From assembly GCA_001586195.1 (NCBI GenBank), contig CP014609.1, positions 1,152,001 through 1,216,000 of the forward strand: a DNA stretch of 64,000 nt. Reading direction: 5' to 3'. Source of the DNA: Solibacillus silvestris. GTDB lineage: Bacteria; Bacillota; Bacilli; Bacillales_A; Planococcaceae. The translations under genes were made by a program, and so were the position numbers. The notes beneath the pieces are model-generated. The model made no database searches and was not told the DNA's origin. It worked only from the letters and a program-made list of their open reading frames with translations. The first letter of the stretch is position 1. Each line of letters starts with the position of its first letter. Below are positions 1 through 64,000 of this stretch, one piece after another.

Positions 1-1
1 C

Positions 2-334
2 CCGTTTGCATGGAGCCGATTAATCGGGACAATCCCTACAGAGACAGAGGATGAAAAAGAGCGAGTGGAAAGACTGAAGCAGCTTTCGCCAGCTCATATT
101 GCGCCATTAGTTGCCTTTTTGGCATCGGATGAAGCTGCCGATATTTCCGGTCAAATATTTGGTGTACGAGGTAAGGAAATTATGGTGTTTTCTCAGCCGC
201 GTCCGATTCGCTCGGTATTCAATGCGAAAGGCTGGTCCGTTGATAGCTTAAGTGCAATCAAAGGCTCGCTTCAATCAAGTTTTACACCGCTTGAAGCTAG
301 TGCGCAAGTTTTCCCGTATGCCCCATTAGTGTAA
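2..334 (+). CDS. SDR-family dehydrogenase, C-terminal part (3-hydroxyacyl-CoA dehydrogenase type)
   Basis: Partial gene: the frame is open from the first bases of the window, so only the last 110 residues are seen. The segment LSPAHIAPLVAFLASDEAAD followed by ISGQIFGVRGKE is the usual C-terminal region of short-chain dehydrogenases, where the substrate lid and the end of the Rossmann fold lie. A tail of about 50 residues follows, ending in YAPLV, as in SDRs related to the (3R)-hydroxyacyl-CoA dehydrogenase unit of multifunctional enzyme 2. The catalytic Ser-Tyr-Lys lies outside the window. It ends 36 bases before the acyl-CoA dehydrogenase and is probably in the same operon. The family is fairly sure; the substrate is inferred from context. 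Confidence 0.75.
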   Translation, partial: PFAWSRLIGTIPTETEDEKERVERLKQLSPAHIAPLVAFLASDEAADISGQIFGVRGKEIMVFSQPRPIRSVFNAKGWSVDSLSAIKGSLQSSFTPLEASAQVFPYAPLV

Positions 335-370
335 TTGTTTGGACTGTTAAATTGGAAGGGAGAGAGAAAA

Positions 371-1543
371 ATGGACTTTCAGCTACCACCCGATTTAATC
401 GAAATGAAAAAAACAATTCGAGAGTTTATAGACAATGTGGTGGATCCACTTGCAGGAGAGATTGATCGTGAAGACCGAATACCGGACCATATTATGGAAA
501 AGTCAAAAGAAATGGGGTTGTTCGGTCTAAGTATCCCTGCAGAATACGGTGGTACAGGCATTGATATGGTCGGGAAATGTAGTCTTTTTGAAGAAATCGG
601 CCGTACATCGAACGGTTATATGACGGTAATCGGTGCACATACAGGAATTGGATCGGTCGGGATTGTGGAATTGGGGACGGAAGAGCAAAAGCAAAAATAT
701 TTACCCCGCATGGCTTCGGGTGAAATTATTGGTGCGTTTGCTTTAACTGAAACGACTGCGGGTTCTCATGCAGCAGCTTTAAAAACAACGGCCGTTCGTA
801 AAGGAGACAAATACATTCTGAATGGCGCGAAGCAGTATATTACAAATGCGCCGATTGCAGGGGTTTTTACGGTAATGGCTGTAACCGATCCAACTAAAGG
901 CGCAAAAGGAATTACTTCTTTCCTTGTGGATAAAAGCGCTCCTGGTTTAATCATTGGAAAAACAGAAGAAAAAATGGGGCTTCGCGGATCCCATTCTTCT
1001 GAGATTTTCTTCGAGGATTGTGAAGTGCCGGTCGAAAATGTGCTTGGTGTAGAAGGATTAGGTTATGTCAATGCCTTAACCATTTTGGCAAATGGTCGTG
1101 CTGGGCTCGCGGCGAGAAACTTAGGCTCAGCGCAAAAGCTTTTTGAGCTATCCGTCAAATATGCACATGAGCGTGAACAGTTCGGAAAGCCGATTTTTGA
1201 ACAGCAAATCATTCAACATTACTTGGCGGAAATGGCATTGGATATCGAAACATTGAGATCCTTTACGTACCGAGTGGCATGGATGGTGGACCAGGGGATG
1301 AATGTCATCAAAGAGGCAGCGATGGCAAAACTTTTAGGTTCGGAAATTTATAATCGCATAGCAGATAAAGCTGTGCAAATTCATGGTGGCCTCGGTTATA
1401 TGAAAGAGTTCCCTGTTGAAAGATATTATCGGGATGCACGTATTACAAAAATATATGAAGGCACATCTGAAATTCAAAAAAATATTATTGCTGCTCAAAT
1501 TCATAAAGAATATTTGAAGAAAGCACCGCCCGTATCAATCTAG
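371..1543 (+). CDS. acyl-CoA dehydrogenase
   Basis: FAD-dependent acyl-CoA dehydrogenase of 390 residues, the family's normal length, making the trans-2-enoyl-CoA double bond in beta-oxidation and passing electrons to ETF. The flavin and substrate signature AFALTETTAGSHAA is present. The C-terminal RDARITKIYEGTSEIQ carries the catalytic glutamate (about residue 363). The start is ATG 371, behind GGAAGGG; an in-frame TTG at 335 touches the previous stop and lacks a ribosome site. It lies in the catabolic cluster between an SDR and a MaoC pair. The chain length or branching of its substrate cannot be read from sequence. Confidence 0.93.
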   Translation: MDFQLPPDLIEMKKTIREFIDNVVDPLAGEIDREDRIPDHIMEKSKEMGLFGLSIPAEYGGTGIDMVGKCSLFEEIGRTSNGYMTVIGAHTGIGSVGIVELGTEEQKQKYLPRMASGEIIGAFALTETTAGSHAAALKTTAVRKGDKYILNGAKQYITNAPIAGVFTVMAVTDPTKGAKGITSFLVDKSAPGLIIGKTEEKMGLRGSHSSEIFFEDCEVPVENVLGVEGLGYVNALTILANGRAGLAARNLGSAQKLFELSVKYAHEREQFGKPIFEQQIIQHYLAEMALDIETLRSFTYRVAWMVDQGMNVIKEAAMAKLLGSEIYNRIADKAVQIHGGLGYMKEFPVERYYRDARITKIYEGTSEIQKNIIAAQIHKEYLKKAPPVSI

Positions 1544-1600
1544 TAATCTGATTTGGAATATCTGAAAATAACGACAAATTAAATTGGAGGAGGTAATTTT

Positions 1601-2008
1601 TTGAGTATAGGGCTTAAGGAAAAAGTTGGTCTGAAGTTAGAAGCCTACACCTTTCGAGTTGAAAAAGGAAAAATCAAAGAATTGGCCCAAGCGATTGGTG
1701 ATGTGAAAGAGGAGTATTTGAATGGTGAAGCGGTTCCACCTACATTCCCGACAGTAATCGACTTTTGGGGTGGAGGTGCTTCCTCGTCCGAGCTATTAAA
1801 TTTAAACATGAAAAAGGTTCTCCATGGCGAGCAGGAGTATGAATATTTCAGGGAAATCGTTCCCGATGAAGAAATTACAGTACATGGGGTCATTGAAAAA
1901 GCTTATTCAAAAGCGGCGATGAACTTCTTTATCATACGAAAAGATTATTTGGATAAACATGGTGAAACGGTTTTAATCAGTCGATCCACGATTATCGAAA
2001 GGCATTAG
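1601..2008 (+). CDS. MaoC-like dehydratase, N-terminal-type subunit (FAS1/HadA-like)
   Basis: A 135-residue single hot-dog domain resembling the N-terminal half of fungal FAS1-type dehydratases and the non-catalytic HadA/HadC subunit of actinobacterial hydratases (PTFPTVIDFWGGG, HGEQEYEYFREI, VHGVIEKAYSKAA). It lacks the GDxNPxH motif, which the next gene supplies 11 bases downstream, so the two probably form a heterodimeric enoyl-CoA hydratase. The start is TTG 1601, six bases or so after a strong GGAGGAGG. The assignment rests on domain likeness and the paired arrangement. Confidence 0.8.
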   Translation: MSIGLKEKVGLKLEAYTFRVEKGKIKELAQAIGDVKEEYLNGEAVPPTFPTVIDFWGGGASSSELLNLNMKKVLHGEQEYEYFREIVPDEEITVHGVIEKAYSKAAMNFFIIRKDYLDKHGETVLISRSTIIERH

Positions 2009-2019
2009 GGGGTTATTTT

Positions 2020-2400
2020 ATGGAAATAGGCCAGACACTGGAACCTTTACAGAAGGAAGAAATAACGCATACGCAGCTCGTTCGATATGCAGGTGCATCC
2101 GGAGACTTCAATCCGATCCATACCGTTGTCCCATTTGCAGAGGCAGCGGGTTTAGGTGGGGTCATTGCACATGGCATGTTGGTTATGGGCTTTGTCGGGC
2201 AGGCAATTGGGCAATGGTTTGAAGTAAAGAACCTGAAGAAATTCACAACGAGATTTAAAGCAATGACAAGACCAGGAGAAAGAATAACTATACAAGGCCG
2301 TGTTGTCGATGAAAATGAAACTTGCTGGATTTGTGAGGCAGAAGCAGTTAATGAATCTGCTGAAGTAAAGGTAAAAGCATTTTTTGAAATAAAAAAATAA
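2020..2400 (+). CDS. MaoC-type (R)-specific enoyl-CoA hydratase, catalytic subunit
   Basis: A 126-residue hot-dog protein with the hydratase-2 motif ASGDFNPIH (Asp29 and His34 as catalytic residues), followed by IAHGMLVMGFVG. This family hydrates trans-2-enoyl-CoA to (3R)-hydroxyacyl-CoA. It is separated from the FAS1-like partner by 11 bases with its own GGGGG ribosome site, an arrangement like the HadA-HadB pairs of actinobacteria. The (3R) product would suit an MFE2-type SDR such as the truncated gene at the window start. Family assignment is firm; the partner and stereochemistry are inferred from family knowledge. Confidence 0.85.
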   Translation: MEIGQTLEPLQKEEITHTQLVRYAGASGDFNPIHTVVPFAEAAGLGGVIAHGMLVMGFVGQAIGQWFEVKNLKKFTTRFKAMTRPGERITIQGRVVDENETCWICEAEAVNESAEVKVKAFFEIKK

Positions 2401-2534
2401 TTGCATCCAACGTTGTTCTAGAGAGATGACTCGTTACGTAAAATTTGTGATGTTGACTGCAATATTTATAGGAGAATCTCTTTTATCATTACGCAGTTAT
2501 GGAGTAACAAACAAAATTTAAGGAGGAGCTCGCA

Positions 2535-3419
2535 ATGAGAGAATACGTCACGACTAAACAGGAAATCAACAAAAATTCACTACCGTATAATTTGTATCAA
2601 AAGGCAAAAAAGTTCGGAATCTGGAATCCGGTAGATATCGACTTTACGCAAGATAAAGAAGATTGGAAGAAATTAAATGAAGAACAGCAATTAGAGGTGC
2701 TTACTCAGTTTGCTCAATTTATTGGCGGTGAAGAAGCGGTCACACAAGATATTTTACCGATGATTATGGCGGTTTCTAAAAAGGGATGGTTCGAAGAGGA
2801 ATCTTATTTAACAACTTTCCTTTTTGAAGAAGCGAAGCATGCTGAATTTTTCAGTCTGTTCCTGGAAGAAATCGGCGTAAAGGATGATTTGACTCATTTA
2901 CTGACACCAGGCTACCGGAAGCTATTTGATGAAACGCTGCCAGCAGTGATGGGCAGATTGATTGAAGATCAGTCACCGGAAGCAATGATAGATGCTGCGG
3001 TTACGTATAATATTTTTGCAGAAGGTGTTTTGGCTGAAACAGGTTACTGGTTCTTCCATGAAGCACTATCAAGCGCAAATTTGTTCCCGGGATTTATATC
3101 AGGAATTCGAAACGTTAAGCGTGACGAAGGACGTCATATAGGTTTTGGTACATTCCTCATTCAGCGCCTAATTAGTGAGAATCCTGAACTGGAGCTGTTT
3201 GAACGCGTACAGCAAAGACTGCAGGAGCTGTTACCGATTGCGATGATGTTAACAGAAGGAAAAGAAGACAAACAAGTAACAAGTCTTGGAATTGAACGAG
3301 GAAAATCGATGGAATTTGCCATGAAGCAATTACAGGCACGTCTGACAGTGCTTTCCCGAGCTAAAGGAAAGACGTTAGAAGAAATCTATAATACGGACAT
3401 TGCTTTAGAAGAAGTATAG
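2535..3419 (+). CDS. R2-like ligand-binding oxidase (R2lox)
   Basis: A 294-residue ferritin-like protein related to ribonucleotide reductase subunit R2 but of the R2lox type. In characterised R2lox the site binds a heterodinuclear Mn/Fe centre and a fatty-acid-like ligand and makes a Val-Tyr ether cross-link. The metal ligands are all visible: Glu66 (GGEEAVTQ), Glu99 and His102 (FEEAKHAEFF), Glu163 (FAEGVLAE), Glu198 and His201 (RDEGRHIGFG). The cross-link pair is Val69 and Tyr158. No RNR large subunit lies nearby; neighbours are alcohol, aldehyde and acyl-CoA enzymes. The substrate is unknown for the family, and a role as first oxidant here is inference. ATG 2535 follows AAGGAGG. Confidence 0.9.
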   Translation: MREYVTTKQEINKNSLPYNLYQKAKKFGIWNPVDIDFTQDKEDWKKLNEEQQLEVLTQFAQFIGGEEAVTQDILPMIMAVSKKGWFEEESYLTTFLFEEAKHAEFFSLFLEEIGVKDDLTHLLTPGYRKLFDETLPAVMGRLIEDQSPEAMIDAAVTYNIFAEGVLAETGYWFFHEALSSANLFPGFISGIRNVKRDEGRHIGFGTFLIQRLISENPELELFERVQQRLQELLPIAMMLTEGKEDKQVTSLGIERGKSMEFAMKQLQARLTVLSRAKGKTLEEIYNTDIALEEV

Positions 3420-3475
3420 GAAGTATTCATTCAGACGCTGTAATAAACAGTTTGCTATTTAGAGGGGGATGAAGG

Positions 3476-4993
3476 ATGACGACAGACGTACAAGTTAAGA
3501 TCTTTCCGCAGTTTATCAATGGTGAATGGACACCACCTGCTTCAGGTGAATTTTTTGATGTGATCAATCCGGCTACTTCAGAAGTCGTAGCGAAAGTTTC
3601 AAAAGGAAATCAGGACGATGTGAATAATGCGGTTCAAAATGCGAAAGAAGTTTTTGAATCAGGTGTCTGGTCAGGGAAAACGCAGGCAGAACGTGCACAG
3701 ATCATGATGCAATTTGCGGGGAAAATCAGACAGCATGCGCAGGAAATCATTTTCTTAGAAGGGATTAGTACGGGGGCGACACTACGTAAATTGGGTGGCG
3801 CAGATATTCGGCAGTTAGTGCTTTCTCTTACTCAAACAGCGGATTTATCGCTGAAATATGAGGCAGTAACAGCTCTTCCGGTCAACGAACAATTAGGTGC
3901 AAATCGTAGTCTGCTTGTTCGCGAACCACTCGGAGTAGTAGCGGCGATTACACCATTTAACTTCCCGCTAGTTTTAGCGATGTGGAAAATCGCACCGGCA
4001 ATTGCGATGGGGAACTCCATCATTATTAAGCCGGCTTCCAATACACCATTAGGTACATTGAAGCTTGCACAATTAGCAGTTGAAGCAGGTATTCCACCAG
4101 GGGTTATTAATGTCGTAACAGGTCCTGGAGCTGAAGTGGGCGATGCACTTGTTACACATCCAGATGTATCGAAAGTGGCGTTTACTGGATCTACAGAAGT
4201 AGGTAGAAAAATTATGGCACAAGCTGCAGGTACAGTTAAGAAAGTTACGCTTGAACTTGGAGGAAAGGCGCCTGCGATCGTGCTTCCTGATGTAAATCTC
4301 GAAGTGGCTATCCCAGGAATTCTGCTCGGCGTATTTTTCCATTCAGGACAAGTATGCGAAGCGAGTACACGTCTCATCGTACATGAATCCATTTATGACA
4401 TTGTCGTGCAACAACTAGTTGAGACAACGAAGAAAATAAAACTTGGACAGCCGCTTGATATGACGACTGGAATGGGACCGGTCATCTCGGAAACACAGAT
4501 GAATAAGATCCTCGACTATATTCAGTCTGGTATTGATGAGGGAGCAAAACTTGTATGTGGCGGTAAACGTGCAGCAGGTCCAGGGCTGGAGAACGGGTAT
4601 TTCATCGAGCCGACGATTTTCGCAGATGTGACGAACGATATGAAGATTGCGAGAGAAGAAATCTTTGGGCCGGTATTATGCGTGATTAAATATTCAACAG
4701 AAGAAGAAGCAATCGCCATCGCAAATGATACGGAATATGGATTAACAGGCGGTGTTTGGGGCCGTGATGTGACGAAAGCAAATGAAATTGCTACGAAAAT
4801 CAATGCCGGAACAATCTGGATCAATGACTGGCATATTTTCCGTACAGATGCGCCATTCGGTGGCTATAAGCAAAGTGGCTTAGGTCGTGAACAGGGAGCT
4901 CAAGTGTTTGATGACTACACAGAGCTTAAAAATATTTGCACTTCACTTACGACGGAAAATGCACAGCGCCCAGCTTTAGGACTAATCTTTTAA
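3476..4993 (+). CDS. aldehyde dehydrogenase, NAD(P)+-dependent
   Basis: A 505-residue aldehyde dehydrogenase of normal length, oxidising an aldehyde to a carboxylic acid. Visible residues are Asn162 (TPFNFP), the cofactor Lys185 (IIIKPAS), the general base Glu260 (LELGGKAP) and the nucleophile Cys294 (FHSGQVCEAS). The C-terminal FGGYKQSGLGREQG is also typical. It lies 24 bases before the iron-type alcohol dehydrogenase, suggesting an alcohol-to-acid relay ahead of the acyl-CoA ligase. ATG 3476 follows GGGGGATGAAGG. Specificity cannot be told from sequence. Confidence 0.94.
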   Translation: MTTDVQVKIFPQFINGEWTPPASGEFFDVINPATSEVVAKVSKGNQDDVNNAVQNAKEVFESGVWSGKTQAERAQIMMQFAGKIRQHAQEIIFLEGISTGATLRKLGGADIRQLVLSLTQTADLSLKYEAVTALPVNEQLGANRSLLVREPLGVVAAITPFNFPLVLAMWKIAPAIAMGNSIIIKPASNTPLGTLKLAQLAVEAGIPPGVINVVTGPGAEVGDALVTHPDVSKVAFTGSTEVGRKIMAQAAGTVKKVTLELGGKAPAIVLPDVNLEVAIPGILLGVFFHSGQVCEASTRLIVHESIYDIVVQQLVETTKKIKLGQPLDMTTGMGPVISETQMNKILDYIQSGIDEGAKLVCGGKRAAGPGLENGYFIEPTIFADVTNDMKIAREEIFGPVLCVIKYSTEEEAIAIANDTEYGLTGGVWGRDVTKANEIATKINAGTIWINDWHIFRTDAPFGGYKQSGLGREQGAQVFDDYTELKNICTSLTTENAQRPALGLIF

Positions 4994-5017
4994 TCGAAAA
5001 ATGAATGGAGAGATACG

Positions 5018-6220
5018 ATGAAAACGACTTCCTATTTTGAATTCACACATCGCCCTGAAATCCGAAGTGGTGCAGGTTCACATATTTTAGTACCCGATCT
5101 AATCCAAGGTTTAGGTGGAAAGCGCCCTGTTCTATTTTCTGATAAAGGATTGACGGATGCAGGCTTAACACAAAAAATCAAAAGCTTATTTGATATGGTT
5201 CCTGGCATAAAGCTGGCTGGTGTATTTGATGATATTCAGCAAGATGCGAAATCGAGCAATATTAACAGAGGCCTGAAATATTTTAAAGAATGCAATGGCG
5301 ACTCCATTATTGCAATTGGCGGCGGGAGTGTTATTGATACAGCTAAAACTGTCAAATGGGCTCTTTATAATGGTGTTAACGAAGTTGAGTATATTTTAAC
5401 AGGGAACGTTTTAGAAGTTTGGCCGGATGCAAAGCCATTCGGTATTCCGCATATTTCAATTCCTACTACAGCTGGAACGGGTTCTGAAATCTCCAGTATT
5501 TCAGTAGTATTCAATGAAATGCTGAACCTGAAGTGCAATTTAATGAATCCGTATTTGAGTTCTGATATTGCGGTTTTAGATCCTGACTTAACTGTTGGTT
5601 TACCGCCAAGAGTAACAGCGTTTACTGGTATGGATGCACTGACACATGCTGTAGAAGGATTTTTCTCAACAAAATCAACGAATTTTTCGGATGCATTTGC
5701 ACTGCATGCCGCAAAAATCATTGTCGAAAATTTGACTACGGCTGTGCGTGATGGGAAAAATGTGGCTGCACGTGCGAATATGCTACAAGCAAGTGCAATG
5801 GCTATTACAAGTTTCCAATCGGCGATGGCCAATATCCCAATCCACAATATAGCCCATACGTATGGCGCGAAATACGGCATTCCACATGGGCTGGCAAATG
5901 CAGTTCTCATGCCGAGTGTAATGAAAAATATGCCGAGCATGTATTTACCGAAAGTGAATGCATTTGCACCTGCACTGGGAATTATTCCAAACGCAGAAAA
6001 TCCGCAAGAAACATTGGAAGAGTGCATCAATGTAATTGTTGACTTAAGAAATACAGTCAATCTACCGGACAGCTTCGACGAGTTTAATATTGATGCGGCA
6101 GATATTCCGCAACTTGTCCCAGCCGTACAAAATGACCCGTCATCATTAAGCTTCCGTATTCCTGATGACATCATTGTAAACGTTTCTAAAGAAGTAATCA
6201 GTTCTAAAGTAAGTATTTAA
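5018..6220 (+). CDS. iron-containing alcohol dehydrogenase
   Basis: A 400-residue group III (iron-dependent) alcohol dehydrogenase. The nucleotide-binding loop IAIGGGSVIDTAKT is near residue 95. The metal-site region includes MDALTHAVEGFFS and NIAHTYGAKYGIPHGLANA, which supply the histidine ligands. Family members interconvert alcohols and aldehydes with NAD(P)H. Placed directly behind the aldehyde dehydrogenase, it probably makes that enzyme's substrate. The start is ATG 5018 after GGAGAG. Hydroxy-acid dehydrogenases of the same fold cannot be excluded. Confidence 0.92.
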   Translation: MKTTSYFEFTHRPEIRSGAGSHILVPDLIQGLGGKRPVLFSDKGLTDAGLTQKIKSLFDMVPGIKLAGVFDDIQQDAKSSNINRGLKYFKECNGDSIIAIGGGSVIDTAKTVKWALYNGVNEVEYILTGNVLEVWPDAKPFGIPHISIPTTAGTGSEISSISVVFNEMLNLKCNLMNPYLSSDIAVLDPDLTVGLPPRVTAFTGMDALTHAVEGFFSTKSTNFSDAFALHAAKIIVENLTTAVRDGKNVAARANMLQASAMAITSFQSAMANIPIHNIAHTYGAKYGIPHGLANAVLMPSVMKNMPSMYLPKVNAFAPALGIIPNAENPQETLEECINVIVDLRNTVNLPDSFDEFNIDAADIPQLVPAVQNDPSSLSFRIPDDIIVNVSKEVISSKVSI

Positions 6221-6238
6221 TTAAAAGCAATTGCTCTT

Positions 6239-6265
6239 CATCATGAAAGGGGGATCCTCCTTTCC
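6239..6265 (+). promoter_or_regulatory. short palindrome between the alcohol dehydrogenase and acyl-CoA ligase genes
   Basis: GAAAGGGGGATCCTCCTTTC is a near-perfect inverted repeat centred on GGATCC, with no clear T-tract beyond CTTTG. It may be a weak intercistronic terminator or a processing hairpin dividing the cluster. Only the hairpin is seen; its role is inferred. Confidence 0.35.
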
Positions 6266-6300
6266 TTTGATCGAAAATTTGAAAGTAGGAGGTTACTATT

Positions 6301-7824
6301 ATGAATATTGTTGAATTGCTTACTTCAACAACTTCCCGTTTGCCAGATCAACCTGTCATCCACTTCAAAAGAGCTCTACTTACTTATAAAGAATTACAAG
6401 ATAAAGTTTACAATATCGCTGCAGGATTGAAAGATCAGGGTGTCACAAAAGGTGCGAATGTGGCATTAATGATGACAAATCGTCCGGAATATATTATTAC
6501 GTATTTTGCTATTTTAGCAAATGGAGGTACGGTCGTTCCGATCAACCCTACATTTAAAGAGCAGGAAGTAACATATATCGTAAACGATTCGGAAGTTGAA
6601 TTGTTGATTATTGAAGATACGGCGAAACCGGTTATCGAAAACGCAATGGATCAATTCAAAACAGTCAAAACAATTATTAATTACGGTGATCATGTAGATG
6701 AACGATATTTATCATGGCATCAGCTAGATACATCTGCCTCTATTTCAGAAATTGTCCCCCTTCATGAATCTGACGTCGCACAAATCATCTATACTTCCGG
6801 TACAACCGGTAATCCGAAAGGCGCCATGATAACACACGGTAATTTAAACTGGATGGCGATTACAGCAGCCGTATACAACCAGTTAGTTCCAAGTGATCGT
6901 GTCCTATGTGTATTACCATTGTTCCATGCTTATGCAAAACTTCAAGGCTTCCTGGCACCGATAGCTCATGGATGTGCAATCTATTTGGAAGAACGTTTCC
7001 ACCCGGTTGAAACATTAAAAGCGATTGCCGAACATGAAATTACAATATTTTTAGGTGTGCCGACAATGTATGCCTTTTTTGCCCAGGTTCCTCATTTAGT
7101 AGAGCAACTGGACTTCTCAAAATTACGGACAGCTGGTTCAGGTGGGGCAAGTTTACCATCGGAGCTATTGCATAAGACGAATGAATCGTTCGGTGTCAGT
7201 ATTTCTGAAGGATATGGTTTAACCGAAAGTACGGTCATGCTGATGACAACACACCGAAGCTTACCGAAAAAAGTCAATTCAGTCGGGATGCCATTACCGG
7301 GAATCGATTTGAGACTGGTAGATCCGGAAGGCAATGAAGTAGCCAATCATGAAGTAGGCGAAATCTTATTTAGAGGGCCGAATATGATGAAGGGGTACTA
7401 CAAGAAGCCGGACGAGACCGCAAATACGATCAGGGACGGCTGGTTGTATACAGGAGACTTGGCGTACCGTGATGAAGAAGGCTATCACTTTATCGTTGAC
7501 CGTAAAAAGGACATCATTATTCGTGGCGGGTTTAATATTTACCCTCGTGAAATAGAGGAGCTGCTTTATCAGCACCCGGCTGTCGTAGAATGCTCTGTAA
7601 TCGGCAGACCGGACCCGGTATTCGGTGAAAAAACGGTAGCGTATGTCGTATCGAAAGACACCGAGCTAATAGAAGATGATGTTCGTGACTACTGCAAAGC
7701 GAAACTTGCCGAATACAAAGTGCCGGATTATATAATTTTCATTGAAGAAATTCCAAAGTCCGGAACAGGTAAAATTCTGAAGACCGCTTTGAAAGACTTA
7801 GACAAAAACGCACTGCCTAAATAA
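6301..7824 (+). CDS. acyl-CoA synthetase (long-chain fatty acid-CoA ligase family)
   Basis: A 507-residue ANL-superfamily adenylating enzyme that activates a carboxylic acid with ATP and CoA. Motifs in order: the AMP-binding loop IIYTSGTTGNPKGA (about residue 165), GYGLTES (about 305), YTGDLAYRDEEGY (about 380), the hinge DRKKDIIIRGGFNIYP and the C-terminal catalytic lysine region PKSGTGKILK. The length fits medium- and long-chain ligases of Bacillus (about 510-560). It links the acid made by the upstream dehydrogenases to the beta-oxidation genes around it. ATG 6301 follows AGGAGG. Confidence 0.93.
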   Translation: MNIVELLTSTTSRLPDQPVIHFKRALLTYKELQDKVYNIAAGLKDQGVTKGANVALMMTNRPEYIITYFAILANGGTVVPINPTFKEQEVTYIVNDSEVELLIIEDTAKPVIENAMDQFKTVKTIINYGDHVDERYLSWHQLDTSASISEIVPLHESDVAQIIYTSGTTGNPKGAMITHGNLNWMAITAAVYNQLVPSDRVLCVLPLFHAYAKLQGFLAPIAHGCAIYLEERFHPVETLKAIAEHEITIFLGVPTMYAFFAQVPHLVEQLDFSKLRTAGSGGASLPSELLHKTNESFGVSISEGYGLTESTVMLMTTHRSLPKKVNSVGMPLPGIDLRLVDPEGNEVANHEVGEILFRGPNMMKGYYKKPDETANTIRDGWLYTGDLAYRDEEGYHFIVDRKKDIIIRGGFNIYPREIEELLYQHPAVVECSVIGRPDPVFGEKTVAYVVSKDTELIEDDVRDYCKAKLAEYKVPDYIIFIEEIPKSGTGKILKTALKDLDKNALPK

Positions 7825-7965
7825 GAAGCGTCGGCTGGTCGGAGTTCATAAACTTCAGAACATGAACTAGAACGCAGATTATGTCGTTATGGACGAGCCG
7901 CTTATTGCGTAGCCCTAAATGACAAATAGGTTAATGATTGAACAGGAATAAGGAGGGGTTAATAG

Positions 7966-8727
7966 ATGAATTTTGACCAAAAGGCAATTATCGTGACTGG
8001 TGGAGGATCGGGTTTAGGTGAAGCAACTGCACGAAAGATTGCATCTGCTGGAGGCTATCCTATCATATTGGACTTAAACGAAGAAAAGGGGCAAGCGGTA
8101 GCCGATGAATTGAATGGTTTATTTTTTAAAACGAATGTTGTGAAGGAAGAAGACGTACAGGCAGCAATTAACGGTGCAGTAGAAAAATTCGGTTCGATCC
8201 AAGGTGTTGTGAATTGTGCAGGTCTTGGTACTTCAACTCGTGTAGTGGGCAGAAAAGGTGTATTCCCATTAGATGAATTTAATTATATTATCCAAGTTAA
8301 TTTAGTTGGGACATTTAATGTCATCCGTTTAGCTGCAGCTGCCATGATGACAAATGAACCGAATGAACACGGGGAACGCGGGGTTATTGTGAATACAGCT
8401 TCTGTCGCGGCGTTCGATGGACAAATCGGTCAGGCTGCCTATTCTGCATCCAAAAGTGGAATTGTAGGAATGACATTGCCAATCGCAAGGGACTTGGCTA
8501 GCTATGGCATCCGCGTTATGACAATTGCACCGGGAATTTTCGATACACCTTTAATGAACAGTGCGCCTCAAGCAGTTAAGGAAGCGTTAGGAAAACAAAT
8601 TCCATTCCCGTCCCGTTTAGGGGAAGCGGATGAATATGCCCATTTAGTAACGGCCATTTTTGAAAATCCAATGTTAAATGGTGAAACGATTCGACTCGAT
8701 GGAGCGATTCGCATGGCCCCAAGATAA
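7966..8727 (+). CDS. SDR-family 3-hydroxyacyl-CoA dehydrogenase (HSD10-like)
   Basis: A 253-residue classical short-chain dehydrogenase. It has the NAD-binding TGGGSGLG near residue 11, NCAG near residue 84, and the catalytic serine and YSASKSG in the [19 protein letters not shown] region. The pattern [14 protein letters not shown]...[13 protein letters not shown] resembles the type-2/HSD10 3-hydroxyacyl-CoA dehydrogenases, which act on (3S)-hydroxyacyl-CoA and branched or steroid substrates. The crotonase follows 12 bases later, so the pair probably does hydration and oxidation. ATG 7966 follows AGGAGGGG. HSD10 likeness is from recall of the family. Confidence 0.87.
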
Positions 8728-8739
8728 GGAGGATAACGG

Positions 8740-9534
8740 ATGAACCTTGAAACAATGACGATAGAGAAGCTTGACTACGGTGTACATGTTGTAACAATTA
8801 ATAATCCGCCTGCCAATACATTAAATGCAGGAATTCAGCAGGACTTAGTGCAACTAATTGAGGAAGTCGAAAAAAATCCGGCAATCCGGGCCATTGTGTT
8901 CAAATCGGCCAACCCGAAAATCTTTATTGCAGGTGCAGACCTGGGTACAATGGGCAGCTCTGATGAAAACGTGGATTTTGCTGAAAGTTCAAAACATGTG
9001 CAGGGTATTTTCAACCGGTTGGAAGCATTGCGGGTACCAACTATTGCAGCAATTAATGGTCATGCATTAGGCGGTGGCTGTGAATTCGTGCTTGCATGCG
9101 ACTTCCGTATAATGGGTGGCGGCACAATCGGATTAACGGAAGCATCATTGGGATTATTGCCTGGTGCTGGCGGTACACAGCGTATGACGAGATTAGTAGG
9201 CGGAGCAAAAGCGCGCGAATTAATGTATTTAAGCAAACGTTTAAAAACAGAGGAAGCAGCAGCAATCGGCTTAATTACAGAAGCGGCAGCTCCGGAAGAA
9301 GTGGAAGAAAAAGCAATCGCATTTGCAACATCGCTTGCTCAAAGTGCCATTGGAGCAATCGGCCTCATTAAAAAGAGTATTTTAGCGGCGGAAGAATTGC
9401 CGTTAGAACAAGGGTTATTAGTAGAACGGGAAGCCTTCGCGAAAACATTTACTACAGGGGAAGTAAATGAAGGCATCCGCGCGTTCTTTGAAAAGCGCCC
9501 TCCAAATTTTTTGAAGCCAGTCACAAATCAATAA
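8740..9534 (+). CDS. enoyl-CoA hydratase/isomerase (crotonase family)
   Basis: A 264-residue crotonase-fold protein. The first oxyanion-hole segment is IFIAGADLGTMG. The second, NGHALGGGCEFVLACDFR, carries one catalytic glutamate, and LTEASLGLLPGAGGTQR carries the other, so both acid residues of classical enoyl-CoA hydratase are present. It would make (3S)-hydroxyacyl-CoA, complementary to the MaoC pair. It lies 12 bases after the SDR, with AAGGAGG before ATG 8740, and is followed by a terminator-like hairpin. Confidence 0.93.
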   Translation: MNLETMTIEKLDYGVHVVTINNPPANTLNAGIQQDLVQLIEEVEKNPAIRAIVFKSANPKIFIAGADLGTMGSSDENVDFAESSKHVQGIFNRLEALRVPTIAAINGHALGGGCEFVLACDFRIMGGGTIGLTEASLGLLPGAGGTQRMTRLVGGAKARELMYLSKRLKTEEAAAIGLITEAAAPEEVEEKAIAFATSLAQSAIGAIGLIKKSILAAEELPLEQGLLVEREAFAKTFTTGEVNEGIRAFFEKRPPNFLKPVTNQ

Positions 9535-9548
9535 ATGGAACATTTGGG

Positions 9549-9586
9549 GGCCGTGTTGAAAGTTCAGCTTTCAGTACGGCCTTTAA
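9549..9586 (+). terminator. terminator-like hairpin after the crotonase gene
   Basis: GGCCGTGTTGAAAG and CTTTCAGTACGGCC form a 14-pair stem (two G-U pairs) with a TTCAG loop, followed by TTTAATTT. The T-tract is short, so it may be leaky and let some transcription reach the CoA-transferase gene. Confidence 0.65.
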
Positions 9587-9611
9587 TTTAATATGGAAGG
9601 ATGAAAGATTT

Positions 9612-10721
9612 ATGCTGTTAAAAGGATTAAAAGTGCTGGATTTCTCCACATTATTGCCAGGCCCGTTTGCAACGATGATGCTGGCGGATCTTGGAGCGGA
9701 AGTTGTACATGTTACCAAACCGGTAGAAGAAGGGAAGCAATGGGGGCCGAATGATTATTTGCAGCGTTCTAAAAAGTCGCTGGCGGTCGATTTGAAGTCT
9801 CCGGAAGTAGTCAAATCACTAAAGGAGCTTTTAAAGGAGCAGAAATATGATATTGTAGTTGAGCAGTTCCGGCCTGGCGTGATGGCGCGCCTTGGTCTCG
9901 ATTATGAAACGCTTAAAGCCATCAATCCTGGCTTAATTTACTGTTCCATTACAGGCTATGGTCAAACAGGTCTATATCGTGAGCGTGGCGGGCATGATAT
10001 TAATTATATATCCTTGTCGGGAGTGCAAGGCTACTCCGGCACGAAAGAAAATGGCCCGGCAAATATAGGTTTTCAAGTGGCCGACTTGGCAGGTGGATCA
10101 ATACATGCAGTGATCGGTATTTTATCGGCTGTCATTTATCGGGATAAAACGGGGGTAGGGCAGCATCTTGATATTAGTATGACGGACTGCGCATTAACGC
10201 TAAATGCCTTGTTTGCCCATGATTATTTAGCAGAAGGAAAGCCGCTGCCACGTGAAGAGCTGATCCTAAACGGCGGCTCGTTATATGGTTATTATGAAAC
10301 GCTGGATGGTCGGTACCTTTCTGTCGGCAGTCTTGAACCGAAATTCAGACAGCAGTTATGTCAGGCAATCGGTCATCCGGATTTACTTCCATTAGCGATG
10401 AGTAATAAACCGGAAGATATTGCAAAGATGAAAGAACAGCTGCAAAGTATTTTCCTGCAAAAGACGCTTGATGAATGGCACTCTATTTTCTTCGAAGTGG
10501 ATGCTTGTGTTGAACCGGTATTGACCTTTGAAGAAACGGTTGCACACCCGCTTTTCAAGGACCGGGATATGTTTGTGGAAATAGCAAAGCCGGATGGAAC
10601 AACCCAAAAACAAATTGCATGTCCGATTAAGTCCAATCTCTTCAAAGCTTCGTATGGGACAGTCGGAGTACATGCAGGAACACATAACAATGAAATTTTA
10701 GGAAGCCTGTTAAAGAAGTAG
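9612..10721 (+). CDS. CaiB/BaiF family CoA transferase (or 2-methylacyl-CoA racemase)
   Basis: A 369-residue family III CoA-transferase-fold protein. The N-terminal LLPGPFATMMLADLGAEV and the segment RGGHDINYISLSG, carrying the active-site aspartate, are typical. At this length both formyl/succinyl-CoA transferases and alpha-methylacyl-CoA racemases are possible. The racemase reading is attractive because it would prepare 2-methyl-branched acyl-CoAs for acyl-CoA dehydrogenase. It is the last gene of the catabolic cluster, behind a possible leaky terminator. ATG 9612 follows GGAAGGATG. Confidence 0.88.
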   Translation: MLLKGLKVLDFSTLLPGPFATMMLADLGAEVVHVTKPVEEGKQWGPNDYLQRSKKSLAVDLKSPEVVKSLKELLKEQKYDIVVEQFRPGVMARLGLDYETLKAINPGLIYCSITGYGQTGLYRERGGHDINYISLSGVQGYSGTKENGPANIGFQVADLAGGSIHAVIGILSAVIYRDKTGVGQHLDISMTDCALTLNALFAHDYLAEGKPLPREELILNGGSLYGYYETLDGRYLSVGSLEPKFRQQLCQAIGHPDLLPLAMSNKPEDIAKMKEQLQSIFLQKTLDEWHSIFFEVDACVEPVLTFEETVAHPLFKDRDMFVEIAKPDGTTQKQIACPIKSNLFKASYGTVGVHAGTHNNEILGSLLKK

Positions 10722-10925
10722 GGAATGCGATACGGATGAATACATGTATAAATATGTCTCCTAAACCGCATAACACCGGAGATCTGGGAGTGCAAGTGTA
10801 AAAAATATTAATTTTTATTGCGTTCATATTAAAAATACTTAATATTTATAAGAGTAATTACTGTTCTTTTTTTGAAAAATATTTTAAGATATAAACGAAT
10901 TACAAGATTGTTGAGCAGGTGAACT

Positions 10926-11687
10926 ATGAAAAACTTAAAACTTAGTGTTTTCCTTCTAACCGTTCCACTTTTACTGGCAGGTTGTGAGAGTGTTGAGAAC
11001 AAAGAAGGCTTCTTCTATTCAACATTTGTACGTCCGATGGATTGGACACTAAACACATTTGGTGAATTATTTAACGGCAGCTATGGTTTGGCTATTATTG
11101 CTATTATTTTAATTATTCGTCTCGTACTAATGCCGTTTATGCTTAAAACTTACCGCAGTCAAGCTACAATGAAAGTGAAAATGGATTTTGTCCGCCCGCA
11201 AATGGAGGATATCCAGACACGTTTAAAAGCAGCAAAAACTCCGGAAGAAAGAATGACAGTTCAGCAGGAAATGATGTCGCTCTACAAAGAACATAATATT
11301 AATCCGTTAAATATGGGCTGCCTGCCAGCGCTTATACAAATGCCGATTATTATGGGCTTATACTATGCGATTTTATATTCAGCTGAAATTAAAACACATT
11401 CATTCCTATGGTTTGACCTTGGCTCTACGGATATTTGGATGACTGCAATCGCAGGTGTCGTATATTTTGTACAAGCGAAAGTCTCGCTTCAAACCGTACC
11501 AGAAGCTCAGAAGAATCAAATGAAACTGATGATTTACGTATCGCCGATTATGATTGTCATTATTTCATTGTCTTCGATGGCTGCACTCCCACTGTACTGG
11601 GCAGTCGGAGGGTTATTCTTAATTGTCCAAACTTATATTGGACGCAAATTTTTCTCAAGCATCCCTGAAACTAAGGGAAATGAATAA
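10926..11687 (+). CDS. yidC: YidC/Oxa1 membrane protein insertase, lipoprotein-type paralogue
   Basis: A 253-residue YidC/OxaA-family insertase. It starts with a lipoprotein signal ending in LLLAGC (lipidated Cys about residue 19). After a short region come membrane segments around residues 50-70, 130-150, 170-190 and 205-235; PLNMGCLPALIQMPIIMGLY is typical of the conserved core. The gene is alone, not beside rnpA and rpmH, so it is probably the second paralogue (YqjG/YidC2-like) rather than SpoIIIJ. The charged C-terminal tail is short. ATG 10926 follows CAGGTG, and a terminator follows. Confidence 0.92.
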   Translation: MKNLKLSVFLLTVPLLLAGCESVENKEGFFYSTFVRPMDWTLNTFGELFNGSYGLAIIAIILIIRLVLMPFMLKTYRSQATMKVKMDFVRPQMEDIQTRLKAAKTPEERMTVQQEMMSLYKEHNINPLNMGCLPALIQMPIIMGLYYAILYSAEIKTHSFLWFDLGSTDIWMTAIAGVVYFVQAKVSLQTVPEAQKNQMKLMIYVSPIMIVIISLSSMAALPLYWAVGGLFLIVQTYIGRKFFSSIPETKGNE

Positions 11688-11723
11688 ATATAAGTTATGC
11701 CGCTGCTAAAGGCTTACTGAACT

Positions 11724-11758
11724 AAAACTACTGAGACAATGATTTCAGTAGTTTTTTT
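11724..11758 (+). terminator. rho-independent terminator after yidC
   Basis: AAAACTACTGA and TCAGTAGTTTT form a perfect 11-bp stem with a 10-base loop, followed by a T-run. Confidence 0.9.
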
Positions 11759-11786
11759 ATGCGTTGCGATCAGAGTGAATTTATTA

Positions 11787-11960
11787 TCTAATAAACTTGA
11801 GTATTGTTCTAATATATTTTAAAATCTTCTAATAAAAAACTTATTTTCTAATATAGTTGTCAGTTGTTCAAATAAGTGGTCAAGATTGTCGAATAAAGCG
11901 TCCGGTTGTTCTAATATGTCATAAGCATCTTCTAATAAACGTGTCAACTGTTCCAATAAA
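11787..11960. repeat. 21-bp periodic degenerate repeat (TCTAATAAA core)
   Basis: The motif T-C-T-A-A-T-A recurs at 11787, 11808, 11828, 11847, 11868 (TCAAATA), 11889 (TCGAATA), 11910, 11931 and 11952 (TCCAATA), so spacings are 21, 20, 19, 21, 21, 21, 21, 21. On the minus strand the core reads TTATTAGAA (Leu-Leu-Glu), and a 63-codon open stretch (12010 to 11819) shows heptads such as LLEQLTR, LLEDAYD, ILEQPDA, LFDNLDH, LFEQLTT. The 19/20-base spacings break the frame at the distal end. It could be a decayed coiled-coil gene or a non-coding repeat. No convincing ribosome site is seen. Confidence 0.6.
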
Positions 11961-12122
11961 GGTAATTCCAGATATTTGAAAGCCCCCTTAGTAACTGAAA
12001 AACTTAGCATACTGCCTATATTTCCGGTAATTTTCTAAAATATAGTCGCAATTGACTAATATCCACCTCAGATTATCTAATAACAACGATTATTTAGTAA
12101 TTAAATTTGCATACAATTTATA

Positions 12123-12152
12123 TTGACATTGATTATCCTTAATGGATATAAT
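12123..12152 (+). promoter_or_regulatory. promoter of the argS T-box leader
   Basis: TTGACA at 12123-12128 and TATAAT at 12147-12152 with 18 bases between, both perfect consensus boxes. The predicted RNA start near 12159 is just before the T-box leader. Confidence 0.75.
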
Positions 12153-12158
12153 TCAGTA

Positions 12159-12400
12159 AATTTAAATTCGATGAAAAAGACAGTAATTTACAATTTTTTT
12201 GGTAAGCGAGCTGGGGATTGGTGAGAGCCTGGTGCAAAATATGTAAATGAAGCGCACTTTGGAGAAGCAGTCTGAACATAAGTAGGACCTGCCGGGGAGT
12301 CACCTCGTTATTAATGGAAAGTGGTCACAATTTGTGGCAACTAGAGTGGTACCACGGGAATTTGAAGCTCTCGTCTCTATTTTTGAGACGGGGGCTTTTT
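12159..12400 (+). promoter_or_regulatory. T-box riboswitch, arginine-type, upstream of argS
   Basis: The leader carries the T-box sequence AGAGTGGTACCACGGG at 12343-12358. A terminator follows (AGCTCTCGTCTC at 12366-12377 pairing with GAGACGGGGGCT at 12385-12396, then TTTTT), competing with the antiterminator as in all T-boxes. Within stem I, GAAGCGCACTTTGG contains a CGC triplet at 12253-12255 followed by A, the expected specifier for tRNA-Arg. Uncharged tRNA-Arg should therefore switch on argS. The specifier choice is inferred from position and the downstream gene. Confidence 0.9.
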
Positions 12401-12418
12401 ATATTGGGAGGAGATAAT

Positions 12419-14098
12419 ATGTATAAAAAAATTGCATCAATTATTCAAGATGCTTTGCCGCACAAATTAATAACAAATACCGAAATTGAACAACTATTAG
12501 AAAGGCCAAAGTATCAGCATTTAGGGGATATAGCTTTCCCATGCTTTACGCTTGCCAAATCATTTAAGAAAGCCCCAGATATTATCGCTATAGAAATAGG
12601 CAACAATATTAAAAGTGATTTTATTCAGGAAGTTCATGTTGTTGGAGGCTATATAAATTTATTTTTAAATAAGTTACAGGTGACAAGAGACGTCATGGCC
12701 AAAATTATGATCGCTCATGAATTATATGGACAACAAGAAATACAGCAGAAGAATATCGTGATTGATTTTTCATCACCGAATATTGCAAAGCCATTCTCAA
12801 TGGGGCATCTTCGTTCTACGGTCATTGGAAATGCTCTTGCAAATATTGCAGAAAAGAACGGATACAATGTCATTCGGGTAAATCATCTTGGCGACTGGGG
12901 TACCCAATTCGGTAAACTGCTTGTGGCATTCCAATTGTGGGGAGAAAAAGAACGTGTTCAACAATCACCTATTGAAGAACTTTTGAAGCTATACGTGAAG
13001 TTCCATGATGAGGCAGAAACAAATAAATCCTTAAATGAGGAAGCAAGATCGGCATTTAAAGCGCTCGAAGATAATGATCCGCAGGCAATGGCATTATGGA
13101 CCTGGTTTAAAAGTGCCTCACTACAAGAATTTAAGCAAATTTACGAGCAGCTTCATATTCAGTTTGATACGTATGAAGGGGAAGCTTTTTATAATGAAAA
13201 AATGCAGTCTGTTGTTGATGAATTAAAAAAGAAGCAATTACTCACAGAGTCGGATGGTGCGAATGTTGTTGAGCTTGAAGATATGCCACCTTGTTTAATA
13301 ACAAAACAGGATGGTGCAACATTATATGCTACCCGTGATTTAGCCGCAGCTTTTTATAGACAGGCGCAATATGAACCATCCCAAGTTTTCTATGTGGTAG
13401 GGAATGAGCAAACACTGCATTTCAAACAAGTATTTCAAGTTATCTCAAAAATGGGCTATCCATGGTCGGGAAATCTGAAACATGTACCATTTGGAATGAT
13501 GTTGAAAGATGGGAAAAAGATGTCCACACGTAAAGGCAGAGTCATTTTATTGAAGGATGTATTAAAAGAAGCAGTGGAAACAGCGTCGAGAAATATAGAG
13601 GAAAAAAATCCGACGTTAAATAATAAACAGAATGTTGCTGACCAAGTAGGGATTGGCGCGGTAATATTTAATGATTTAAAGAACTTCCGCTTAAACGATA
13701 TTGAATTTTCATTACCTCAAATGTTGAATTTTGAAGGTGAAACAGGTCCTTATGTACAATACACGCACGCCCGGATCCATTCCATTTTAGAAAAAGCAAA
13801 GTATACATCAAGTAATGAAGTAACGGTGATGGAATTAGAGAATTCAGCTTGGGAGGTTATTAAGCTGCTGCAACAATATCCTCAAGTAATTACAGATAGT
13901 TTCGAACAAGTAGATCCTTCCTTAATTGCGAAATATGTATTGCAATTAGCGCGGATATTCAATAAATATTATGCAAATACAAAGATTTTAGTGGAAGATG
14001 AACAGCTAGAAAGTCGTTTACAGTTATGTTTTGCAGTAGCAACCGTTTTAAAGGATGGTTTGAAGTTACTGGGAATAAAATCACCGGAAAGTATGTAA
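12419..14098 (+). CDS. argS: arginyl-tRNA synthetase, T-box regulated
   Basis: A 559-residue class I arginyl-tRNA synthetase, about the usual Bacillus length. The HIGH-type motif appears as FSMGHLRST (about residue 133) and the KMSKS-type loop as KKMSTRKGR (about 364). N-terminal ArgRS additional-domain residues and the C-terminal DALR anticodon-binding domain (YVQYTHARIHSIL onward) are present. The start is ATG 12419 after GGGAGGAG; an in-frame upstream start at 12314 would lie inside the T-box structure. Because it stands alone under a T-box, it may be a second, stress-inducible copy, but the rest of the genome is not visible. Confidence 0.95.
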   Translation: MYKKIASIIQDALPHKLITNTEIEQLLERPKYQHLGDIAFPCFTLAKSFKKAPDIIAIEIGNNIKSDFIQEVHVVGGYINLFLNKLQVTRDVMAKIMIAHELYGQQEIQQKNIVIDFSSPNIAKPFSMGHLRSTVIGNALANIAEKNGYNVIRVNHLGDWGTQFGKLLVAFQLWGEKERVQQSPIEELLKLYVKFHDEAETNKSLNEEARSAFKALEDNDPQAMALWTWFKSASLQEFKQIYEQLHIQFDTYEGEAFYNEKMQSVVDELKKKQLLTESDGANVVELEDMPPCLITKQDGATLYATRDLAAAFYRQAQYEPSQVFYVVGNEQTLHFKQVFQVISKMGYPWSGNLKHVPFGMMLKDGKKMSTRKGRVILLKDVLKEAVETASRNIEEKNPTLNNKQNVADQVGIGAVIFNDLKNFRLNDIEFSLPQMLNFEGETGPYVQYTHARIHSILEKAKYTSSNEVTVMELENSAWEVIKLLQQYPQVITDSFEQVDPSLIAKYVLQLARIFNKYYANTKILVEDEQLESRLQLCFAVATVLKDGLKLLGIKSPESM

Positions 14099-14248
14099 AG
14101 AATTAAATTTTCTTTGAACGATTTAAAAGTCAACAACAGTATTTAATCGATATTTAAATATAAAGATAAAAATATTAAATACTCATTGTATCCCCAGACC
14201 AACTATGCGAAAATTTATTAGAATATTGGAAAAATAAGGGGTGGGACT

Positions 14249-15100
14249 ATGTGGGAACAGCAGCTAATTGAAACGAAGCGTGGAATTTTCGAAGTTTTTT
14301 CAAAAGGCGAAGGGAATCCGGTCTGTGTAACGCATTTATACAGTGAATTTAACGAAAACGGGAATCGCTTTGCGGAAATGTTTGTCCCGTATTATAAAGT
14401 GCATTTAGTGAACTTACGTGGCTGTGGAAAATCAACGGATGATGTGTCTGTTTTTAATTATGGCATGCACGATAGCGTAGAGGATCTGGAGGCAATACGT
14501 TTAGCATTAGGTTTTGATATATGGGGATTTGCCGGACATTCAACAGGCGGGATGCTGGCATTAAACTATGCTATTTTGCATCCTGAAAGTGTAGAATTTC
14601 TCGTAGCTGGCGGTCTTTGTGCTTCTGCAGAATATATGCATCATCCCGCAAGTATTTACTGCAAGGAAAATCCGAACAATAAAAGAATTCTTGAGATTTT
14701 AGCGATGCTTCGAGATCCATCTTCAACGGTCGAACAAAGAAGAGCGGGTTCTAAAGAATGGGCGCTTATGTCGCTATACAAAGAACAAAACTATGACAAT
14801 ATGATAAGTCGTCCGAACAGCGGAAAAACAGTTTCGAAAAGACTGGATTATTTTTCATATAAAGAGCTGCCCAACTTCGATTTGCGACCACAATTACCTG
14901 CTGTGAAAACAAGAGCTTATATATACGGCGGTTTATACGATGCGCAATGTCCATATGAATTTGCAGTGGAAGCAGCGGATTTACTGGCGAATGCGACATT
15001 GACGACATTTGCAGAGAGTAACCACCACCCGGTTATTGAAGAAGAAAAAAAGTTCTCGGAATTTGTGCGCAACCTATCTCAACTGCAATCCATCCGATAG
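14249..15100 (+). CDS. alpha/beta hydrolase (proline iminopeptidase-like)
   Basis: A 283-residue alpha/beta-hydrolase. The oxyanion region VNLRGCGKSTDD, the nucleophile elbow GFAGHSTGGMLAL (Ser about residue 98) and the C-terminal histidine in FAESNHHPVIEE are visible, and the aspartate is probably in YIYGGLYDAQCPYE. The RGCGKS pattern resembles proline iminopeptidases and related hydrolases. It starts with ATG 14249 behind GGGGTGGG, and the next gene follows after 21 bases. The substrate is unknown. Confidence 0.85.
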   Translation: MWEQQLIETKRGIFEVFSKGEGNPVCVTHLYSEFNENGNRFAEMFVPYYKVHLVNLRGCGKSTDDVSVFNYGMHDSVEDLEAIRLALGFDIWGFAGHSTGGMLALNYAILHPESVEFLVAGGLCASAEYMHHPASIYCKENPNNKRILEILAMLRDPSSTVEQRRAGSKEWALMSLYKEQNYDNMISRPNSGKTVSKRLDYFSYKELPNFDLRPQLPAVKTRAYIYGGLYDAQCPYEFAVEAADLLANATLTTFAESNHHPVIEEEKKFSEFVRNLSQLQSIR

Positions 15101-15121
15101 TGAATATAGGAGTCATGCTAT

Positions 15122-15889
15122 ATGTATACAAAGAACGAAAGAGAAAATTATTTTCAAAATGTAGTATCTAAGATTAAAGGAATCCAGGATGTGGAAGGCA
15201 TTATCCAGTTAGGCTCTGGAACTATTGGCTACAGTGATCGATACTCTGATATTGATTTAATGATAGCAACGACAGAACAGGTAAGTTTGGCAAAAGATTT
15301 CATTAAAGCTGAGCTACAAAGGATGGGTGCTTTTTATATAAAGGAAGGAAAGTTCAGCGATGAGATTTTTTTACTTATACCTTTCTTTGAAAATGGACTA
15401 GAAATGAATTTATCTGTATTATCAACCACTCATCTGAATGTAAAATCCCCTTTATGGAAACTTGTTTTTGATCGTAATGGTGGAGTTCAGTCAAAAATGA
15501 TTGAAGAAAATGAAAATTTTTTAAAGCAAGATCAGCCTTATATGAAAAAGTTCAATATTACATTTGAATATGCCTATCATTTGAGAAAGTTGCGTATTGA
15601 AGTTCGACGCGGGAATTTAATATATGCGATGAAGATGCTTGAAGTATTGCGGGAGTTGACGTTAACAGTCCAAATATTAAATGAACAAAAAAAGCTTCAT
15701 CAATTTAAAGCCTACCATACATTAGAAAACGATTTTGTAACACAATTAATGGGTAGTTATCCGACATTAGTAGGCACTACAGCGATTGAGCAGGCTGCTT
15801 ATACAGTAACCGAACTTTTTAAAAGTACAGTAATGAAAAATGCAATGTTCGATTATGACGAACAATTATTTGAAATTGCTGAGATTTGA
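15122..15889 (+). CDS. nucleotidyltransferase-fold protein
   Basis: A 255-residue protein with the minimal nucleotidyltransferase signature LGSGTIGYSDRYSDIDLMIA near residue 22: G-S followed by S-D-I-D, the two metal-binding aspartates. A helical C-terminal half follows, as in the aminoglycoside adenylyltransferase/lincosamide nucleotidyltransferase superfamily. No resistance class can be assigned. It sits between an alpha/beta hydrolase and a GNAT acetyltransferase, with gaps of about 21 bases, so the three are probably co-transcribed. Confidence 0.78.
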   Translation: MYTKNERENYFQNVVSKIKGIQDVEGIIQLGSGTIGYSDRYSDIDLMIATTEQVSLAKDFIKAELQRMGAFYIKEGKFSDEIFLLIPFFENGLEMNLSVLSTTHLNVKSPLWKLVFDRNGGVQSKMIEENENFLKQDQPYMKKFNITFEYAYHLRKLRIEVRRGNLIYAMKMLEVLRELTLTVQILNEQKKLHQFKAYHTLENDFVTQLMGSYPTLVGTTAIEQAAYTVTELFKSTVMKNAMFDYDEQLFEIAEI

Positions 15890-15910
15890 CCAAGTGAAAA
15901 GGAGAAATTT

Positions 15911-16489
15911 ATGGAAGAAATAATAGTAGAAAACGACATCGTCAAATTAAGACCGGTCCAAATGAGCGATATTGAAGCTATTGCAAATGCTGCGAATGAC
16001 GAGCGGATTTGGGAGCATATGTCGGTAACATTGCTTACGCAGGAAGCAGTTGAGAATTATATCGAAAATGCGATTAAAGAAAGAGAAAAAGGCATTTCGT
16101 ATATGTTTGCGGTGATCGAGAAAAAAACGGATAACATTGTAGGCTGTACATCTTTTCTTGATATTTCATTTCCCCATAAACGGCTGGAAATAGGGGCTAC
16201 GTGGTATAACCCGACTGTTTGGCGTTCAGCGATTAATACAAATTGTAAGTTTTTATTATTCCAATACTGTTTTGAAGTACTTAATTTAAATCGTATTCAA
16301 ATTAAAACAGGGCACGAAAATTACCGTTCACAAAAAGCCATTGAACGCATTGGTGCAGTAAAAGAAGGCGTTTTACGCAATCATATGATTCGAAAAGAAG
16401 GAACAATTCGTCATACCATTATGTATAGTGTCATTGTGGAAGATTGGGAAAAACTAAAAACCAGGTTCATTGAGGCTTTGTTAAAATAA
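15911..16489 (+). CDS. GNAT-family N-acetyltransferase (RimJ/RimL type)
   Basis: A 192-residue GCN5-related acetyltransferase. The order LRPVQMSDIEAIANAAND, IVGCTSFLDISF, LEIGATWYNPTVWRSAINT and LNRIQIKTGHENYRSQKAIE follows the RimJ/RimL-like motifs A and B; the ENYRSQKAIERIGA stretch is the acetyl-CoA pocket helix. It may acetylate a protein N-terminus or a small amine. ATG 15911 follows AAAAGGAGA, 21 bases after the nucleotidyltransferase gene. Confidence 0.87.
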   Translation: MEEIIVENDIVKLRPVQMSDIEAIANAANDERIWEHMSVTLLTQEAVENYIENAIKEREKGISYMFAVIEKKTDNIVGCTSFLDISFPHKRLEIGATWYNPTVWRSAINTNCKFLLFQYCFEVLNLNRIQIKTGHENYRSQKAIERIGAVKEGVLRNHMIRKEGTIRHTIMYSVIVEDWEKLKTRFIEALLK

Positions 16490-16688
16490 ATTTGAAGGTT
16501 AGTTAATGGCAATGATAAGTATTTATAAGAAAATCACATTTTTTCGAGCCTTTTAACACGAATTGTATGGAATAAACGAACATTATCGTGTCATATCACA
16601 AATTTTCATATACAATGAAAGAGGTTAATCTTTAATAGGAATACTCATTACCTATTAAATATAGATATATTCGGTGTAGGTGAAAAAT

Positions 16689-17750
16689 TTGGGACGAACG
16701 AAAACATATATAAGTATAGATGTAGAAGCCGCCCTTATACGCGGTAAGCAGTATATTATTGAAATTGGTGCGGTTAAATGGTTGCCAGATGGTACAACAG
16801 AAACATTTACGCAGCTTATTCAGCCTTATAAATTCAAAAAGCTGAATGCACATATTCAAAAGTTAACTGGTATTACCACAGAGCAGCTAGTTGATGCACC
16901 TTCTTTTAAAGAAGCTTTTACTAAATTTAAACGCTGGTGTAAGCAGGATTATGTATTTTTAACATTTGGTGAATTTGATCGGAAAGTATTAGAAGAAGAG
17001 CTGTCGCGTAATTACATAAAAAACGATTGCTTATATCCAATGATCGATTTTCAGCAAAAATATATGATTGCAAACGGTTTAAAAGAGCAGCCTTCATTAG
17101 GCGGGTTAATGGCACAGCTTGGATTGGAAAACGAAACACAGCACCGGGCATTAGCTGATGCGGCAAGTCTGCTCTCAATCTTTGTTAAAGTGGATGGAGA
17201 TAAAATCATTGAACAGCAGCAGACGAATGATTTTATTTTATTGCTAACAAATTTCAAAATGCTGGAAACGACATATGAGCTTGTCATTTCTGCGACAAAT
17301 TGCAAAATTGAGGATAACGGGATAACGATTCAATCAATGGAAACTTTCCGTGATGAGCTTCCTTTTACTGTTCAAATGGTTGAACGTCAAGGAGAAGATG
17401 GGGAAATGACAACAGTGGAAAAAGTTTCGATTAAACCGAATGTGCAGGCAAAGCAGCTGTTGCAACAGATTTCCGAAAATATGTCCGGTAAAATTTTAAT
17501 TTCACGAACGGCATTACGTTCAATGTCAAAAATATTGAAATTACATCAAGTAACTTTACCAAAAACAGAAGTGATGACATTAGTAAATTTATTGAAAAAA
17601 GAAGAGATTATTGCAAGATTTAATTTGGATGATGAACCTACAAATACATACGAAGCAAGGGTTTTACGTTTACTTAATAAGTATGAGCATATGTTTGTTT
17701 CTGAGTTTTATAAACGGGCATTAATCGAGGAAAATATAATACAAGTATAA
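16689..17750 (+). CDS. DEDDh 3'-5' exonuclease (KapD-like) with C-terminal extension
   Basis: A 353-residue protein whose first 180 residues form a DnaQ-type exonuclease: SIDVEAAL (first Asp/Glu), FGEFDRKVLEEEL (third acidic residue) and QHRALADAASL (His and last Asp). Bacillus KapD, an inhibitor of the KinA sporulation pathway, is about 205 residues, so about 150 residues here are extra, without a motif I recognise. TTG 16689 is preferred because TAGGTG lies six bases before it; an in-frame GTG at 16680 overlaps that ribosome site. Exonuclease assignment is firm, the KapD role is only suggested. Confidence 0.8.
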   Translation: MGRTKTYISIDVEAALIRGKQYIIEIGAVKWLPDGTTETFTQLIQPYKFKKLNAHIQKLTGITTEQLVDAPSFKEAFTKFKRWCKQDYVFLTFGEFDRKVLEEELSRNYIKNDCLYPMIDFQQKYMIANGLKEQPSLGGLMAQLGLENETQHRALADAASLLSIFVKVDGDKIIEQQQTNDFILLLTNFKMLETTYELVISATNCKIEDNGITIQSMETFRDELPFTVQMVERQGEDGEMTTVEKVSIKPNVQAKQLLQQISENMSGKILISRTALRSMSKILKLHQVTLPKTEVMTLVNLLKKEEIIARFNLDDEPTNTYEARVLRLLNKYEHMFVSEFYKRALIEENIIQV

Positions 17751-17751
17751 T

Positions 17752-17778
17752 AAATTCTCCGTTTTTAGGAGAATTTTT
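17752..17778 (+). terminator. terminator after the exonuclease gene
   Basis: AAATTCTCC and GGAGAATTT form a 9-bp stem around GTTTTTA, followed by TTTTC. Confidence 0.85.
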
Positions 17779-17853
17779 TCTTTAATGCCGACTCCTATTA
17801 CGTTATGATAGGGGGGGACGAATCACTCGTGGGATAATAAAGGAGATTAATTT

Positions 17854-18690
17854 ATGTCAGCATGGATCGGAATTGATACAGGGGGTACGTTAACGAAGCT
17901 TGCCTATTTAGATGAACGTAGGGAGCTTAAATTAACGGTCTTTCCATCTAACGAAATGCATTTAGTAAAAGAATGGTTGGAAAATCATCCTCAAGTGGAA
18001 GAAATCGGCTTAACTGGAGGACGCACAGAGCAATTGCTGGACGTTTTAAAGACGATGAAGTCGATTGAATATATTGTAGAATTTGAAGCAACTTTAAAAG
18101 GTGTGCGCTATTTGCTGGAGAAAGAAGGCCACACAATAGATCAAAGTATCATTACAAATATCGGTACGGGTACATCGATTCATTATATGGATGGCAATAC
18201 TCATGCCAGGGTTGGCGGTACTGGAGTAGGCGGAGGTACCCTAATTGGACTATCAACGATTATGACCGGAATTTCAGATTTTGATGAGATAAAAGCAAAC
18301 GCTTTCAAAGGAAAGCGGGAAGGCATTGATTTACTCGTAAAAGATATCTATCAAGGAATGGATACACCGATTGACGGGAATTTAACAGCCAGTAATTTCG
18401 GGAAGGTCGGGATTACCGATCAACGTGAATTTGAACAAAATAATGTACTGGCAACAACACAGGGTCTCATCGGTGAAGTGATTTCCACGTTAAGTATTCA
18501 GCTTGCCGTACAGCATGAGACAGAGCATATCGTATATATAGGATCAACGCTGATCGACAATGAACAGCTTGTAAAGGTAATTGAACATTATACTATATTA
18601 AAAAAACATAAACCTATTTTCTTAGAGGATTGCGGATTTTCCGGTGCAATTGGTGCATTGTTGAATATTCGTGAGCACAGCAGAAAATAA
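17854..18690 (+). CDS. coaW: type II pantothenate kinase
   Basis: A 278-residue type II pantothenate kinase, the first step of CoA synthesis. WIGIDTGGTLTKLAY is the N-terminal phosphate loop of the acetate/sugar-kinase fold, and TNIGTGTSIHY plus RVGGTGVGGGTLIGL are the second phosphate and substrate region. The length matches staphylococcal CoaW (about 267). Type II enzymes in Firmicutes are typically not feedback-inhibited by CoA. Bacillus often carries type I or III instead; whether another kinase exists elsewhere cannot be seen. ATG 17854 follows AAAGGAG. Confidence 0.92.
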   Translation: MSAWIGIDTGGTLTKLAYLDERRELKLTVFPSNEMHLVKEWLENHPQVEEIGLTGGRTEQLLDVLKTMKSIEYIVEFEATLKGVRYLLEKEGHTIDQSIITNIGTGTSIHYMDGNTHARVGGTGVGGGTLIGLSTIMTGISDFDEIKANAFKGKREGIDLLVKDIYQGMDTPIDGNLTASNFGKVGITDQREFEQNNVLATTQGLIGEVISTLSIQLAVQHETEHIVYIGSTLIDNEQLVKVIEHYTILKKHKPIFLEDCGFSGAIGALLNIREHSRK

Positions 18691-18696
18691 AGGACA

Positions 18697-18734
18697 GCAT
18701 TTAGGCTAGCAACATAGTTTAAATGCTTCTTTTT
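18697..18734 (+). terminator. terminator after coaW
   Basis: GCATTTA and TAAATGC pair around a 16-base loop, followed by TTCTTTTTT. Confidence 0.65.
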
Positions 18735-18797
18735 TGCCATTTTTATCTCAATTACTTTACTTAGGTTTTTAGGAAGCGTAGAATGGGAAAGTAAATT

Positions 18798-18813
18798 ATT
18801 TAGTTAGGTAAAT
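18798..18813 (+). promoter_or_regulatory. candidate MarR operator
   Basis: ATTTAGTTAGGTAAAT is an imperfect palindrome (ATTTA/TAAAT arms) directly before the ribosome site of the MarR gene, where autoregulatory operators of this family usually lie. Inferred from symmetry and position only. Confidence 0.35.
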
Positions 18814-18827
18814 AAGGAGTGATTGCG

Positions 18828-19226
18828 ATGAATCCGTTATTTCATATATTTTTTCAGCAAAATCGTTATTTAGTAAATCAGTTAAATGATGTTTTAAAAC
18901 AGCATGGACTATTCAGCTCACAATGGACGGTTCTTTTTTTATTGCATCAAAACGGACCAATGACACTCACAGCTATATGGAAATACCTTGATGTAGAAGC
19001 GCCAACTGTTACGCGAACAGTCACTCGTCTGGAGACGCTTGGATGGGTGGAGAGAGTTCACGGAGCGGATAAACGTGAAAAAATGATTGATTTAACGACC
19101 AAAGCAATTGAACAATTTCCTCAAATTGAAGCATCCGTCGTTTCGTTCGAGAAAAAAATGACTGATAATCTGTCTGGGGAAGAACAGGTGCTCCTAATTC
19201 ACTTACTAAAAAAGATGGAAGGTTAG
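18828..19226 (+). CDS. MarR-family transcriptional regulator
   Basis: A 132-residue winged-helix regulator. The DNA-binding core is GPMTLTAIWKYLDVEAPTV followed by the wing VERVHGADKREKMIDLT, typical of MarR/MhqR proteins that repress efflux or detoxification genes and respond to small ligands. ATG 18828 is preferred: AAGGAG lies eight bases before it, and the upstream GTG 18819 overlaps that ribosome site. The MFS gene starts five bases after its stop, so the pair is probably one transcript and the exporter is the likely target. Confidence 0.9.
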   Translation: MNPLFHIFFQQNRYLVNQLNDVLKQHGLFSSQWTVLFLLHQNGPMTLTAIWKYLDVEAPTVTRTVTRLETLGWVERVHGADKREKMIDLTTKAIEQFPQIEASVVSFEKKMTDNLSGEEQVLLIHLLKKMEG

Positions 19227-19231
19227 AATAA

Positions 19232-20422
19232 ATGGAGCTTCAAGAACAAACAAATAAAATTTTCACGAAACGATTTATTAGTCTATTCTTTACAAATATG
19301 TCCATATTCCTTGTGTTTTACGGATTAATCACAACATTGCCATTATATGCTATCGGCGAGTTAGGGAAATCGGATGACGATTCCGGACTCCTTGTCACGG
19401 TATTTTTAATTTCAGCGATTATCGTTCGTCCATTCAGCGGAAAACTGCTAGATCTCTTTGGCAAGAAGCGATTGTTGATTTTAAGTCTTGTACTTTACTT
19501 TGCATGCACAGTGTTGTACTTATTTTTTAAACCTTTTCTGCTTTTGCTTGCACTTCGTTTTTTCCAAGGGATATGGTTTAGTATTGCAACGACTGCATCG
19601 GGCTCTTTAGCAGCCGATATTATTCCGAAAAGACGTAAAGGAGCAGGATTGGGCTATTTTGCAATGTCTACGAACTTAGCTGTCGTATTCGGTCCTTTTA
19701 TTGGGTTGCTCATTATTCAATATTCAGGATTTGATATGTTATTTATCGTATTATCTGTATTGGTGGCAATTGGCGGTTTACTGGCATTAACTATTCAAAC
19801 AAAGGACTTGCCAAAACCAGTAGTAACAGACCGCAGCTTTAAATTTTCATTTAATGATTTATTTGAACGAAGTGCCTTGCCACTTGCCGCGTTAGCTAGC
19901 TTGATCGCGTTTTCTTATGCGAGTGTTCTGTCGTTTCTATCTCTGTATGCCGAGCAGAAAGACTTGCTGAGTGTTGCAAGTTATTTCTTTGCGGTATTTG
20001 CAGTTGCAATGATTTCGGTTCGTCCATTTACAGGAAGAATCTATGATACAATAGGCGCAAAATTTGTTATTATTCCGTCCTTCTTTATTTTTGCATTAGG
20101 GCTGATTATTCTAGGGAATGCAGATCAGGAAATACCGTTCTTATTATCGGCAATCTTTATCGGTGCAGGGTACGGTACGTTAACAACAAGTTTCCAGTCA
20201 CTCTGTATCCAGTCAACATCGATCCAGCGCAGCGGCTATGCAACGGCCACTTATTTTACGCTGTTTGACATAGGGATTGCTATCGGGTCATATTTATTGG
20301 GGATGGTAGCAGTGAAACTTGGCTATGAATTTGTATATTACATTGCGGCATTCATCATCATTGTCGTATTTGCGCTTTATATGCTAGTACTTAATCGTCA
20401 AAAACACATAATTGAACAATAA
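19232..20422 (+). CDS. MFS transporter (drug/small-molecule exporter type)
   Basis: A 396-residue major facilitator protein with about 12 membrane segments. The loop 2-3 signature appears as GKLLDLFGKKRLLIL near residue 70, and its repeat in the second half as GRIYDTIGAKFVIIP. It follows MarR by five bases and is likely co-expressed and repressed with it, suggesting export of a toxic compound. The substrate cannot be assigned. ATG 19232 is preceded by GGAAGG inside the marR end. Confidence 0.9.
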   Translation: MELQEQTNKIFTKRFISLFFTNMSIFLVFYGLITTLPLYAIGELGKSDDDSGLLVTVFLISAIIVRPFSGKLLDLFGKKRLLILSLVLYFACTVLYLFFKPFLLLLALRFFQGIWFSIATTASGSLAADIIPKRRKGAGLGYFAMSTNLAVVFGPFIGLLIIQYSGFDMLFIVLSVLVAIGGLLALTIQTKDLPKPVVTDRSFKFSFNDLFERSALPLAALASLIAFSYASVLSFLSLYAEQKDLLSVASYFFAVFAVAMISVRPFTGRIYDTIGAKFVIIPSFFIFALGLIILGNADQEIPFLLSAIFIGAGYGTLTTSFQSLCIQSTSIQRSGYATATYFTLFDIGIAIGSYLLGMVAVKLGYEFVYYIAAFIIIVVFALYMLVLNRQKHIIEQ

Positions 20423-20426
20423 TAAA

Positions 20427-20470
20427 AACGATTCATCGTTCCTTAACTGGAATAGATGGATCGTTTTTTG
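20427..20470 (+). terminator. terminator after the MFS gene
   Basis: AACGATTCATC and GATGGATCGTT pair (one G-U) and are followed by TTTTT. Confidence 0.85.
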
Positions 20471-20569
20471 CCACAATTAGTTTTAGGGATTTTTGAATAT
20501 TGATTTGGTTGAAAATGAAGGATTTCTTAATAATTTTTACCGCTTATCAAATTGCTTCAGGGAAGAGCC

Positions 20570-20959
20570 CTAATTATTTTTCAATATGGCCTCACGTGCA
20601 AGAACATCTGCTGCTTTGTTTTCTTTTTCCGGAATCCATTTAATGAAAAATAGGTCAAATTGTTCGATCAATGAGAGGGCCTGCTCTAAATAAGGTTTGA
20701 AGTCCTCATTTTTCACATAAGCTTTGTCGATTGAGCTTACAACAATTTTTGAATCGGAGCGCACGGAAACAAAGGAAGAACCGATTTTCAATGCTTCTTC
20801 CAAACCACGTAAAAGCGCAGTAAATTCAGCCTGATGATTGTTCGTATTACCGATTGGTTCACTGATTTTTACATGCTGTCCTTCACCTTTTATAAATATT
20901 CCAATCCCGCTAGGACCTGGATTGCCGGCACTGGCACCATCTATATAGACTTCTAGCAT
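20570..20959 (-). CDS. RNase H-like protein (YpeP type)
   Basis: A 129-residue RNase HI-fold protein. The acidic residues of the two-metal site are Asp7 (VYIDGAS), Glu45 (NHQAEF), Asp69 (RSDSK) and Asp118 (KAADVLARE), so it is likely able to cleave RNA in RNA-DNA hybrids. Length and sequence resemble Bacillus YpeP, an RNase HI homologue. The divergent gene at 21071 resembles YpeQ, giving the Bacillus ypeP-ypeQ arrangement. Whether it is active is unknown; B. subtilis relies on HII/HIII enzymes. ATG 20959 follows AAAGGAG. Confidence 0.88.
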   Translation of the reverse strand: MLEVYIDGASAGNPGPSGIGIFIKGEGQHVKISEPIGNTNNHQAEFTALLRGLEEALKIGSSFVSVRSDSKIVVSSIDKAYVKNEDFKPYLEQALSLIEQFDLFFIKWIPEKENKAADVLAREAILKNN

Positions 20960-21070
20960 AATTTCGCTCCTTTTATGTTCTGTTCATTTAAGTATAACAA
21001 ATACATGTAAGTTGGAGAAAATAAAAAAATAGCGTACAATAGTATAACAAATTAATGGGAGGTACATGAC

Positions 21071-21262
21071 TTGAATAAAGTAGATGTTATGAAAGATATT
21101 GATGAATTAATGGATATGTACTGTGCTGATTGTCTAGTCATTCAGGACCTTCGAAAAGAACGAGGTAAACATGGTGCACACCGTTTCTGCATTGAATCTT
21201 GTACGGTAGGGGAACAGCTTCAGTTTCTTGGAAAAGAGATAATGAAAGTTTCCGAAAAATAA
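21071..21262 (+). CDS. small zinc-finger protein (YpeQ-like)
   Basis: A 63-residue protein with a CADC pair at residues 18-21 and a later HRFCIESC with two cysteines, a plausible Cys4 zinc site (MYCADCLVIQDLRKE is the recognisable part). It resembles Bacillus YpeQ, which is also next to ypeP. The start is TTG 21071, behind GGGAGG with suitable spacing. Function is unknown. Confidence 0.8.
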   Translation: MNKVDVMKDIDELMDMYCADCLVIQDLRKERGKHGAHRFCIESCTVGEQLQFLGKEIMKVSEK

Positions 21263-21287
21263 TAATTTTAAAACATTCTTCTTACTA

Positions 21288-21315
21288 TTGAATAATAATG
21301 TTTTTTTGATATAAT
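21288..21315 (+). promoter_or_regulatory. promoter of candidate small RNA
   Basis: TTGAAT at 21288-21293 and TATAAT at 21310-21315 with 16 bases between. No protein gene follows before a strong terminator at 21449. Confidence 0.6.
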
Positions 21316-21321
21316 AATTAA

Positions 21322-21499
21322 GTATTTCTTATTTACCTAGTATAAATCTCTGGTACAGATTTATTCTTAATAGGTAAATACTTCAGCGGAGTGGTTACCG
21401 TTGAAAAATTTCTTTATTTTTTAATCCTTTTTTATTAAAAAGGGAGAGACAACTTGTAATGAGTAGCGCATAACTACTATATTACAAGTTGTTTTTTTG
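21322..21499 (+). ncRNA. candidate structured small RNA, unassigned
   Basis: Between the promoter at 21288 and the terminator at 21449-21499 lie about 125 bases with ordered structure and no credible ORF. ATTTACCT (21331) pairs with AGGTAAAT (21372). Inside it ATAAATCT (21342) pairs with AGATTTAT (21357) around CTGGTAC. A U-rich hairpin (TTTTTAAT at 21418 with ATTAAAAA at 21434) exposes a TCCTTTT loop that could touch a Shine-Dalgarno sequence. It ends in ACAACTTGTAAT...ATTACAAGTTGT plus seven T. I do not recognise a riboswitch class. A 15-codon GTG frame at 21391 is not convincing. Confidence 0.55.
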
Positions 21500-21526
21500 T
21501 GGATTTATTATGAAAAAAAGCATAAT

Positions 21527-21562
21527 AAAAAGCTACTTTAGACGTCTCGAAAGTAGCTTTTC
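21527..21562. terminator. terminator downstream of the SEC-C gene
   Basis: AAAAGCTACTT and AAGTAGCTTTT form an 11-bp stem. On the minus strand it follows the SEC-C stop and is trailed by a T-rich stretch. Confidence 0.8.
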
Positions 21563-21572
21563 TATTTTGTGC

Positions 21573-22568
21573 TTAACTATTAACAAGTTGCTTTTCATTA
21601 TAGAAAGCATTTAATTCCTGATAATATTTATTTAGAGAAGATGGGGAAACACTGAAGCTTTCGCCAATTTCTTTTACAGTGAATTTTTGATCAAATAAAT
21701 CGTTCTCCTGACCAAATCGTACTGCGCCGGCTGCTATCGCTCCCGCTTTACGTGCTGTAGGCTGCTTTTCGATTAAGTAATCTTCAACCAACGCTACGAA
21801 GCTCTCATTATTAATCGCTTTTTCAGTCATGAATGCTTTTAACTGTTCGACTACTTCCTGCTCGAAAGGTGTAAATTCTTCCCCTTCATAGCCGTTTTCG
21901 ACTAAACCTTCCCATAATAATAAATGGTTTTCTTTTGTGAATTGCTCAACAGGTAAACGACTTGTTTTGTACGCTTCTGTAAACTGTTCAAACGAAATCG
22001 CATGCTCTTTATGGAAGAAGATTAGTGTAGAGACAGCTAATACGTGGTTTTCCTTGTTTGAACCATCCGGTAATAAAAAGGCGAACACACGCATTCCTAG
22101 AGGGATTGATTTGTGGCTTTCTCGCTGAATATGATATGTTGTGCCAGTTAAAGCAGAGATAGCTGTAAAGTAATCATCTTGCACATCTTCGACAGTTCCG
22201 ATGAAGAAAATCGGCTGTTCCCATGATTTCAATAATTCGATCATAGATGGGCGAAGTGCTTTCTTAGCTGTTTTTGCTAAAAAGTTTTGCCAAATATCAG
22301 GTCGTTGATGGAAGAAGTATTCGTCCAAAGCAACAGCTTCCACTAATTCCTTGTGTAATTTTTTTTCTAGTTTCGGTGCCCATGTACGAACCAATTCCAT
22401 AAATTCACGGATATCTTTTCGTTCTGGGTAATTACTATAGAAAGTTTGTAATACGTTTTCGATTTCATCTTGGAAAACGTTTTGTGAAGTTACTTGATTT
22501 TTTCCTTCACAACATTTTTTGTATTTTTTTCCACTACCGCATAGACATGGGTCATTACGTCCAATCAT
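21573..22568 (-). CDS. SEC-C zinc-motif protein
   Basis: A 331-residue protein beginning with the SEC-C motif GRNDPCLCGSGKKYKKCC (Cys8, Cys10, Cys19, Cys20), the zinc-binding tail also found at the end of SecA. The remaining 300 residues are helical, without a domain I can name. Near the C-terminus the segment FTVKEIGESFSVSPSSLNKYYQEL looks like a helix-turn-helix. It might be a stress or chaperone-associated adaptor, but this is not shown. ATG 22568 follows AAAGGAAG. Confidence 0.85.
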   Translation of the reverse strand: MIGRNDPCLCGSGKKYKKCCEGKNQVTSQNVFQDEIENVLQTFYSNYPERKDIREFMELVRTWAPKLEKKLHKELVEAVALDEYFFHQRPDIWQNFLAKTAKKALRPSMIELLKSWEQPIFFIGTVEDVQDDYFTAISALTGTTYHIQRESHKSIPLGMRVFAFLLPDGSNKENHVLAVSTLIFFHKEHAISFEQFTEAYKTSRLPVEQFTKENHLLLWEGLVENGYEGEEFTPFEQEVVEQLKAFMTEKAINNESFVALVEDYLIEKQPTARKAGAIAAGAVRFGQENDLFDQKFTVKEIGESFSVSPSSLNKYYQELNAFYNEKQLVNS

Positions 22569-22766
22569 TGTAACACTTCCTTTAATACAACTTTTAAATA
22601 CTAATGTCGCAGTATTGCTACTAATAATAATAACGTCAGATTGTTATTATGAAAACTGATTATGTTTTTAGAACTATCAGAAAAATTGTTGCATTTTACA
22701 TTATATTAAACTTTACATAAAAATAGAACAATAATAGAGTTAATTCTATCATTAATTTATAAAAAA

Positions 22767-22797
22767 AGAGACATTGCACGCTCGATGCGATGTCTCT
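22767..22797 (-). terminator. terminator of the EamA gene at 22803
   Basis: AGAGACATTGC and GCGATGTCTCT pair (one G-U); on the minus strand a run of T follows. Confidence 0.85.
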
Positions 22798-22802
22798 ACC
22801 TA

Positions 22803-23714
22803 TTATAACGTAGTTTCAGAGTGAGTAGGTGCCGGAATTTTTTTCATTGCTATAAATTGTTCTAACTGAGCAACAGTATTGCCGATTAAAATAAATGAGC
22901 CACCAATCACAAGCTGTGCAGTCAATCCTTCGCCCAGGAAAATCATGGCGAAAAGAGCTGCGAAAATCGGTTCAAGTGAAAAGATTAACCCGGTATGTGT
23001 GGGAGAAGTATATTGTTGTACAACAGCTTGAGCAATAAAACAAAATGCCGTACAGATAATACCTAATCCAAGTACAGCAATCCAACTTGAAGAATTGGAA
23101 GGGAACATTGGAGATTCGAACATCATTGTGAACACTGCGCCAAACAAGCCGGCAATACCTAACTGATAGACACCATAAGAAATAGATTCAACATTTTTAG
23201 TAAATTTGCTGTTTAATATCAAATAAATTGAATAGCAAACTGCTGCAATAGCAACCAATAAATCTCCTGTCTGGAATGTCAGAGATTCTTTCAATGTCAG
23301 AACCGTAATTCCAATCATCGTAGCAACAACGGCAAAGCTCACTGCTCGCGAAGGAAGCCGTTTTTCAATGAAGCTTGTCATGATTGGTACTAATACAACC
23401 GTTAGACTTAATATAAAGCCTGCGTTACCTGCTGAAGTCGTCTTTAATCCTAATAGGGATAAGGCAAATATCGTGAACAATAAAAAGCCTTGTATCGATG
23501 CATATAAAATCGTTTTAATATTCACACGCAACATCTTCGGTAAAAAGATTAGCCCTGCAATGATAAATGCGATTAAGCATCGAAGTGCCACAACATTAAA
23601 AGCTTCCAAACTCTCAAGGCCCATGACCATGAATGTATACGATAGCCCCCAAAACATTGTAACAATCACCATTAAAATATTTGCTTTTCCTTGTAAACTC
23701 AAAGATGTCACCAC
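22803..23714 (-). CDS. EamA/DMT-family transporter
   Basis: A 303-residue drug/metabolite transporter with ten predicted membrane segments and two EamA repeats. The first repeat starts at ILMVIVTMFWGLSYTFMVMG, and the second contains LEPIFAALFAMIFLGEGLT near residue 250. It points away from the LysR gene at 23930, so LysR could control it. Exported substrate unknown. Confidence 0.9.
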   Translation of the reverse strand: MVTSLSLQGKANILMVIVTMFWGLSYTFMVMGLESLEAFNVVALRCLIAFIIAGLIFLPKMLRVNIKTILYASIQGFLLFTIFALSLLGLKTTSAGNAGFILSLTVVLVPIMTSFIEKRLPSRAVSFAVVATMIGITVLTLKESLTFQTGDLLVAIAAVCYSIYLILNSKFTKNVESISYGVYQLGIAGLFGAVFTMMFESPMFPSNSSSWIAVLGLGIICTAFCFIAQAVVQQYTSPTHTGLIFSLEPIFAALFAMIFLGEGLTAQLVIGGSFILIGNTVAQLEQFIAMKKIPAPTHSETTL

Positions 23715-23929
23715 ATTTCTAAAAAGTAAGTTTTAAATAACCAGTAAAAATATGTATTATACGTCAAATTTAACTATAAGATTAATAGATTGAAAATGTT
23801 GTATCATCTACAAATCTGACCTGTTATAAAACAGTATAAAACACGATGTTGTGATTAGTAAAACGAATGTTTATAATGATTGATATGAAAATAATTCATG
23901 TTTAAAATTTATTAGTGGAGTGAATTATA

Positions 23930-24802
23930 ATGAGTTTAGTAAAATACGAAATCTTAAATAAAGTGGCGGAAGTACATAGCTTTACTAAAGCGGCCTCTAT
24001 TTTGGGCTTGACGCAATCAGCAGTAAGTCATGCGGTTTCAAGTTTGGAAAAGGAATTTGGATTTAATTTAATTCACCGAAATCGTACAGGTGTAACGCTG
24101 ACTGAAGACGGTATGAAAATGCTCTATGAAATGCGCAAAGTATTGTTGGCGGAGGAGCATCTGCAGCAGACCGCTTCCAATATTATAGGTGTAAGCCAAG
24201 GGACAGTTCGAATTGGCCTAATATCGACGATTTCTACACATTGGATGCCGAACATCATTCATATTATGGATTCGCAGTTTCCGGGTATTCGTATTGAATT
24301 GCGCGAAGGGGATTATTATGAGATTGAACAGTGGCTATTACAGGGGGAAGTCGACTGCGGATTTTTAAATCGGACAAGCTCCAAAAAGTTCGAGTTTATG
24401 CCGCTAAAACGCGACCCGCTGTTATGTATTGTGTCGTCGCATAGTCCACTATATGATAGAACAGAGATCGATTTATTTGAAATTGAAGATACCCCGATTA
24501 TAATGCCTTCCTATAAAGGAACAAATGATGTTATGACAACATTTGAGAAATATGGTGTATTTCCGAATATACGTTTTGAACTTTATGACGAAAAAGCCAT
24601 CGTATCAATGGTAGAACATAATCTAGGTATTAGCATACTGCCTGAAATGGCGATTTCGATGCTGCCGGATACTGTAAAGGCACTGCCTCTAGTACAGGAA
24701 AGTTACCGGATCCTCGGTTTATCGACAAAGCAGAAGCTGTCACCGGCATCGCAAAAATTTGTGGAAATATTAAAACAGTGGCTGGAAAACGAAGAACACT
24801 AA
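23930..24802 (+). CDS. LysR-family transcriptional regulator
   Basis: A 290-residue LysR regulator. The N-terminal winged helix contains SFTKAASILGLTQSAVSHAV (residues about 17-36), and the effector domain of two periplasmic-binding-like lobes follows from about residue 90 (GTVRIGLISTISTHWMP). It is divergent from the EamA gene across 215 AT-rich bases and is followed 14 bases later by the CoaB-like gene. Either neighbour could be its target. ATG 23930 follows AGTGGAGTG. Confidence 0.92.
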   Translation: MSLVKYEILNKVAEVHSFTKAASILGLTQSAVSHAVSSLEKEFGFNLIHRNRTGVTLTEDGMKMLYEMRKVLLAEEHLQQTASNIIGVSQGTVRIGLISTISTHWMPNIIHIMDSQFPGIRIELREGDYYEIEQWLLQGEVDCGFLNRTSSKKFEFMPLKRDPLLCIVSSHSPLYDRTEIDLFEIEDTPIIMPSYKGTNDVMTTFEKYGVFPNIRFELYDEKAIVSMVEHNLGISILPEMAISMLPDTVKALPLVQESYRILGLSTKQKLSPASQKFVEILKQWLENEEH

Positions 24803-24816
24803 AAGGGGAAACTACA

Positions 24817-25479
24817 ATGCTGACAGGAAAAAAAGTATTAATAACGAGTGGCGGAACATTTGAAAAATGGGATAATGTCCGCGGTCATACAAACTTATCA
24901 AAAGGGACGATGGGGTGCTATTTAGCAGAAGCCGCACTTGAAAAAGGTGCGAGCGTCATATATATGCACGGTGTATTTACACAGCTGCCGGAACATCAAA
25001 ATAAGATGCAGCTTATTAAATTTGAAGGTATTGAGGACTTAGGAGAAAAGCTGAAAGCAATTCTTGAAGCCGAGGAAATTGACTATGTCATTATGGCGGT
25101 GGCCGGCTCAGACTGGCTTATTGACAAAGTGTTCGATCAGTATGGCCATGAGCTGACAGAAAAAGGGAAAATGCCATCGGATGAACCACCGATTATCCAT
25201 TTTAAAAAAGCGCCGAAAATATTGGCACAAATTAAAAACTGGGCGCCTGAAACAACATTAATCGGTTTTAAACTGGAAGCAACGGATGATGAAACGTATT
25301 TGTTGGAACGAGCTTCTGCAAGAATGGAAACGGCAAAAGCGGATTATATGGTCGCAAATAGTTCCAAATCTTTGTATGGTGCGATGGAGCCTCACTATAT
25401 TATTCATAAATCAGGGGAGACTGTTAAAGTTGATGGGAAAAAGAACGCTGCAACTACATTAATCAATGTCCTTTCTTAA
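24817..25479 (+). CDS. phosphopantothenate-cysteine ligase (CoaB)-like protein
   Basis: A 220-residue stand-alone DFP/CoaB-type domain without the flavin-binding CoaC half. LITSGGTFEKWDNVRGHTN is the nucleotide-binding start of CoaB, and the C-terminal ADYMVANSSKSLYGA resembles the conserved D-x-x-V-x-N region. Such short proteins occur beside LysR regulators in Bacillus-group genomes. Whether it makes CoA precursor or acts on another substrate is open. ATG 24817 follows AAAAGGGG; an in-frame GTG at 24778 would lie inside the LysR gene. Confidence 0.82.
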   Translation: MLTGKKVLITSGGTFEKWDNVRGHTNLSKGTMGCYLAEAALEKGASVIYMHGVFTQLPEHQNKMQLIKFEGIEDLGEKLKAILEAEEIDYVIMAVAGSDWLIDKVFDQYGHELTEKGKMPSDEPPIIHFKKAPKILAQIKNWAPETTLIGFKLEATDDETYLLERASARMETAKADYMVANSSKSLYGAMEPHYIIHKSGETVKVDGKKNAATTLINVLS

Positions 25480-25562
25480 ATGGAGTTTGCTCATTTTCAA
25501 TTATCTATATATGTTATAATTTAGAATATTTAATCTATTTTAAACTGAAATGAGGTTGAAGC

Positions 25563-26369
25563 ATGTACCAGTTCGATCATCTCGTCCATTTTGTTTCATA
25601 TCCAGAACAGACATTGTTAAAATTACAAGAAGAAGGCCTTCATGTAGTGCCGGGAGGAAGCCATGAAGCGTGGGGTACATATAATACACTAAGCTACTTT
25701 GATTTGGCTTATATTGAATTGATCGGCATTGAAAATGAAGAAAAGTTTCAGGAAGCTGCCAATAAGAAGTATTCATTACATGCAAGCTATAAAGAAAATC
25801 GCCGACGTGATGGATTGACGCGTTTTGCTGTTCGTACAACGACAATTGAACATGATGCGAAGCTATTTGCGCAAGCAGGTTTGGAAGTAGTTGGACCGGA
25901 ACGTTATTCCCGAATACGGGAAGACGGCTCTGAAGTAAGCTGGCAACTGCTTTATATTGGTCATCCGAAATCGAAAATTGAATTTCCTTTTTTCATTCAA
26001 TGGGATGAAGCAGATACACTTCGACGCAAAGAACTGACGGACCGCGGTATTATAGCGCAACATCCGTTAGGGAATTTAACGCTTCAGGCTGTCCATTTTG
26101 TTGTACCGAATTTTGATGCAGTGGAGCAAATTGCCCAACTATGTGGTGCGACAATTTTAAAAAAGGTCAATGAGGAAGAGAATGTAGAGTATTCAATTAT
26201 TCTGCTTGATGAAGTGAAGCTTATATTTGTCAAGCCAATCGGTGATGGAGTCGCCTGGGATTATATGCTTGAACATGGCTACGGCATAAAAAAGGTCATC
26301 ATATCAGGTGCGACAGAGCAAAAGCATTTTACAATTGATGGTGCACAATACGAAATTAATAAGAAATAA
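25563..26369 (+). CDS. VOC/glyoxalase-like domain protein
   Basis: A 268-residue protein with two vicinal-oxygen-chelate-like modules. It begins FDHLVHFVSYPEQ and continues with GTYNTLSYFDLAYIELIGIE, as in Glyoxalase_3-type proteins where the first His and later Glu bind metal. The second half starts LTLQAVHFVVPNFDAVEQIA. Function is not known; relatives are annotated only as VOC family. It is alone, with a terminator shared with the cold-shock gene. ATG 25563 follows GAGGTTG. Confidence 0.82.
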   Translation: MYQFDHLVHFVSYPEQTLLKLQEEGLHVVPGGSHEAWGTYNTLSYFDLAYIELIGIENEEKFQEAANKKYSLHASYKENRRRDGLTRFAVRTTTIEHDAKLFAQAGLEVVGPERYSRIREDGSEVSWQLLYIGHPKSKIEFPFFIQWDEADTLRRKELTDRGIIAQHPLGNLTLQAVHFVVPNFDAVEQIAQLCGATILKKVNEEENVEYSIILLDEVKLIFVKPIGDGVAWDYMLEHGYGIKKVIISGATEQKHFTIDGAQYEINKK

Positions 26370-26371
26370 AA

Positions 26372-26409
26372 AAAGCTGTAAACGATGAAAATCTTTCGTT
26401 TACAGCTTT
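26372..26409. terminator. bidirectional terminator between VOC and csp genes
   Basis: AAAGCTGTAAACGA and TCGTTTACAGCTTT form a perfect 14-bp stem with A- and T-rich flanks on both sides. Confidence 0.9.
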
Positions 26410-26411
26410 GT

Positions 26412-26612
26412 CTATTTTTTTATAACATTCGCTGCCTGTGGACCCCGGATACCATCGACTAAATCGAATTCAACCACTTGTCCTTCATCCAGTGAACGAA
26501 ATCCTTCTTCTTGTATGCCAGTAAAGTGTACAAAAACATCTTCACCATCTGCAGATTCTATAAATCCATAACCTTTTTCATTATCAAACCATTTTACAGT
26601 GCCTTGGTGCAT
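26412..26612 (-). CDS. cold-shock protein
   Basis: A 66-residue CspA/CspB-type single-strand nucleic-acid-binding protein. RNP1 is KGYGFIE (residues 13-19) and RNP2 is VFVHF (26-30). Such proteins melt RNA structure and aid translation in the cold or in stationary phase. The ATG at 26612 is preceded on the minus strand by a GGAGGAG-type site. The leader upstream runs into a hairpin-rich stretch at 26744-26869. Which Csp paralogue this is cannot be told. Confidence 0.95.
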
Positions 26613-26743
26613 CCGCTTTCTCCTCCGATACTGTCAAAATCAATTGATGAAACATGAAGATTCCAGAATATTACGAATAAACTATATCCTATAAAGATAA
26701 GAACTGTCAATAATTTGTCGATTTACATCGCTTTTTATATTTA

Positions 26744-26869
26744 ACTTCTATTAGCGTGTAAATAAGACACGCTAATAGAAGTAGCCGCTGGCAGATGTCA
26801 CAGATTTGGTAAGGAGTTCTTTGCGTCAGCGCAAAGCCAAATCTGGACGCAAATACGCTAAAGCGTATT
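26744..26869. repeat. three consecutive perfect hairpins upstream of fhs
   Basis: Hairpin 1: ACTTCTATTAGCGTGT (26744) with ACACGCTAATAGAAGT (26767), 16 bp. Hairpin 2: AGATTTGG (26802) with CCAAATCT (26837), enclosing CTTTGCG (26819) and CGCAAAG (26830). Hairpin 3: AATACGCT (26852) with AGCGTATT (26862). None has a T-tract. They lie upstream of the fhs promoter, between it and the divergent csp gene. They may be a small repeat element or protein-binding sites; no known riboswitch is recognised. Confidence 0.7.
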
Positions 26870-26898
26870 TGATTAATTCAGACAAAACAGACTATAAT
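26869..26898 (+). promoter_or_regulatory. promoter of fhs
   Basis: TTGATT at 26869-26874 and TATAAT at 26893-26898, spacer 18. It lies 33 bases before the fhs ATG and directly after the third hairpin. Confidence 0.6.
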
Positions 26899-26930
26899 AA
26901 AGTGACTACATATAGAAAGCAGGGCAAAGC

Positions 26931-28610
26931 ATGACAACAACTACGAAAAAACCATTATCAGATATTGAAATAGCCAACAAAGCGACAATGAAGCCAATTT
27001 TGGAAATTGCTGAAAATGCACAAATTCCATTAGATGCGGTTGAACAATATGGTCGCTTTAAAGCAAAAATTGATACAAGTAAAATTAGTGGTGAAGCAAC
27101 GGCGAATGTGGTGCTTGTAACAGCGATAAGTCCTACACCTGCAGGAGAAGGGAAATCAACGGTAACAATCGGTTTGGCGGATGCATTGCACCAATTGGAT
27201 AAGCGAGTAATGGTCGCTTTACGAGAACCTTCATTAGGACCGGTAATGGGTGTAAAAGGCGGTGCTACCGGCGGCGGTTATGCACAAGTATTGCCGATGG
27301 AGCAAATCAATTTGCATTTCAATGGCGATTTCCATGCAATTACGACTGCGAATAATGCATTATCTGCATTGATTGATAATCATATCCACCAAGGGAATGC
27401 ATTGAACATTGATCCAAGACGAATTGTCTGGAAGCGTGTACTGGACTTAAATGACCGTGCACTGCGCCATGTAACGGTCGGGTTAGGAGGTCCGATGCAA
27501 GGCGTACCTCGTGAAGACGGATTTGATATTACAGTAGCTTCTGAAATTATGGCCATTTTCTGTTTGGCGACAAGCCTGAAAGATCTGAAACAGCGTTTAG
27601 CACGCATTGTAATCGGTTATACGTATGATCGTAATCCGGTAACTGTAGGTGATTTAGAAGTAGAAGGAGCACTCGCTCTTATTTTGAAGGAAGCAATGAA
27701 TCCAAACTTGGTTCAAACAATTGAAGGCACACCGGCCCTGATCCACGGTGGACCATTTGCCAATATTGCCCATGGATGTAATTCAATTACAGCAACGCAA
27801 ACAGCACGTAAACTTGCGGATATTGTAGTAACAGAAGCAGGATTTGGTTCCGATTTAGGGGCGGAGAAGTTTTTAAATATTAAAGCACGTGAAGCAGGAT
27901 TTAAACCGAGCGCTGTTGTTATTGTTGCGACAATTCGTGCACTAAAAATGCATGGCGGTGTAGCAAAGGCTAACTTAGTGGAAGAAAATGTGGACGCATT
28001 AAAACAAGGTATTGCCAATTTAGCACAGCATGTAGCCAATGTTCGTAACTTTGGGTTAGAGCCGGTAATTGCCTTGAATCGTTTTATTACGGATTCTGAA
28101 CAGGAACTGAAAGCAGTTTTACAATGGGCCGCAGCAAATGAAGTTCGGATTGCCCGCACGAATGTTTGGGAAGAAGGCGGTAAAGGCGGTATTGAGCTTG
28201 CCGAAAAAGTACTCGAAGTAATTGAACAGCCGAATACTTTCCACCATTTATATGATTTGCAAGAAACCGTGGAACAAAAATTAACGAAAATTGTACAACA
28301 GGTGTATGGTGGTGCAGGTGTGCAATTAACGGATGCTGCGAAAAAACAGTTAGCAGTCATCGAAAAAAATGGGTGGGACACTCTGCCGATCTGTATAGCG
28401 AAAACACAATATTCATTATCGGATCAACCAAGCTTAGTAGGCAGACCAACCGATTTCGTTGTTACAATTCGTGAAATTCTTCCGAAGTTAGGTGCAGGAT
28501 TCCTTGTTTGCTTAACTGGGGATATTATGACAATGCCAGGCTTGCCAAAACAGCCGGCAGCACTGAATATGGATGTGGCTGAAGACGGGAGTGCACTTGG
28601 ATTATTTTAA
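26931..28610 (+). CDS. fhs: formate-tetrahydrofolate ligase
   Basis: A 559-residue ATP-dependent 10-formyl-THF synthetase, feeding one-carbon units to purine and initiator-tRNA formylation. The phosphate loop is TPAGEGKST (about residue 67), with the conserved [20 protein letters not shown] following. The length matches the bacterial family (about 555-560). It is a single gene with its own promoter and a terminator at 28684. ATG 26931 follows AGCAGGG. Confidence 0.96.
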
Positions 28611-28683
28611 AATGAAAATATATAGCGACCGACAAGAAATTGCTGTCTGAGGACAAAAAAACGCCTGAGCGATTAATAAAAGT

Positions 28684-28729
28684 AAAAGAAACGTATTCGT
28701 TTGATTATTCATTCGAATACGTTTCTTTT
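28684..28729 (+). terminator. terminator after fhs
   Basis: AAAAGAAACGTATTCG and CGAATACGTTTCTTTT form a perfect 16-bp stem with A/T-rich ends. Confidence 0.9.
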
Positions 28730-28768
28730 ATTTGCTGTGAATATTTAGTTTAAATTTACGTTCGTCCA

Positions 28769-28921
28769 TTAAAACATGATTTGTAGAAGGTTAGTCGCAA
28801 TCATAAAAGTGGCACTTAATCCGTATGCAACCGATCCAATTAAAATTGGTGAAATAACAATTAGTCCCTTACGTTGACTTTCATTCATATTTGGTGCTAC
28901 AGCTTGCATCATTCTTTGCAT
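28769..28921 (-). CDS. 50-residue membrane protein
   Basis: A short gene with ATG at 28921 and a good AAAGGAG site 7-8 bases before it on the minus strand. The product has 50 residues: an N-terminal amphipathic, Met/Gln-rich part (MQRMMQAVAPNMNESQRKG) followed by one long hydrophobic stretch of about 30 residues (from LIVISPILIG to NLLQIMF) that could form one or two membrane helices. I do not recognise the family. It stands alone in the 587-base gap between fhs and the HD gene; the rest of that gap holds the fhs terminator and no other feature I can support. Confidence 0.7.
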   Translation of the reverse strand: MQRMMQAVAPNMNESQRKGLIVISPILIGSVAYGLSATFMIATNLLQIMF

Positions 28922-29197
28922 AATTAACACTCCTTTTCCCTGTTTTATGTTTCCTTATTTCTAGTATATGTCACAAATTTGTAAAAAACAAGCATTTAGT
29001 TCACATTTTGGACAAAAATTATCTCCGCATAATGAAGGATACTTGATTTTTCGTGTAAAAGTTGCTAAGGAGGGGGTTAGGGCAAGTGTGGGGAAGACGG
29101 AATTTTTTAGCAATAAACATGTCAAATAACTGAAGTCATCCTACTTCTCGTGGTAATATAATTATGTAAACTATAAAAAGAAAATGGTGAATGTAAC

Positions 29198-29830
29198 ATG
29201 TCCGAAGTAATCGTACGTTGTGAACAATTAGTAAAAGAAATTTATGAAACAATGGATGCAAGCCATGATTTTCAACATATTGAGCGTGTCTATCAAAACG
29301 CTATGACAATACTGAAATCAGAACCTTTAGCAAGTGGAAAAATCGTGAGTTTAGCCGTGCTGCTGCATGATGTCAGTGACGAAAAATATGCTGTCGATAA
29401 ACAGCAGGAACAGCGGATCCTGGATGAACTTGATTTAACGGAAGAGGAAAAACAACATATCCAAACGGTTATTGCAGAGGTTTCATTTAATGGAGGCAAT
29501 GAACGGGAAATTACAACAGTTGAATCGAAAATCGTCCGGGATGCAGACCGACTGGATGCGATTGGTGCGGTAGGGATTGCGCGGACGTTCGCATACGGTG
29601 GTGCGAAAGGACGCAAGTTATATGATGATGCAGAAGAAGTGCGTGTAAATATGACGAAAGAACAATATCGCAGTCAATCCACAGCCTCTGTTACGCATTT
29701 TTATGAGAAGCTTTTATTATTGAAAGATTTAATGGTAACTGCAAAAGGGCGCGAAATGGCTGAAGAACGTCATGCCTTTATGGTACAATTTTTAGAGCAG
29801 TTAAAAAAAGAAAGAGACGGGATTTCATGA
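29198..29830 (+). CDS. HD-domain phosphohydrolase
   Basis: A 210-residue HD-superfamily metal-dependent phosphohydrolase. It has ASHDFQHIERV (first His) near residue 22, LLHDVSDEKY (the H-D pair) near 57 and RDADRLDAIGAVG near 115. It resembles the YedJ-type hydrolases; the natural substrate is unknown. Its stop overlaps the ABC-F start (ATGA at 29827), so the two are translationally coupled. Confidence 0.9.
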   Translation: MSEVIVRCEQLVKEIYETMDASHDFQHIERVYQNAMTILKSEPLASGKIVSLAVLLHDVSDEKYAVDKQQEQRILDELDLTEEEKQHIQTVIAEVSFNGGNEREITTVESKIVRDADRLDAIGAVGIARTFAYGGAKGRKLYDDAEEVRVNMTKEQYRSQSTASVTHFYEKLLLLKDLMVTAKGREMAEERHAFMVQFLEQLKKERDGIS

Positions 29831-31713
29831 GTCATTTAATCGTATCAAACTTAACAAAAACAGTTGGCGAAAAAACGCTATTTCAAAATATTGAATTTAC
29901 CATTTATGACGGGGAACGTGCAGGATTAATCGGGATAAACGGGACAGGAAAATCTACTTTATTATCGATTATCGCCCGAAAACAAGATGCGGATTCAGTG
30001 GAATTTGACCATCCGAATAAATACCGTATTGCCTATTTGGAACAAGATCCCCAATTTCCGCAAGATTTAACGGTTTTACAAGCTGTATTTAGCGGAGATT
30101 CACCAATATTACAGTTAAACCGTGCCTATGAAGAGGCGGTAGCGGCATTGTCCCAAAATCCGCAATCGGAAAAGCTGCAAAATGAACTATTTCGATTACA
30201 GCAACAAATGGACACGGAAAATGCCTGGGACGTCAATGCTTTGGCAAAGCAAGCATTAACGAAGCTTGGGATCGACATGTTTGACCAGCAAGTAACGAGC
30301 CTTTCGGGTGGACAGCAAAAACGTGTTGCATTGGCAAAAGTATTAATTGAACCGGCAGACTTATATTTACTGGACGAGCCAACAAACCATTTGGATGTCA
30401 CATCGACGGAATGGCTGCAAGAAATGGTAGCACGTCTAAAAGGAGCGGTCATCTTTATTACCCATGACCGTTATTTCCTGGATGAAACAGCAACACATAT
30501 TTATGAGTTGGCAGATAAAACATTATACCGTCATACAGGATCGTATGGGGATTTCCTGGAAGCGCGGGCAATTCGTGAAGAAATGAATGCAGCTTCCCAG
30601 GCGAAACTGCGTAACCGCTACCGTTCGGAATTAAAATGGATACGCCGTGGTGCAAAGGCACGTACAACAAAGCAAAAGGCACGAATTCAGCGTTTCGATG
30701 CATTAGATGAATCAATCGACCGTTCGAATGATCAGACGGATCTGGAATTAGGACTGGCAACAACACGTTTAGGAAAAAAAGTATTGGAATCGGATGGGAT
30801 TTCCAAAGCTTATGGAGACCGAGTCATTATTCAGGATTTCGAATTTTTACTGCAGCACGGGGACCGTATTGGCATAATTGGCGCAAATGGTTACGGGAAA
30901 TCGACACTCCTTAACATGCTTGCAGGGGAAATTGAACCGGACAAAGGTGAGGTCATTGTCGGGTCCACTGTAAAGCGTCTGCATTTCAAACAAGTATTGC
31001 CTGCCATGAATGAAAATGCACGAATGATTGATTATATCCGTGAAGCTTCAAATGATATTACCGATTCTGACGGTGTTCGTTATTCTGCATCGCAAATGCT
31101 TGAACGTTTTTTATTCCCGCTGAACACACACGGGACACCGATCAGCAAGTTATCGGGCGGTGAGCGCAAAAGACTTCACTTGCTTCGTCTATTGATGGAG
31201 CAGCCAAACGTATTGCTTTTAGACGAGCCGACGAATGATTTGGATATCGAAACATTGGGTGTTCTTGAAGATTTCATCGAAAACTTCCCTGGCGTTGTTA
31301 TTACAATCAGTCACGATCGTTTCTTCTTGGACCGTATTGCGAAAAAGCTGTGGATTTTGGATGGAAAAGGCGGTGTATCGGAAAGCCTGGATATCTATAC
31401 CGATTATTTAGCAAAACGCGAGTCCGAGCTGCAACAGGAAGCGAAAGAAATGAAGCTGGAAAAGCCAAAAGTTGAGAAACAGAAATCAGAAAAGAAAAAG
31501 CTATCATTTAAAGAGCAGAAAGAATGGGAATCGATTGCTGATACAATTGCTCAGGTTGAAGAAAAAATTATGACAACTGAAGATGAAATTTCATCAGCTG
31601 GTTCGGACTTTACAAAACTTCAACAACTGACGTCTGATCTTGAAAAACTAAATCAGGAATACGAGCAATTAATCGAGCGTTGGAGCTATTTAGACGAAAT
31701 TGCAAATGGATAG
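29827..31713 (+). CDS. ABC-F family ATPase (Uup/YfmR-like)
   Basis: A 628-residue protein with two ABC domains and no membrane segments. Walker A motifs are GINGTGKST (about residue 37) and GANGYGKST (about 355). Signatures are LSGGQQKRVALAK and LSGGERKRLHLLR, and Walker B motifs are LLDEPTNHLDV and LLDEPTNDLDI. A linker lies between the domains and a charged coiled-coil C-terminus after residue 530. This layout is that of Uup/YfmR, ribosome-associated factors. It is coupled to the HD gene and ends just before cvfC. Confidence 0.93.
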   Translation: MSHLIVSNLTKTVGEKTLFQNIEFTIYDGERAGLIGINGTGKSTLLSIIARKQDADSVEFDHPNKYRIAYLEQDPQFPQDLTVLQAVFSGDSPILQLNRAYEEAVAALSQNPQSEKLQNELFRLQQQMDTENAWDVNALAKQALTKLGIDMFDQQVTSLSGGQQKRVALAKVLIEPADLYLLDEPTNHLDVTSTEWLQEMVARLKGAVIFITHDRYFLDETATHIYELADKTLYRHTGSYGDFLEARAIREEMNAASQAKLRNRYRSELKWIRRGAKARTTKQKARIQRFDALDESIDRSNDQTDLELGLATTRLGKKVLESDGISKAYGDRVIIQDFEFLLQHGDRIGIIGANGYGKSTLLNMLAGEIEPDKGEVIVGSTVKRLHFKQVLPAMNENARMIDYIREASNDITDSDGVRYSASQMLERFLFPLNTHGTPISKLSGGERKRLHLLRLLMEQPNVLLLDEPTNDLDIETLGVLEDFIENFPGVVITISHDRFFLDRIAKKLWILDGKGGVSESLDIYTDYLAKRESELQQEAKEMKLEKPKVEKQKSEKKKLSFKEQKEWESIADTIAQVEEKIMTTEDEISSAGSDFTKLQQLTSDLEKLNQEYEQLIERWSYLDEIANG

Positions 31714-31723
31714 GAGCATAACA

Positions 31724-32845
31724 ATGAAAATTTTATCAATTGAACCAACACCAAGTCCAAATTCAATGAAAGTAATCATCGATCAGGATTTACCATTTGG
31801 TAAAAGCTTTAATTATACAAAAGACAATATTGGTGAGGCATCACCTGAGATGCAAGCCATCTTTGGAGTAGAAGGTGTAAAAGGCATTTACCATGTATCG
31901 AACTTCCTGGCGATTGAACGTAATTCGAAATATGCTTGGGAAAATATTTTAGCCGATATTCGCCGCGCAATTGGCGGAGAGGCAACGGAAAGCACGGAGT
32001 ATGAGATGAATGAGCATTATGGGGAAGTAAATGTGCATGTTCAAATGTACAAAGCGATTCCATTGCAAATTAAAGCATTTGATGGTGAAGGAGAAGTGCG
32101 AATTAGCGCTGGAGACCGTTTCACGACAGCTTTTAAACGTCTGCAATTCAGTGTGACTGACGAAAATTATATTTTTGAACGAAAATGGGTCGATTTTGGT
32201 GTTCGCTATGGCGATAAAGAACAAGTTGTACAAGAAGTGATTAAAGAAGTAGATGCACTTTATCCGCAAGATCGAGTGGAAACTATTGTTCAGTCTGCTA
32301 ACGAACAAGTTGTCACAGCAGCGCATGAGCGTAAAGAAGTGACTTTAGAACAATATGAGCGAGTGGAAGATTGGCAACAACGCTTCCAGCTGTTGGATCA
32401 ATTACCGGATCCGGAAGTAAAGGATATTCCTTTGTTCGAAAAAGCGCTGGAAGATGAGCAAATGTCGATACGACGCCTTGCAACCGTTTATTTAGGGATG
32501 ATTGAAGATGTAGCGGTCGTTCCAGCTTTGACGAAGGCATTGAATGATAAAAGTGCAGCCGTTCGCCGTACAGCAGGCGACTGTATGAGTGATTTAGGAT
32601 TACCGGAATTTGAGACGGCCATGATCGCTGCATTAGGTGACAAAAATAAACTCGTCCGCTGGCGCGCGGCAATGTACTTGTATGAAGCAGGTACAGAGCA
32701 TGCAATTGACGCATTAAAAATGGCGAGTGAAGATAAAGAATTCGAAGTAAAACTACAGGCAAAAATGGCGCTTGCCCGTATTGAAGGCGGAGAAGAGGCT
32801 AAAGGTTCAGTGTGGAAACAAATGACAGAAAGCCGCAAAGCATAA
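31724..32845 (+). CDS. conserved virulence factor C family protein (CvfC/YpgR)
   Basis: A 373-residue protein. The N-terminal 85 residues resemble the NifU/Nfu N-terminal scaffold domain (EPTPSPNSMKVIID, GVEGVKGIYHVSNFLAIERN). The C-terminal part from about residue 240 has HEAT-like repeats (SIRRLATVYLGMIEDVAVVP, AVRRTAGDCMSDLGLPEFE, LVRWRAAMYLYEAGTEHA). This matches staphylococcal CvfC and B. subtilis YpgR. ATG 31724 follows TAGGAG, 10 bases after the ABC-F stop, so the three genes are probably one operon. Molecular function is not established. Confidence 0.88.
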   Translation: MKILSIEPTPSPNSMKVIIDQDLPFGKSFNYTKDNIGEASPEMQAIFGVEGVKGIYHVSNFLAIERNSKYAWENILADIRRAIGGEATESTEYEMNEHYGEVNVHVQMYKAIPLQIKAFDGEGEVRISAGDRFTTAFKRLQFSVTDENYIFERKWVDFGVRYGDKEQVVQEVIKEVDALYPQDRVETIVQSANEQVVTAAHERKEVTLEQYERVEDWQQRFQLLDQLPDPEVKDIPLFEKALEDEQMSIRRLATVYLGMIEDVAVVPALTKALNDKSAAVRRTAGDCMSDLGLPEFETAMIAALGDKNKLVRWRAAMYLYEAGTEHAIDALKMASEDKEFEVKLQAKMALARIEGGEEAKGSVWKQMTESRKA

Positions 32846-32850
32846 ATTTT

Positions 32851-32886
32851 AAGCTGCTAACGAAATAATCGTCAGCAGCTTTTTTG
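32851..32886 (+). terminator. terminator after cvfC
   Basis: AAGCTGCTAACGA and TCGTCAGCAGCTT pair with one mismatch, followed by TTTTT. Confidence 0.85.
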
Positions 32887-32976
32887 TTTATTTAAATTTA
32901 CATTATTTAGTTTGGTAAATGGTATAATTTGAGAATATGGTATATATTTAAAAATATACTAAAGAGAGGTGGGTCC

Positions 32977-34176
32977 ATGATGGAGGAGCTATTGTTGAAA
33001 AATCCTAGCTCTTTAAGCGCTGAGCGTAAAGAGGCACTGTTAAAGTTACTTTATTCCGAACAATGCACTGACTCCATAATATTGAAAAGTGATGATTTTT
33101 ATTTATTTTTTCATGATATTTGGTCACTTTTTGAAATTGGAGAAAAGTATGAAAGTGAAATTGTAGATGGAGATATTAGACTGAAAGAATGGCGAATTTT
33201 TATATTGGAATTTTTTTCTGCCAGAAATTTAGATAAATTGAACTTTGAATACTTAACCAATTCCTCTGTAAAAAAATTTTTTATAGCACTATACATATGG
33301 AAAAAAATTAAAAGAGAATATTTTCTGGATATGCGGAAAACATTGAAGATCGAAAAATTTAACAATGAATTTGTGAAGGAACAAGCCGATAATCAAGTTA
33401 ATAAGGACATTTATCACGAAATGCATTTGAAGATTCAAAATAATTGGTACTTGAATTTATTTAAGTTCAATTCTATTTACGACAGAATTTTCGAAGAAGC
33501 CCTGGAAGAAACCAAAGCGGTAGAACTGCTATTCGGTGACACGATATGGGAAACAATCAGCAATGAGAATTTAAAGAAATTATTGAGTTATATTGAATCA
33601 AGGCACTTTTCAGAAGTTTTGTTTTGGAAAACCAAATTTCAGACAGAACAATTTCTGGAAGTTGGTCTGGATCCGAACAGTACATATGTATTTTGTGTTC
33701 AAAAAGATATATCAATGAAACGCAGCCTTACTTTACAAAAAGGATTGGCACTGGCCGTTTCGGAATTTTCACAAAAACATGAACACAATTTTGTTTTTTT
33801 ACCATTCATAAACGCAATTGATCAGGAAATGATTACACATAAAGATACTACAGATTATAATTATTACTTTGAGCTGGATAAATCATTCGGACTTAAAACC
33901 GAACCGATTAACTATAAAGGTGTGATTAATTATGCCTTTACGATGTTGAAGTTAGAATTATCCCATAGCAGTAGCGGCAAAATCTATTTAATCTGCAATG
34001 AATTACTATTTGATGACTTTCCAAATGAAGAAGATTGGATATCGGCTGTAACCCACTACAAAAAGTTAAAAAATATTGAAATTGTCGTTATTTATATGGG
34101 GGATAAAACAAAACTGCAGCAAATATGGTTTGCAGATAAAATATTGATTCCCCAACAACTGGCCCAATTTAAATAA
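32977..34176 (+). CDS. unknown 399-residue protein, possibly a degenerate VWA domain
   Basis: I do not recognise a named family. The first 230 residues are helical and charged. From about residue 245, YVFCVQKDISMKRSLTLQKG followed by LALAVSEFSQKHEHNFVFLPFINAI resembles the first strand, MIDAS loop and helix of a ViaA-like von Willebrand A domain. The usual D-x-S-x-S is replaced by QKDIS, so metal binding may be lost. The end IEIVVIYMGDKTKLQQIWFA fits the last strand of that fold. Codon use is very AT-rich compared with neighbours. ATG 32977 follows AGAGGTGGG; no MoxR ATPase partner is adjacent. Confidence 0.6.
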   Translation: MMEELLLKNPSSLSAERKEALLKLLYSEQCTDSIILKSDDFYLFFHDIWSLFEIGEKYESEIVDGDIRLKEWRIFILEFFSARNLDKLNFEYLTNSSVKKFFIALYIWKKIKREYFLDMRKTLKIEKFNNEFVKEQADNQVNKDIYHEMHLKIQNNWYLNLFKFNSIYDRIFEEALEETKAVELLFGDTIWETISNENLKKLLSYIESRHFSEVLFWKTKFQTEQFLEVGLDPNSTYVFCVQKDISMKRSLTLQKGLALAVSEFSQKHEHNFVFLPFINAIDQEMITHKDTTDYNYYFELDKSFGLKTEPINYKGVINYAFTMLKLELSHSSSGKIYLICNELLFDDFPNEEDWISAVTHYKKLKNIEIVVIYMGDKTKLQQIWFADKILIPQQLAQFK

Positions 34177-34180
34177 TAAA

Positions 34181-34234
34181 AAATAAACTCTAAATAGTAA
34201 GCGCTTAAATTCAGCCACTATTGAGAGTTTATTT
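34181..34234. terminator. bidirectional terminator
   Basis: AAATAAACTCTAAATAGT and ACTATTGAGAGTTTATTT pair with one mismatch, serving the convergent genes ending at 34176 and 34247. Confidence 0.85.
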
Positions 34235-34246
34235 CTATTTTGGATT

Positions 34247-35140
34247 TTATTGTGAACTACTTGTTTTTACCTTGTTTATGGTTTGTTTAGGATAGAAAAC
34301 GGTGTATAAAATACTTCCAAAAATGAGCACAATTCCAAGCACTTGCAATAAATCTGGTCGGAAGGATAGCAGCAAAGCATCCAATAATATGGCTACTACC
34401 GGATCGACAAATACGAGTACTGAAACGATGACAGTAGGGAGGTCTCGAACACTGTCAAAAAATAAATAGTAGACAAATCCCGTATGGATTAAACCTGTAC
34501 CAAGTATGTAGAGCCAGTTTGTATTCGTTAAACCTTCAAAAGCAGCAAAATCGCAAAATGGGAGCAACAGTATAATCCCGGTAATCGTTTGAATATATGT
34601 TAGTGCATAAGATGACATGCCATGAATGGTTTTACTCGTGAACATTGTCAGTGCATAGCAAATGGCCGAAAGAAGCGCCCATATAAATCCTGAATTCATA
34701 AATTGCGAAACGCTTGTAAAGCTCTCAATACCGATAATGAGAATGCTGCCGAAAAAGCAAATAGCTGTTGCACAAATTGAACGTAGGCCCATTTTTTCTG
34801 CCAAAAACATCGAACCTAAAATTAATACAAATATCGGAGCTAAATTATAAATCGAAATGGCGACTGAAATTGACATAACTTCGAACGCTTTAAATAAAAA
34901 CACCCAGTTTAAGACAAGAAATATGCCGCAAACGATTGTTTTCATCACTTCGCTTCTATTCCAATCTTCTGTTTTATGACCACCTGTAATCAACCACAAT
35001 CCGCCTAAAAAGATTGTCGCACATATACAGCGTACAAAAACGAGTTCCACTGCTGGCAATCCGGTTTGTGTTGTAAAGAAGCCGATAGAGCCGAAAATAG
35101 CCATGGAAATAGTAAGTTTAAGCATCGAACGTACATTCAT
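34247..35140 (-). CDS. EamA/DMT-family transporter
   Basis: A 297-residue ten-helix transporter with two EamA halves. AIFGSIGFFTTQTGLPAVE starts the first half. IYNLAPIFVLILGSMFLAEK closes it, and VFVDPVVAILLDALLLS closes the second. It resembles other small-solute exporters of the family; the substrate is unknown. It is upstream of nothing on its strand, and lies downstream of proA across a 127-base gap holding a degenerate repeat copy. Confidence 0.9.
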   Translation of the reverse strand: MNVRSMLKLTISMAIFGSIGFFTTQTGLPAVELVFVRCICATIFLGGLWLITGGHKTEDWNRSEVMKTIVCGIFLVLNWVFLFKAFEVMSISVAISIYNLAPIFVLILGSMFLAEKMGLRSICATAICFFGSILIIGIESFTSVSQFMNSGFIWALLSAICYALTMFTSKTIHGMSSYALTYIQTITGIILLLPFCDFAAFEGLTNTNWLYILGTGLIHTGFVYYLFFDSVRDLPTVIVSVLVFVDPVVAILLDALLLSFRPDLLQVLGIVLIFGSILYTVFYPKQTINKVKTSSSQ

Positions 35141-35159
35141 ATGATGAACCTGCTTTCTT

Positions 35160-35255
35160 TATCCCGCATTAACGGATAGTAAAATGTATCTGCCTCGAAA
35201 GCGTGGGGCACAGGCAAAACTCCGCCTCCAGACAATGATCGAAGTTTCACTTTAC
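35160..35255. repeat. degenerate relative of the proB-leader repeat unit
   Basis: This 96-bp stretch starts with TATCCCGCATTAACGG and ends with GATCGAAGTTTCACTTTA, the same borders as the ~126-bp units at 37661-38232. Its middle has ATGTATCTGCCTCGAAAGCG, close to ATTTATCTGCCCCGAAAGCA in the partial fifth unit at 38168. The strong internal hairpins of the full units are missing. It lies just downstream of proA. Confidence 0.75.
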
Positions 35256-35267
35256 AGAAGGTGAATA

Positions 35268-36533
35268 TTAATCACGGATCTGACCGTTGCCATGAATATA
35301 ATATTTTGTAGATGTTAATGCCGGTAAACCCATTGGGCCTCGTGCATGCAGCTTTTGAGTAGAAATTCCGATTTCAGCGCCATACCCGAATTCAAATCCA
35401 TCTGTAAAGCGAGTGGACGCATTATGATATACTGCTGCCGCATCAACAGAATTTAAAAAGATATCCGCATTATGACGATCATCCGTGATAATGGCTTCCG
35501 AGTGATTTGTTCCGAACAGATTAATGTGATGGACGGCTTCAACTACATCCTCCACTACTTTGACACTTAATGTCAGCGCCAAAAATTCTTCAGCATAATG
35601 TGCCTCTGTTGCTTCAATTGCTTCTGGCAGTAAAGCACATACTTTTTTATCGCCATAGATTTTGATTTTAAGTTCATCCTGTAAGTAATGTAAAAATTCT
35701 GTACCGTAGTTTTGGAAAAATTTCTGGTGAAGCAATAAACTCTCCGCTGCATTGCACACGGACAAACGATGTGTTTTCGCATTTTTTACAATTGATTTTG
35801 CCATTTCAATATTAGCGAATTCATCCAAATAAATATGGCAATTCCCTGCACCGGTTTCGAGGACAGGAACCGTTGATTCACGCACGACCAAATCGATCAG
35901 GTTCTTCCCGCCACGCGGAATAAGTACATCCAAGTATTCAGTCAATGTAAATAAAGATTTCGCTGTTTCACGGCTCGTATCTTCAATAAGCAAAACAGCA
36001 TCTTTCGGATAGCTGACAGCGTCCAATGCCCGGTGAATCGATGCAACGAGTGCAATATTAGAGTGTTTGGCAGATGAGCTGCCTCGTAAAATGACCGCAT
36101 TACCGGTTTTAATCGAAAGTGTTGCTGCATCAATCGTTACATTCGGGCGTGCTTCATAGATCATGCCGATAACCCCGAGTGGAACACGCTTTTTAATAAT
36201 TCGCAGACCATTTTCTTTCGTAATCTGTTCGACTACTTCACCTACAGGATCCTCTAATTCTATTAGCTGTAAGATTGCATCGCTCATCGCCTGAATACGG
36301 TTTTCATTCAGTAAAATCCGATCTATAGTAGCTTGATCGAGTCCATTCGCTTTACCGGCAGTAATATCTTTGTCGTTTTCTGCCAGCAAAACATCCAAAT
36401 CGGTAAGAAGCTGCTGTGCAATACTTCTTAATGCTTCATTTTTTTCTGCTGTTGATTTGGTATTTGTTAAATAGCTTGCCTTTTTTGCGCGCTTGCCTTT
36501 TTCCACAACTTCGTTTGTTATCGTTTTTGACAT
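35268..36533 (-). CDS. proA: glutamate-5-semialdehyde dehydrogenase (gamma-glutamyl phosphate reductase)
   Basis: A 421-residue ALDH-fold enzyme that reduces gamma-glutamyl phosphate to glutamate semialdehyde in proline synthesis. The catalytic cysteine is in [32 protein letters not shown] and [11 protein letters not shown] are typical ProA segments. Length agrees with B. subtilis ProA (415). It starts at ATG 36533 after AGGAGG, 12 bases behind proB on the same strand, so both are controlled by the proline T-box upstream. Confidence 0.96.
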
Positions 36534-36545
36534 AAAATGACCTCC

Positions 36546-37628
36546 TTAAACTTTGACCCATTGATTCCGGTGAATAACTTCAATCGGGTAATGCATGAGC
36601 TCTGTCGTTCTTTTCCCCATTGCTTGCTCCAATTCTGTTGAAGAATAAAGAATTTCTCCACGCCCGATACAATTATGCCGGTCAAAAACTTCTACAACAT
36701 CACCTTTTTCAAATTGTCCTTCATATGCATAGACACCGGCCGGCAATAAACTTTTTCCGCCAAATTGCAATGCTTGAACTGCACCCTCATCTATAAAAAT
36801 CTTCCCGGAAGATTTTGAGAGCTGGACCCACTGTTTATTTGTCGGTATATACTTTTCATTGCGTTCAAAATAGGTACCGTCCCCATTATTATCGAGAATA
36901 TCTGTTAGTTTTGTATGGCCGATACCTGTGCCGATAAAGACTTCGACACCTGTATTGACGGCATAATTGGCTGCAACAAGTTTTGACTGCATCCCGCCGG
37001 TACCAACTTTTGAGCTTGAGCCTGAAGCAAATTGAAGCAATTCTTCTGTTACTTTTTCGATACGATCAATACGAACAGCATTTGTGTTTGTTAAAGGATT
37101 TGCCGTATAGAGCCCATTCACATCTGTTAGAATAATTAACTGATCTGCGTGAACGAGCCCACTTACTAAAGCGGAAAGCATGTCATTATCACCAAAAGTC
37201 AACTCAGCAACAGATACAGTATCATTCTCATTGATAATTGGGATAATTGAACGCTCCAATAGCTCTGTTAATGTTTCATAAGCATTTCTATAGCGCTGTT
37301 TATCATTAAAGTCAGAGCGTGTAAGTAAAATTTGGGCGGACGTCACATTATATGTGGCAAATTTATCTGCATAAGTTTGGATTAATATACTTTGGCCGAC
37401 CGCGGCAGCAGCTTGTTTCCCTTTAAGGGTAATTGGTCGAGAAGGGTAGCCAAGCTTTTTGAAACCTGCCGCTACTGCCCCTGAAGATACTAAAATGACT
37501 TCATGACCTGCCTGTTTCATTGTGGCAATGGCGGCAACATGGTCATGAAATTTTTCATGATCAAGCTCACCCTTACTATTTGTTAAAGAACTGCTTCCGA
37601 TTTTTACTACAACTCGTTTTCTTTCCAC
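36546..37628 (-). CDS. proB: glutamate 5-kinase
   Basis: A 360-residue gamma-glutamyl kinase, the first and usually proline-inhibited step of proline synthesis. The amino-acid-kinase domain begins VVVKIGSSSLTNSKGELD and contains NENDTVSVAELTFGDNDML. A PUA domain follows from about residue 270 (GKIFIDEGAVQALQFGGKSL). The start is uncertain: GTG 37628 (or TTG 37631) follows AAGGGG with 5-8 bases. The longer in-frame extension to 37694 would run into the repeat array. The N-terminus then reads like B. subtilis ProB. Confidence 0.94.
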   Translation of the reverse strand: MERKRVVVKIGSSSLTNSKGELDHEKFHDHVAAIATMKQAGHEVILVSSGAVAAGFKKLGYPSRPITLKGKQAAAAVGQSILIQTYADKFATYNVTSAQILLTRSDFNDKQRYRNAYETLTELLERSIIPIINENDTVSVAELTFGDNDMLSALVSGLVHADQLIILTDVNGLYTANPLTNTNAVRIDRIEKVTEELLQFASGSSSKVGTGGMQSKLVAANYAVNTGVEVFIGTGIGHTKLTDILDNNGDGTYFERNEKYIPTNKQWVQLSKSSGKIFIDEGAVQALQFGGKSLLPAGVYAYEGQFEKGDVVEVFDRHNCIGRGEILYSSTELEQAMGKRTTELMHYPIEVIHRNQWVKV

Positions 37629-37660
37629 CAAAAAATCCCCTTCCATAGAAATATTGAAAT

Positions 37661-38232
37661 TATCCCGCATTAACGGGTAGTTAGACTCCCGCATTTGGGC
37701 GGGAGGTCAACTACTCGTAAAAGCCCGATTGGTTCAACTAACAATCAGTGGGGAGGTAAGGATTCCCCACTGATTGAAGTTTCACTTTATCCCGCATTAA
37801 CGGGTAGTTAGACTCCCGCTTTTGGGCGGGAGGTCAACTACTTGTAAAAGCCCGATTGGTTCAACTAACAATCAGTGGGGAGGTAAGGATACCCCACTGA
37901 TTGAGTTTCACTTTATCCCGCATTAACGGGTAGTTAGACTCCCGCATTTGGGCGGGAGGTCAACTACTCGTAAAAGCCCGATTGGTTCAACTAACAATCA
38001 GTGGGGAGGTAAGGATACCCCACTGATTGAGTTTCACTTTATCCCGCTTTAACGGGTAGTTAGACTCCCGCATTTGGGCGGGAGGTCAACTACTCGTAAA
38101 AGCCCGATTGGTTCAACTAACAATCAGTGGGGGAGGTAAAGATTCCCTACTGATTGAAGTTTCACTTTATCCCGCTTTAATTTATCTGCCCCGAAAGCAT
38201 AACGGCAGAACACTGATTGAAGTTTCACTTTA
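37661..38232. repeat. tandem array: four ~126-bp units plus a partial fifth in the proB leader
   Basis: Units start with TATCCCGC at 37661, 37788, 37914 and 38040 (spacings 127, 126, 126, 128), and a shortened, diverged unit runs from 38168 to 38232. Each full unit carries CCCG-cattaa-CGGG, then a long hairpin (GTAGTTAGACTCCCGC with GCGGGAGGTCAACTAC) and a second hairpin (AATCAGTGGGG with CCCCACTGATT), and ends ...TTTCACTT. Copies differ by only a few bases, so the array is recent or kept uniform. It lies between the T-box attenuator and proB, so it should be transcribed into the proBA mRNA leader. Confidence 0.95.
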
Positions 38233-38240
38233 TTACATTA

Positions 38241-38484
38241 AAAAAGCACATTTCGATCCTATCGATTAGGACGAAATGTGCTTTTTCCGTGGTACCACCT
38301 AAATTGAATGCTAATACTTGCATTCCACTTCATCTCATAACGCTGAGTCTGCGCCTATTTTTCTAGGAGCTGTTGAAGTAGGTTCGGCAGGTTTTGCTAT
38401 GCCATTCTTTCAGCCTGTGGAATGTGCTCTCTTGTTTAGCCAATTGCTACGTACTCGTCTTCAATATGCCTTTATATTTTCTAA
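38241..38484 (-). promoter_or_regulatory. T-box riboswitch, proline-type, upstream of proBA
   Basis: On the minus strand the T-box sequence AGGTGGTACCACGG lies at about 38301-38288. An attenuator follows: AAAAAGCACATTTCG (38241-38255 on +) pairs with CGAAATGTGCTTTTT (38272-38286). In stem I the minus strand reads GAACCTACTTC, with CCT at 38382-38380 followed by A, a proline specifier. Bacillus proBA is known to use a proline T-box. A TTGACA at 38514-38509 is a possible -35; the -10 (CATGCT) is weak. Confidence 0.92.
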
Positions 38485-38720
38485 TAGCATGCATGATAGC
38501 CGGTTTTTTGTCAATATCGTTAAGTCTGATTTATTTGAAAACTATGCGAAAATCTCCTTTTTGTACCGATTTACTTCATAAAAGTGTGAATTTTACGACT
38601 ATTTTCTATTCAAATGTTATTTTTCATGATAAATCTGTACTTTGTTTCTTTTTCAATTATTTTTTAAATTTGTAGTACCTAGGAATAATCAGTTGTGCAC
38701 AGCTTAAAGGATTTGGAATC

Positions 38721-39197
38721 ATGCTGGATGTGGAGCAACTTATTTTTGAAAATGAAACATTAATAAAAAAGGTCATTTTTAATCTTAAAATTTATCGAGA
38801 TATTGATGAATATATGCAAGTAGGGAGGATCGCTTTATGGCAGGCATCGCAAAAATTTGATGAAACAAAAGGGGACTTTGCGATGTTTGCTTACATGAGC
38901 GTTAAATATGCAATAATTCGAGCGTTATCCAAAGCCAATCATGTATCTGAGCATGAATTAGCAGTGGAAGAAGACGTAATGATCATTAATTCGCAACAAC
39001 ATCATTTTATTACATCTAATATGGAGTGGCCCGAATGGTTTGAGGAGTTAAATAAAGATGAGCAATTTCTGTTGATCGCGTTGTACGAAAAAGAGCTTTC
39101 GGTAAAGGAGTTTGCTGACAAGTATAGGCTGAATTATGAAACAATAAAGAAAAGACGGCAGCGATTATTGTCGAAGTTAAGAGGTTTATTAATATAA
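38721..39197 (+). CDS. small sigma-70-like factor
   Basis: A 158-residue sigma-factor-like protein. Residues about 5-75 match region 2 (ENETLIKKVIFNLKIYRDID, then EYMQVGRIALWQASQKFDETKG). The C-terminal part, EKELSVKEFADKYRLNYETI followed by KKRRQRLLSKLRG, is a region-4 helix-turn-helix. The short linker makes it ECF-like in size, but region 2 resembles SigH/SigI-type factors. No anti-sigma gene is adjacent; a membrane-anchored protein lies convergently behind it. Target promoters are unknown. ATG 38721 follows AAAGGA. Confidence 0.82.
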   Translation: MLDVEQLIFENETLIKKVIFNLKIYRDIDEYMQVGRIALWQASQKFDETKGDFAMFAYMSVKYAIIRALSKANHVSEHELAVEEDVMIINSQQHHFITSNMEWPEWFEELNKDEQFLLIALYEKELSVKEFADKYRLNYETIKKRRQRLLSKLRGLLI

Positions 39198-39218
39198 TTT
39201 TAGGGTTTTTGGTATATA

Positions 39219-39248
39219 AAAAGTGGAAGCTTATGAAGTTTCCACTTT
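39219..39248. terminator. bidirectional terminator
   Basis: AAAGTGGAA and TTCCACTTT form a 9-bp stem between the convergent sigma-like and membrane-protein genes. Confidence 0.75.
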
Positions 39249-39256
39249 GTAATACT

Positions 39257-39649
39257 TTATTGAATTATATCCAAAAACGCTGTTCGCTGCTCTTCGGATT
39301 GCTGTTCACCATCAACAAGCATTGCCCCCATACGGTAATCTGTTTGTCCTTTTTCAACAACATACTGTAGATTAACAGGCTGTACTTTGTTATCAATGTT
39401 GCATTTACCTTTAAATTCTACTACATGCTCCATCATTTTAGTTTGGAAATATTCCCAACGGCTTTCTTCACAATAATTTTTGAGGGCATCTTCTATTGTA
39501 ATATCGCTATTTTCCATAACGGGTGTAGCATGAATATATGTAATGTAGTCGTTATCAGTTACGGCTTTTTGTGGACCGAAAAAATAAAAAAATACCCCGA
39601 TTACCCCGATTGGTATGATCCAAAAAATCGTCCGCTTTCTTTTCTCCAT
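39257..39649 (-). CDS. membrane-anchored protein of unknown function
   Basis: A 130-residue protein with a basic start (MEKRKRT), one membrane segment at about residues 8-25 (IFWIIPIGVIGVFFYFFG) and an outer domain of about 100 residues with two cysteines that could pair (NYCEESR, FKGKCNID). The outer part resembles small secreted domains of Bacillus but I cannot name one. ATG 39649 follows AGGAGG. It faces the sigma-like gene convergently; an anti-sigma role is not supported. Confidence 0.75.
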   Translation of the reverse strand: MEKRKRTIFWIIPIGVIGVFFYFFGPQKAVTDNDYITYIHATPVMENSDITIEDALKNYCEESRWEYFQTKMMEHVVEFKGKCNIDNKVQPVNLQYVVEKGQTDYRMGAMLVDGEQQSEEQRTAFLDIIQ

Positions 39650-39826
39650 AAAATAAATCCTCCTTTTTGTATCATTAGTATAACATTGAAAAGTTCATAT
39701 TTTCTACATTGGGATAATATTTATCTCGGTGAGGATTATTGTTGGTCGATAACCCTATTATCGTTTTTAGATGGCGTTTGAACATGTATTTCAAATCAAC
39801 ATATCGTTAAAGGAGGAGCTTCCTTC

Positions 39827-39883
39827 ATGACGCTGCTCCAAGTTATTGTTTTGATATCAAAGGGATTATTACGAACTTTATAG
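39827..39883 (+). other. 18-codon leader-like ORF
   Basis: An AAAGGAGGAG site stands about 10 bases before ATG 39827, which opens MTLLQVIVLISKGLLRTL and stops at TAG. It is too short to judge and may be the remnant of a larger gene. The rest of the 354-base gap 39650-40003 holds the upstream region of the minus-strand gene and no other clear feature. Confidence 0.3.
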
Positions 39884-40003
39884 AATATGAATGATTAAGT
39901 AGTTAAAAGTGACCGAGGAAGGGCTGGGCTGGAGAGAAATGAAGAAAATCTTGAAATCATAAGGATAATGTTTTGAGTGTATATGGACGAAAGGAGTACA
40001 TAA

Positions 40004-40708
40004 ATGAAAATGAGACAAATAATAGCTATGGGTGGCGGGGGTTTTTCAATGGAACCCGATAACCCGTTATTAGATCACTATATTTTAAAACAAGCGGAGA
40101 CTGCTAATCCGAAAATCTGTTTCCTTCCTACAGCTAGTGGTGATTCCGAACAATACATATCAAGATTTTATAGTTTTTTTAATGACCAAAATTGTGATCC
40201 TTCACATTTATCTTTATTTAACCCACCTTCTTGAGACTTGGAAAGTTTTGTTTTAGAAAAAGACATTTTATATGTAGGTGGTGGAAACACGAAAAACCTT
40301 TTGGCTTTGTGGAAGGAATGGGGATTAGACAGTATTTTGCGAAAAGCATGGGAGGAAGGTGTTATTTTAGCTGGGCTGAGTGCAGGAGCAATCTGTTGGT
40401 TTGAACAAGGGGTGACGGATTCCTATGGGGATGGACTTGAGCCTATTAACTGTTTGGGGTTTTTAAAGGGAAGTAATTGTCCGCATTACGATGGAGAAAC
40501 CGAAAGAAGACCTGCATATCATAAACTGATGGAGACCAATAAATTACATTCTGGAATTGCTTTAGATGATGGCGTTGCGATTCATTATAAAGAAAAGGAA
40601 ATTCATAAAATCGTAAGCTCAAGACCAAATGCCAAGGCGTACAGTGTGTCTCTGGAAAAGGGCATTACAGAGAGGGAACTCCATGCAGAATATTTGGGTT
40701 CTGAATAG
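40004..40708 (+). pseudogene. peptidase E-like (S51) gene interrupted by an in-frame TGA
   Basis: The reading frame is open from ATG 40004 to a TGA at 40232-40234 and continues in the same frame to 40708, about 233 residues in total. The halves together make a peptidase S51/dipeptidase E-like protein: IAMGGGGFSMEPDNPLLD at the start, DILYVGGGNTKNLLALW after the break and the nucleophile serine in GLSAGAICWFE. The break reads CCT-TCT-TGA-GAC; a CGA-to-TGA change would restore an uninterrupted protein. Probably a recent nonsense mutation, a sequencing error, or less likely readthrough. Confidence 0.85.
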
Positions 40709-40758
40709 TTTAATTTTGACGAGTGAATAAAATTCCGATAAAAGTGAGTTGTTTAAGT

Positions 40759-41283
40759 ATGTTTTTTGTACAAATGTCCGGGTTCCCGGGGTCTGGAAAG
40801 TCGACGCTTTCTCGACAGATTGCCAAGAGAACAGGGGCAGTCATAATAGATCATGATATTGTAAAATCTGCGTTACTGAAGTCGCTGGAGGAAATTTCGA
40901 TCGATGAAAAACTTGTTGGTAAAATGGCCTACAATGTAGATTGGTCTTTAGTGGAATTTCACTTATCCCAAGGACAAAATGTCTTGTTGGATAGTCCATG
41001 CCTTTATCAGGAAATGGTAGATCGAGGCATCGAGTTGTCAAAAAAGTACAAAACCACATACAAATACGTGGAGTGTTATCTGAATGATTTTCAAGAAATT
41101 AATAATAGATTGAAAAGCCGAAATAGGATGGTTAGTCAAATTGAAGTAGCCAGCTCAGAAGAAACATTTAAATTTACCATTGAAAATAGTAAGAAACCAA
41201 ATGAAGGTTTATACATCGTTGTAAATACTAAGCAACCTTTAGAGAGATACATAGATCAGGTAATCCGTTTTATTAAGGAGTAA
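40759..41283 (+). CDS. AAA-family ATPase / small-molecule kinase
   Basis: A 174-residue P-loop kinase-like protein. FVQMSGFPGSGKSTLSRQIAK contains the Walker A loop near residue 8, and VIIDHDIVKSALL follows, a pattern shared with zeta-toxin/chloramphenicol-phosphotransferase-like kinases. LLDSPCLYQEMVDRG carries a Walker B-like Asp, and NDFQEINNRLKSRNRM provides arginines of a lid. The start is ATG 40759, matching the usual N-terminus of relatives. An in-frame GTG at 40723 is possible but poorly supported. The substrate is unknown. Confidence 0.82.
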   Translation: MFFVQMSGFPGSGKSTLSRQIAKRTGAVIIDHDIVKSALLKSLEEISIDEKLVGKMAYNVDWSLVEFHLSQGQNVLLDSPCLYQEMVDRGIELSKKYKTTYKYVECYLNDFQEINNRLKSRNRMVSQIEVASSEETFKFTIENSKKPNEGLYIVVNTKQPLERYIDQVIRFIKE

Positions 41284-41355
41284 GCCATACTCTGCATATT
41301 GTTTTTTTATTTAAGGAAATTGTAAGTGGAAAAGAGTAAAAAAGGGGGATTTTAA

Positions 41356-41706
41356 ATGAAAAGCAAAATGTTAATCCTTTTGTTTAGTGTTGCTCTTTTA
41401 TCTGCCTGCATACAAAAAGATTATGTGTTTTTTGGTGAAAGTGAAAATTGGAGAGTTCAATATGTAGTGACTGATGATAATAGCTGCAATTCTACTAAAG
41501 GCTATATAAAATACCTAAATAATGATCCGCTGCCTGAGCAATTGGAGTTTAGTGTGGATAATAAAGAAGGGGCCTCCATCTCTTTAGATGAAAATGGAAT
41601 GTTTTTTATGCCTTACGGCTGTTCGAATGCAACGGAAGGATCAGAACTTAAAGCGACAATAAAGTGGAACAGTCAATCAGAAACAATCCAATTACAATTA
41701 AAATGA
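41356..41706 (+). CDS. small lipoprotein of unknown function
   Basis: A 116-residue secreted lipoprotein: signal KSKMLILLFSVALLSAC with lipobox LLSAC (Cys about residue 18). A beta-rich domain follows with two further cysteines (DDNSCNST and MPYGCSNA) that may form a disulfide. No family is recognised. ATG 41356 follows AAAGGGGG. It is followed by another membrane-anchored small protein gene after 60 bases. Confidence 0.78.
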   Translation: MKSKMLILLFSVALLSACIQKDYVFFGESENWRVQYVVTDDNSCNSTKGYIKYLNNDPLPEQLEFSVDNKEGASISLDENGMFFMPYGCSNATEGSELKATIKWNSQSETIQLQLK

Positions 41707-41766
41707 TAAATGGTTTTTTTTAAGGCAAAGTGTTTTATAAACTATATATTAGTAGGAGGTTCTATT

Positions 41767-42120
41767 ATGAAGCAGTCGACTTATTTAATGGGAGCAGTAC
41801 TGTTGGGTTTATCTGTTGTAATATCTGCTTTTATATTAAGTAATTTAACGAACTTACCGAATTCCGATATAGATTCACAATATGTCAATAGTTCAATACC
41901 AGATTTGATGACAATCACTCAACTGGCTGACTACCTTCAAATAAGCGAACAATCAATTGAAATCATTATATCGAATGATGATTCGTTAAGAGAGGGGTTA
42001 AGCAGCTATGATACTTATCAGTTCATCCCCTATGTATTGCTCGATAATCAGAAAAGATTTATGAAAACAGAAATAGATGCGTGGTTAAAATACAGGAATG
42101 ATAACAGGTTAAATTATTGA
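41767..42120 (+). CDS. membrane-anchored HTH-like (excisionase-type) protein
   Basis: A 117-residue protein with one membrane segment (residues about 8-28). The C-terminal domain, MTITQLADYLQISEQSIEII and then FIPYVLLDNQKRFMKTEIDAWL, has the layout of a helix-turn-helix_17/excisionase domain: a HTH, a short wing and a closing helix. A DNA-binding domain tethered to the membrane is unusual. ATG 41767 follows AGTAGGAGG. Family assignment is moderate. Confidence 0.68.
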   Translation: MKQSTYLMGAVLLGLSVVISAFILSNLTNLPNSDIDSQYVNSSIPDLMTITQLADYLQISEQSIEIIISNDDSLREGLSSYDTYQFIPYVLLDNQKRFMKTEIDAWLKYRNDNRLNY

Positions 42121-42138
42121 TTAAGAGATAAGAAATTA

Positions 42139-42174
42139 CCCCGAAAGTTAAATGTTCGACACTAACTTTCGGGG
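42139..42174. terminator. bidirectional terminator before topB end
   Basis: CCCCGAAAGTTA and TAACTTTCGGGG form a perfect 12-bp stem between convergent genes. Confidence 0.85.
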
Positions 42175-42197
42175 GGATATCTTTTAAAGGAAGTTGA

Positions 42198-44372
42198 TTA
42201 CTTAGTATTTGTAAACTTAAAACTTGTCTTTCGTTCCTTCTCATCCCAAATGAGGTGGGCGTTGAAGATTTTACCGCCTCTTTTAAATCCTTTGATCAAG
42301 TCTGTTTCACCGGAAGCCAAAAGTTTCTTCAAATTCGTTTGCGTAATTGTTTTTCCGAGAATTTTTTTGGAAACCGAGAATTTACAGTTGGCTTTCTTAT
42401 AATTCGAACAACCGTAAAAAGTACCATGGTCGACAATGGATCCATCACAAAGGATGCATTTACCGACAACCGTTTTTACTTTGTTATACTTTTTCGTATA
42501 TGGATTGTTTTCGGTAATTTTCTCCACATCATTTTGGTTGAATGCCCACTCTTTTTCACGTTCGCCTGCATCTACTATCAATTTATCGGCCAGTTTTTTC
42601 ACCTGTTCCATAAATACTTGCGGGGAAGCGTTCCCTTCACCAATTTCAGAAAGGCGCTGCTCCCATTTAGCTGTCATTGAAGCGGACGTTAAAATGCTTT
42701 CACCTAGTGCTTCAATGAGCAGCATTCCTTTCGTCGTTGCAAACACTTGGTTTTTCTTCACTTCGATATAATTCCGGTCTTTCAGTGTACCAATAATTCC
42801 GGCACGTGTAGCTTCCGTCCCTAAGCCTTCCGTTTTCGATAAAACCTTTTCCAGTTCCGCATCTTCCAAATGCTTGCCCGCTGTTTTCATAACTGTAATT
42901 AAATTACCTTCCGAATAGCGGTTTGGCGGTTGGGTTTCTCCTTTTTTTACATTTGCCTTCACGACAGTCCCTTGTTCCTTTTCTTGCAGAAGGGGGAGCA
43001 GTTCATCTTTGTCAGCACTATCTTTCGAATGACGAATGACTTTGCGCCAACCTTCCTCCAGCAATACTTTTCCTTTAGAAATAAACTCAGCACGATTATC
43101 GACAAGTGAGTGAATCGTTGTATAGGAGAATACTGCATTATCGTAATGTGCCGCAATGACTTGTCTTGCAACTAAATCATAAATCTTTGCTTCCTCGGCA
43201 CTGAGCTTTGCCATATTCGGAACTTGTTCTGTAATGATAATGGCATGGTGATCGGTTACCTTTTTTTCATTCACGAACCGTTTATTGTTCATAAGTGAAG
43301 TTGTCGGTGGAGGCAACAGATTTTTATATTGATCTAACTTACCTAGCTGTCCGAGAATGGCCGGCAATGTTTTTGCTTCCTCATTCGTTAAAAATTGGGA
43401 ATCCGATCTAGGATAGGAAACGACACCTTTTAAATAAAGCTTCTGTAAAATATCGAGCGTCATTTGCGGTGAAAATTTAAACGCTCTGTTTGCTGTTGCC
43501 TGTAGTGCAGACAGATTGAACAAAAGAGGTGGCGCATATTCCTTCGTTTCCTTTTTGATATTCTTAATTTCTACGTTTTTATTGATGCAAAAATTGGCGG
43601 CAGCAATTGCTTGGCGTTCCTCTAGAAGCCTTGTCACGCTATTTTTATGCCATTTCGCTTTTAGTATCTTGCCGTTAAAATTAAATTCCGCTTCCACTTC
43701 CCAAAACGGTTCAGGTTTAAAGTTTGCAATCTCATGCTCTCGTTTTACAATGAGTGCTAGTGTAGGTGTTTGAACTCGTCCAATGGAAAATACATCCTTT
43801 ACTCCATTTCGTTTAAGCAGCACTGTGTACAATCTCGATGTATTAATCCCGATTAGCCAATCTGCACAGGAACGGCTTAGTGCTTCAAAATAAATATTTC
43901 TCGTTTTTTCTTCCGGTAGTAAGTTTGCAAATCCGTTTTTCACCGCATTTTCCGTTAGCGATGATATCCATAAACGTTTCATTGGTTTATTCACGCCGCA
44001 AACTTTTAAAATGGTCCTTATAATAAGTTCACCTTCGCGCCCTGCATCCCCGCCGATGATAATTTCCCTTATATCCGGTCTTTTCACGAGTGTCTTAATG
44101 ATATTAAATTGCTTGTATTTTGTTTTCGTTACTTTATACTCGAAACGTTCTGGAATGATCGGCAATGTTTCCAACGTCCATTTTTTCCAGGAAGCGTTGT
44201 ATTCTTCCGGGGCCTTCAATTCACAAAGATGACCGATTGCCCATGTTATAAGAGCACCTTCCGGAAAATATGTGTTTGGCTTTACTTCAAAATAACCAGC
44301 CTTTTTAGTAAATGAAAATGGGGCAGCCAGTTTTGCAGCCTGGTCTGGTTTTTCTGCAATTACTATTTTCAT
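42198..44372 (-). CDS. topB: DNA topoisomerase III
   Basis: A 724-residue type IA topoisomerase. The TOPRIM domain begins KIVIAEKPDQAAKLAAPF and contains GGDAGREGELI near residue 104. The active-site tyrosine is in VVSYPRSDSQFL. A C-terminal zinc ribbon (CILCDGSIVDHGTFYGC, later KKANC) ends the protein. Length agrees with B. subtilis TopB (727). It decatenates single-strand-containing DNA and helps resolve replication intermediates. It is a single gene, not part of an integrative-element module as topB copies sometimes are. ATG 44372 follows AGGAGAAGG. Confidence 0.96.
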   Translation of the reverse strand: MKIVIAEKPDQAAKLAAPFSFTKKAGYFEVKPNTYFPEGALITWAIGHLCELKAPEEYNASWKKWTLETLPIIPERFEYKVTKTKYKQFNIIKTLVKRPDIREIIIGGDAGREGELIIRTILKVCGVNKPMKRLWISSLTENAVKNGFANLLPEEKTRNIYFEALSRSCADWLIGINTSRLYTVLLKRNGVKDVFSIGRVQTPTLALIVKREHEIANFKPEPFWEVEAEFNFNGKILKAKWHKNSVTRLLEERQAIAAANFCINKNVEIKNIKKETKEYAPPLLFNLSALQATANRAFKFSPQMTLDILQKLYLKGVVSYPRSDSQFLTNEEAKTLPAILGQLGKLDQYKNLLPPPTTSLMNNKRFVNEKKVTDHHAIIITEQVPNMAKLSAEEAKIYDLVARQVIAAHYDNAVFSYTTIHSLVDNRAEFISKGKVLLEEGWRKVIRHSKDSADKDELLPLLQEKEQGTVVKANVKKGETQPPNRYSEGNLITVMKTAGKHLEDAELEKVLSKTEGLGTEATRAGIIGTLKDRNYIEVKKNQVFATTKGMLLIEALGESILTSASMTAKWEQRLSEIGEGNASPQVFMEQVKKLADKLIVDAGEREKEWAFNQNDVEKITENNPYTKKYNKVKTVVGKCILCDGSIVDHGTFYGCSNYKKANCKFSVSKKILGKTITQTNLKKLLASGETDLIKGFKRGGKIFNAHLIWDEKERKTSFKFTNTK

Positions 44373-44601
44373 ATATCCTTCTCCTACTAATAATAATTAC
44401 AACTTCTTTTCTAATAATTATAGATTAATTTGCAGTAGAATGGGGGAACAAACATTTTTTTGTTGCTAGGGATTGACGGGAAGGTTGTTTAACTATTGTG
44501 ACACTTCATTTGCCTAACACATTATATTTATTTTTTATTGTAAAAATGTTATAAAATTGAACAAATAAATATCATTTTATATAAAAATCTCATATAATAT
44601 A

Positions 44602-44630
44602 TTGACAAAATGACGAATTATTCGTATTTT
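44602..44630 (+). promoter_or_regulatory. promoter and palindrome upstream of the aspartokinase gene
   Basis: TTGACA at 44602-44607 and TATTTT at 44625-44630 with a 17-base spacer. The spacer carries a perfect palindrome ACGAAT-T-ATTCGT at 44613-44625, a candidate repressor site. In the rest of the 383-base gap I see no lysine riboswitch or T-box. Confidence 0.5.
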
Positions 44631-44755
44631 GACAAATAGATTAATGAATTTACTGAATAGTCTTGACTGAAATAGGATAAATTTGTACACTGTGTAAAGT
44701 CAAATGTTTTTTCGGTGAGTACAAATATCAATTTTGAGAGTAAGGATATGATGAG

Positions 44756-46117
44756 ATGATAGTATGTAAATTTGGCGGCACATCTGTCGCGAGTGCAGAA
44801 CAAATCAAAAAAGTAGCAAGCATTGTGAAGTCTAATCCTGAAAGAAAGATTGTCGCTGTTTCTGCGCCTGGTAAGCGTTCAAGTGATGATATTAAAGTGA
44901 CGGATTTATTAATAGATTTAGCAAACACCGTGATTAATAAAGGCGATGTTGAAGCAAAAATTAAAGCTGTTGTAAATCGTTACCGTAATATTGCTGAAGA
45001 TCTTGGTTTAGACAATACAATTTCAGATATTATTGAGCAAGATATACGCGGGCGTGTGACAGAAAATTGGTCAGACAAAGACTTATTCTTAGATAATATG
45101 AAAGCAAGCGGTGAAGATAACAACGCAAAACTAATTGCGTGTTATTTTAATGCAATTGGCATGCCCGCAAAATATATAAGTCCAAAAGATAAACTAATTT
45201 TAAATGACTTCCCGGAACGTACGTATGCATTGCCAGAAGCATACGAAAACTTAAGTGTATTGAAAAATACAGAGGAGATTATTATTTTCCCGGGATTCTT
45301 CGGATATACAAAATCAGGCGTATTACGTACATTTGACCGTGGCGGATCTGATATTACTGGTTCGATCTTGGCATCAGCTGTTGGTGCTGAGCTATATGAA
45401 AACTTTACGGATGTGGACTGTGTGTTCGCTGCTAACCCTAAAGTCGTAAACGATCCAGTCGATATTAAAGAAATTACGTATCGCGAAATGCGTGAGCTAT
45501 CGTATGCCGGTTTTTCCGTGTTCCATGATGAAGCATTAATGCCAGTCTATAAACAAGGTATTCCGGTCAATATTAAAAACACAAATAACCCCTCAGCATC
45601 TGGGACGTTAATTTTACCGACTCGTCCGGCAACGAATCGCCCGGTTACAGGGATTTCGGCGGATAGTGGTTTTTCAATTCTATATGTATCAAAATATTTA
45701 ATGAATCGAGAAGTTGGCTTTGGCCGCAAGCTACTTCAAATTATTGAAGAGGAAAACATTTCTTATGAGCATACACCATCTGGTTTAGACGATATTTCAG
45801 TTATTATGCGTTCTAGCCAGCTGTCACCTGAAATTGAAGCGCGAATTGTAAAGCGCGTTAAGGAGGAACTATGTGCAGATGATGTTCAATTCAGCCATAA
45901 TTTTTCTATGATTGTCATTGTCGGGGAAGGCATGCGCCATAATACAGGGTTGGCAGCACGTGCAGCCACTGCGATTTCTGCAACAGGAGCGAATATTGAG
46001 ATGATTAATCAAGGTTCTTCGGAAGTTAGTCTTGTATTTGGCGTTCGTTCGGAATATGAAGATCAAATATTAAAGGGACTTTATGAAGAGTTTTTTGCAA
46101 CAATTACTTCATTTTAG
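44756..46117 (+). CDS. aspartokinase (YclM/ThrD-like)
   Basis: A 453-residue aspartate kinase, the first step towards lysine, threonine and methionine. The amino-acid-kinase domain begins IVCKFGGTSVASAEQI and contains the substrate region RGGSDITGSILA. Two ACT domains follow from about residue 300 (GFSILYVSKYLMNREVGFG, then FSMIVIVGEGMRHN). Length and lack of an internal start match the single-chain aspartokinase III of B. subtilis (YclM, 454), the form controlled by lysine with threonine. ATG 44756 follows TAAGGAT. No homoserine genes are adjacent. Confidence 0.93.
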   Translation: MIVCKFGGTSVASAEQIKKVASIVKSNPERKIVAVSAPGKRSSDDIKVTDLLIDLANTVINKGDVEAKIKAVVNRYRNIAEDLGLDNTISDIIEQDIRGRVTENWSDKDLFLDNMKASGEDNNAKLIACYFNAIGMPAKYISPKDKLILNDFPERTYALPEAYENLSVLKNTEEIIIFPGFFGYTKSGVLRTFDRGGSDITGSILASAVGAELYENFTDVDCVFAANPKVVNDPVDIKEITYREMRELSYAGFSVFHDEALMPVYKQGIPVNIKNTNNPSASGTLILPTRPATNRPVTGISADSGFSILYVSKYLMNREVGFGRKLLQIIEEENISYEHTPSGLDDISVIMRSSQLSPEIEARIVKRVKEELCADDVQFSHNFSMIVIVGEGMRHNTGLAARAATAISATGANIEMINQGSSEVSLVFGVRSEYEDQILKGLYEEFFATITSF

Positions 46118-46126
46118 ATATTATTT

Positions 46127-46157
46127 AGTCGAATCCATGTCGGGTTCGGCTTTTTTC
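46127..46157 (+). terminator. terminator after the aspartokinase gene
   Basis: AGTCGAATCC and GGGTTCGGCT pair (two G-U) and are followed by TTTTTC. Confidence 0.85.
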
Positions 46158-46234
46158 TTTGGATTTTTGGGTATTGTAATAAAAAACCCATAGAATAGAG
46201 GGATATAATTACATAATTATTAGGGGGAGACAAT

Positions 46235-46885
46235 ATGAAAATAGAGATTTTTTCTGATTTTGCTTGTCCGTTTTGTTATATCGCTAAAACGAAGTTATTT
46301 CAAGCTATCGAACAATTAAATTTAGGTGAAGAAACGGAAGTCGTTTACAGAGCGTTTGAAATAAGCCCTGCCGCTTCAAAAACGGAAACGTTATCTTATG
46401 TGGATACCATTTTTAAAAAGAAAAATAATGACCTCCGTAAAACAGAGGAGTTCATGGAAGCGTTGCAAATGCATGCCCAGGATGTAGGAGTCGTATTCAA
46501 CTTTGATAAGATAGTTCTCGCCAATACGAAAAATGCGCATCGCTTAACTAAGCTTGCAAAACTCTATGAAAAAGAACTGGAGTTTGTAGATGTTGTAATG
46601 AAAAATTATTTTGCGGAAGGTCTTAATTTAAATGACACTGAATCACTTCTGACCATTTGCGAACAGATTGGCATCGATCGGAGCATGGCACAAAAAATAA
46701 TAAAAGAAGAACAATTCACAGAAGAGTTAGTGCTGGATCGATATGAAGCACAGCAACTTCAAATAAAGATTATCCCTTTTTTCGTATTTGAAGACCATTA
46801 CGGAATTAGAGGGGTGGAGCCAATGGAAGTATTTACAAATACTTTGCTTCAAACAAAGGAATATATTAAGAAAAACCAAAAATAG
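46235..46885 (+). CDS. DsbA-family thioredoxin-fold protein (FrnE type)
   Basis: A 216-residue DsbA-like oxidoreductase of the FrnE/2-hydroxychromene-2-carboxylate isomerase group. The start IEIFSDFACPFCYIAKTKL gives a CPFC active site at residues 10-13. The helical insert and the cis-proline region QIKIIPFFVFEDHYGIRGV are typical. No signal peptide is present, so it acts in the cytoplasm, perhaps in oxidative stress. ATG 46235 follows AGGGGG. Confidence 0.9.
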   Translation: MKIEIFSDFACPFCYIAKTKLFQAIEQLNLGEETEVVYRAFEISPAASKTETLSYVDTIFKKKNNDLRKTEEFMEALQMHAQDVGVVFNFDKIVLANTKNAHRLTKLAKLYEKELEFVDVVMKNYFAEGLNLNDTESLLTICEQIGIDRSMAQKIIKEEQFTEELVLDRYEAQQLQIKIIPFFVFEDHYGIRGVEPMEVFTNTLLQTKEYIKKNQK

Positions 46886-46915
46886 AGATAGAATTGACTA
46901 GTCGGAGGAAGCCTT

Positions 46916-48694
46916 GTGGACAGAATTAAACGCGTTATTCAACTGATTTTCAGAAATCTATATTATTATCGAGTCGATTATATACGGACGTTTGCGATAT
47001 TACGGATTGTGCAGGCATTCATTTTACTGCCTATCATCTGGCTGGTTACCGCAGTTGTCATGGATATTACCGGAGTACAGGTAATTACGCAAGATAGTAT
47101 CCTTTATTTACTGACAAATCCGTTTGCGTTATTTGGAATAGGAATTATTTTATTTATCGGAATTGTATTCATCTATTATGAATTAGGATTTTTAATACTA
47201 TTGGCATACTATCAGCAGCGTGGAATTCCATATACATGGAAAGAGCTTTTAAAACGGTTAAATCAGAAGGTTGTCTATTTTATCAGCTTGCAGACATTAT
47301 TGATTGCAGTTTACTTACTATTATTGATTCCACTTATTTCATCATTTTTGCCAGTTTCGTTGATTCAAAATATAAATATACCAAGCTTTATTATAGACGA
47401 ACTTTTAAATTCTCGTAATGGTACGTTTCTATATGTTGTGCTAATAATTATATTGAGTTTTATAGGCTTACGTTTCATTTTTACATGGCCGTTTTTTACG
47501 GTTTATCAAGAGGTTTCAATAGTTGAAGCATTAAAGATGAGCTGGCAGTTTTCAAAAAGAAAACTAATTGAGACGGTCGGGATGATCGGGGTTATTGTCA
47601 TCGTCAATATAACGCTTTTGTTGTTCGCGTTATTTATCGTATTGACACCGCTCTTTATCATTGAAAGATTTAAGCCGAGCTGGGGACTTGTCACTGCAAG
47701 TTTTACAATGACACTTGCACAGGGCGTCATCATCCTGTTCTTCACAATATTGCAGGTTTTGTTTACTCAGCTAATCGTTATGGTGGCATTCCAGTTAACA
47801 CGTCATAAACCGTTAATCATACAGGAAGAGCCATTTAGACTAACAATTCGTCAGTGGTCCTTTCTAATTGCTGTATATGCGTTTTTCCTGGTGAGCGGTA
47901 TTAATTATATCAATTTGGGAAAAACGATTTACGAACCGGACACAAATATTGTTTCCCATCGCGGCTTTATGGATGGCGGTGTGGAAAATACATTGAGTGC
48001 GATTGAAGCGGCTAAAGAAGCAGATGCGGATTTAGTAGAAATCGATATCCAGCAAACGAAGGACGGGGAATTTGTCGTCTATCATGATAAAACTTTATCA
48101 CGTTTGTCAGGTGAAGATGATATTATTTATGATTTAACGCTAAATGAATTAGTCACAACAACCGTTTTGGCGGATGGATTCAGTGACACGATCGCTTCAT
48201 TTGAGGAAGTGCTTGAAATGAGTCATGATTTAAATATAAAATTGCTTATTGAGCTGAAAACTCATGGTTTTGAAACAGAGGACTTTTTACAGCGCTTTGT
48301 TGATCTGCTTGATGAATATGATGCCTTGGATTATCATTATGTTCAATCACCTGATTTACCGACAATGGAGCTGCTTGAAGAACTGGAACCCCGTGTTCAT
48401 ACTGGGCATGTGTATTCCATCGCATACGGCAAGTTACCAGAATCAAATGCCGACTTTATTTCGGTGGAGCAGTCTTTTGCTACGAAAAATATCCAGCAGC
48501 AAGTAGTGGATCGTGATATGGAGTTGTTCGTCTGGACGATTAATGATGAGTCGGATATGCAGAAATTTTACGAGAAAAATGTAAATGGTGTCATTACCGA
48601 CCATCCTGATGAGGCACTTTCGATACGGGAAAAATTTGATGAAAAGCAAAATTTTTTACAACGGATACTCAATAAAATTAAGATTATTTATTAA
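46916..48694 (+). CDS. glycerophosphodiester phosphodiesterase with N-terminal membrane domain
   Basis: A 592-residue two-part protein. Residues 1-335 form about eight membrane helices, like the glycerophosphoryl diester phosphodiesterase membrane domain. Residues 340-575 are a GDPD TIM barrel: SHRGFMDGGVENTLSAIEAA (His about 348 and the metal/acid Glu), DLVEIDIQQTKDGEFVVYHD, and later LIELKTHG. It hydrolyses glycerophosphodiesters, possibly lipoteichoic-acid or phospholipid derived, outside the membrane. GTG 46916 follows GGAGGAAG. The next gene starts 10 bases after its stop. Confidence 0.92.
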   Translation: MDRIKRVIQLIFRNLYYYRVDYIRTFAILRIVQAFILLPIIWLVTAVVMDITGVQVITQDSILYLLTNPFALFGIGIILFIGIVFIYYELGFLILLAYYQQRGIPYTWKELLKRLNQKVVYFISLQTLLIAVYLLLLIPLISSFLPVSLIQNINIPSFIIDELLNSRNGTFLYVVLIIILSFIGLRFIFTWPFFTVYQEVSIVEALKMSWQFSKRKLIETVGMIGVIVIVNITLLLFALFIVLTPLFIIERFKPSWGLVTASFTMTLAQGVIILFFTILQVLFTQLIVMVAFQLTRHKPLIIQEEPFRLTIRQWSFLIAVYAFFLVSGINYINLGKTIYEPDTNIVSHRGFMDGGVENTLSAIEAAKEADADLVEIDIQQTKDGEFVVYHDKTLSRLSGEDDIIYDLTLNELVTTTVLADGFSDTIASFEEVLEMSHDLNIKLLIELKTHGFETEDFLQRFVDLLDEYDALDYHYVQSPDLPTMELLEELEPRVHTGHVYSIAYGKLPESNADFISVEQSFATKNIQQQVVDRDMELFVWTINDESDMQKFYEKNVNGVITDHPDEALSIREKFDEKQNFLQRILNKIKIIY

Positions 48695-48704
48695 GGGGAA
48701 ATCA

Positions 48705-49235
48705 ATGCAGACTTATACGTACGAAGTATTAGGAAATATAAAATCAACGGAACAACAGCCTGTTTACAATGAAGCGGGGGAGCAAATCCTAAAAGTTCAG
48801 CGTATTTATGATAACGGTTTGAAAAAATTGCTGGACGGCTATTTCGATCACCGCTATTTTTTGAAATATGCGGTACTTGATAATGATGGACAATCATTAT
48901 TCGAAGTGAAGAAAATCTTCAGACGCGGAAAAGTGTGGTTTGAAGGAAAGGATCTTGTTTTAAACGAAAAATATATCATTAATTATGAGAACTGGCGTAT
49001 TGGCGTTCCCGAACTGTTTATATCAAGCGATAAATTTAAGATGAAAATTGATAAAGAAATGGAAGACTGGTCCAACTTTATTATAAATGACGAGGTTATC
49101 GCAAGGTGGCTTGCTGTTTATAATGAACAATCGGATATGTTTTCGGTTAAGCTGGTAGTATGGGAAGAAGCACCGGTACAGGACCCGGCGTTTTATATCG
49201 CCATTGCGCAGGCGACACTATTCATAGGGGTATAG
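48705..49235 (+). CDS. tubby C-terminal/LURP-one-like protein, tentative
   Basis: A 176-residue cytosolic protein rich in beta strands (TYTYEVLGNIKSTEQQ, YFLKYAVLDNDGQSLFEVKK, YIINYENWRIGVPELFISS). The repeating strand pattern resembles the tubby-like C-terminal fold of LURP-one-related proteins, but I cannot confirm it. ATG 48705 follows AAGGGG directly after the GDPD stop, and a further small gene follows, so the three are probably one operon. Function unknown. Confidence 0.65.
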   Translation: MQTYTYEVLGNIKSTEQQPVYNEAGEQILKVQRIYDNGLKKLLDGYFDHRYFLKYAVLDNDGQSLFEVKKIFRRGKVWFEGKDLVLNEKYIINYENWRIGVPELFISSDKFKMKIDKEMEDWSNFIINDEVIARWLAVYNEQSDMFSVKLVVWEEAPVQDPAFYIAIAQATLFIGV

Positions 49236-49248
49236 GAGAGTAAAAAAG

Positions 49249-49503
49249 ATGAATGTAGTATTTGTATTAACAGAAACGGCTGAAGAAGTTTTGCAGATGG
49301 TCAGTAATGATGTTGCGGGACTGCTAGCTGCTGTAAAAGGCGAAAGTGTTTCATTTCCATTTGGCAACTATCAGTATGACAGCCATACACTTGATCATTA
49401 TTTACTGGAAAATGGTACATATCAGCAAGAGCTTGTCATTTATTTAAAGCCAGAGCAGAAAAATAATGAAACGATTTTGCCATTACCAAAAATGCAGGAT
49501 TAA
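49249..49503 (+). CDS. unknown 84-residue protein
   Basis: A short acidic protein (MNVVFVLTETAEEVLQMVSN at its start) with no motif I recognise. It follows the tubby-like gene by 13 bases, with TAGGAGAG before ATG 49249, so it is translated from the same message as the GDPD. The length and clean start support a real gene, but no function can be given. Confidence 0.65.
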   Translation: MNVVFVLTETAEEVLQMVSNDVAGLLAAVKGESVSFPFGNYQYDSHTLDHYLLENGTYQQELVIYLKPEQKNNETILPLPKMQD

Positions 49504-49605
49504 CGTAGTTGACTGCATTAATTAGATTCATGTTTCGCCTGAATAAAGGAAAATAAATTCACTTGTCGAATGTAATGTTGAATACATATTGGCAGGTGAA
49601 TTTTT

Positions 49606-49860
49606 TTGCGGCAGCTAAATTTATTTGAACTGGAGTTTGAACAGCATCAGCCGAAGTTTCAATTGATGGACACTGTAAAAGTTATCTTAATCGATGAACA
49701 ATTGGATAGTGAAACGTATCATTATCGCAAATTTTATGAAGCCCATATCATCAATAAAGCAGGGGAAATAACAAACATTCATATAAGTCCAGCCGGAGTC
49801 ACTTATGAAGTGGATATATACGGAGCAAAATATTATTTGCTTGAAGAGGAACTGATTTAA
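49606..49860 (+). CDS. unknown 84-residue protein (SH3-like barrel possible)
   Basis: A small protein beginning RQLNLFELEFEQHQPKFQLM and then VKVILIDEQLDSETYHYRKF, with alternating strands and an acidic end (LLEEELI). The start is TTG 49606 behind GGCAGGTG. It may fold as a small SH3-like barrel; this is only a reading of the strand pattern. A terminator follows at 49879. Confidence 0.6.
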   Translation: MRQLNLFELEFEQHQPKFQLMDTVKVILIDEQLDSETYHYRKFYEAHIINKAGEITNIHISPAGVTYEVDIYGAKYYLLEEELI

Positions 49861-49878
49861 AAATGATATAGGTAAAGG

Positions 49879-49915
49879 AAAAATCCCGAGTACTCATGCG
49901 GTACTCGGGATTTTT
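49879..49915. terminator. bidirectional terminator
   Basis: AAAAATCCCGAGTAC and GTACTCGGGATTTTT form a perfect 15-bp stem between convergent genes. Confidence 0.92.
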
Positions 49916-50114
49916 ATTTATTTTTCCGTTCAAGTTTCATACCGATAATGCGGATGACGATGCCGATTAGGATAAACACCCATCCGATGCCGATAAATAC
50001 ATAATTCAATGTTTGGTTAGTGTTAGGTAGGATGCCAAACAAACCTAAACAAACGACAATAATGCCGGAAAATGATACAAGCATTCCTGCTGTTACAATA
50101 TTCACGAACTTCAC
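49914..50114 (-). CDS. small two-helix membrane protein
   Basis: A 66-residue protein with two hydrophobic segments (residues 8-27 and 37-57, IVTAGMLVSFSGIIVVCLG and YVFIGIGWVFILIGIVIRII) and a basic tail ERKNK. The clean AGAGGTGAAG site before ATG 50114 and the terminator behind it support a real gene. Function unknown. Confidence 0.75.
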   Translation of the reverse strand: MKFVNIVTAGMLVSFSGIIVVCLGLFGILPNTNQTLNYVFIGIGWVFILIGIVIRIIGMKLERKNK

Positions 50115-50262
50115 CTCTGAAAGATTCTAACATGACTTACTATTGAACACAATGTATAGTATTTTACTGGAAAAAAGTAATAATTTTATAAAATGTACAA
50201 TATATTGAAACTATTGCCAATAATTAGGCGTATAATAGATAGAAACAAAGGAGGAATTGAAT

Positions 50263-52479
50263 ATGAAAAAATGGACAACCGCTTTAGGCATGTCGATTGT
50301 TTCTTTAGGATTGCTTGCCAGTCCTGCTCTTGCAGAGGCTTCTGTCAATCCGAAAGAAGAAAGGGTACCCATCTATGTTGCGATGACAGATGAAAGTGTA
50401 ACAAAAGAACAGTTGATTAAAATTTTAAAAACGAAATTACCGGAGATGTTTGCTACATACTCTGATAGTGATTTCCAAATGACTTCTATGAGTTATCATT
50501 ATGCTGATGATTTAACTACACGTTATGAATTAATGTTCCAAAAAAAGGTCAATAAACAGATGGAAAGCGGCAGTGTTTCATTCAGATCGGACAACCTAGA
50601 AATTGAGCATTTATATTTCAGTCCTGCAAGTGTGAAGGATGCTTTATTCCCAGGTAAAATAACTGAAGAACAAGGACGTAAAATTGCAGAAGATTTCGTT
50701 AAAAAGGTGGCCTCGTCATCCAATTACGTGATATCAACTGAAACACCTAGTTATTTCAGCCGTCTAATTACTGAGCCGATTACGTACAATTACAGCTTCA
50801 CTTCAACCGAAAAAAATATTCCAATTCAGGATCAATCAATGATAGTAAGTGTACTTGGCGATGGTAAAATCCAATATTTCACACAAATGAGTCCTGATCA
50901 AAAACGCATGTCGTTTGAAGAGACGACAAATGTTGTTACAAAAGAAGCAGCGTTAGAAAAAATGAAAGATCAACTAAATTTAACTTTGCAATACACGGTT
51001 GATTATTCCTTAACATCTTCCAAGCCTGCTGTTAAACTTGTTTACTTGCCAGCCCCAAATGTAATTGGTTTACATGCGACTTCTAATAAATGGGCAACTA
51101 CAACAGGCAAAGTGGATTCGTTAAATGGCAAAGTAGCATTACAACCGCTTGCGCCAAACCAATTAAAAGAACCATCACCAATTACAATTGATGACGCGAA
51201 AGAAATTGCAAAACAGTTAGTAGCAAGCCAGGGAAATACAACAAAATTCACAATTGATCATGCCTATGAACATGAAATGAATGATCAAGCCGTAATCAGT
51301 GTTTCCTATTCTTACCGCTACCGAAACGGCTCGTTCGGTTCATCAATCGAATTCAATAAAAACACTGGGGAACTTATCTCTTACTCTGACTTCTATAGTC
51401 CACTCCCGCTAGAAGATGATGAAACGGAAAATACAGTTCCAAGACTGGATAAAGATAAGGTCCTCGCAGCAGCGGAAAAATATGTGAAGGAGCTTGCTCC
51501 AACATCCGTACATGAATATGCGAAGGCACATACAGATCCGGTTTATGATAAGGAATCAAAAGTGCATTATGTGAATTTCCCACGAATTAAAAATGGACTG
51601 ATTGTAAATGGTGACAGTCTATCGGTAACAATTGATGACGAAGGGAAATTGAAATCATTCTATCGCTATCCATTGGATATTGAGGAATGGCCAGATGCAT
51701 CAGCAACAGTTTCAGGCGAAGAGGCAAAGAAACTATTTGCAGATGCACTGGATGTTAAACTTGTTTACCACCGACTGCAAAATGAAGACGGTAAATACGA
51801 GCTTGTATATGTCCCGACAGTAAAGGGACAAGAGTACTACCAAATCGATGCCAACAGTGGCGAGATTGTCAGTCCGTATGTACAAACTGAAAAAGCGAAA
51901 GTAACTCACCCGACTGCCGAAAAGGAACTGAATTATTTAATTCAGGCTGGTGCAATTGAAGTGAAGGATCCGAAAACTTTCAATGCGGATACGGCCATTT
52001 CACAAGGGCAGGCGCTTCAAACTATCATTAAGTCCATCACTTATTTCTATGAGGATTATTATGCATATCGTCCGGAGCAGCCACCAGTTTCATTCGATGA
52101 AATCAATCCGGATCATCCGTATTATAATGTAGTGGAAACTGCAACACGTCTAGGCATTTTAAATCCGCTGGAAGATGAATTAAACATCGACCAAAAAGTA
52201 ACAAATGAGCAATTAGCCGTTTGGTATATCCGAACACTAGGTCTTGAACAAGCGGCAAAGCATGCGGACATCTATCAGTTAACGATAAAAGATGCGGCTG
52301 ATGTTGATCCGGAAAAAATCGGATATGTTGCAATTTCGCATGTCTTAGGACTTCAAGGTGCGGAACAATCGATGTTCTTACCGAAAAAAGAAGTAACATA
52401 TGCACAGCTTGCAAAATCTATTATTGAACTTGCATATGAAATAGCAGAAAAACGCAATAGCGGTTCGTATTACTACTAA
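50263..52479 (+). CDS. secreted YcdB/PepSY-repeat protein with SLH domains
   Basis: A 738-residue exported protein. Signal peptide MKKWTTALGMSIVSLGLLAS ends near the ALAEAS site (about residue 26). Several YcdB/YcdC-like or PepSY-like repeats follow (KITEEQGRKIAEDFVKKV, ITIDDAKEIAKQLVA, DKVLAAAEKYVKEL, VSGEEAKKLFADAL). The last 170 residues look like S-layer homology domains (LNYLIQAGAIEVKDPKTFN, TATRLGILNPLEDEL, AISHVLGLQGAEQSM), which would bind secondary cell-wall polymer. ATG 50263 follows AAAGGAGG. It may regulate a wall protease, as PepSY proteins often do; that is inference. Confidence 0.87.
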   Translation: MKKWTTALGMSIVSLGLLASPALAEASVNPKEERVPIYVAMTDESVTKEQLIKILKTKLPEMFATYSDSDFQMTSMSYHYADDLTTRYELMFQKKVNKQMESGSVSFRSDNLEIEHLYFSPASVKDALFPGKITEEQGRKIAEDFVKKVASSSNYVISTETPSYFSRLITEPITYNYSFTSTEKNIPIQDQSMIVSVLGDGKIQYFTQMSPDQKRMSFEETTNVVTKEAALEKMKDQLNLTLQYTVDYSLTSSKPAVKLVYLPAPNVIGLHATSNKWATTTGKVDSLNGKVALQPLAPNQLKEPSPITIDDAKEIAKQLVASQGNTTKFTIDHAYEHEMNDQAVISVSYSYRYRNGSFGSSIEFNKNTGELISYSDFYSPLPLEDDETENTVPRLDKDKVLAAAEKYVKELAPTSVHEYAKAHTDPVYDKESKVHYVNFPRIKNGLIVNGDSLSVTIDDEGKLKSFYRYPLDIEEWPDASATVSGEEAKKLFADALDVKLVYHRLQNEDGKYELVYVPTVKGQEYYQIDANSGEIVSPYVQTEKAKVTHPTAEKELNYLIQAGAIEVKDPKTFNADTAISQGQALQTIIKSITYFYEDYYAYRPEQPPVSFDEINPDHPYYNVVETATRLGILNPLEDELNIDQKVTNEQLAVWYIRTLGLEQAAKHADIYQLTIKDAADVDPEKIGYVAISHVLGLQGAEQSMFLPKKEVTYAQLAKSIIELAYEIAEKRNSGSYYY

Positions 52480-52495
52480 CCTTTATAATGGTTTT

Positions 52496-52534
52496 AAACT
52501 CGTGAAGTTTTTAAAGACTCCACGGGTTTTTTTT
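52496..52534 (+). terminator. terminator after the SLH-protein gene
   Basis: AAACTCGTG and CACGGGTTT pair (one G-U) and a long T-run follows. Confidence 0.85.
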
Positions 52535-52712
52535 ATTTTTTTTTCATAAAATAAGGAATATACGTTCTCTTTTGTGCAATAGTTAGTGGTTTAACTGTAC
52601 CGACTTGTGATAAAATAATTTAAAGTGCTAAACTGAAAAAAATCGCGATAATTTTTTTGAAACGTTGTAAGATAGTACAAGTAACGAATCAATAATGGAA
52701 GTTGGGAAAAAA

Positions 52713-53141
52713 ATGCAAAAAAATAAATACCGAATTCATAGTAATGTTCTGTTTGAAATTGCACAAAGCCGTTCATTCACAGAAAAGGATAATATCGAGG
52801 AACGTTTTGATGAAGAGGGAAAAATCAAATTATTAAGTGACCGTGCTGGAGCGGATTTATCACTATCGATTGTAAAAACTGAAGATGGGATCGCTTATTC
52901 AGTAAAATGGGATGACTCGGAAGAAGTTTTCAAAGGTTGGAACATGGCTTGGGAAGAATTTATTTGGTGCTTAGGTGTTGTCAACAAACCACTTGAAGAA
53001 GCGGCGAAAAAAGCTGCAGAAGAAGCGAAACGTCGTGCAGCTGAAGAAGCATTGCTAGCAGAAGAAAATGCAGAACTTGAAGAAGCTGTAGCAGAAGAAG
53101 CATCAACTGAAGAAGCTTCGGCTGAAGAATCATCTAAATAA
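52713..53141 (+). CDS. unknown protein with Ala/Glu-rich C-terminus
   Basis: A 142-residue protein. The first 90 residues (KYRIHSNVLFEIAQSRSFTE, then LSIVKTEDGIAYSVKWDDSE) look like a small beta domain. The last 50 are low-complexity Ala-Glu-Lys repeats (EEAAKKAAEEAKRRAAEEA), probably a helix or coiled coil. No family is recognised. ATG 52713 is preferred with GGGA before it, over the ATG at 52695. A good terminator follows. Confidence 0.65.
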   Translation: MQKNKYRIHSNVLFEIAQSRSFTEKDNIEERFDEEGKIKLLSDRAGADLSLSIVKTEDGIAYSVKWDDSEEVFKGWNMAWEEFIWCLGVVNKPLEEAAKKAAEEAKRRAAEEALLAEENAELEEAVAEEASTEEASAEESSK

Positions 53142-53148
53142 TAATGTG

Positions 53149-53184
53149 AAACGCCTTCTCAATATAATTGAAGAAGGCGTTTTG
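53149..53184 (+). terminator. terminator after 52713 gene
   Basis: AAACGCCTTCT and AGAAGGCGTTT form a perfect 11-bp stem followed by TTG. Confidence 0.8.
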
Positions 53185-53237
53185 ATTACGCCATACAATA
53201 GTGAGAAGCCGATAATTTAAATGGATTACAAATAAAA

Positions 53238-53273
53238 AAACATCCATCTCCTCACAAGGGAATATGGATGTTT
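53238..53273 (-). terminator. terminator of the MATE gene
   Basis: AAACATCCAT and ATGGATGTTT pair; on the minus strand a T-run follows. Confidence 0.85.
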
Positions 53274-53281
53274 CAATATAT

Positions 53282-54628
53282 CTATTTATCAGAACTAACA
53301 ATGGCATAGCGTTCCCATTTCCGACTGCGCCAGCGGAAAATAACGAGTACTGCGCGGATCCATTCATCACATGCAATAGCAAGCCATACACCGACAAGGC
53401 CTAAGTCAAGAACGAAGACGAATAAATAACCTAGGGATAAACCGATAACGATCATGGAAATAAAACCAATACGGACAGGATAAGCGGCATCCCCTGAAGC
53501 ACGCAAAGAGTTAATGATCGTAATGTTAATCGTACGTCCTGTCTCCAGTAAAATACTTAATAATAGTACGCTCGCCCCGATTTGAATAATTTCTTCATTG
53601 TCAGTAAAGATGCGCATGAACGGTTCTCTAAAGAGGATGATAATTGCGACCATGGACAATGTAAAAATTAAAGCCGATTTTACACCAAACCATACTTTAC
53701 TATAGGCAAGTTCTTTCTCGCCTGCTCCGACATACCGGCCGACTAAAATAGCTGTCGCCATCCCGATTGCCATTGCAAAAAGATAAGTAAACATCGAGAT
53801 ATTCACGGCATACTGACGGGCAGATAATGCCTCGGCTCCAATAAATGTTACATAATAGAGAAGGACAATTTGATTGGTCTGGTAGAGCACCTGCTCAAGG
53901 GCAGACGGAATTCCGATTTTCAATATTTTTGAAATATAGTTTTTGGACAATCTATAGTAATCTGCCCATTCAATACGAACCTCCAACGCCTGGTATAAAA
54001 GCCAAAAAAATACAACTGATGCCAAGACACGACTAATAACAGAAGATATTGCTGCACCTTCCACGCCAAGTTCCGGCATTCCAAATTTACCAAAGATTAA
54101 AATATAGTTTAAAACAACGTGTACAATATTCATTGCAAGCGACACGTACATCGTTTGCTTCGTCCAGCCTTGTACACGAATAATTGAAGACATGGAAGTA
54201 ATTAAAGCCTGAACGAATATAAAGCCTCCGACAATGACCAAATAGCTCTGCGCTGCTTCCAATACAGCACCTTGCAGGTTCATCATCTTCATTAGAACAT
54301 CGGAAAATAATATAAATAACCCACTAATGACTAAACCGACGAGTAAATTGAGTGTTACCGATAAAGCTGCGATTTGGGATGCTTCAGCAATTAGGCGGGA
54401 ACCTAAATATTGAGAAACGACAATGGATGCACCCGTACCGATTACCCCTAATAATAAAATTGCAATTTGTATATATTGATTGGCTGTTCCAACGCCTGCT
54501 ACTGCATCATCCGATACAGCACTTAACATAAATGTATCCGCTAACCCCATCAGCATAAATAGGAACAACTCTAAAAATAATGGCCAAGTTAACTTAAATA
54601 AACTCAATTCTTTCGTGCTATTTTCCAA
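53282..54628 (-). CDS. MATE-family efflux transporter
   Basis: A 448-residue multidrug/oligosaccharidyl exporter with about 12 membrane helices in two homologous halves. The start FKLTWPLFLELFLFMLMGLADTFML and AVAGVGTANQYIQI are typical of the DinF/NorM group. The second half has GIPSALEQVLYQTNQIVLLY. It exchanges Na+ or H+ for cationic drugs in known members. It is alone, on the minus strand, and the substrate cannot be assigned. Confidence 0.93.
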   Translation of the reverse strand: MENSTKELSLFKLTWPLFLELFLFMLMGLADTFMLSAVSDDAVAGVGTANQYIQIAILLLGVIGTGASIVVSQYLGSRLIAEASQIAALSVTLNLLVGLVISGLFILFSDVLMKMMNLQGAVLEAAQSYLVIVGGFIFVQALITSMSSIIRVQGWTKQTMYVSLAMNIVHVVLNYILIFGKFGMPELGVEGAAISSVISRVLASVVFFWLLYQALEVRIEWADYYRLSKNYISKILKIGIPSALEQVLYQTNQIVLLYYVTFIGAEALSARQYAVNISMFTYLFAMAIGMATAILVGRYVGAGEKELAYSKVWFGVKSALIFTLSMVAIIILFREPFMRIFTDNEEIIQIGASVLLLSILLETGRTINITIINSLRASGDAAYPVRIGFISMIVIGLSLGYLFVFVLDLGLVGVWLAIACDEWIRAVLVIFRWRSRKWERYAIVSSDK

Positions 54629-54825
54629 TCAGTTCACTCTTTCTATTGTTTAAATCAAAACAAAAAATATATTAGCATAAATTGTTACTATAGGATAGTT
54701 TTTTACTCACCGCTCAAAAGAAGGTAAAAAGTCATGCAAAAAAATGTTAATATATGGTTCTATTTTATGCGAATAATAAAGTTATTCAGATATTTGTAAT
54801 ATATTCTCGACATATTTCGACTATT

Positions 54826-54842
54826 TGTTATCGAATTGTAAT
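54826..54842 (+). promoter_or_regulatory. WalR (YycF) binding site upstream of the LysM-3D gene
   Basis: TGTTAT-CGAAT-TGTAAT matches the WalR box TGTWAH-N5-TGTWAH exactly. It lies 110 bases before the LysM-3D gene at 54952, a yocH-like gene; B. subtilis yocH is a WalR target. In the rest of the 323-base gap 54629-54951 I see no other clear site. Confidence 0.72.
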
Positions 54843-54951
54843 ATTGACGGCATGAACATGTCATCTCACTGAAACATTGGGAGGTTATGCTAGGTCATGT
54901 TGAATCAAAAAGATTTTTCACGACACTTTCTTTGGAGGGAAATATTCAAGT

Positions 54952-55527
54952 ATGATCAAGAAAATAGTAGCATTTATTGCGGTTATGGTCGCAAGCACAT
55001 TCATTTTTGCAGGAACGTCAGAGGCAGCTTCACATACAATTAAAAAAGGCGAGAATTTAACAATGCTTGCGAAGAAATACGATACATCCGTAAAAGAACT
55101 TATGGCATTGAATGATTTAAAGACTACAAAAGTACAAATTAAACAAGTCCTTAAGTTACCAAGCCATATTAAAAATAAGCCGACAGCAAAGAAAGCGACA
55201 ATAAAAAAATCAGCCACACATCCTTCTAATGTAAAAAAGACAATTAAGATGTCATCAACGGCTTACACAGCTAACTGCAAAGGCTGTTCTGGTATTACGA
55301 AAACCGGGTTGAATTTACGTAAAAATCCTAGTTTGAAGGTCATTGCAGTAGATCCGAAAATCATTCCACTTGGCTCTAAAGTATGGGTGGAAGGCTATGG
55401 AATTGCCGTTGCGGGTGATGTTGGCAGTGCCATTAAAGGAAAGAAAATTGATATTTTTATGAGTAAAAAATCGACAGCTAAAAATTGGGGTCGAAAAACA
55501 GTCACGGTTAAACTTTTAAAATCATAA
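54952..55527 (+). CDS. LysM and 3D-domain cell-wall protein (YocH-like)
   Basis: A 191-residue secreted protein. Signal peptide IKKIVAFIAVMVASTFIFAG ends near TSEAAS (about residue 25). A LysM peptidoglycan-binding domain (HTIKKGENLTMLAKKYDTSV) spans about residues 27-72, then a basic linker, then a 3D domain (MSSTAYTANCKGCSGITKTG, IAVDPKIIPLGSKVWVEGYG). The three conserved aspartates are in VDPK, AGDVG and KIDIF. B. subtilis YocH is a muropeptide-hydrolysing homologue. ATG 54952 is behind GGAGGG, with a WalR box upstream. Confidence 0.9.
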   Translation: MIKKIVAFIAVMVASTFIFAGTSEAASHTIKKGENLTMLAKKYDTSVKELMALNDLKTTKVQIKQVLKLPSHIKNKPTAKKATIKKSATHPSNVKKTIKMSSTAYTANCKGCSGITKTGLNLRKNPSLKVIAVDPKIIPLGSKVWVEGYGIAVAGDVGSAIKGKKIDIFMSKKSTAKNWGRKTVTVKLLKS

Positions 55528-55534
55528 AACAAAG

Positions 55535-55575
55535 CCTATTGCGATGAAACTTACTTTTCGCAATAGGTTTTTTTT
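55535..55575 (+). terminator. terminator after the LysM-3D gene
   Basis: CCTATTGCG and CGCAATAGG form a 9-bp stem followed by a run of T. Confidence 0.88.
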
Positions 55576-55623
55576 ATTTTAAGTTATAATATAAAAAGAT
55601 TTTGCGGAAGGAATGGATCTGAA

Positions 55624-55794
55624 ATGTTTTTTTATGAGACAACTTGCCGGTATTGCCGGAAGCCATTCAAGTTGATGGAAGGTACAAAAAAATATAATCA
55701 ATATAAAGTAAACCGACAAGCAAGCATCAGTTGTGATGATTGTGAACGGCGGATCGAAGCAGATTCAAGAAAATATTTGTTTAATCGGGATTAG
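55624..55794 (+). CDS. 56-residue zinc-ribbon protein
   Basis: A small gene with ATG 55624 behind AAGGAATGG and stop at 55794. The 56-residue product has two CxxC pairs: TTCRYCRKP (Cys8/Cys11) and ISCDDCERR (Cys37/Cys40), a Cys4 zinc ribbon. The spacing resembles small Bacillus zinc-ribbon proteins such as YlaI-type, but identity is not certain. It overlaps the stop of the convergent gene by four bases. Confidence 0.72.
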   Translation: MFFYETTCRYCRKPFKLMEGTKKYNQYKVNRQASISCDDCERRIEADSRKYLFNRD

Positions 55795-56051
55795 GGTTTG
55801 CCCATCATTTTTCTTATTTGCCGAAGTTCCCGAATTAATTTATCGATTTCGTCTTGCATTTGCTTAAAATCAGATTCGCTGCCATAGGAAGCCGAAGCCT
55901 GCTGTCCGTTTTGCTCCTCAAGCAGCTTTAATGAAATTCCTGCAGAAATCATAGACAATACATCGCCAATCGTTGTAACAGCAGCACCTGCATAGGCAAG
56001 CCTGGCTGCGATTACTTCTAAAGAGGGTGTAGAATCCGAACCATTATTCAA
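55791..56051 (-). CDS. unknown 86-residue protein with C-terminal coiled coil
   Basis: A small protein with an Ala/Gly-rich hydrophobic middle (VIAARLAYAGAAVTTIGDVL, then SMISAGISLKLLEEQ) and a helical charged tail (QMQDEIDKLIRELRQIRKMM) of likely coiled-coil nature. TTG 56051 follows GGAGGA with six bases, a strong ribosome site that decides the start. It may be membrane- or partner-associated. Not recognised. It overlaps the zinc-ribbon gene at its 3' end by four bases. Confidence 0.68.
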   Translation of the reverse strand: MNNGSDSTPSLEVIAARLAYAGAAVTTIGDVLSMISAGISLKLLEEQNGQQASASYGSESDFKQMQDEIDKLIRELRQIRKMMGKP

Positions 56052-56161
56052 TTATATTCCTCCAATTCATAGGCAGATGCCTTTACCATATGTATATACG
56101 CCTGAAAAATTTTCATTACAGGATCATTGCGTTAAGAACGAAATAAAAGGAGTTGGTAGTC

Positions 56162-56494
56162 TTGGATGGCAAAAAAGTAGAAATTGAATGCAGAAACTGT
56201 CAAGAAAGGATGACGATCGATTTTTCTACAGATCATTTTTCTTCGGAAATCCAAATATTTAACGGAAAAAAACAACAGAAAAGGACTTATATTAAGGAAT
56301 GTCCGCATTGCCAAACAATTAACTCCGTCACGAGTGATAAAAAAGAGGAATGGGGCGGTAGGAAAGGACCAAATATAAAACTTTTTATGTTTTCTGGTTT
56401 ATTCGGCTGCTTAGGATTTATCGTTATTAGTTTCCTTTTACTTTATTTTGCTTTTAAAGGTTTCGGTTTTTTGGTCGATTGGTTATTTAATTAA
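56162..56494 (+). CDS. zinc-ribbon protein with one membrane helix
   Basis: A 110-residue protein. The N-terminal zinc ribbon has CRNCQE and KECPHCQ cysteine pairs, and a membrane segment (LFGCLGFIVISFLLLYFAF) follows at about residues 80-98. TTG 56162 lies nine bases after AAAGGAG; the earlier TTG 56153 overlaps that site. The arrangement suggests a cytosolic zinc ribbon held at the membrane. Function unknown. Confidence 0.68.
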   Translation: MDGKKVEIECRNCQERMTIDFSTDHFSSEIQIFNGKKQQKRTYIKECPHCQTINSVTSDKKEEWGGRKGPNIKLFMFSGLFGCLGFIVISFLLLYFAFKGFGFLVDWLFN

Positions 56495-56545
56495 GGAAAT
56501 GATAAAATTTCATGCTATAATAAATAGCTTGTGGAGGTGTAGTTA

Positions 56546-56755
56546 ATGTCAAAGAAATGGACAATCCATTCGATTCGCGAATATGTAGAAAAGAATACAG
56601 ATACAAAATTAATATCAACAGAATTTAAAGGGTTTTCGCAAAAATTAGATTTCCAATGTGCTTGTGGGAACACATTCCAAAAACCTTGGAAAAAATTCAA
56701 AGAAAACAAACAGCAAAAATGTGAAGTGTGCCAGCCACCGAAAGAATCACGCTAA
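56546..56755 (+). CDS. small zinc-ribbon protein
   Basis: A 69-residue basic protein with a Cys4 pattern, FQCACGNTF and KCEVCQPP, spaced about 22 residues apart. Basic residues between them (KPWKKFKENKQQK) suggest nucleic-acid contact. ATG 56546 follows GTGGAGGTG. It is followed by a terminator. Third of three small zinc-ribbon genes in 1.2 kb. Confidence 0.7.
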   Translation: MSKKWTIHSIREYVEKNTDTKLISTEFKGFSQKLDFQCACGNTFQKPWKKFKENKQQKCEVCQPPKESR

Positions 56756-56779
56756 AGAAATAAACGGTATTCAAATACG

Positions 56780-56820
56780 TCAAAAACGCTGTCTAGCAAT
56801 AAACTAGTCAGCGTTTTTGA
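56780..56820. terminator. bidirectional terminator
   Basis: TCAAAAACGCTG and CAGCGTTTTTGA form a perfect 12-bp stem between convergent genes. Confidence 0.9.
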
Positions 56821-56832
56821 CTGTTGCTTCGT

Positions 56833-58008
56833 TCATAATGAATGGCTAACAATTGTCAGATTCAGTTCATTATAAAGTTCATAAAAACTTTTATGTTCAG
56901 TATTTTCTGCAGAGCCTATATAAACAACACTATTTTTAAAGTGCAGGCTGTTTGACAGTACTTCTTTATATTTTCCGGTAGTAATGAGTAAAAACTTTTG
57001 CTCACAGTAAGGATAGATGATTAATTGACTGTTGGCTGTTCCAATATTCATTACCTCAAACAGTTTCCTGAAAGTCATATGATTTTTCAGCTTAAATTTA
57101 TACATTGAAATCAGGTTGTTTTCATCAGAGTGCTCACTGAAAAATGTATTGGCAAGTTTGTAAAACTGCTTTGAATTATATATGAGAACACTCTGAGGCT
57201 TATTGATTTCAGATGCCATAAATGAATTATGACGTTCAATTATTTCCTTGCAAAATGTCAGCAGATCGCTATATAGATCATTGGAATCCGGATGTTTCTT
57301 TATTATCCGGTAAAAATGCCGGGATAAAAAGGAAGTATACATAATCTCGTTCGATTCATTAAATTTTTTTAACAATGAAGACATCGAAAAAACAGCCATT
57401 TCATAATTTTGCTTTAAGAAATTTGTGCTTGCCTGAATGGAATGGACAAAAACAACTTCCGCATCATTCTTACATTGTTCAATATACCAGTTAAACTGGC
57501 CAATATAATTCTTTGCTTCCTCAAAGCTTCCTACTTCCAATAGGGTGGTAACGAGCTGTAACTGTGCATTACATTCATAAAATAATCGGTCCTCTTTCAT
57601 TTCCAAAGCATAAAAGTAGGCACTTTTGGCATATTGAACCGCTTCGGGATTGTTACTTTTTTCAAGTGCAAGAATGCTTAGTAAATAGTAGCACATTGAC
57701 AAATTTTGAGGGGAAGAATCTGAATCAATTGAGTGAATGATTGAGTTGATCAGCATGTCGCTTTGAGGAATAATAGCAACTATGGAAGCAAATTTAACAC
57801 AGCAAACAAGCGCTTCTGTCACATGTTCCGGGTTGCCCGATCTTTCTATGGTCGCCAAAATAAACTGAAGCTGAGCAAATGCCTCGTCGAACTGTTTGTT
57901 TGAATAATAGGTCTGAAATTGCTTTATACTCAGCGTTAAAGAGCTTTCGATCAATTGCAATTCGGTATTCAAACTATTTTGTAAAGATGATTGGGAACAG
58001 GTATGCAT
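56833..58008 (-). CDS. unknown 391-residue protein, TPR-like helices
   Basis: I do not recognise a family. The protein is helical throughout, with TPR-like pairs (KQFDEAFAQLQFILATIE, EAVQYAKSAYFYALEMKE, SFEEAKNYIGQFNWYIEQ, NYEMAVFSMSSLLKKF). The C-terminal 90 residues (about 300-391) are more beta-like and may form a separate domain (SQLIIYPYCEQKFLLITTG). ATG 58008 lies one base after the TGA of the preceding gene, whose end provides AAAGGAG, so translation is coupled. AT-rich compared with neighbours. Confidence 0.65.
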   Translation of the reverse strand: MHTCSQSSLQNSLNTELQLIESSLTLSIKQFQTYYSNKQFDEAFAQLQFILATIERSGNPEHVTEALVCCVKFASIVAIIPQSDMLINSIIHSIDSDSSPQNLSMCYYLLSILALEKSNNPEAVQYAKSAYFYALEMKEDRLFYECNAQLQLVTTLLEVGSFEEAKNYIGQFNWYIEQCKNDAEVVFVHSIQASTNFLKQNYEMAVFSMSSLLKKFNESNEIMYTSFLSRHFYRIIKKHPDSNDLYSDLLTFCKEIIERHNSFMASEINKPQSVLIYNSKQFYKLANTFFSEHSDENNLISMYKFKLKNHMTFRKLFEVMNIGTANSQLIIYPYCEQKFLLITTGKYKEVLSNSLHFKNSVVYIGSAENTEHKSFYELYNELNLTIVSHSL

Positions 58009-58009
58009 A

Positions 58010-58585
58010 TCAAAACTCCTTTAGATGTATAAAATAATATCGATTTGTCCGGTCAATAGAATCTGTAATTAGTTGACTGAAATAGGTGTCCACAATAATT
58101 TTCGCTTTTAAACTGCTTAGAAATTGGATATGGATTTGATTGATTGTCAGACTTGGTGAGGAGGTACTTGGATTGTTTTCGTAAAAGTTAATTAATTCCA
58201 GAGGTAATTCAGATACAAAACCTGTTTCATCAACAAGTTTTTGAATCATCTGCTTTAATTTATTTTTTAGGAGAACGGAAAAGAGTAAGCAATATAAATG
58301 ATTATTGCTTTTTCTTTTTTTGAACTTTTGAAGTTCGCTTTGCTTTATCGTTAACTCATGAATATACGATTGAAAAGGATAGTAAAAACGTATGTTGTCA
58401 TCCATAATTAACTCATAATCATCCATAGTTAAATATGTATACAGATTATAAACAAAATGATAATAAAAATTATAACCTTCATTATAATCTTCTAATTGGA
58501 TTGCCAGAAATGGATAGTTTGACAGGAGATGCTGAAATTCTGAATACTTATGTTCTGAAACAAAATAATAGTTGTGGAGATTCAA
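58010..58585 (-). CDS. unknown 191-residue protein coupled to a TPR-like protein
   Basis: An aromatic-rich protein (YFVSEHKYSEFQHLLSNYPF, then YNEGYNFYYHFVYNLYTYL) with a basic middle (KFKKRKSNNHLY) and helical remainder. No motif is recognised. TTG 58585 follows GAGAGG at 11 bases, so the exact start is not certain. It is the first gene of a two-gene unit; its stop overlaps the ribosome site of the next. Both are AT-rich and look like accessory genes. Confidence 0.6.
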   Translation of the reverse strand: MNLHNYYFVSEHKYSEFQHLLSNYPFLAIQLEDYNEGYNFYYHFVYNLYTYLTMDDYELIMDDNIRFYYPFQSYIHELTIKQSELQKFKKRKSNNHLYCLLFSVLLKNKLKQMIQKLVDETGFVSELPLELINFYENNPSTSSPSLTINQIHIQFLSSLKAKIIVDTYFSQLITDSIDRTNRYYFIHLKEF

Positions 58586-58680
58586 TGAAATATCAGCCTC
58601 TCTATTATGGAAATTAATACAATATAAATTGTACAGAAACTTTGAACGTATATCAAACTAATATAGGCTCCAATTTAATA

Positions 58681-58710
58681 AAAAAGGAGCTAATTCAGAA
58701 AATTAGCCCT
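58681..58710 (-). terminator. terminator of the MFS gene
   Basis: On the minus strand AGGGCTAATT pairs with AATTAGCTCCT (one G-U), followed by T residues. Confidence 0.75.
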
Positions 58711-58724
58711 AGTTCTATATTATA

Positions 58725-60017
58725 TTATTCGGTTACAGGTTCTGTTTCTAATTTCGCCTTTTTCAGTTCAGGATGAGCCATTTCCAATATAGAGGGGCGC
58801 AATAATAATAGTACAATACCAATTAGGATCAGCCCGCTGACGATTAAAATATATTGGGCTGGAATGAACTCGTATAAAATCCCGAATACAAGTGTTCCGA
58901 CAGGCATGGCACTCATCGCCATCATTTCGATAATTCCAAAAACCCGCCCCCGGTATTCTTCTTCAATAGAAGTTTGCATCAATACGCCAAGCGGGGTATT
59001 TGTAATAACCCCCAATGCTCCAAATAAAAACATAATAATTAAATAATAAATGAAATTCATCAATGCCGAAAATGTTACAATGAGCGGCAGTGACGATAAA
59101 ATGACAACAATAGAAGAGGCGAACACGGACCGTTTAACTGTCAGTAAAGGAAATTTGACGGTTGCTCTTGATGCGAAATAAATGGATGTAATTAAAATTC
59201 CGACTGCACCTCCAGCCTCTGTAAAACCGATGTATTTTGGATCTAAATTCAAAATCGTCAATAAAATATAATCCCCGCCAACATTGATTGCTGTGAAAAA
59301 TAAGTTTAACCAAAGTGCTGTCCATAAAATCGCTTTAATAATCGGCTTTGTATTGACATAGCGGAAGCCGGCTTTGAAACTTTCGAACATCGATTCTTTT
59401 TCAGCATTATCATTTATCGTTTCCTTCTTATATAGTATAAAATTCATTGTTGATTCCAGCATTAATGTCATTACAGCAGCGCAGATAAAGATAATAAGAA
59501 ACATTTCCATCGATACAAAACCAAATAACATCCCGCCGAAGATCGGTCCGCCAATTCCTGAAATAGAATAGGACAACTGATTAAAGCTCATCGCCTTTTG
59601 CAGTCGAGCTTCATCGACCAGATTGGCAATCGATGCGGAAAACGCTACACCGGAAAAAGTACTGAAAATACTATTGAACACCGTTGCAATATAAATCGCC
59701 ATTAAAGATAATCCGAATTCATGCGTGTAGAGCAATAAGCCGCTTACTGTCAGGATGACCCCGGTTTGCCCACCGAGCACGAGCCATTTCCTTGGGAAAC
59801 GATCCCCTAAGAGACCTGCAATCGGTGACATGATTGTGCGCGGCAAGTAGCTTAAAATAATATTTGTTGCAAAACTGAGCGAAGAGCCTGTCATCGATAA
59901 AATATACATACTGATTCCAAAGCTGTAAACATGTGACCCAAGTGCACCAATCATTTTACTTACTAGAAACGTGTATAAATGATACGTTGCTTTTTTCAAT
60001 TTCTGTTGTTCATTCAT
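58725..60017 (-). CDS. MFS transporter (macrolide-efflux type)
   Basis: A 430-residue major facilitator with 12 membrane segments, close to the MefA/enterobactin-exporter-like MFS_3 group: SKMIGALGSHVYSFGISMYI at the start, PIAGLLGDRFPRKWLVLGG in loop 2-3, and GFRYVNTKPIIKAILWTALW in the middle. ATG 60017 follows AAAGGGG seven bases upstream; the TTG 60023 is less likely. It is divergent from the XRE-TPR regulator, with three quasi-palindromes between them, so the regulator probably controls it. Confidence 0.9.
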   Translation of the reverse strand: MNEQQKLKKATYHLYTFLVSKMIGALGSHVYSFGISMYILSMTGSSLSFATNIILSYLPRTIMSPIAGLLGDRFPRKWLVLGGQTGVILTVSGLLLYTHEFGLSLMAIYIATVFNSIFSTFSGVAFSASIANLVDEARLQKAMSFNQLSYSISGIGGPIFGGMLFGFVSMEMFLIIFICAAVMTLMLESTMNFILYKKETINDNAEKESMFESFKAGFRYVNTKPIIKAILWTALWLNLFFTAINVGGDYILLTILNLDPKYIGFTEAGGAVGILITSIYFASRATVKFPLLTVKRSVFASSIVVILSSLPLIVTFSALMNFIYYLIIMFLFGALGVITNTPLGVLMQTSIEEEYRGRVFGIIEMMAMSAMPVGTLVFGILYEFIPAQYILIVSGLILIGIVLLLLRPSILEMAHPELKKAKLETEPVTE

Positions 60018-60031
60018 AAACAAACCCCTTT

Positions 60032-60156
60032 GTTTAATTTAATTAAACTTATTATATGGCGGAGTTTTTTTAATTGCAATACAAAAGTTTAATTTAATTA
60101 AAATAATTTTTCTTTTTTATATTAAAATTCTAATTGAATGTTTAATTAGGTTAAAA
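60032..60156. promoter_or_regulatory. three evenly spaced quasi-palindromic operator candidates
   Basis: GTTTAATTTAATTAAAC at 60032-60048, GTTTAATTTAATTAAAA at 60087-60103 and GTTTAATTAGGTTAAAA at 60140-60156. The starts are 55 and 53 bases apart, about five helical turns. They fill the divergent gap between the MFS gene and the XRE-TPR regulator, the likely binding protein. Confidence 0.6.
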
Positions 60157-60207
60157 TATTCGCCTTTTATATGATTTTTGGTAAACTGTATGTAATGAGG
60201 TGACGAC

Positions 60208-61458
60208 GTGTTAAATATTGGTGCAAAAATAAAAGAACTAAGAAAAGAACGTAAAATGACGCTTGCCCAAGTAGCGGGGGACCGAATAACAAAAGGGATG
60301 CTCAGCCTTATTGAAAACGGGAAGGCACAGCCGTCAATGGAGAGCCTTCAGCATATTGCGAAACAGCTCGACATTGATGTGTCCGAGCTCATGCAAACCG
60401 AAAATCATCAGCAAATGAAAGAATTATACCGTGATGTTGAAATAAAACGTTTAGCTCTAAATAAAGAGCATGATGATAAAAAAATAAACGAAAAAGTTCT
60501 CGAACTGTATCATCTAATTCATCCATTTCATGAAAATGGCAGCCTTAAGGGGGCAACTTTTGAGGAAGTACGCATTTACGAAGTGTATTTGACAATGCGC
60601 TATTTTGCGAAAATGGATTTATCGGAAAAGCCATTCGTCAAGCTCGTCAGAATGTATGAACAAGTACATGGCTATTCGAAAATATTGAAGATTTTTGGTC
60701 GCATGGGAAACATTAAGTTTCTGGAAAATAATTATGCGGAAGGTCTGCACTATTTACACGAAGGGGAAAAGTATATCGAAAAATACGGAGATTTGATTGA
60801 TGATCTTGAAAAACTCGATCTATACTATAATATTACGGTTTCATATGCAGCGCTGAATGATGATGTTCAAATGGAAAAGTATTTGGAAATAGCATTAAAA
60901 TTAGCAAAAGAGAAAAAAATCGTATATCGGTTAAATGATTTTTACCGCTTTTTATTTTTCATTCACTGTTCAAAAGAAGAAGGGGAAAAAGCTTCTTATT
61001 ATTTAAAAAAAATTCGGGCATTCGCAGAAATTATGGAAGATCCGAATGAAACGCTCATGGAGCAGCTAGTTACGCTTCTATATATAAATCAAATTGAAAA
61101 AGATTATGAAAAAACGGTTGCGACCAGATTTGAAACTAATTTTGCTTTAGAAGGCGTTTCCTACAGCGCGGATATTTTCTTTAATGGGCAATATGGTTAT
61201 GCCTACTACATGCTTGAACGGTATGAAGAGGCATTGCAAACTTTGAAAGACATCGAAATATTGGAATACAATCAGCACCCGATTGATTTGTCGATGATGT
61301 ACCGGGCGTTTGCTGTAAGGGCATTATGCTACTTCAAACTAGGGGACAAAGAAAACGCCAAACGCGATATTTTATATGCAATGGATGGTGTGAAAGATTT
61401 GAAAGTCACAAGAGAAATCCAGTTCATCATCGATGCATATGAAGAAATAATGAAGTAA
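60208..61458 (+). CDS. XRE-family regulator with TPR domain
   Basis: A 416-residue regulator. The N-terminal helix-turn-helix is IKELRKERKMTLAQVAGDRI with ITKGMLSLIENGKAQPSMES (about residues 7-50). From residue 90 on are helical TPR repeats (FLENNYAEGLHYLHEGEKYI, YYMLERYEEALQTLKDIEIL, AVRALCYFKLGDKENAKRDI). This is the layout of the RRNPP group (PlcR, NprR, Rgg-like), often peptide-sensing. No propeptide gene is evident downstream. GTG 60208 follows GAGGTGACG. It is divergent from the MFS exporter. Confidence 0.88.
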   Translation: MLNIGAKIKELRKERKMTLAQVAGDRITKGMLSLIENGKAQPSMESLQHIAKQLDIDVSELMQTENHQQMKELYRDVEIKRLALNKEHDDKKINEKVLELYHLIHPFHENGSLKGATFEEVRIYEVYLTMRYFAKMDLSEKPFVKLVRMYEQVHGYSKILKIFGRMGNIKFLENNYAEGLHYLHEGEKYIEKYGDLIDDLEKLDLYYNITVSYAALNDDVQMEKYLEIALKLAKEKKIVYRLNDFYRFLFFIHCSKEEGEKASYYLKKIRAFAEIMEDPNETLMEQLVTLLYINQIEKDYEKTVATRFETNFALEGVSYSADIFFNGQYGYAYYMLERYEEALQTLKDIEILEYNQHPIDLSMMYRAFAVRALCYFKLGDKENAKRDILYAMDGVKDLKVTREIQFIIDAYEEIMK

Positions 61459-61464
61459 TCGAAG

Positions 61465-61497
61465 ACACGGACAATCCTAGAGATTATCCGTGTTTTT
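61465..61497 (+). terminator. terminator after the XRE-TPR gene
   Basis: ACACGGACAAT and ATTATCCGTGT pair with one mismatch, followed by TTTTC. Confidence 0.8.
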
Positions 61498-61599
61498 CTG
61501 CGGTATTAGTTTAAATTACTCCATATGAAGTTCTAATCATTCAGTTGGCTGAATAGATTGGTAGGGTGAGTTTAATTTTTGTGACATGGAGGAATGAAG

Positions 61600-62574
61600 A
61601 TGATCAAACGAGTAAATCCAGAATTTTTAGCCGGTTTAGAATCATTTACGGACTTTGATTTTAAGGTAGAACAATTGGAAGCTATGCGTGAAGGTATGGC
61701 ACAAGCGGTACTACCTTTAACAAGCACTGAAACAGTGAATATTATCAATAAAACTATTACTGGCATTGATGATAATGAAATCCGCGTTCGTATTTATAAA
61801 CCAGCCCACCACGATCAAGAATTACCGGTTTTACTGTGGATTCATGGCGGGGGTTATATATTAGGTTCCATCGAAGACAATGATCATCTTTGTGTACAAG
61901 TTGTAGAAACAGCAAACTGTGTCGTTGTTTCCGTAGATTACCGTTTAGCTCCGGAACATCCTTATCCAGCACCACTTGAAGATTGCTATAGTGCTCTTGC
62001 ATGGATTGCGGATAATGCAGTAGAACTGCAAATCGACAAAAGTCGTATTGGCGTAGCCGGGGCAAGTGCCGGCGGTGGTTTGACAGCGGGTTTAACATTG
62101 CTTGCGCGTGACCGTGAGTATCCGTCAATTTGTTTCCAAATGCCGCTTTACCCGATGATTAATGACAGTAACGATACACCTTCTGCGAACGAAATTACAG
62201 AAGGTATGATCTGGAACCAAAAAACGAATGATTTTGGCTGGAAATGCTATTTAGCCGAATTGCACGGGCATGATGAAGTACCGATTTATGCTGCACCGGC
62301 AAGAGCTGAGGATTATCGTAATCTTCCATATACGTATACATGTGTAGGTCAGCTGGATCCTTTCCGTGACGAAACAATTACGTATGTATCTAAATTGGCA
62401 CAGGCAGGTGTTGATGTGGAATTCCACTTATATCCTGGTGCATACCATGGTTTTGAATCACTGAATCCTCAGTCAGAACTTGCTCAAAAAGTGATTAAAG
62501 AATATGTAAATGCAATTAAAGTAGGCTTTGACCGCGTGAAAGCAAGTGCTGACCAAGTGGAAGAAGTGAAATAA
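61600..62574 (+). CDS. HSL-family alpha/beta hydrolase (esterase)
   Basis: A 324-residue hormone-sensitive-lipase-type esterase. The HGGGY oxyanion motif is in WIHGGGYILGSIEDN, the nucleophile in GVAGASAGGGLTAGL (GASAGG), the acid in QLDPFRDE and the His in YPGAYHGFESL. Length is normal. It probably hydrolyses short-chain esters. ATG 61600 is preferred: the earlier ATG 61594 is too close to GGAGG. A terminator follows, and the gene stands between the XRE regulator and a MocR-type gene. Confidence 0.92.
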   Translation: MIKRVNPEFLAGLESFTDFDFKVEQLEAMREGMAQAVLPLTSTETVNIINKTITGIDDNEIRVRIYKPAHHDQELPVLLWIHGGGYILGSIEDNDHLCVQVVETANCVVVSVDYRLAPEHPYPAPLEDCYSALAWIADNAVELQIDKSRIGVAGASAGGGLTAGLTLLARDREYPSICFQMPLYPMINDSNDTPSANEITEGMIWNQKTNDFGWKCYLAELHGHDEVPIYAAPARAEDYRNLPYTYTCVGQLDPFRDETITYVSKLAQAGVDVEFHLYPGAYHGFESLNPQSELAQKVIKEYVNAIKVGFDRVKASADQVEEVK

Positions 62575-62598
62575 ATTCATTGTTTTTAAATTGACAAG

Positions 62599-62630
62599 TG
62601 CTCGGTTCTATATTGAACCGGGCATTTTTA
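62599..62630. terminator. terminator after the esterase gene
   Basis: TGCTCGGTTC and GAACCGGGCA pair (one G-U) and are followed by TTTTTA. Confidence 0.85.
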
Positions 62631-62651
62631 TTTTGAGAGGTGTTACTGAAT

Positions 62652-64000
62652 TTAAAGATAGGATTTAAACGAGAGCACGTTATAATTCCGTTTTTCATAC
62701 AGATCGATTATATGAGCGGCTAATTGCCGAATACCGAGCTGGATTTTGGTTTCATTTACTTGTGAAATACTTAGTCGAATTGCTTTCTGACTATATTCGC
62801 TTAAAAACATCCTCGAAGCATTATCTACATAAATATGGTTTTCATGCAGCATGTATATCAATTTATCGACATCAATACCGGAAGGCAAGAAGATGGTGAG
62901 ATAAAAACCGGTTTTAGGCTTTGTAAATTGTACATAGGTAGGTAAATACAATGAACAAGCTTCTAATAATAGATTCATTTTATTTGAATATAATTTTTTC
63001 ACCTTTTCTAAATGGTATTGAAACATCCCGTTTTTTAAATAGATTTCCAAAGCCCCCTGTGAAAGTGGCGATGTATTGAAATCCGCGCTGAATTTATTGT
63101 GTACAAAGGAAGAAATCATTTTTTCAGGGAGAACCACTGTTGCGATTCGCAGTCCAGGCAAAAATACTTTGGAAAAGCTCTTAACATAAATGACTCTTTC
63201 ATTAGGTTCATATGCAAACAAAGGATCGGCTTTTAAATCTGTATCAAGTTCTGCCAAGTAATCATCCTCTACGATATATACATCGTATTTTTCTGCAAGA
63301 GCAACAATTTTTTTCTTTTCCTCATTAGTGTAATGATGTCCTAATGGGTTGTGGCATCTTGGGATGATGTAAAAGAATTTAATATCATCGGTGCGAAATA
63401 ACTTCTCCAGTTTTTTAAAATCCATTCCTTCCATTGTCACTTCAATTCCAAATGTTGTAATCCCGTTTGCTTGTAAGGCATCAATCATACCAAAGTAAGT
63501 GGGCTGCTCAATTAATACATTCTTTTTCCCGTTTGGAAACGGCATGGCAGAAAGAATATGGAGGGCTTGCTGTGATCCGGACGTAATGACCAGTCGATCG
63601 GGTTTCGCAAATACTTGTAGATGTTGTAAATACTTCGCAAGCTCCTTACGTAAAGAAAAGAGTCCCTGTTGATCACTATAAGTAAATAATTGTTCTTTAT
63701 AATGATCGATCGCCTGGTTAATACAATGTTGAAAGTCCTCATAGGGCATAATCCTTTGATCTGGACCGGCCGATAAAAAATCAATAGCAATGTCCTGATG
63801 ATGAACGGATGTATTATGATTATCCACTACATAATAGCCACTTTTCGGTTTAGCGTAGATAATATGCTGTTTTTCCAACTCAAGTAATGCTTTCGCGACC
63901 GTATTTTTGCTGCATTGGAATTGTTCAGCGAGCAGTCGAATTGATGGTAATTTATCTCCTGTTTTTAACTTCTCATCCTGTATTTGTTGTTTGACCCATT
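62652..64000 (-). CDS. MocR/PdxR-type GntR-aminotransferase regulator, N-terminus cut off
   Basis: Partial gene: the frame is open to the right edge of the window (first complete codon at 63998), so the start lies beyond it. The visible N-terminal part reads GDKLPSIRLLAEQFQCSKNT and continues VAKALLELEKQH, the GntR winged helix. The rest is an aminotransferase-fold domain with VLIEQPTYFGMIDAL, IPRCHNPLGHHYTN and the PLP-lysine region VKSFSKVFLPGLRIA. Such proteins regulate vitamin B6, GABA or taurine genes using PLP as effector. The target is unknown; the upstream neighbour is outside the window. Confidence 0.88.
   Translation of the reverse strand, partial: WVKQQIQDEKLKTGDKLPSIRLLAEQFQCSKNTVAKALLELEKQHIIYAKPKSGYYVVDNHNTSVHHQDIAIDFLSAGPDQRIMPYEDFQHCINQAIDHYKEQLFTYSDQQGLFSLRKELAKYLQHLQVFAKPDRLVITSGSQQALHILSAMPFPNGKKNVLIEQPTYFGMIDALQANGITTFGIEVTMEGMDFKKLEKLFRTDDIKFFYIIPRCHNPLGHHYTNEEKKKIVALAEKYDVYIVEDDYLAELDTDLKADPLFAYEPNERVIYVKSFSKVFLPGLRIATVVLPEKMISSFVHNKFSADFNTSPLSQGALEIYLKNGMFQYHLEKVKKLYSNKMNLLLEACSLYLPTYVQFTKPKTGFYLTIFLPSGIDVDKLIYMLHENHIYVDNASRMFLSEYSQKAIRLSISQVNETKIQLGIRQLAAHIIDLYEKRNYNVLSFKSYL

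Follow-up and report, generated by a model that had tools for sequence, protein, structure and literature searches.

Which compound does the R2-like ligand-binding oxidase (R2lox) of Solibacillus silvestris oxidise, and what becomes of the product? A passage of a 2014 review (PMC4118035) describes the physiological substrate of R2lox as unknown. The window analysed here, a stretch of 64,000 nucleotides, carries an R2lox gene within a run of catabolic genes, and an earlier note on it had proposed that R2lox makes an alcohol that the neighbouring genes turn into acyl-CoA. Its reader, to whom the R2lox substrate was not known, was unaware of the alkane-hydroxylase role and the similar gene cluster published in 2024 for GkR2loxI (PMC10867098). 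The R2lox-to-alcohol idea is already in print for that protein. What is new here are the alpha-methylacyl-CoA racemase residues of the CaiB-family gene, which, together with enzymes of the MFE-2 and HSD10 types, suggest a methyl-branched substrate.

Extent, gene order and distribution of the operon

The eleven co-directional genes described earlier at window positions 2-10721 were confirmed on the + strand, and with a left-hand extension they make up an operon of 15 genes with intergenic gaps of 11-141 bp throughout. The extension comprises two thiolases (L002:12443-13561, window -5558..-4440; L002:14893-16086, window -3108..-1915), a second acyl-CoA dehydrogenase, a gene of the acetyl-CoA hydrolase/transferase family (the CoA-transferase-family gene) and that part of the first SDR gene, two thirds of it, which precedes the window. 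The guess that a thiolase might lie left of the window was therefore right, and a missing thiolase is ruled out. An ETF gene, for which the same note had advised looking upstream, does not occur in the operon; the genome has two ETF pairs at other sites, and it also contains methylmalonyl-CoA mutase genes, one P450 gene and one fatty-acid-desaturase-family gene.

Two details of the earlier gene list had to be changed. R2lox is followed by the aldehyde dehydrogenase (3476..4993) and then by the iron-type alcohol dehydrogenase (5018..6220), the reverse of the order given, and three rather than two hydratase-family genes are present (1601..2008, 2020..2400 and 8740..9534). A stem-loop between the last of these and the racemase gene (9544..9586, + strand) is found in all seven operon copies and may act in transcript attenuation or processing. 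Sigma-70-like sites were rejected as a signal: they numbered 30 in window positions 1-12400, against 29.1 +/- 5.3 in shuffles, and 24 on the left side, against 18.3 +/- 3.7.

The 10.7 kb were matched full-length or nearly so in 7 of 16 Solibacillus genomes and are absent as a unit from the other nine, so that in this genus the operon is an all-or-nothing block. The non-carrier G163 shows an empty site, the missing block being bounded on the left at L002:12007/12008 (about window -5993) and on the right at 10803..10804, and in two of the seven carriers the operon sits at a different place. Fourteen of the 15 genes had dN/dS values of 0.024-0.131 against the six other copies, and the CoA-transferase-family gene had 0.087-0.268; together with the distribution, these values mark the arrangement as more than a chance one. 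R2lox is strongly conserved (0.028-0.045), and the racemase is under weaker constraint (0.073-0.105). G160, a genome free of R2lox, has a related back end that includes a racemase.

R2lox and its neighbours across the class

The R2lox protein (2535..3419) has all eight signature residues, namely the metal ligands E69, E102, H105, E167, E202 and H205 and the cross-link pair V72-Y162 (numbered as in GkR2loxI, PMC10867098). All eight were present in 128 of 130 aligned sequences, the remaining two being gapped. The protein scored above the cut-off of model NF006200 (261.9 vs 194) and below those of four other R2lox models (for example NF006202, 272.2 vs 315). Among 135 R2lox ORFs, five under 200 aa were left unaligned and 128 entered a quick tree built without a mixture model; the 25 of these sequences that fell outside the four clades were dropped from the neighbourhood counts. 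A second, careful tree was made from 41 hand-chosen rows. Genes of the fetched loci were mechanical ORFs labelled by phmmer with the window proteins, a procedure that distant families may escape, and the names YidC-like, LTA-synthase-like, ArgS, MFS and HMG-CoA-lyase-like were assigned by eye to flanking genes and L184. The neighbourhood count covers 43 genus labels, with Solibacillus counted twice because named and coded genera could not be matched.

An alcohol and an aldehyde dehydrogenase both lie within 6 kb of R2lox at 49 of 101 loci across the class, compared with none of 20 control windows, and the pair is absent from the other 52. The alcohol dehydrogenase is iron-type in clade W (27/50) and clade II (17/18) and MDR-type in clade U (11/27), and similar partners were observed on four actinobacterial plasmids (34 plasmid records were matched and five inspected). 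The recurrence of these neighbourhoods supports the route from R2lox through an alcohol to acyl-CoA, and since unrelated alcohol dehydrogenase families accompany different R2lox clades, the formation of a primary alcohol is supported independently of any single operon. This part of the earlier proposal is strengthened by the counts, the families and the plasmids and weakened by the loci lacking the pair; on balance, R2lox probably supplies the alcohol for this pathway. Neither the ligase (31/101 loci vs 2/20 control windows, p 0.096) nor the acyl-CoA dehydrogenase (20/101 vs 1/20, p 0.19) was significantly enriched against the 20 control windows, and both were rejected as significant general neighbours of R2lox.

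The check proposed earlier, recurrence of the gene order in other Planococcaceae and Bacillales, for the most part failed within Planococcaceae; the shorter order R2lox, aldehyde dehydrogenase, alcohol dehydrogenase does recur in other families of the class. The whole cluster was found only in Solibacillus, and R2lox itself in 8 of 261 genomes of Planococcaceae, the order-level search having covered the same 261 genomes. A scan of genome contigs with short patterns yielded 26 loci.

The CaiB-family gene and the back-end enzymes

The last gene of the operon (9612..10721) had been described as a CaiB-type transferase/racemase, which left open the point most telling about the substrate. In a structure search, MCR was the best solved match by a modest lead (180 bits vs 154 for transferases), and the aligned protein keeps the catalytic His-Asp motif, the second Asp and the Glu of MCR, which we take to be H126, D127, D156 and E241. 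The residues are kept in all seven operon copies; three of the four CaiB paralogues in the same genome were read and lack the His, the fourth being located at 3893595-3894695. By its residues the gene is an alpha-methylacyl-CoA racemase with a predicted activity to match, so that the racemase half of the earlier name stands and the transferase half falls, a CoA-transferase identity being rejected on the same residues. The CaiB genes near R2lox outside Solibacillus (L008, L072 and L139) are all without the His, and the racemase was accordingly rejected as a general partner of R2lox. Because it was found beside R2lox only in Solibacillus, the methyl-branched step is one that we infer. A passage of PMC8538451 cites mutants in the racemase that no longer grow on methyl-branched isoprenoids.

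Among the remaining enzymes, the first SDR (C-terminal part 2..334; whole gene L002:17415-18335, starting left of the window) is closest to the (3R)-hydroxyacyl-CoA dehydrogenase of MFE-2, its best solved match being 2et6, followed by 1zbq. Hydratase-2 is represented by two hot-dog halves, one assigned to the FAS1_DH_region or MFE-2 hydratase-2 N-terminal family (1601..2008; PF13452/PF22622) and one MaoC-like (2020..2400; PF01575), which together with this SDR form a back end of the MFE-2 type. Acyl-CoA dehydrogenase 1 (371..1543, with an alternative ORF start at 335) lies between the SDR and the hydratase halves. Downstream of the alcohol dehydrogenase follow an AMP-forming acyl-CoA ligase (6301..7824; NF004837, 485.4 vs cut-off 476), a second SDR closest to HSD10-type 3-hydroxyacyl-CoA dehydrogenases (7966..8727) and an enoyl-CoA hydratase of the crotonase family (8740..9534). 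The racemase residues combined with the MFE-2-type and HSD10-type enzymes point to a methyl-branched substrate.

A proposed pathway and its alternatives

Our tentative reading, to which we give slightly less than even odds, is that the operon is a self-contained catabolic route with R2lox at its front, and that its substrate is a hydrocarbon or lipid tail with methyl branches, either isoprenoid-like or iso-branched. At the Mn/Fe site of R2lox, a terminal C-H bond would be hydroxylated with O2, yielding a primary alcohol. The alcohol dehydrogenase (iron-type) and the aldehyde dehydrogenase, judged by their families and the observed gene association, would take this product to the acid, and the ligase would form the acyl-CoA. 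Oxidation of one methyl of a branched end would give 2-methylacyl-CoA of both hands, and the racemase, if active as its residues predict, would turn it into the hand accepted by the acyl-CoA dehydrogenases. Two branches of hydration and dehydrogenation could follow, one through the hydratase-2 pair and the MFE-2-type dehydrogenase and one through the crotonase and the HSD10-type dehydrogenase, before the two thiolases would cleave the chain to acetyl-CoA and propionyl-CoA. Peroxisomal beta-oxidation of methyl-branched chains and bile acids proceeds by ligase, AMACR, oxidase, MFE-2 and SCPx; the operon shares with it the ligase, the racemase, hydratase-2 with a (3R)-dehydrogenase and the thiolase. 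It differs in consisting of separate bacterial genes, in having acyl-CoA dehydrogenases where the peroxisomal route has oxidases, and in encoding an O2-activating front end as well.

In favour of the branched-chain pathway we counted the presence or absence of the block and its different place in two carriers, the dN/dS and signature residues of R2lox, the dehydrogenase pair at 49 of 101 loci, the ferredoxin and FAD oxidoreductase of the plasmid loci, the racemase residues and the MCR match, the MFE-2-type and HSD10-type dehydrogenases, the G160 back end, the methylmalonyl-CoA mutase genes and the racemase mutants cited in PMC8538451. Counted against it were the lesser constraint on the racemase than on R2lox, the stem-loop ahead of its gene, the genomic P450 and desaturase-family gene, the modest bit lead, the 52 loci lacking the dehydrogenase pair, the lack of significant enrichment of ligase and acyl-CoA dehydrogenase, the failure to recognise an electron donor near R2lox in Bacilli and the absence of the His from the CaiB proteins near R2lox outside Solibacillus.

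The same pathway might instead act on a straight-chain n-alkane or fatty substrate, as claimed for GkR2loxI, with the racemase and the HSD10-type dehydrogenase as passengers or serving other substrates. We consider this unlikely. Alkane loss with GkR2loxI lysate speaks for it, as does the cluster GK2769-GK2782 of Geobacillus kaustophilus (L142), for which the same logic was proposed and which likewise has R2lox, aldehyde and alcohol dehydrogenases, ligase, acyl-CoA dehydrogenases, hydratase, SDR and thiolase (PMC10867098); further points are the lack of a racemase beside the other R2lox genes inspected and an AU test by which a tree that places the GkR2loxI clade together with the R2lox of Solibacillus is not rejected (p 0.268). 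Yet the racemase with its residues is kept in all seven carriers, the window R2lox is only 39.5% identical to that of L142 and falls in a different starred clade of the careful tree (95/93 and 99/98), and the GkR2loxI metal-site mutant was down by only 11-21 percentage points (PMC10867098). The Geobacillus cluster also differs in its MDR-type rather than iron-type alcohol dehydrogenase and in its SCP2-like and UbiB-like genes, and loci of its clade show no racemase or MaoC match within 6 kb.

A somewhat less probable view is that R2lox is not the source of the pathway's substrate at all. It would then be a desaturase, a protein that acts as a sensor or for a single turnover, or a gene product whose place next to a fatty-acid operon is due to chance. 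A desaturase role was once proposed, according to a passage of PMC4118035, the dehydrogenase pair is missing at 52 loci, and no electron donor was recognised near R2lox in Bacilli: the 15-gene operon holds no recognisable ferredoxin or reductase gene, and queries with two Rhodococcus proteins gave no ferredoxin match at E 1e-4 and only two reductase matches, 5.5 and 7.9 kb away (L100 and L075), on which grounds a dedicated ferredoxin or reductase near Bacilli R2lox was rejected. Against this view stand the enrichment of the pair with its unrelated alcohol dehydrogenases, the all-or-nothing block, and a ferredoxin and FAD oxidoreductase adjoining R2lox in three of four actinobacterial plasmid loci inspected. 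The Rhodococcus loci (L192, L193 and L194) share R2lox with alcohol and aldehyde dehydrogenases, and L192 and L193 a CoA ligase; they differ from the operon in an NDMA-dependent alcohol dehydrogenase, in the ferredoxin and FAD oxidoreductase beside R2lox and in that the stretches inspected carry no gene annotated as a racemase.

Shortening of branched side chains, those of sterols, hopanoids or bile acids, is a very unlikely function of the operon; R2lox would here replace a side-chain P450. The enzyme set resembles that of the bile-acid side-chain pathway and the species names of two carriers suggest bird faeces, but the operon holds no ring-degradation genes and thiolase 1 scores 381.6 with the steroid thiolase model, whose cut-off is 515. 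Equally improbable is the oxidation of the cell's own membrane lipids or fatty acids in repair, remodelling or omega-oxidation of iso and anteiso chains, in which Bacilli membranes are rich, with the pathway recycling the product; R2lox proteins made in E. coli do carry fatty acids (PMC10867098), but a housekeeping role fits poorly with 7 of 16 genomes in the genus and 8 of 261 in the family.

Returning to the branched-chain pathway, it is possible, though less likely than not, that R2lox proteins in general are Mn/Fe enzymes hydroxylating terminal positions, with a separate back end for each clade. These back ends would process methyl-branched lipids in Solibacillus, n-alkane-like chains in the case of GkR2loxI and, with UbiD decarboxylases, aromatics in clade II. 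The GkR2loxII cluster on pHTA426 (GKP25-GKP31; L037) has R2lox, an iron-type alcohol dehydrogenase, an aldehyde dehydrogenase and a CoA ligase in common with the operon and differs in an R2lox of 29.3% identity and in its own UbiD-family decarboxylase, MFS transporter and molybdenum-hydroxylase genes; an aromatic substrate is suspected for it (PMC10867098). In Solibacillus, R2lox would then take the role of certain P450s or AlmA for methyl-branched chains. Knowledge of R2lox substrates so far rests on one lysate study claiming alkanes, and the gene context described here predicts one substrate class, methyl-branched chains. With carriers, non-carriers and an empty site in one genus, the claim is directly testable by growth and deletion.

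Content and extent of the R2lox operon

The genome is a single contig of 3.99 Mb, in which the window corresponds to G000:C1:1152001-1216000. ORF and family searches recovered, on one strand, all eleven co-directional genes that the earlier note had described, including R2lox (2535-3419) and a racemase-like CaiB gene (9612-10721), and the thiolase that it had guessed to lie left of the window proved to be two. Further left on the same strand lie thiolase 1, a second acyl-CoA dehydrogenase (ACAD 2), thiolase 2 and a gene of the acetyl-CoA hydrolase/transferase family, followed by the beginning of the first SDR. The operon thus totals 15 genes, from window position -5558 to 10721, with intergenic gaps of 11-141 bp and a G+C content per kb of mostly 0.39-0.45 versus a window mean of 0.38. 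A stem-loop (9544-9586; about -19 to -25 kcal/mol) lies between the hydratase and racemase genes in all seven operon copies, with a weak U-tract in the window copy. A TGTTATT-N5-(C/A)ATAACA-like palindrome 5' of thiolase 1 (L002:12200-12230, in the own-genome locus reaching left of the window) is common to five of the seven copies, is weaker in L004 and L005, and is a possible operator.

Full or near-full-length matches to the window's 10.7 kb were found in 7 of the genus's 16 genomes, counting this one, the other six at 82-90% identity and one of them (G154) interrupted in the ligase gene. Among the matches listed, the other nine genomes gave pieces only, the longest being 1.5 kb of SDR-ACAD sequence in G160, 74% identical. 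The presence of R2lox across the genus follows the same split; in the family it was found in 8 of 261 genomes. The R2lox proteins of Solibacillus merdavium and S. faecavium share 92-93% identity with the one in the window. In G163, which is without R2lox, an LTA-synthase-like gene is followed directly by the YidC-like gene (both named by eye) that in G000 is the right neighbour of the operon. The flanks of the two genomes align on the left to L002:12007 and on the right from window position 10804, so that about 16.8 kb of G000 is missing from G163, its place being taken by about 107 bases that do not align. Besides the operon, an ArgS-like gene (named by eye; 12314-14098), flanked by the YidC-like gene and the one that follows, is a second presence/absence difference, being missing at the G163 site (L179). 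The YidC-like gene lies just past the block in G154, G155, G158 and G159 as well; in G152 and G153 the best YidC-like match is on a different contig and other genes follow the block (L004, L005), and the block therefore occupies more than one genomic place.

Against the six other copies, dN/dS was 0.028-0.045 for R2lox, 0.027-0.037 for the aldehyde dehydrogenase (ALDH), 0.027-0.050 for the alcohol dehydrogenase (ADH), 0.073-0.105 for the racemase and 0.087-0.268 for the CoA-transferase-family gene (a fragment in L067), ratios that are only rough because a number of dS values approach or exceed 1. The G154 locus, L067, has its ligase in two ORFs and a fragmentary CoA-transferase-family gene, so the operon there may be decaying, or these may be assembly errors.

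R2lox and its neighbourhoods

The window R2lox scores above the cut-off of one of five R2lox models (NF006200, 261.9 versus 194), and the solved structures closest to it are those of R2lox proteins. It keeps all eight residues listed for Geobacillus kaustophilus GkR2loxI in PMC10867098, which are kept in 128 of the 130 sequences aligned (a count that takes in the window and the GkR2loxI stretch), the remaining two being gapped there, as well as the cavity tyrosine Y175 (126 of 130) named in PMC4118035. The GkR2loxI-type locus L142 encodes a protein 99.5% identical to the GkR2loxI stretch and 39.5% identical to the window R2lox. A careful tree, built from 41 sequences chosen by hand, placed the window in a 17-row clade (95/93) and the GkR2loxI-type sequences in one of 6 rows (99/98); a grouping of Solibacillus with that second clade was not rejected (AU test, p 0.268). 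The genome of L142, G486, also holds a window-type R2lox (L100; order ACAD1-R2lox-ALDH-FeADH).

R2lox was present in 78 of 398 sampled genomes of the class. Neighbours were surveyed in 100 regions of up to 19.5-20 kb around R2lox, plus earlier loci, and counted for 101 R2lox genes. These genes fall into four clades: W, which includes the window (50), K, which includes GkR2loxI (6), U (27) and II (18); 20 windows at a fixed place in 20 of the surveyed genomes served as controls. Within 6 kb of R2lox, an ALDH was found at 50/101 loci versus 1/20 controls, any ADH at 60/101 versus 1/20, and both at 49/101 (25 of 43 genus labels) versus 0/20 (Fisher p from 1.2e-4 to 3.8e-6; the loci are not independent). 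The ADH is Fe-type in 27/50 W and 17/18 II loci and MDR-type in 11/27 U loci, and clade K has two of each type in six loci. That unrelated ADHs occupy the same position argues that the loci share a requirement for alcohol oxidation, rather than having inherited one operon. Counter-evidence comes from the 52 of 101 loci where the pair is missing, and from ligases (31/101 versus 2/20) and acyl-CoA dehydrogenases (20/101 versus 1/20), whose enrichment near R2lox was not significant. An SDR-ACAD-MaoC_N-MaoC block in the window's gene order, but downstream of R2lox, occurs near that gene in L006, L092 and L093, and in variant order, likewise near R2lox, in L090 and L099.

In clade U, a UbiB/ABC1-type atypical kinase lies within three genes of R2lox in 17/27 loci (L121-L138 and others; one representative, L129, scanned) and an SCP2-like protein in 10/27. 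In clade W, a LuxR/GerE-type regulator gene (assigned from one scanned representative) lies within three genes in 19/50 loci, mostly on the opposite strand (e.g. L006:7691-8422); the Solibacillus operon has none. In clade II (L037, L146-L161), a UbiD-family decarboxylase is found within 6 kb in 15/18 loci and an ALDH in 15/18, which, together with the Fe-type ADH, suggests aromatic substrates. Locus L008 of Bacillus sp. EB600 carries three R2lox genes in about 7 kb, flanking an ALDH-FeADH pair.

Four actinobacterial plasmid R2lox loci all encode an NDMA-dependent ADH, three of the four encode an ALDH (about 8 kb away in L194), and three a CoA ligase. The Rhodococcus plasmid loci L192, L193 and L194 encode beside R2lox a ferredoxin and an FAD-dependent oxidoreductase, which may serve it as an electron chain. 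Homology searches of the Bacilli R2lox loci, with two Rhodococcus proteins as queries, recognised no electron partner in the operon, so the gene for the electron donor of R2lox must lie at another site; the ETF for the acyl-CoA dehydrogenases is likewise encoded outside the operon.

The putative racemase and the beta-oxidation back end

Among solved structures, the seven that match the CaiB-family protein best are all racemase entries (175-180 bits), followed by a formyl-CoA transferase (154). The protein's GHDINY motif, an Asp and a Glu align with the catalytic residues of alpha-methylacyl-CoA racemase (MCR); one listed MCR entry, 8rp5, has Ala in place of the catalytic Glu. These residues are kept in all seven Solibacillus copies, and the His is missing in the CaiB genes near R2lox of L008, L072 and L139 and in all three own paralogues read (of four in the genome). 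For the first SDR the closest relative is MFE-2, in its dehydrogenase part, and for the second it is the group of HSD10-type 3-hydroxyacyl-CoA dehydrogenases. The hydratase encoded in two halves resembles hydratase-2. The peroxisomal set for methyl-branched chains consists of ligase, racemase, hydratase-2, (3R)-dehydrogenase and thiolase. PMC8538451, citing Arenskoetter 2008, states that bacteria mutated in the racemase no longer grow on methyl-branched isoprenoids. A related block in the R2lox-free G160 (L184) has a racemase by residues, plus MFS-transporter-like and HMG-CoA-lyase-like genes (named by eye), and the back end therefore occurs with another front end.

Published R2lox work and the proposed pathway

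According to PMC10867098, E. coli lysate with GkR2loxI lowers C10-C22 alkanes, and the GK2769-GK2782 cluster follows the same logic from R2lox through alcohol to acyl-CoA, so that the general idea is already known. The E202A/H205A mutant differs by only 11-21 percentage points, so the alkane role is best treated as a candidate one. GkR2loxII on pHTA426 is described there with ADH, ALDH and ligase, the paper committing to no substrate; its locus additionally encodes a UbiD-family decarboxylase and a hydroxyarylic acid decarboxylase subunit B. In the literature searched, R2lox together with both dehydrogenases appeared in PMC10867098 only, and searches on R2lox operon, racemase/pristane/branched alkanes, Solibacillus hydrocarbons and GK2771 found nothing, among the matches listed, on the Solibacillus operon. 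As far as this literature goes, no published account was found of the MFE-2-type operon that bears a racemase, of its presence either as a whole or not at all, or of the ADH-ALDH pairing from one R2lox clade to another.

In the proposed pathway, R2lox would hydroxylate a terminal methyl; judged by family and gene order, the Fe-type ADH and then the ALDH would give the acid, and the ligase 2-methylacyl-CoA. The racemase and acyl-CoA dehydrogenases would act next, then two hydration/dehydrogenation branches, and then the thiolases. The genome has methylmalonyl-CoA mutase genes, so propionyl-CoA could be usable, and also one PrpD-family gene. One P450 and one fatty-acid-desaturase-family gene are encoded as well, and R2lox is therefore not the sole candidate oxygenase of the genome. 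We consider it fairly probable that R2lox makes the alcohol for the operon's pathway, and propose more tentatively, at somewhat below an even chance, that this R2lox-fed pathway acts on a methyl-branched substrate.
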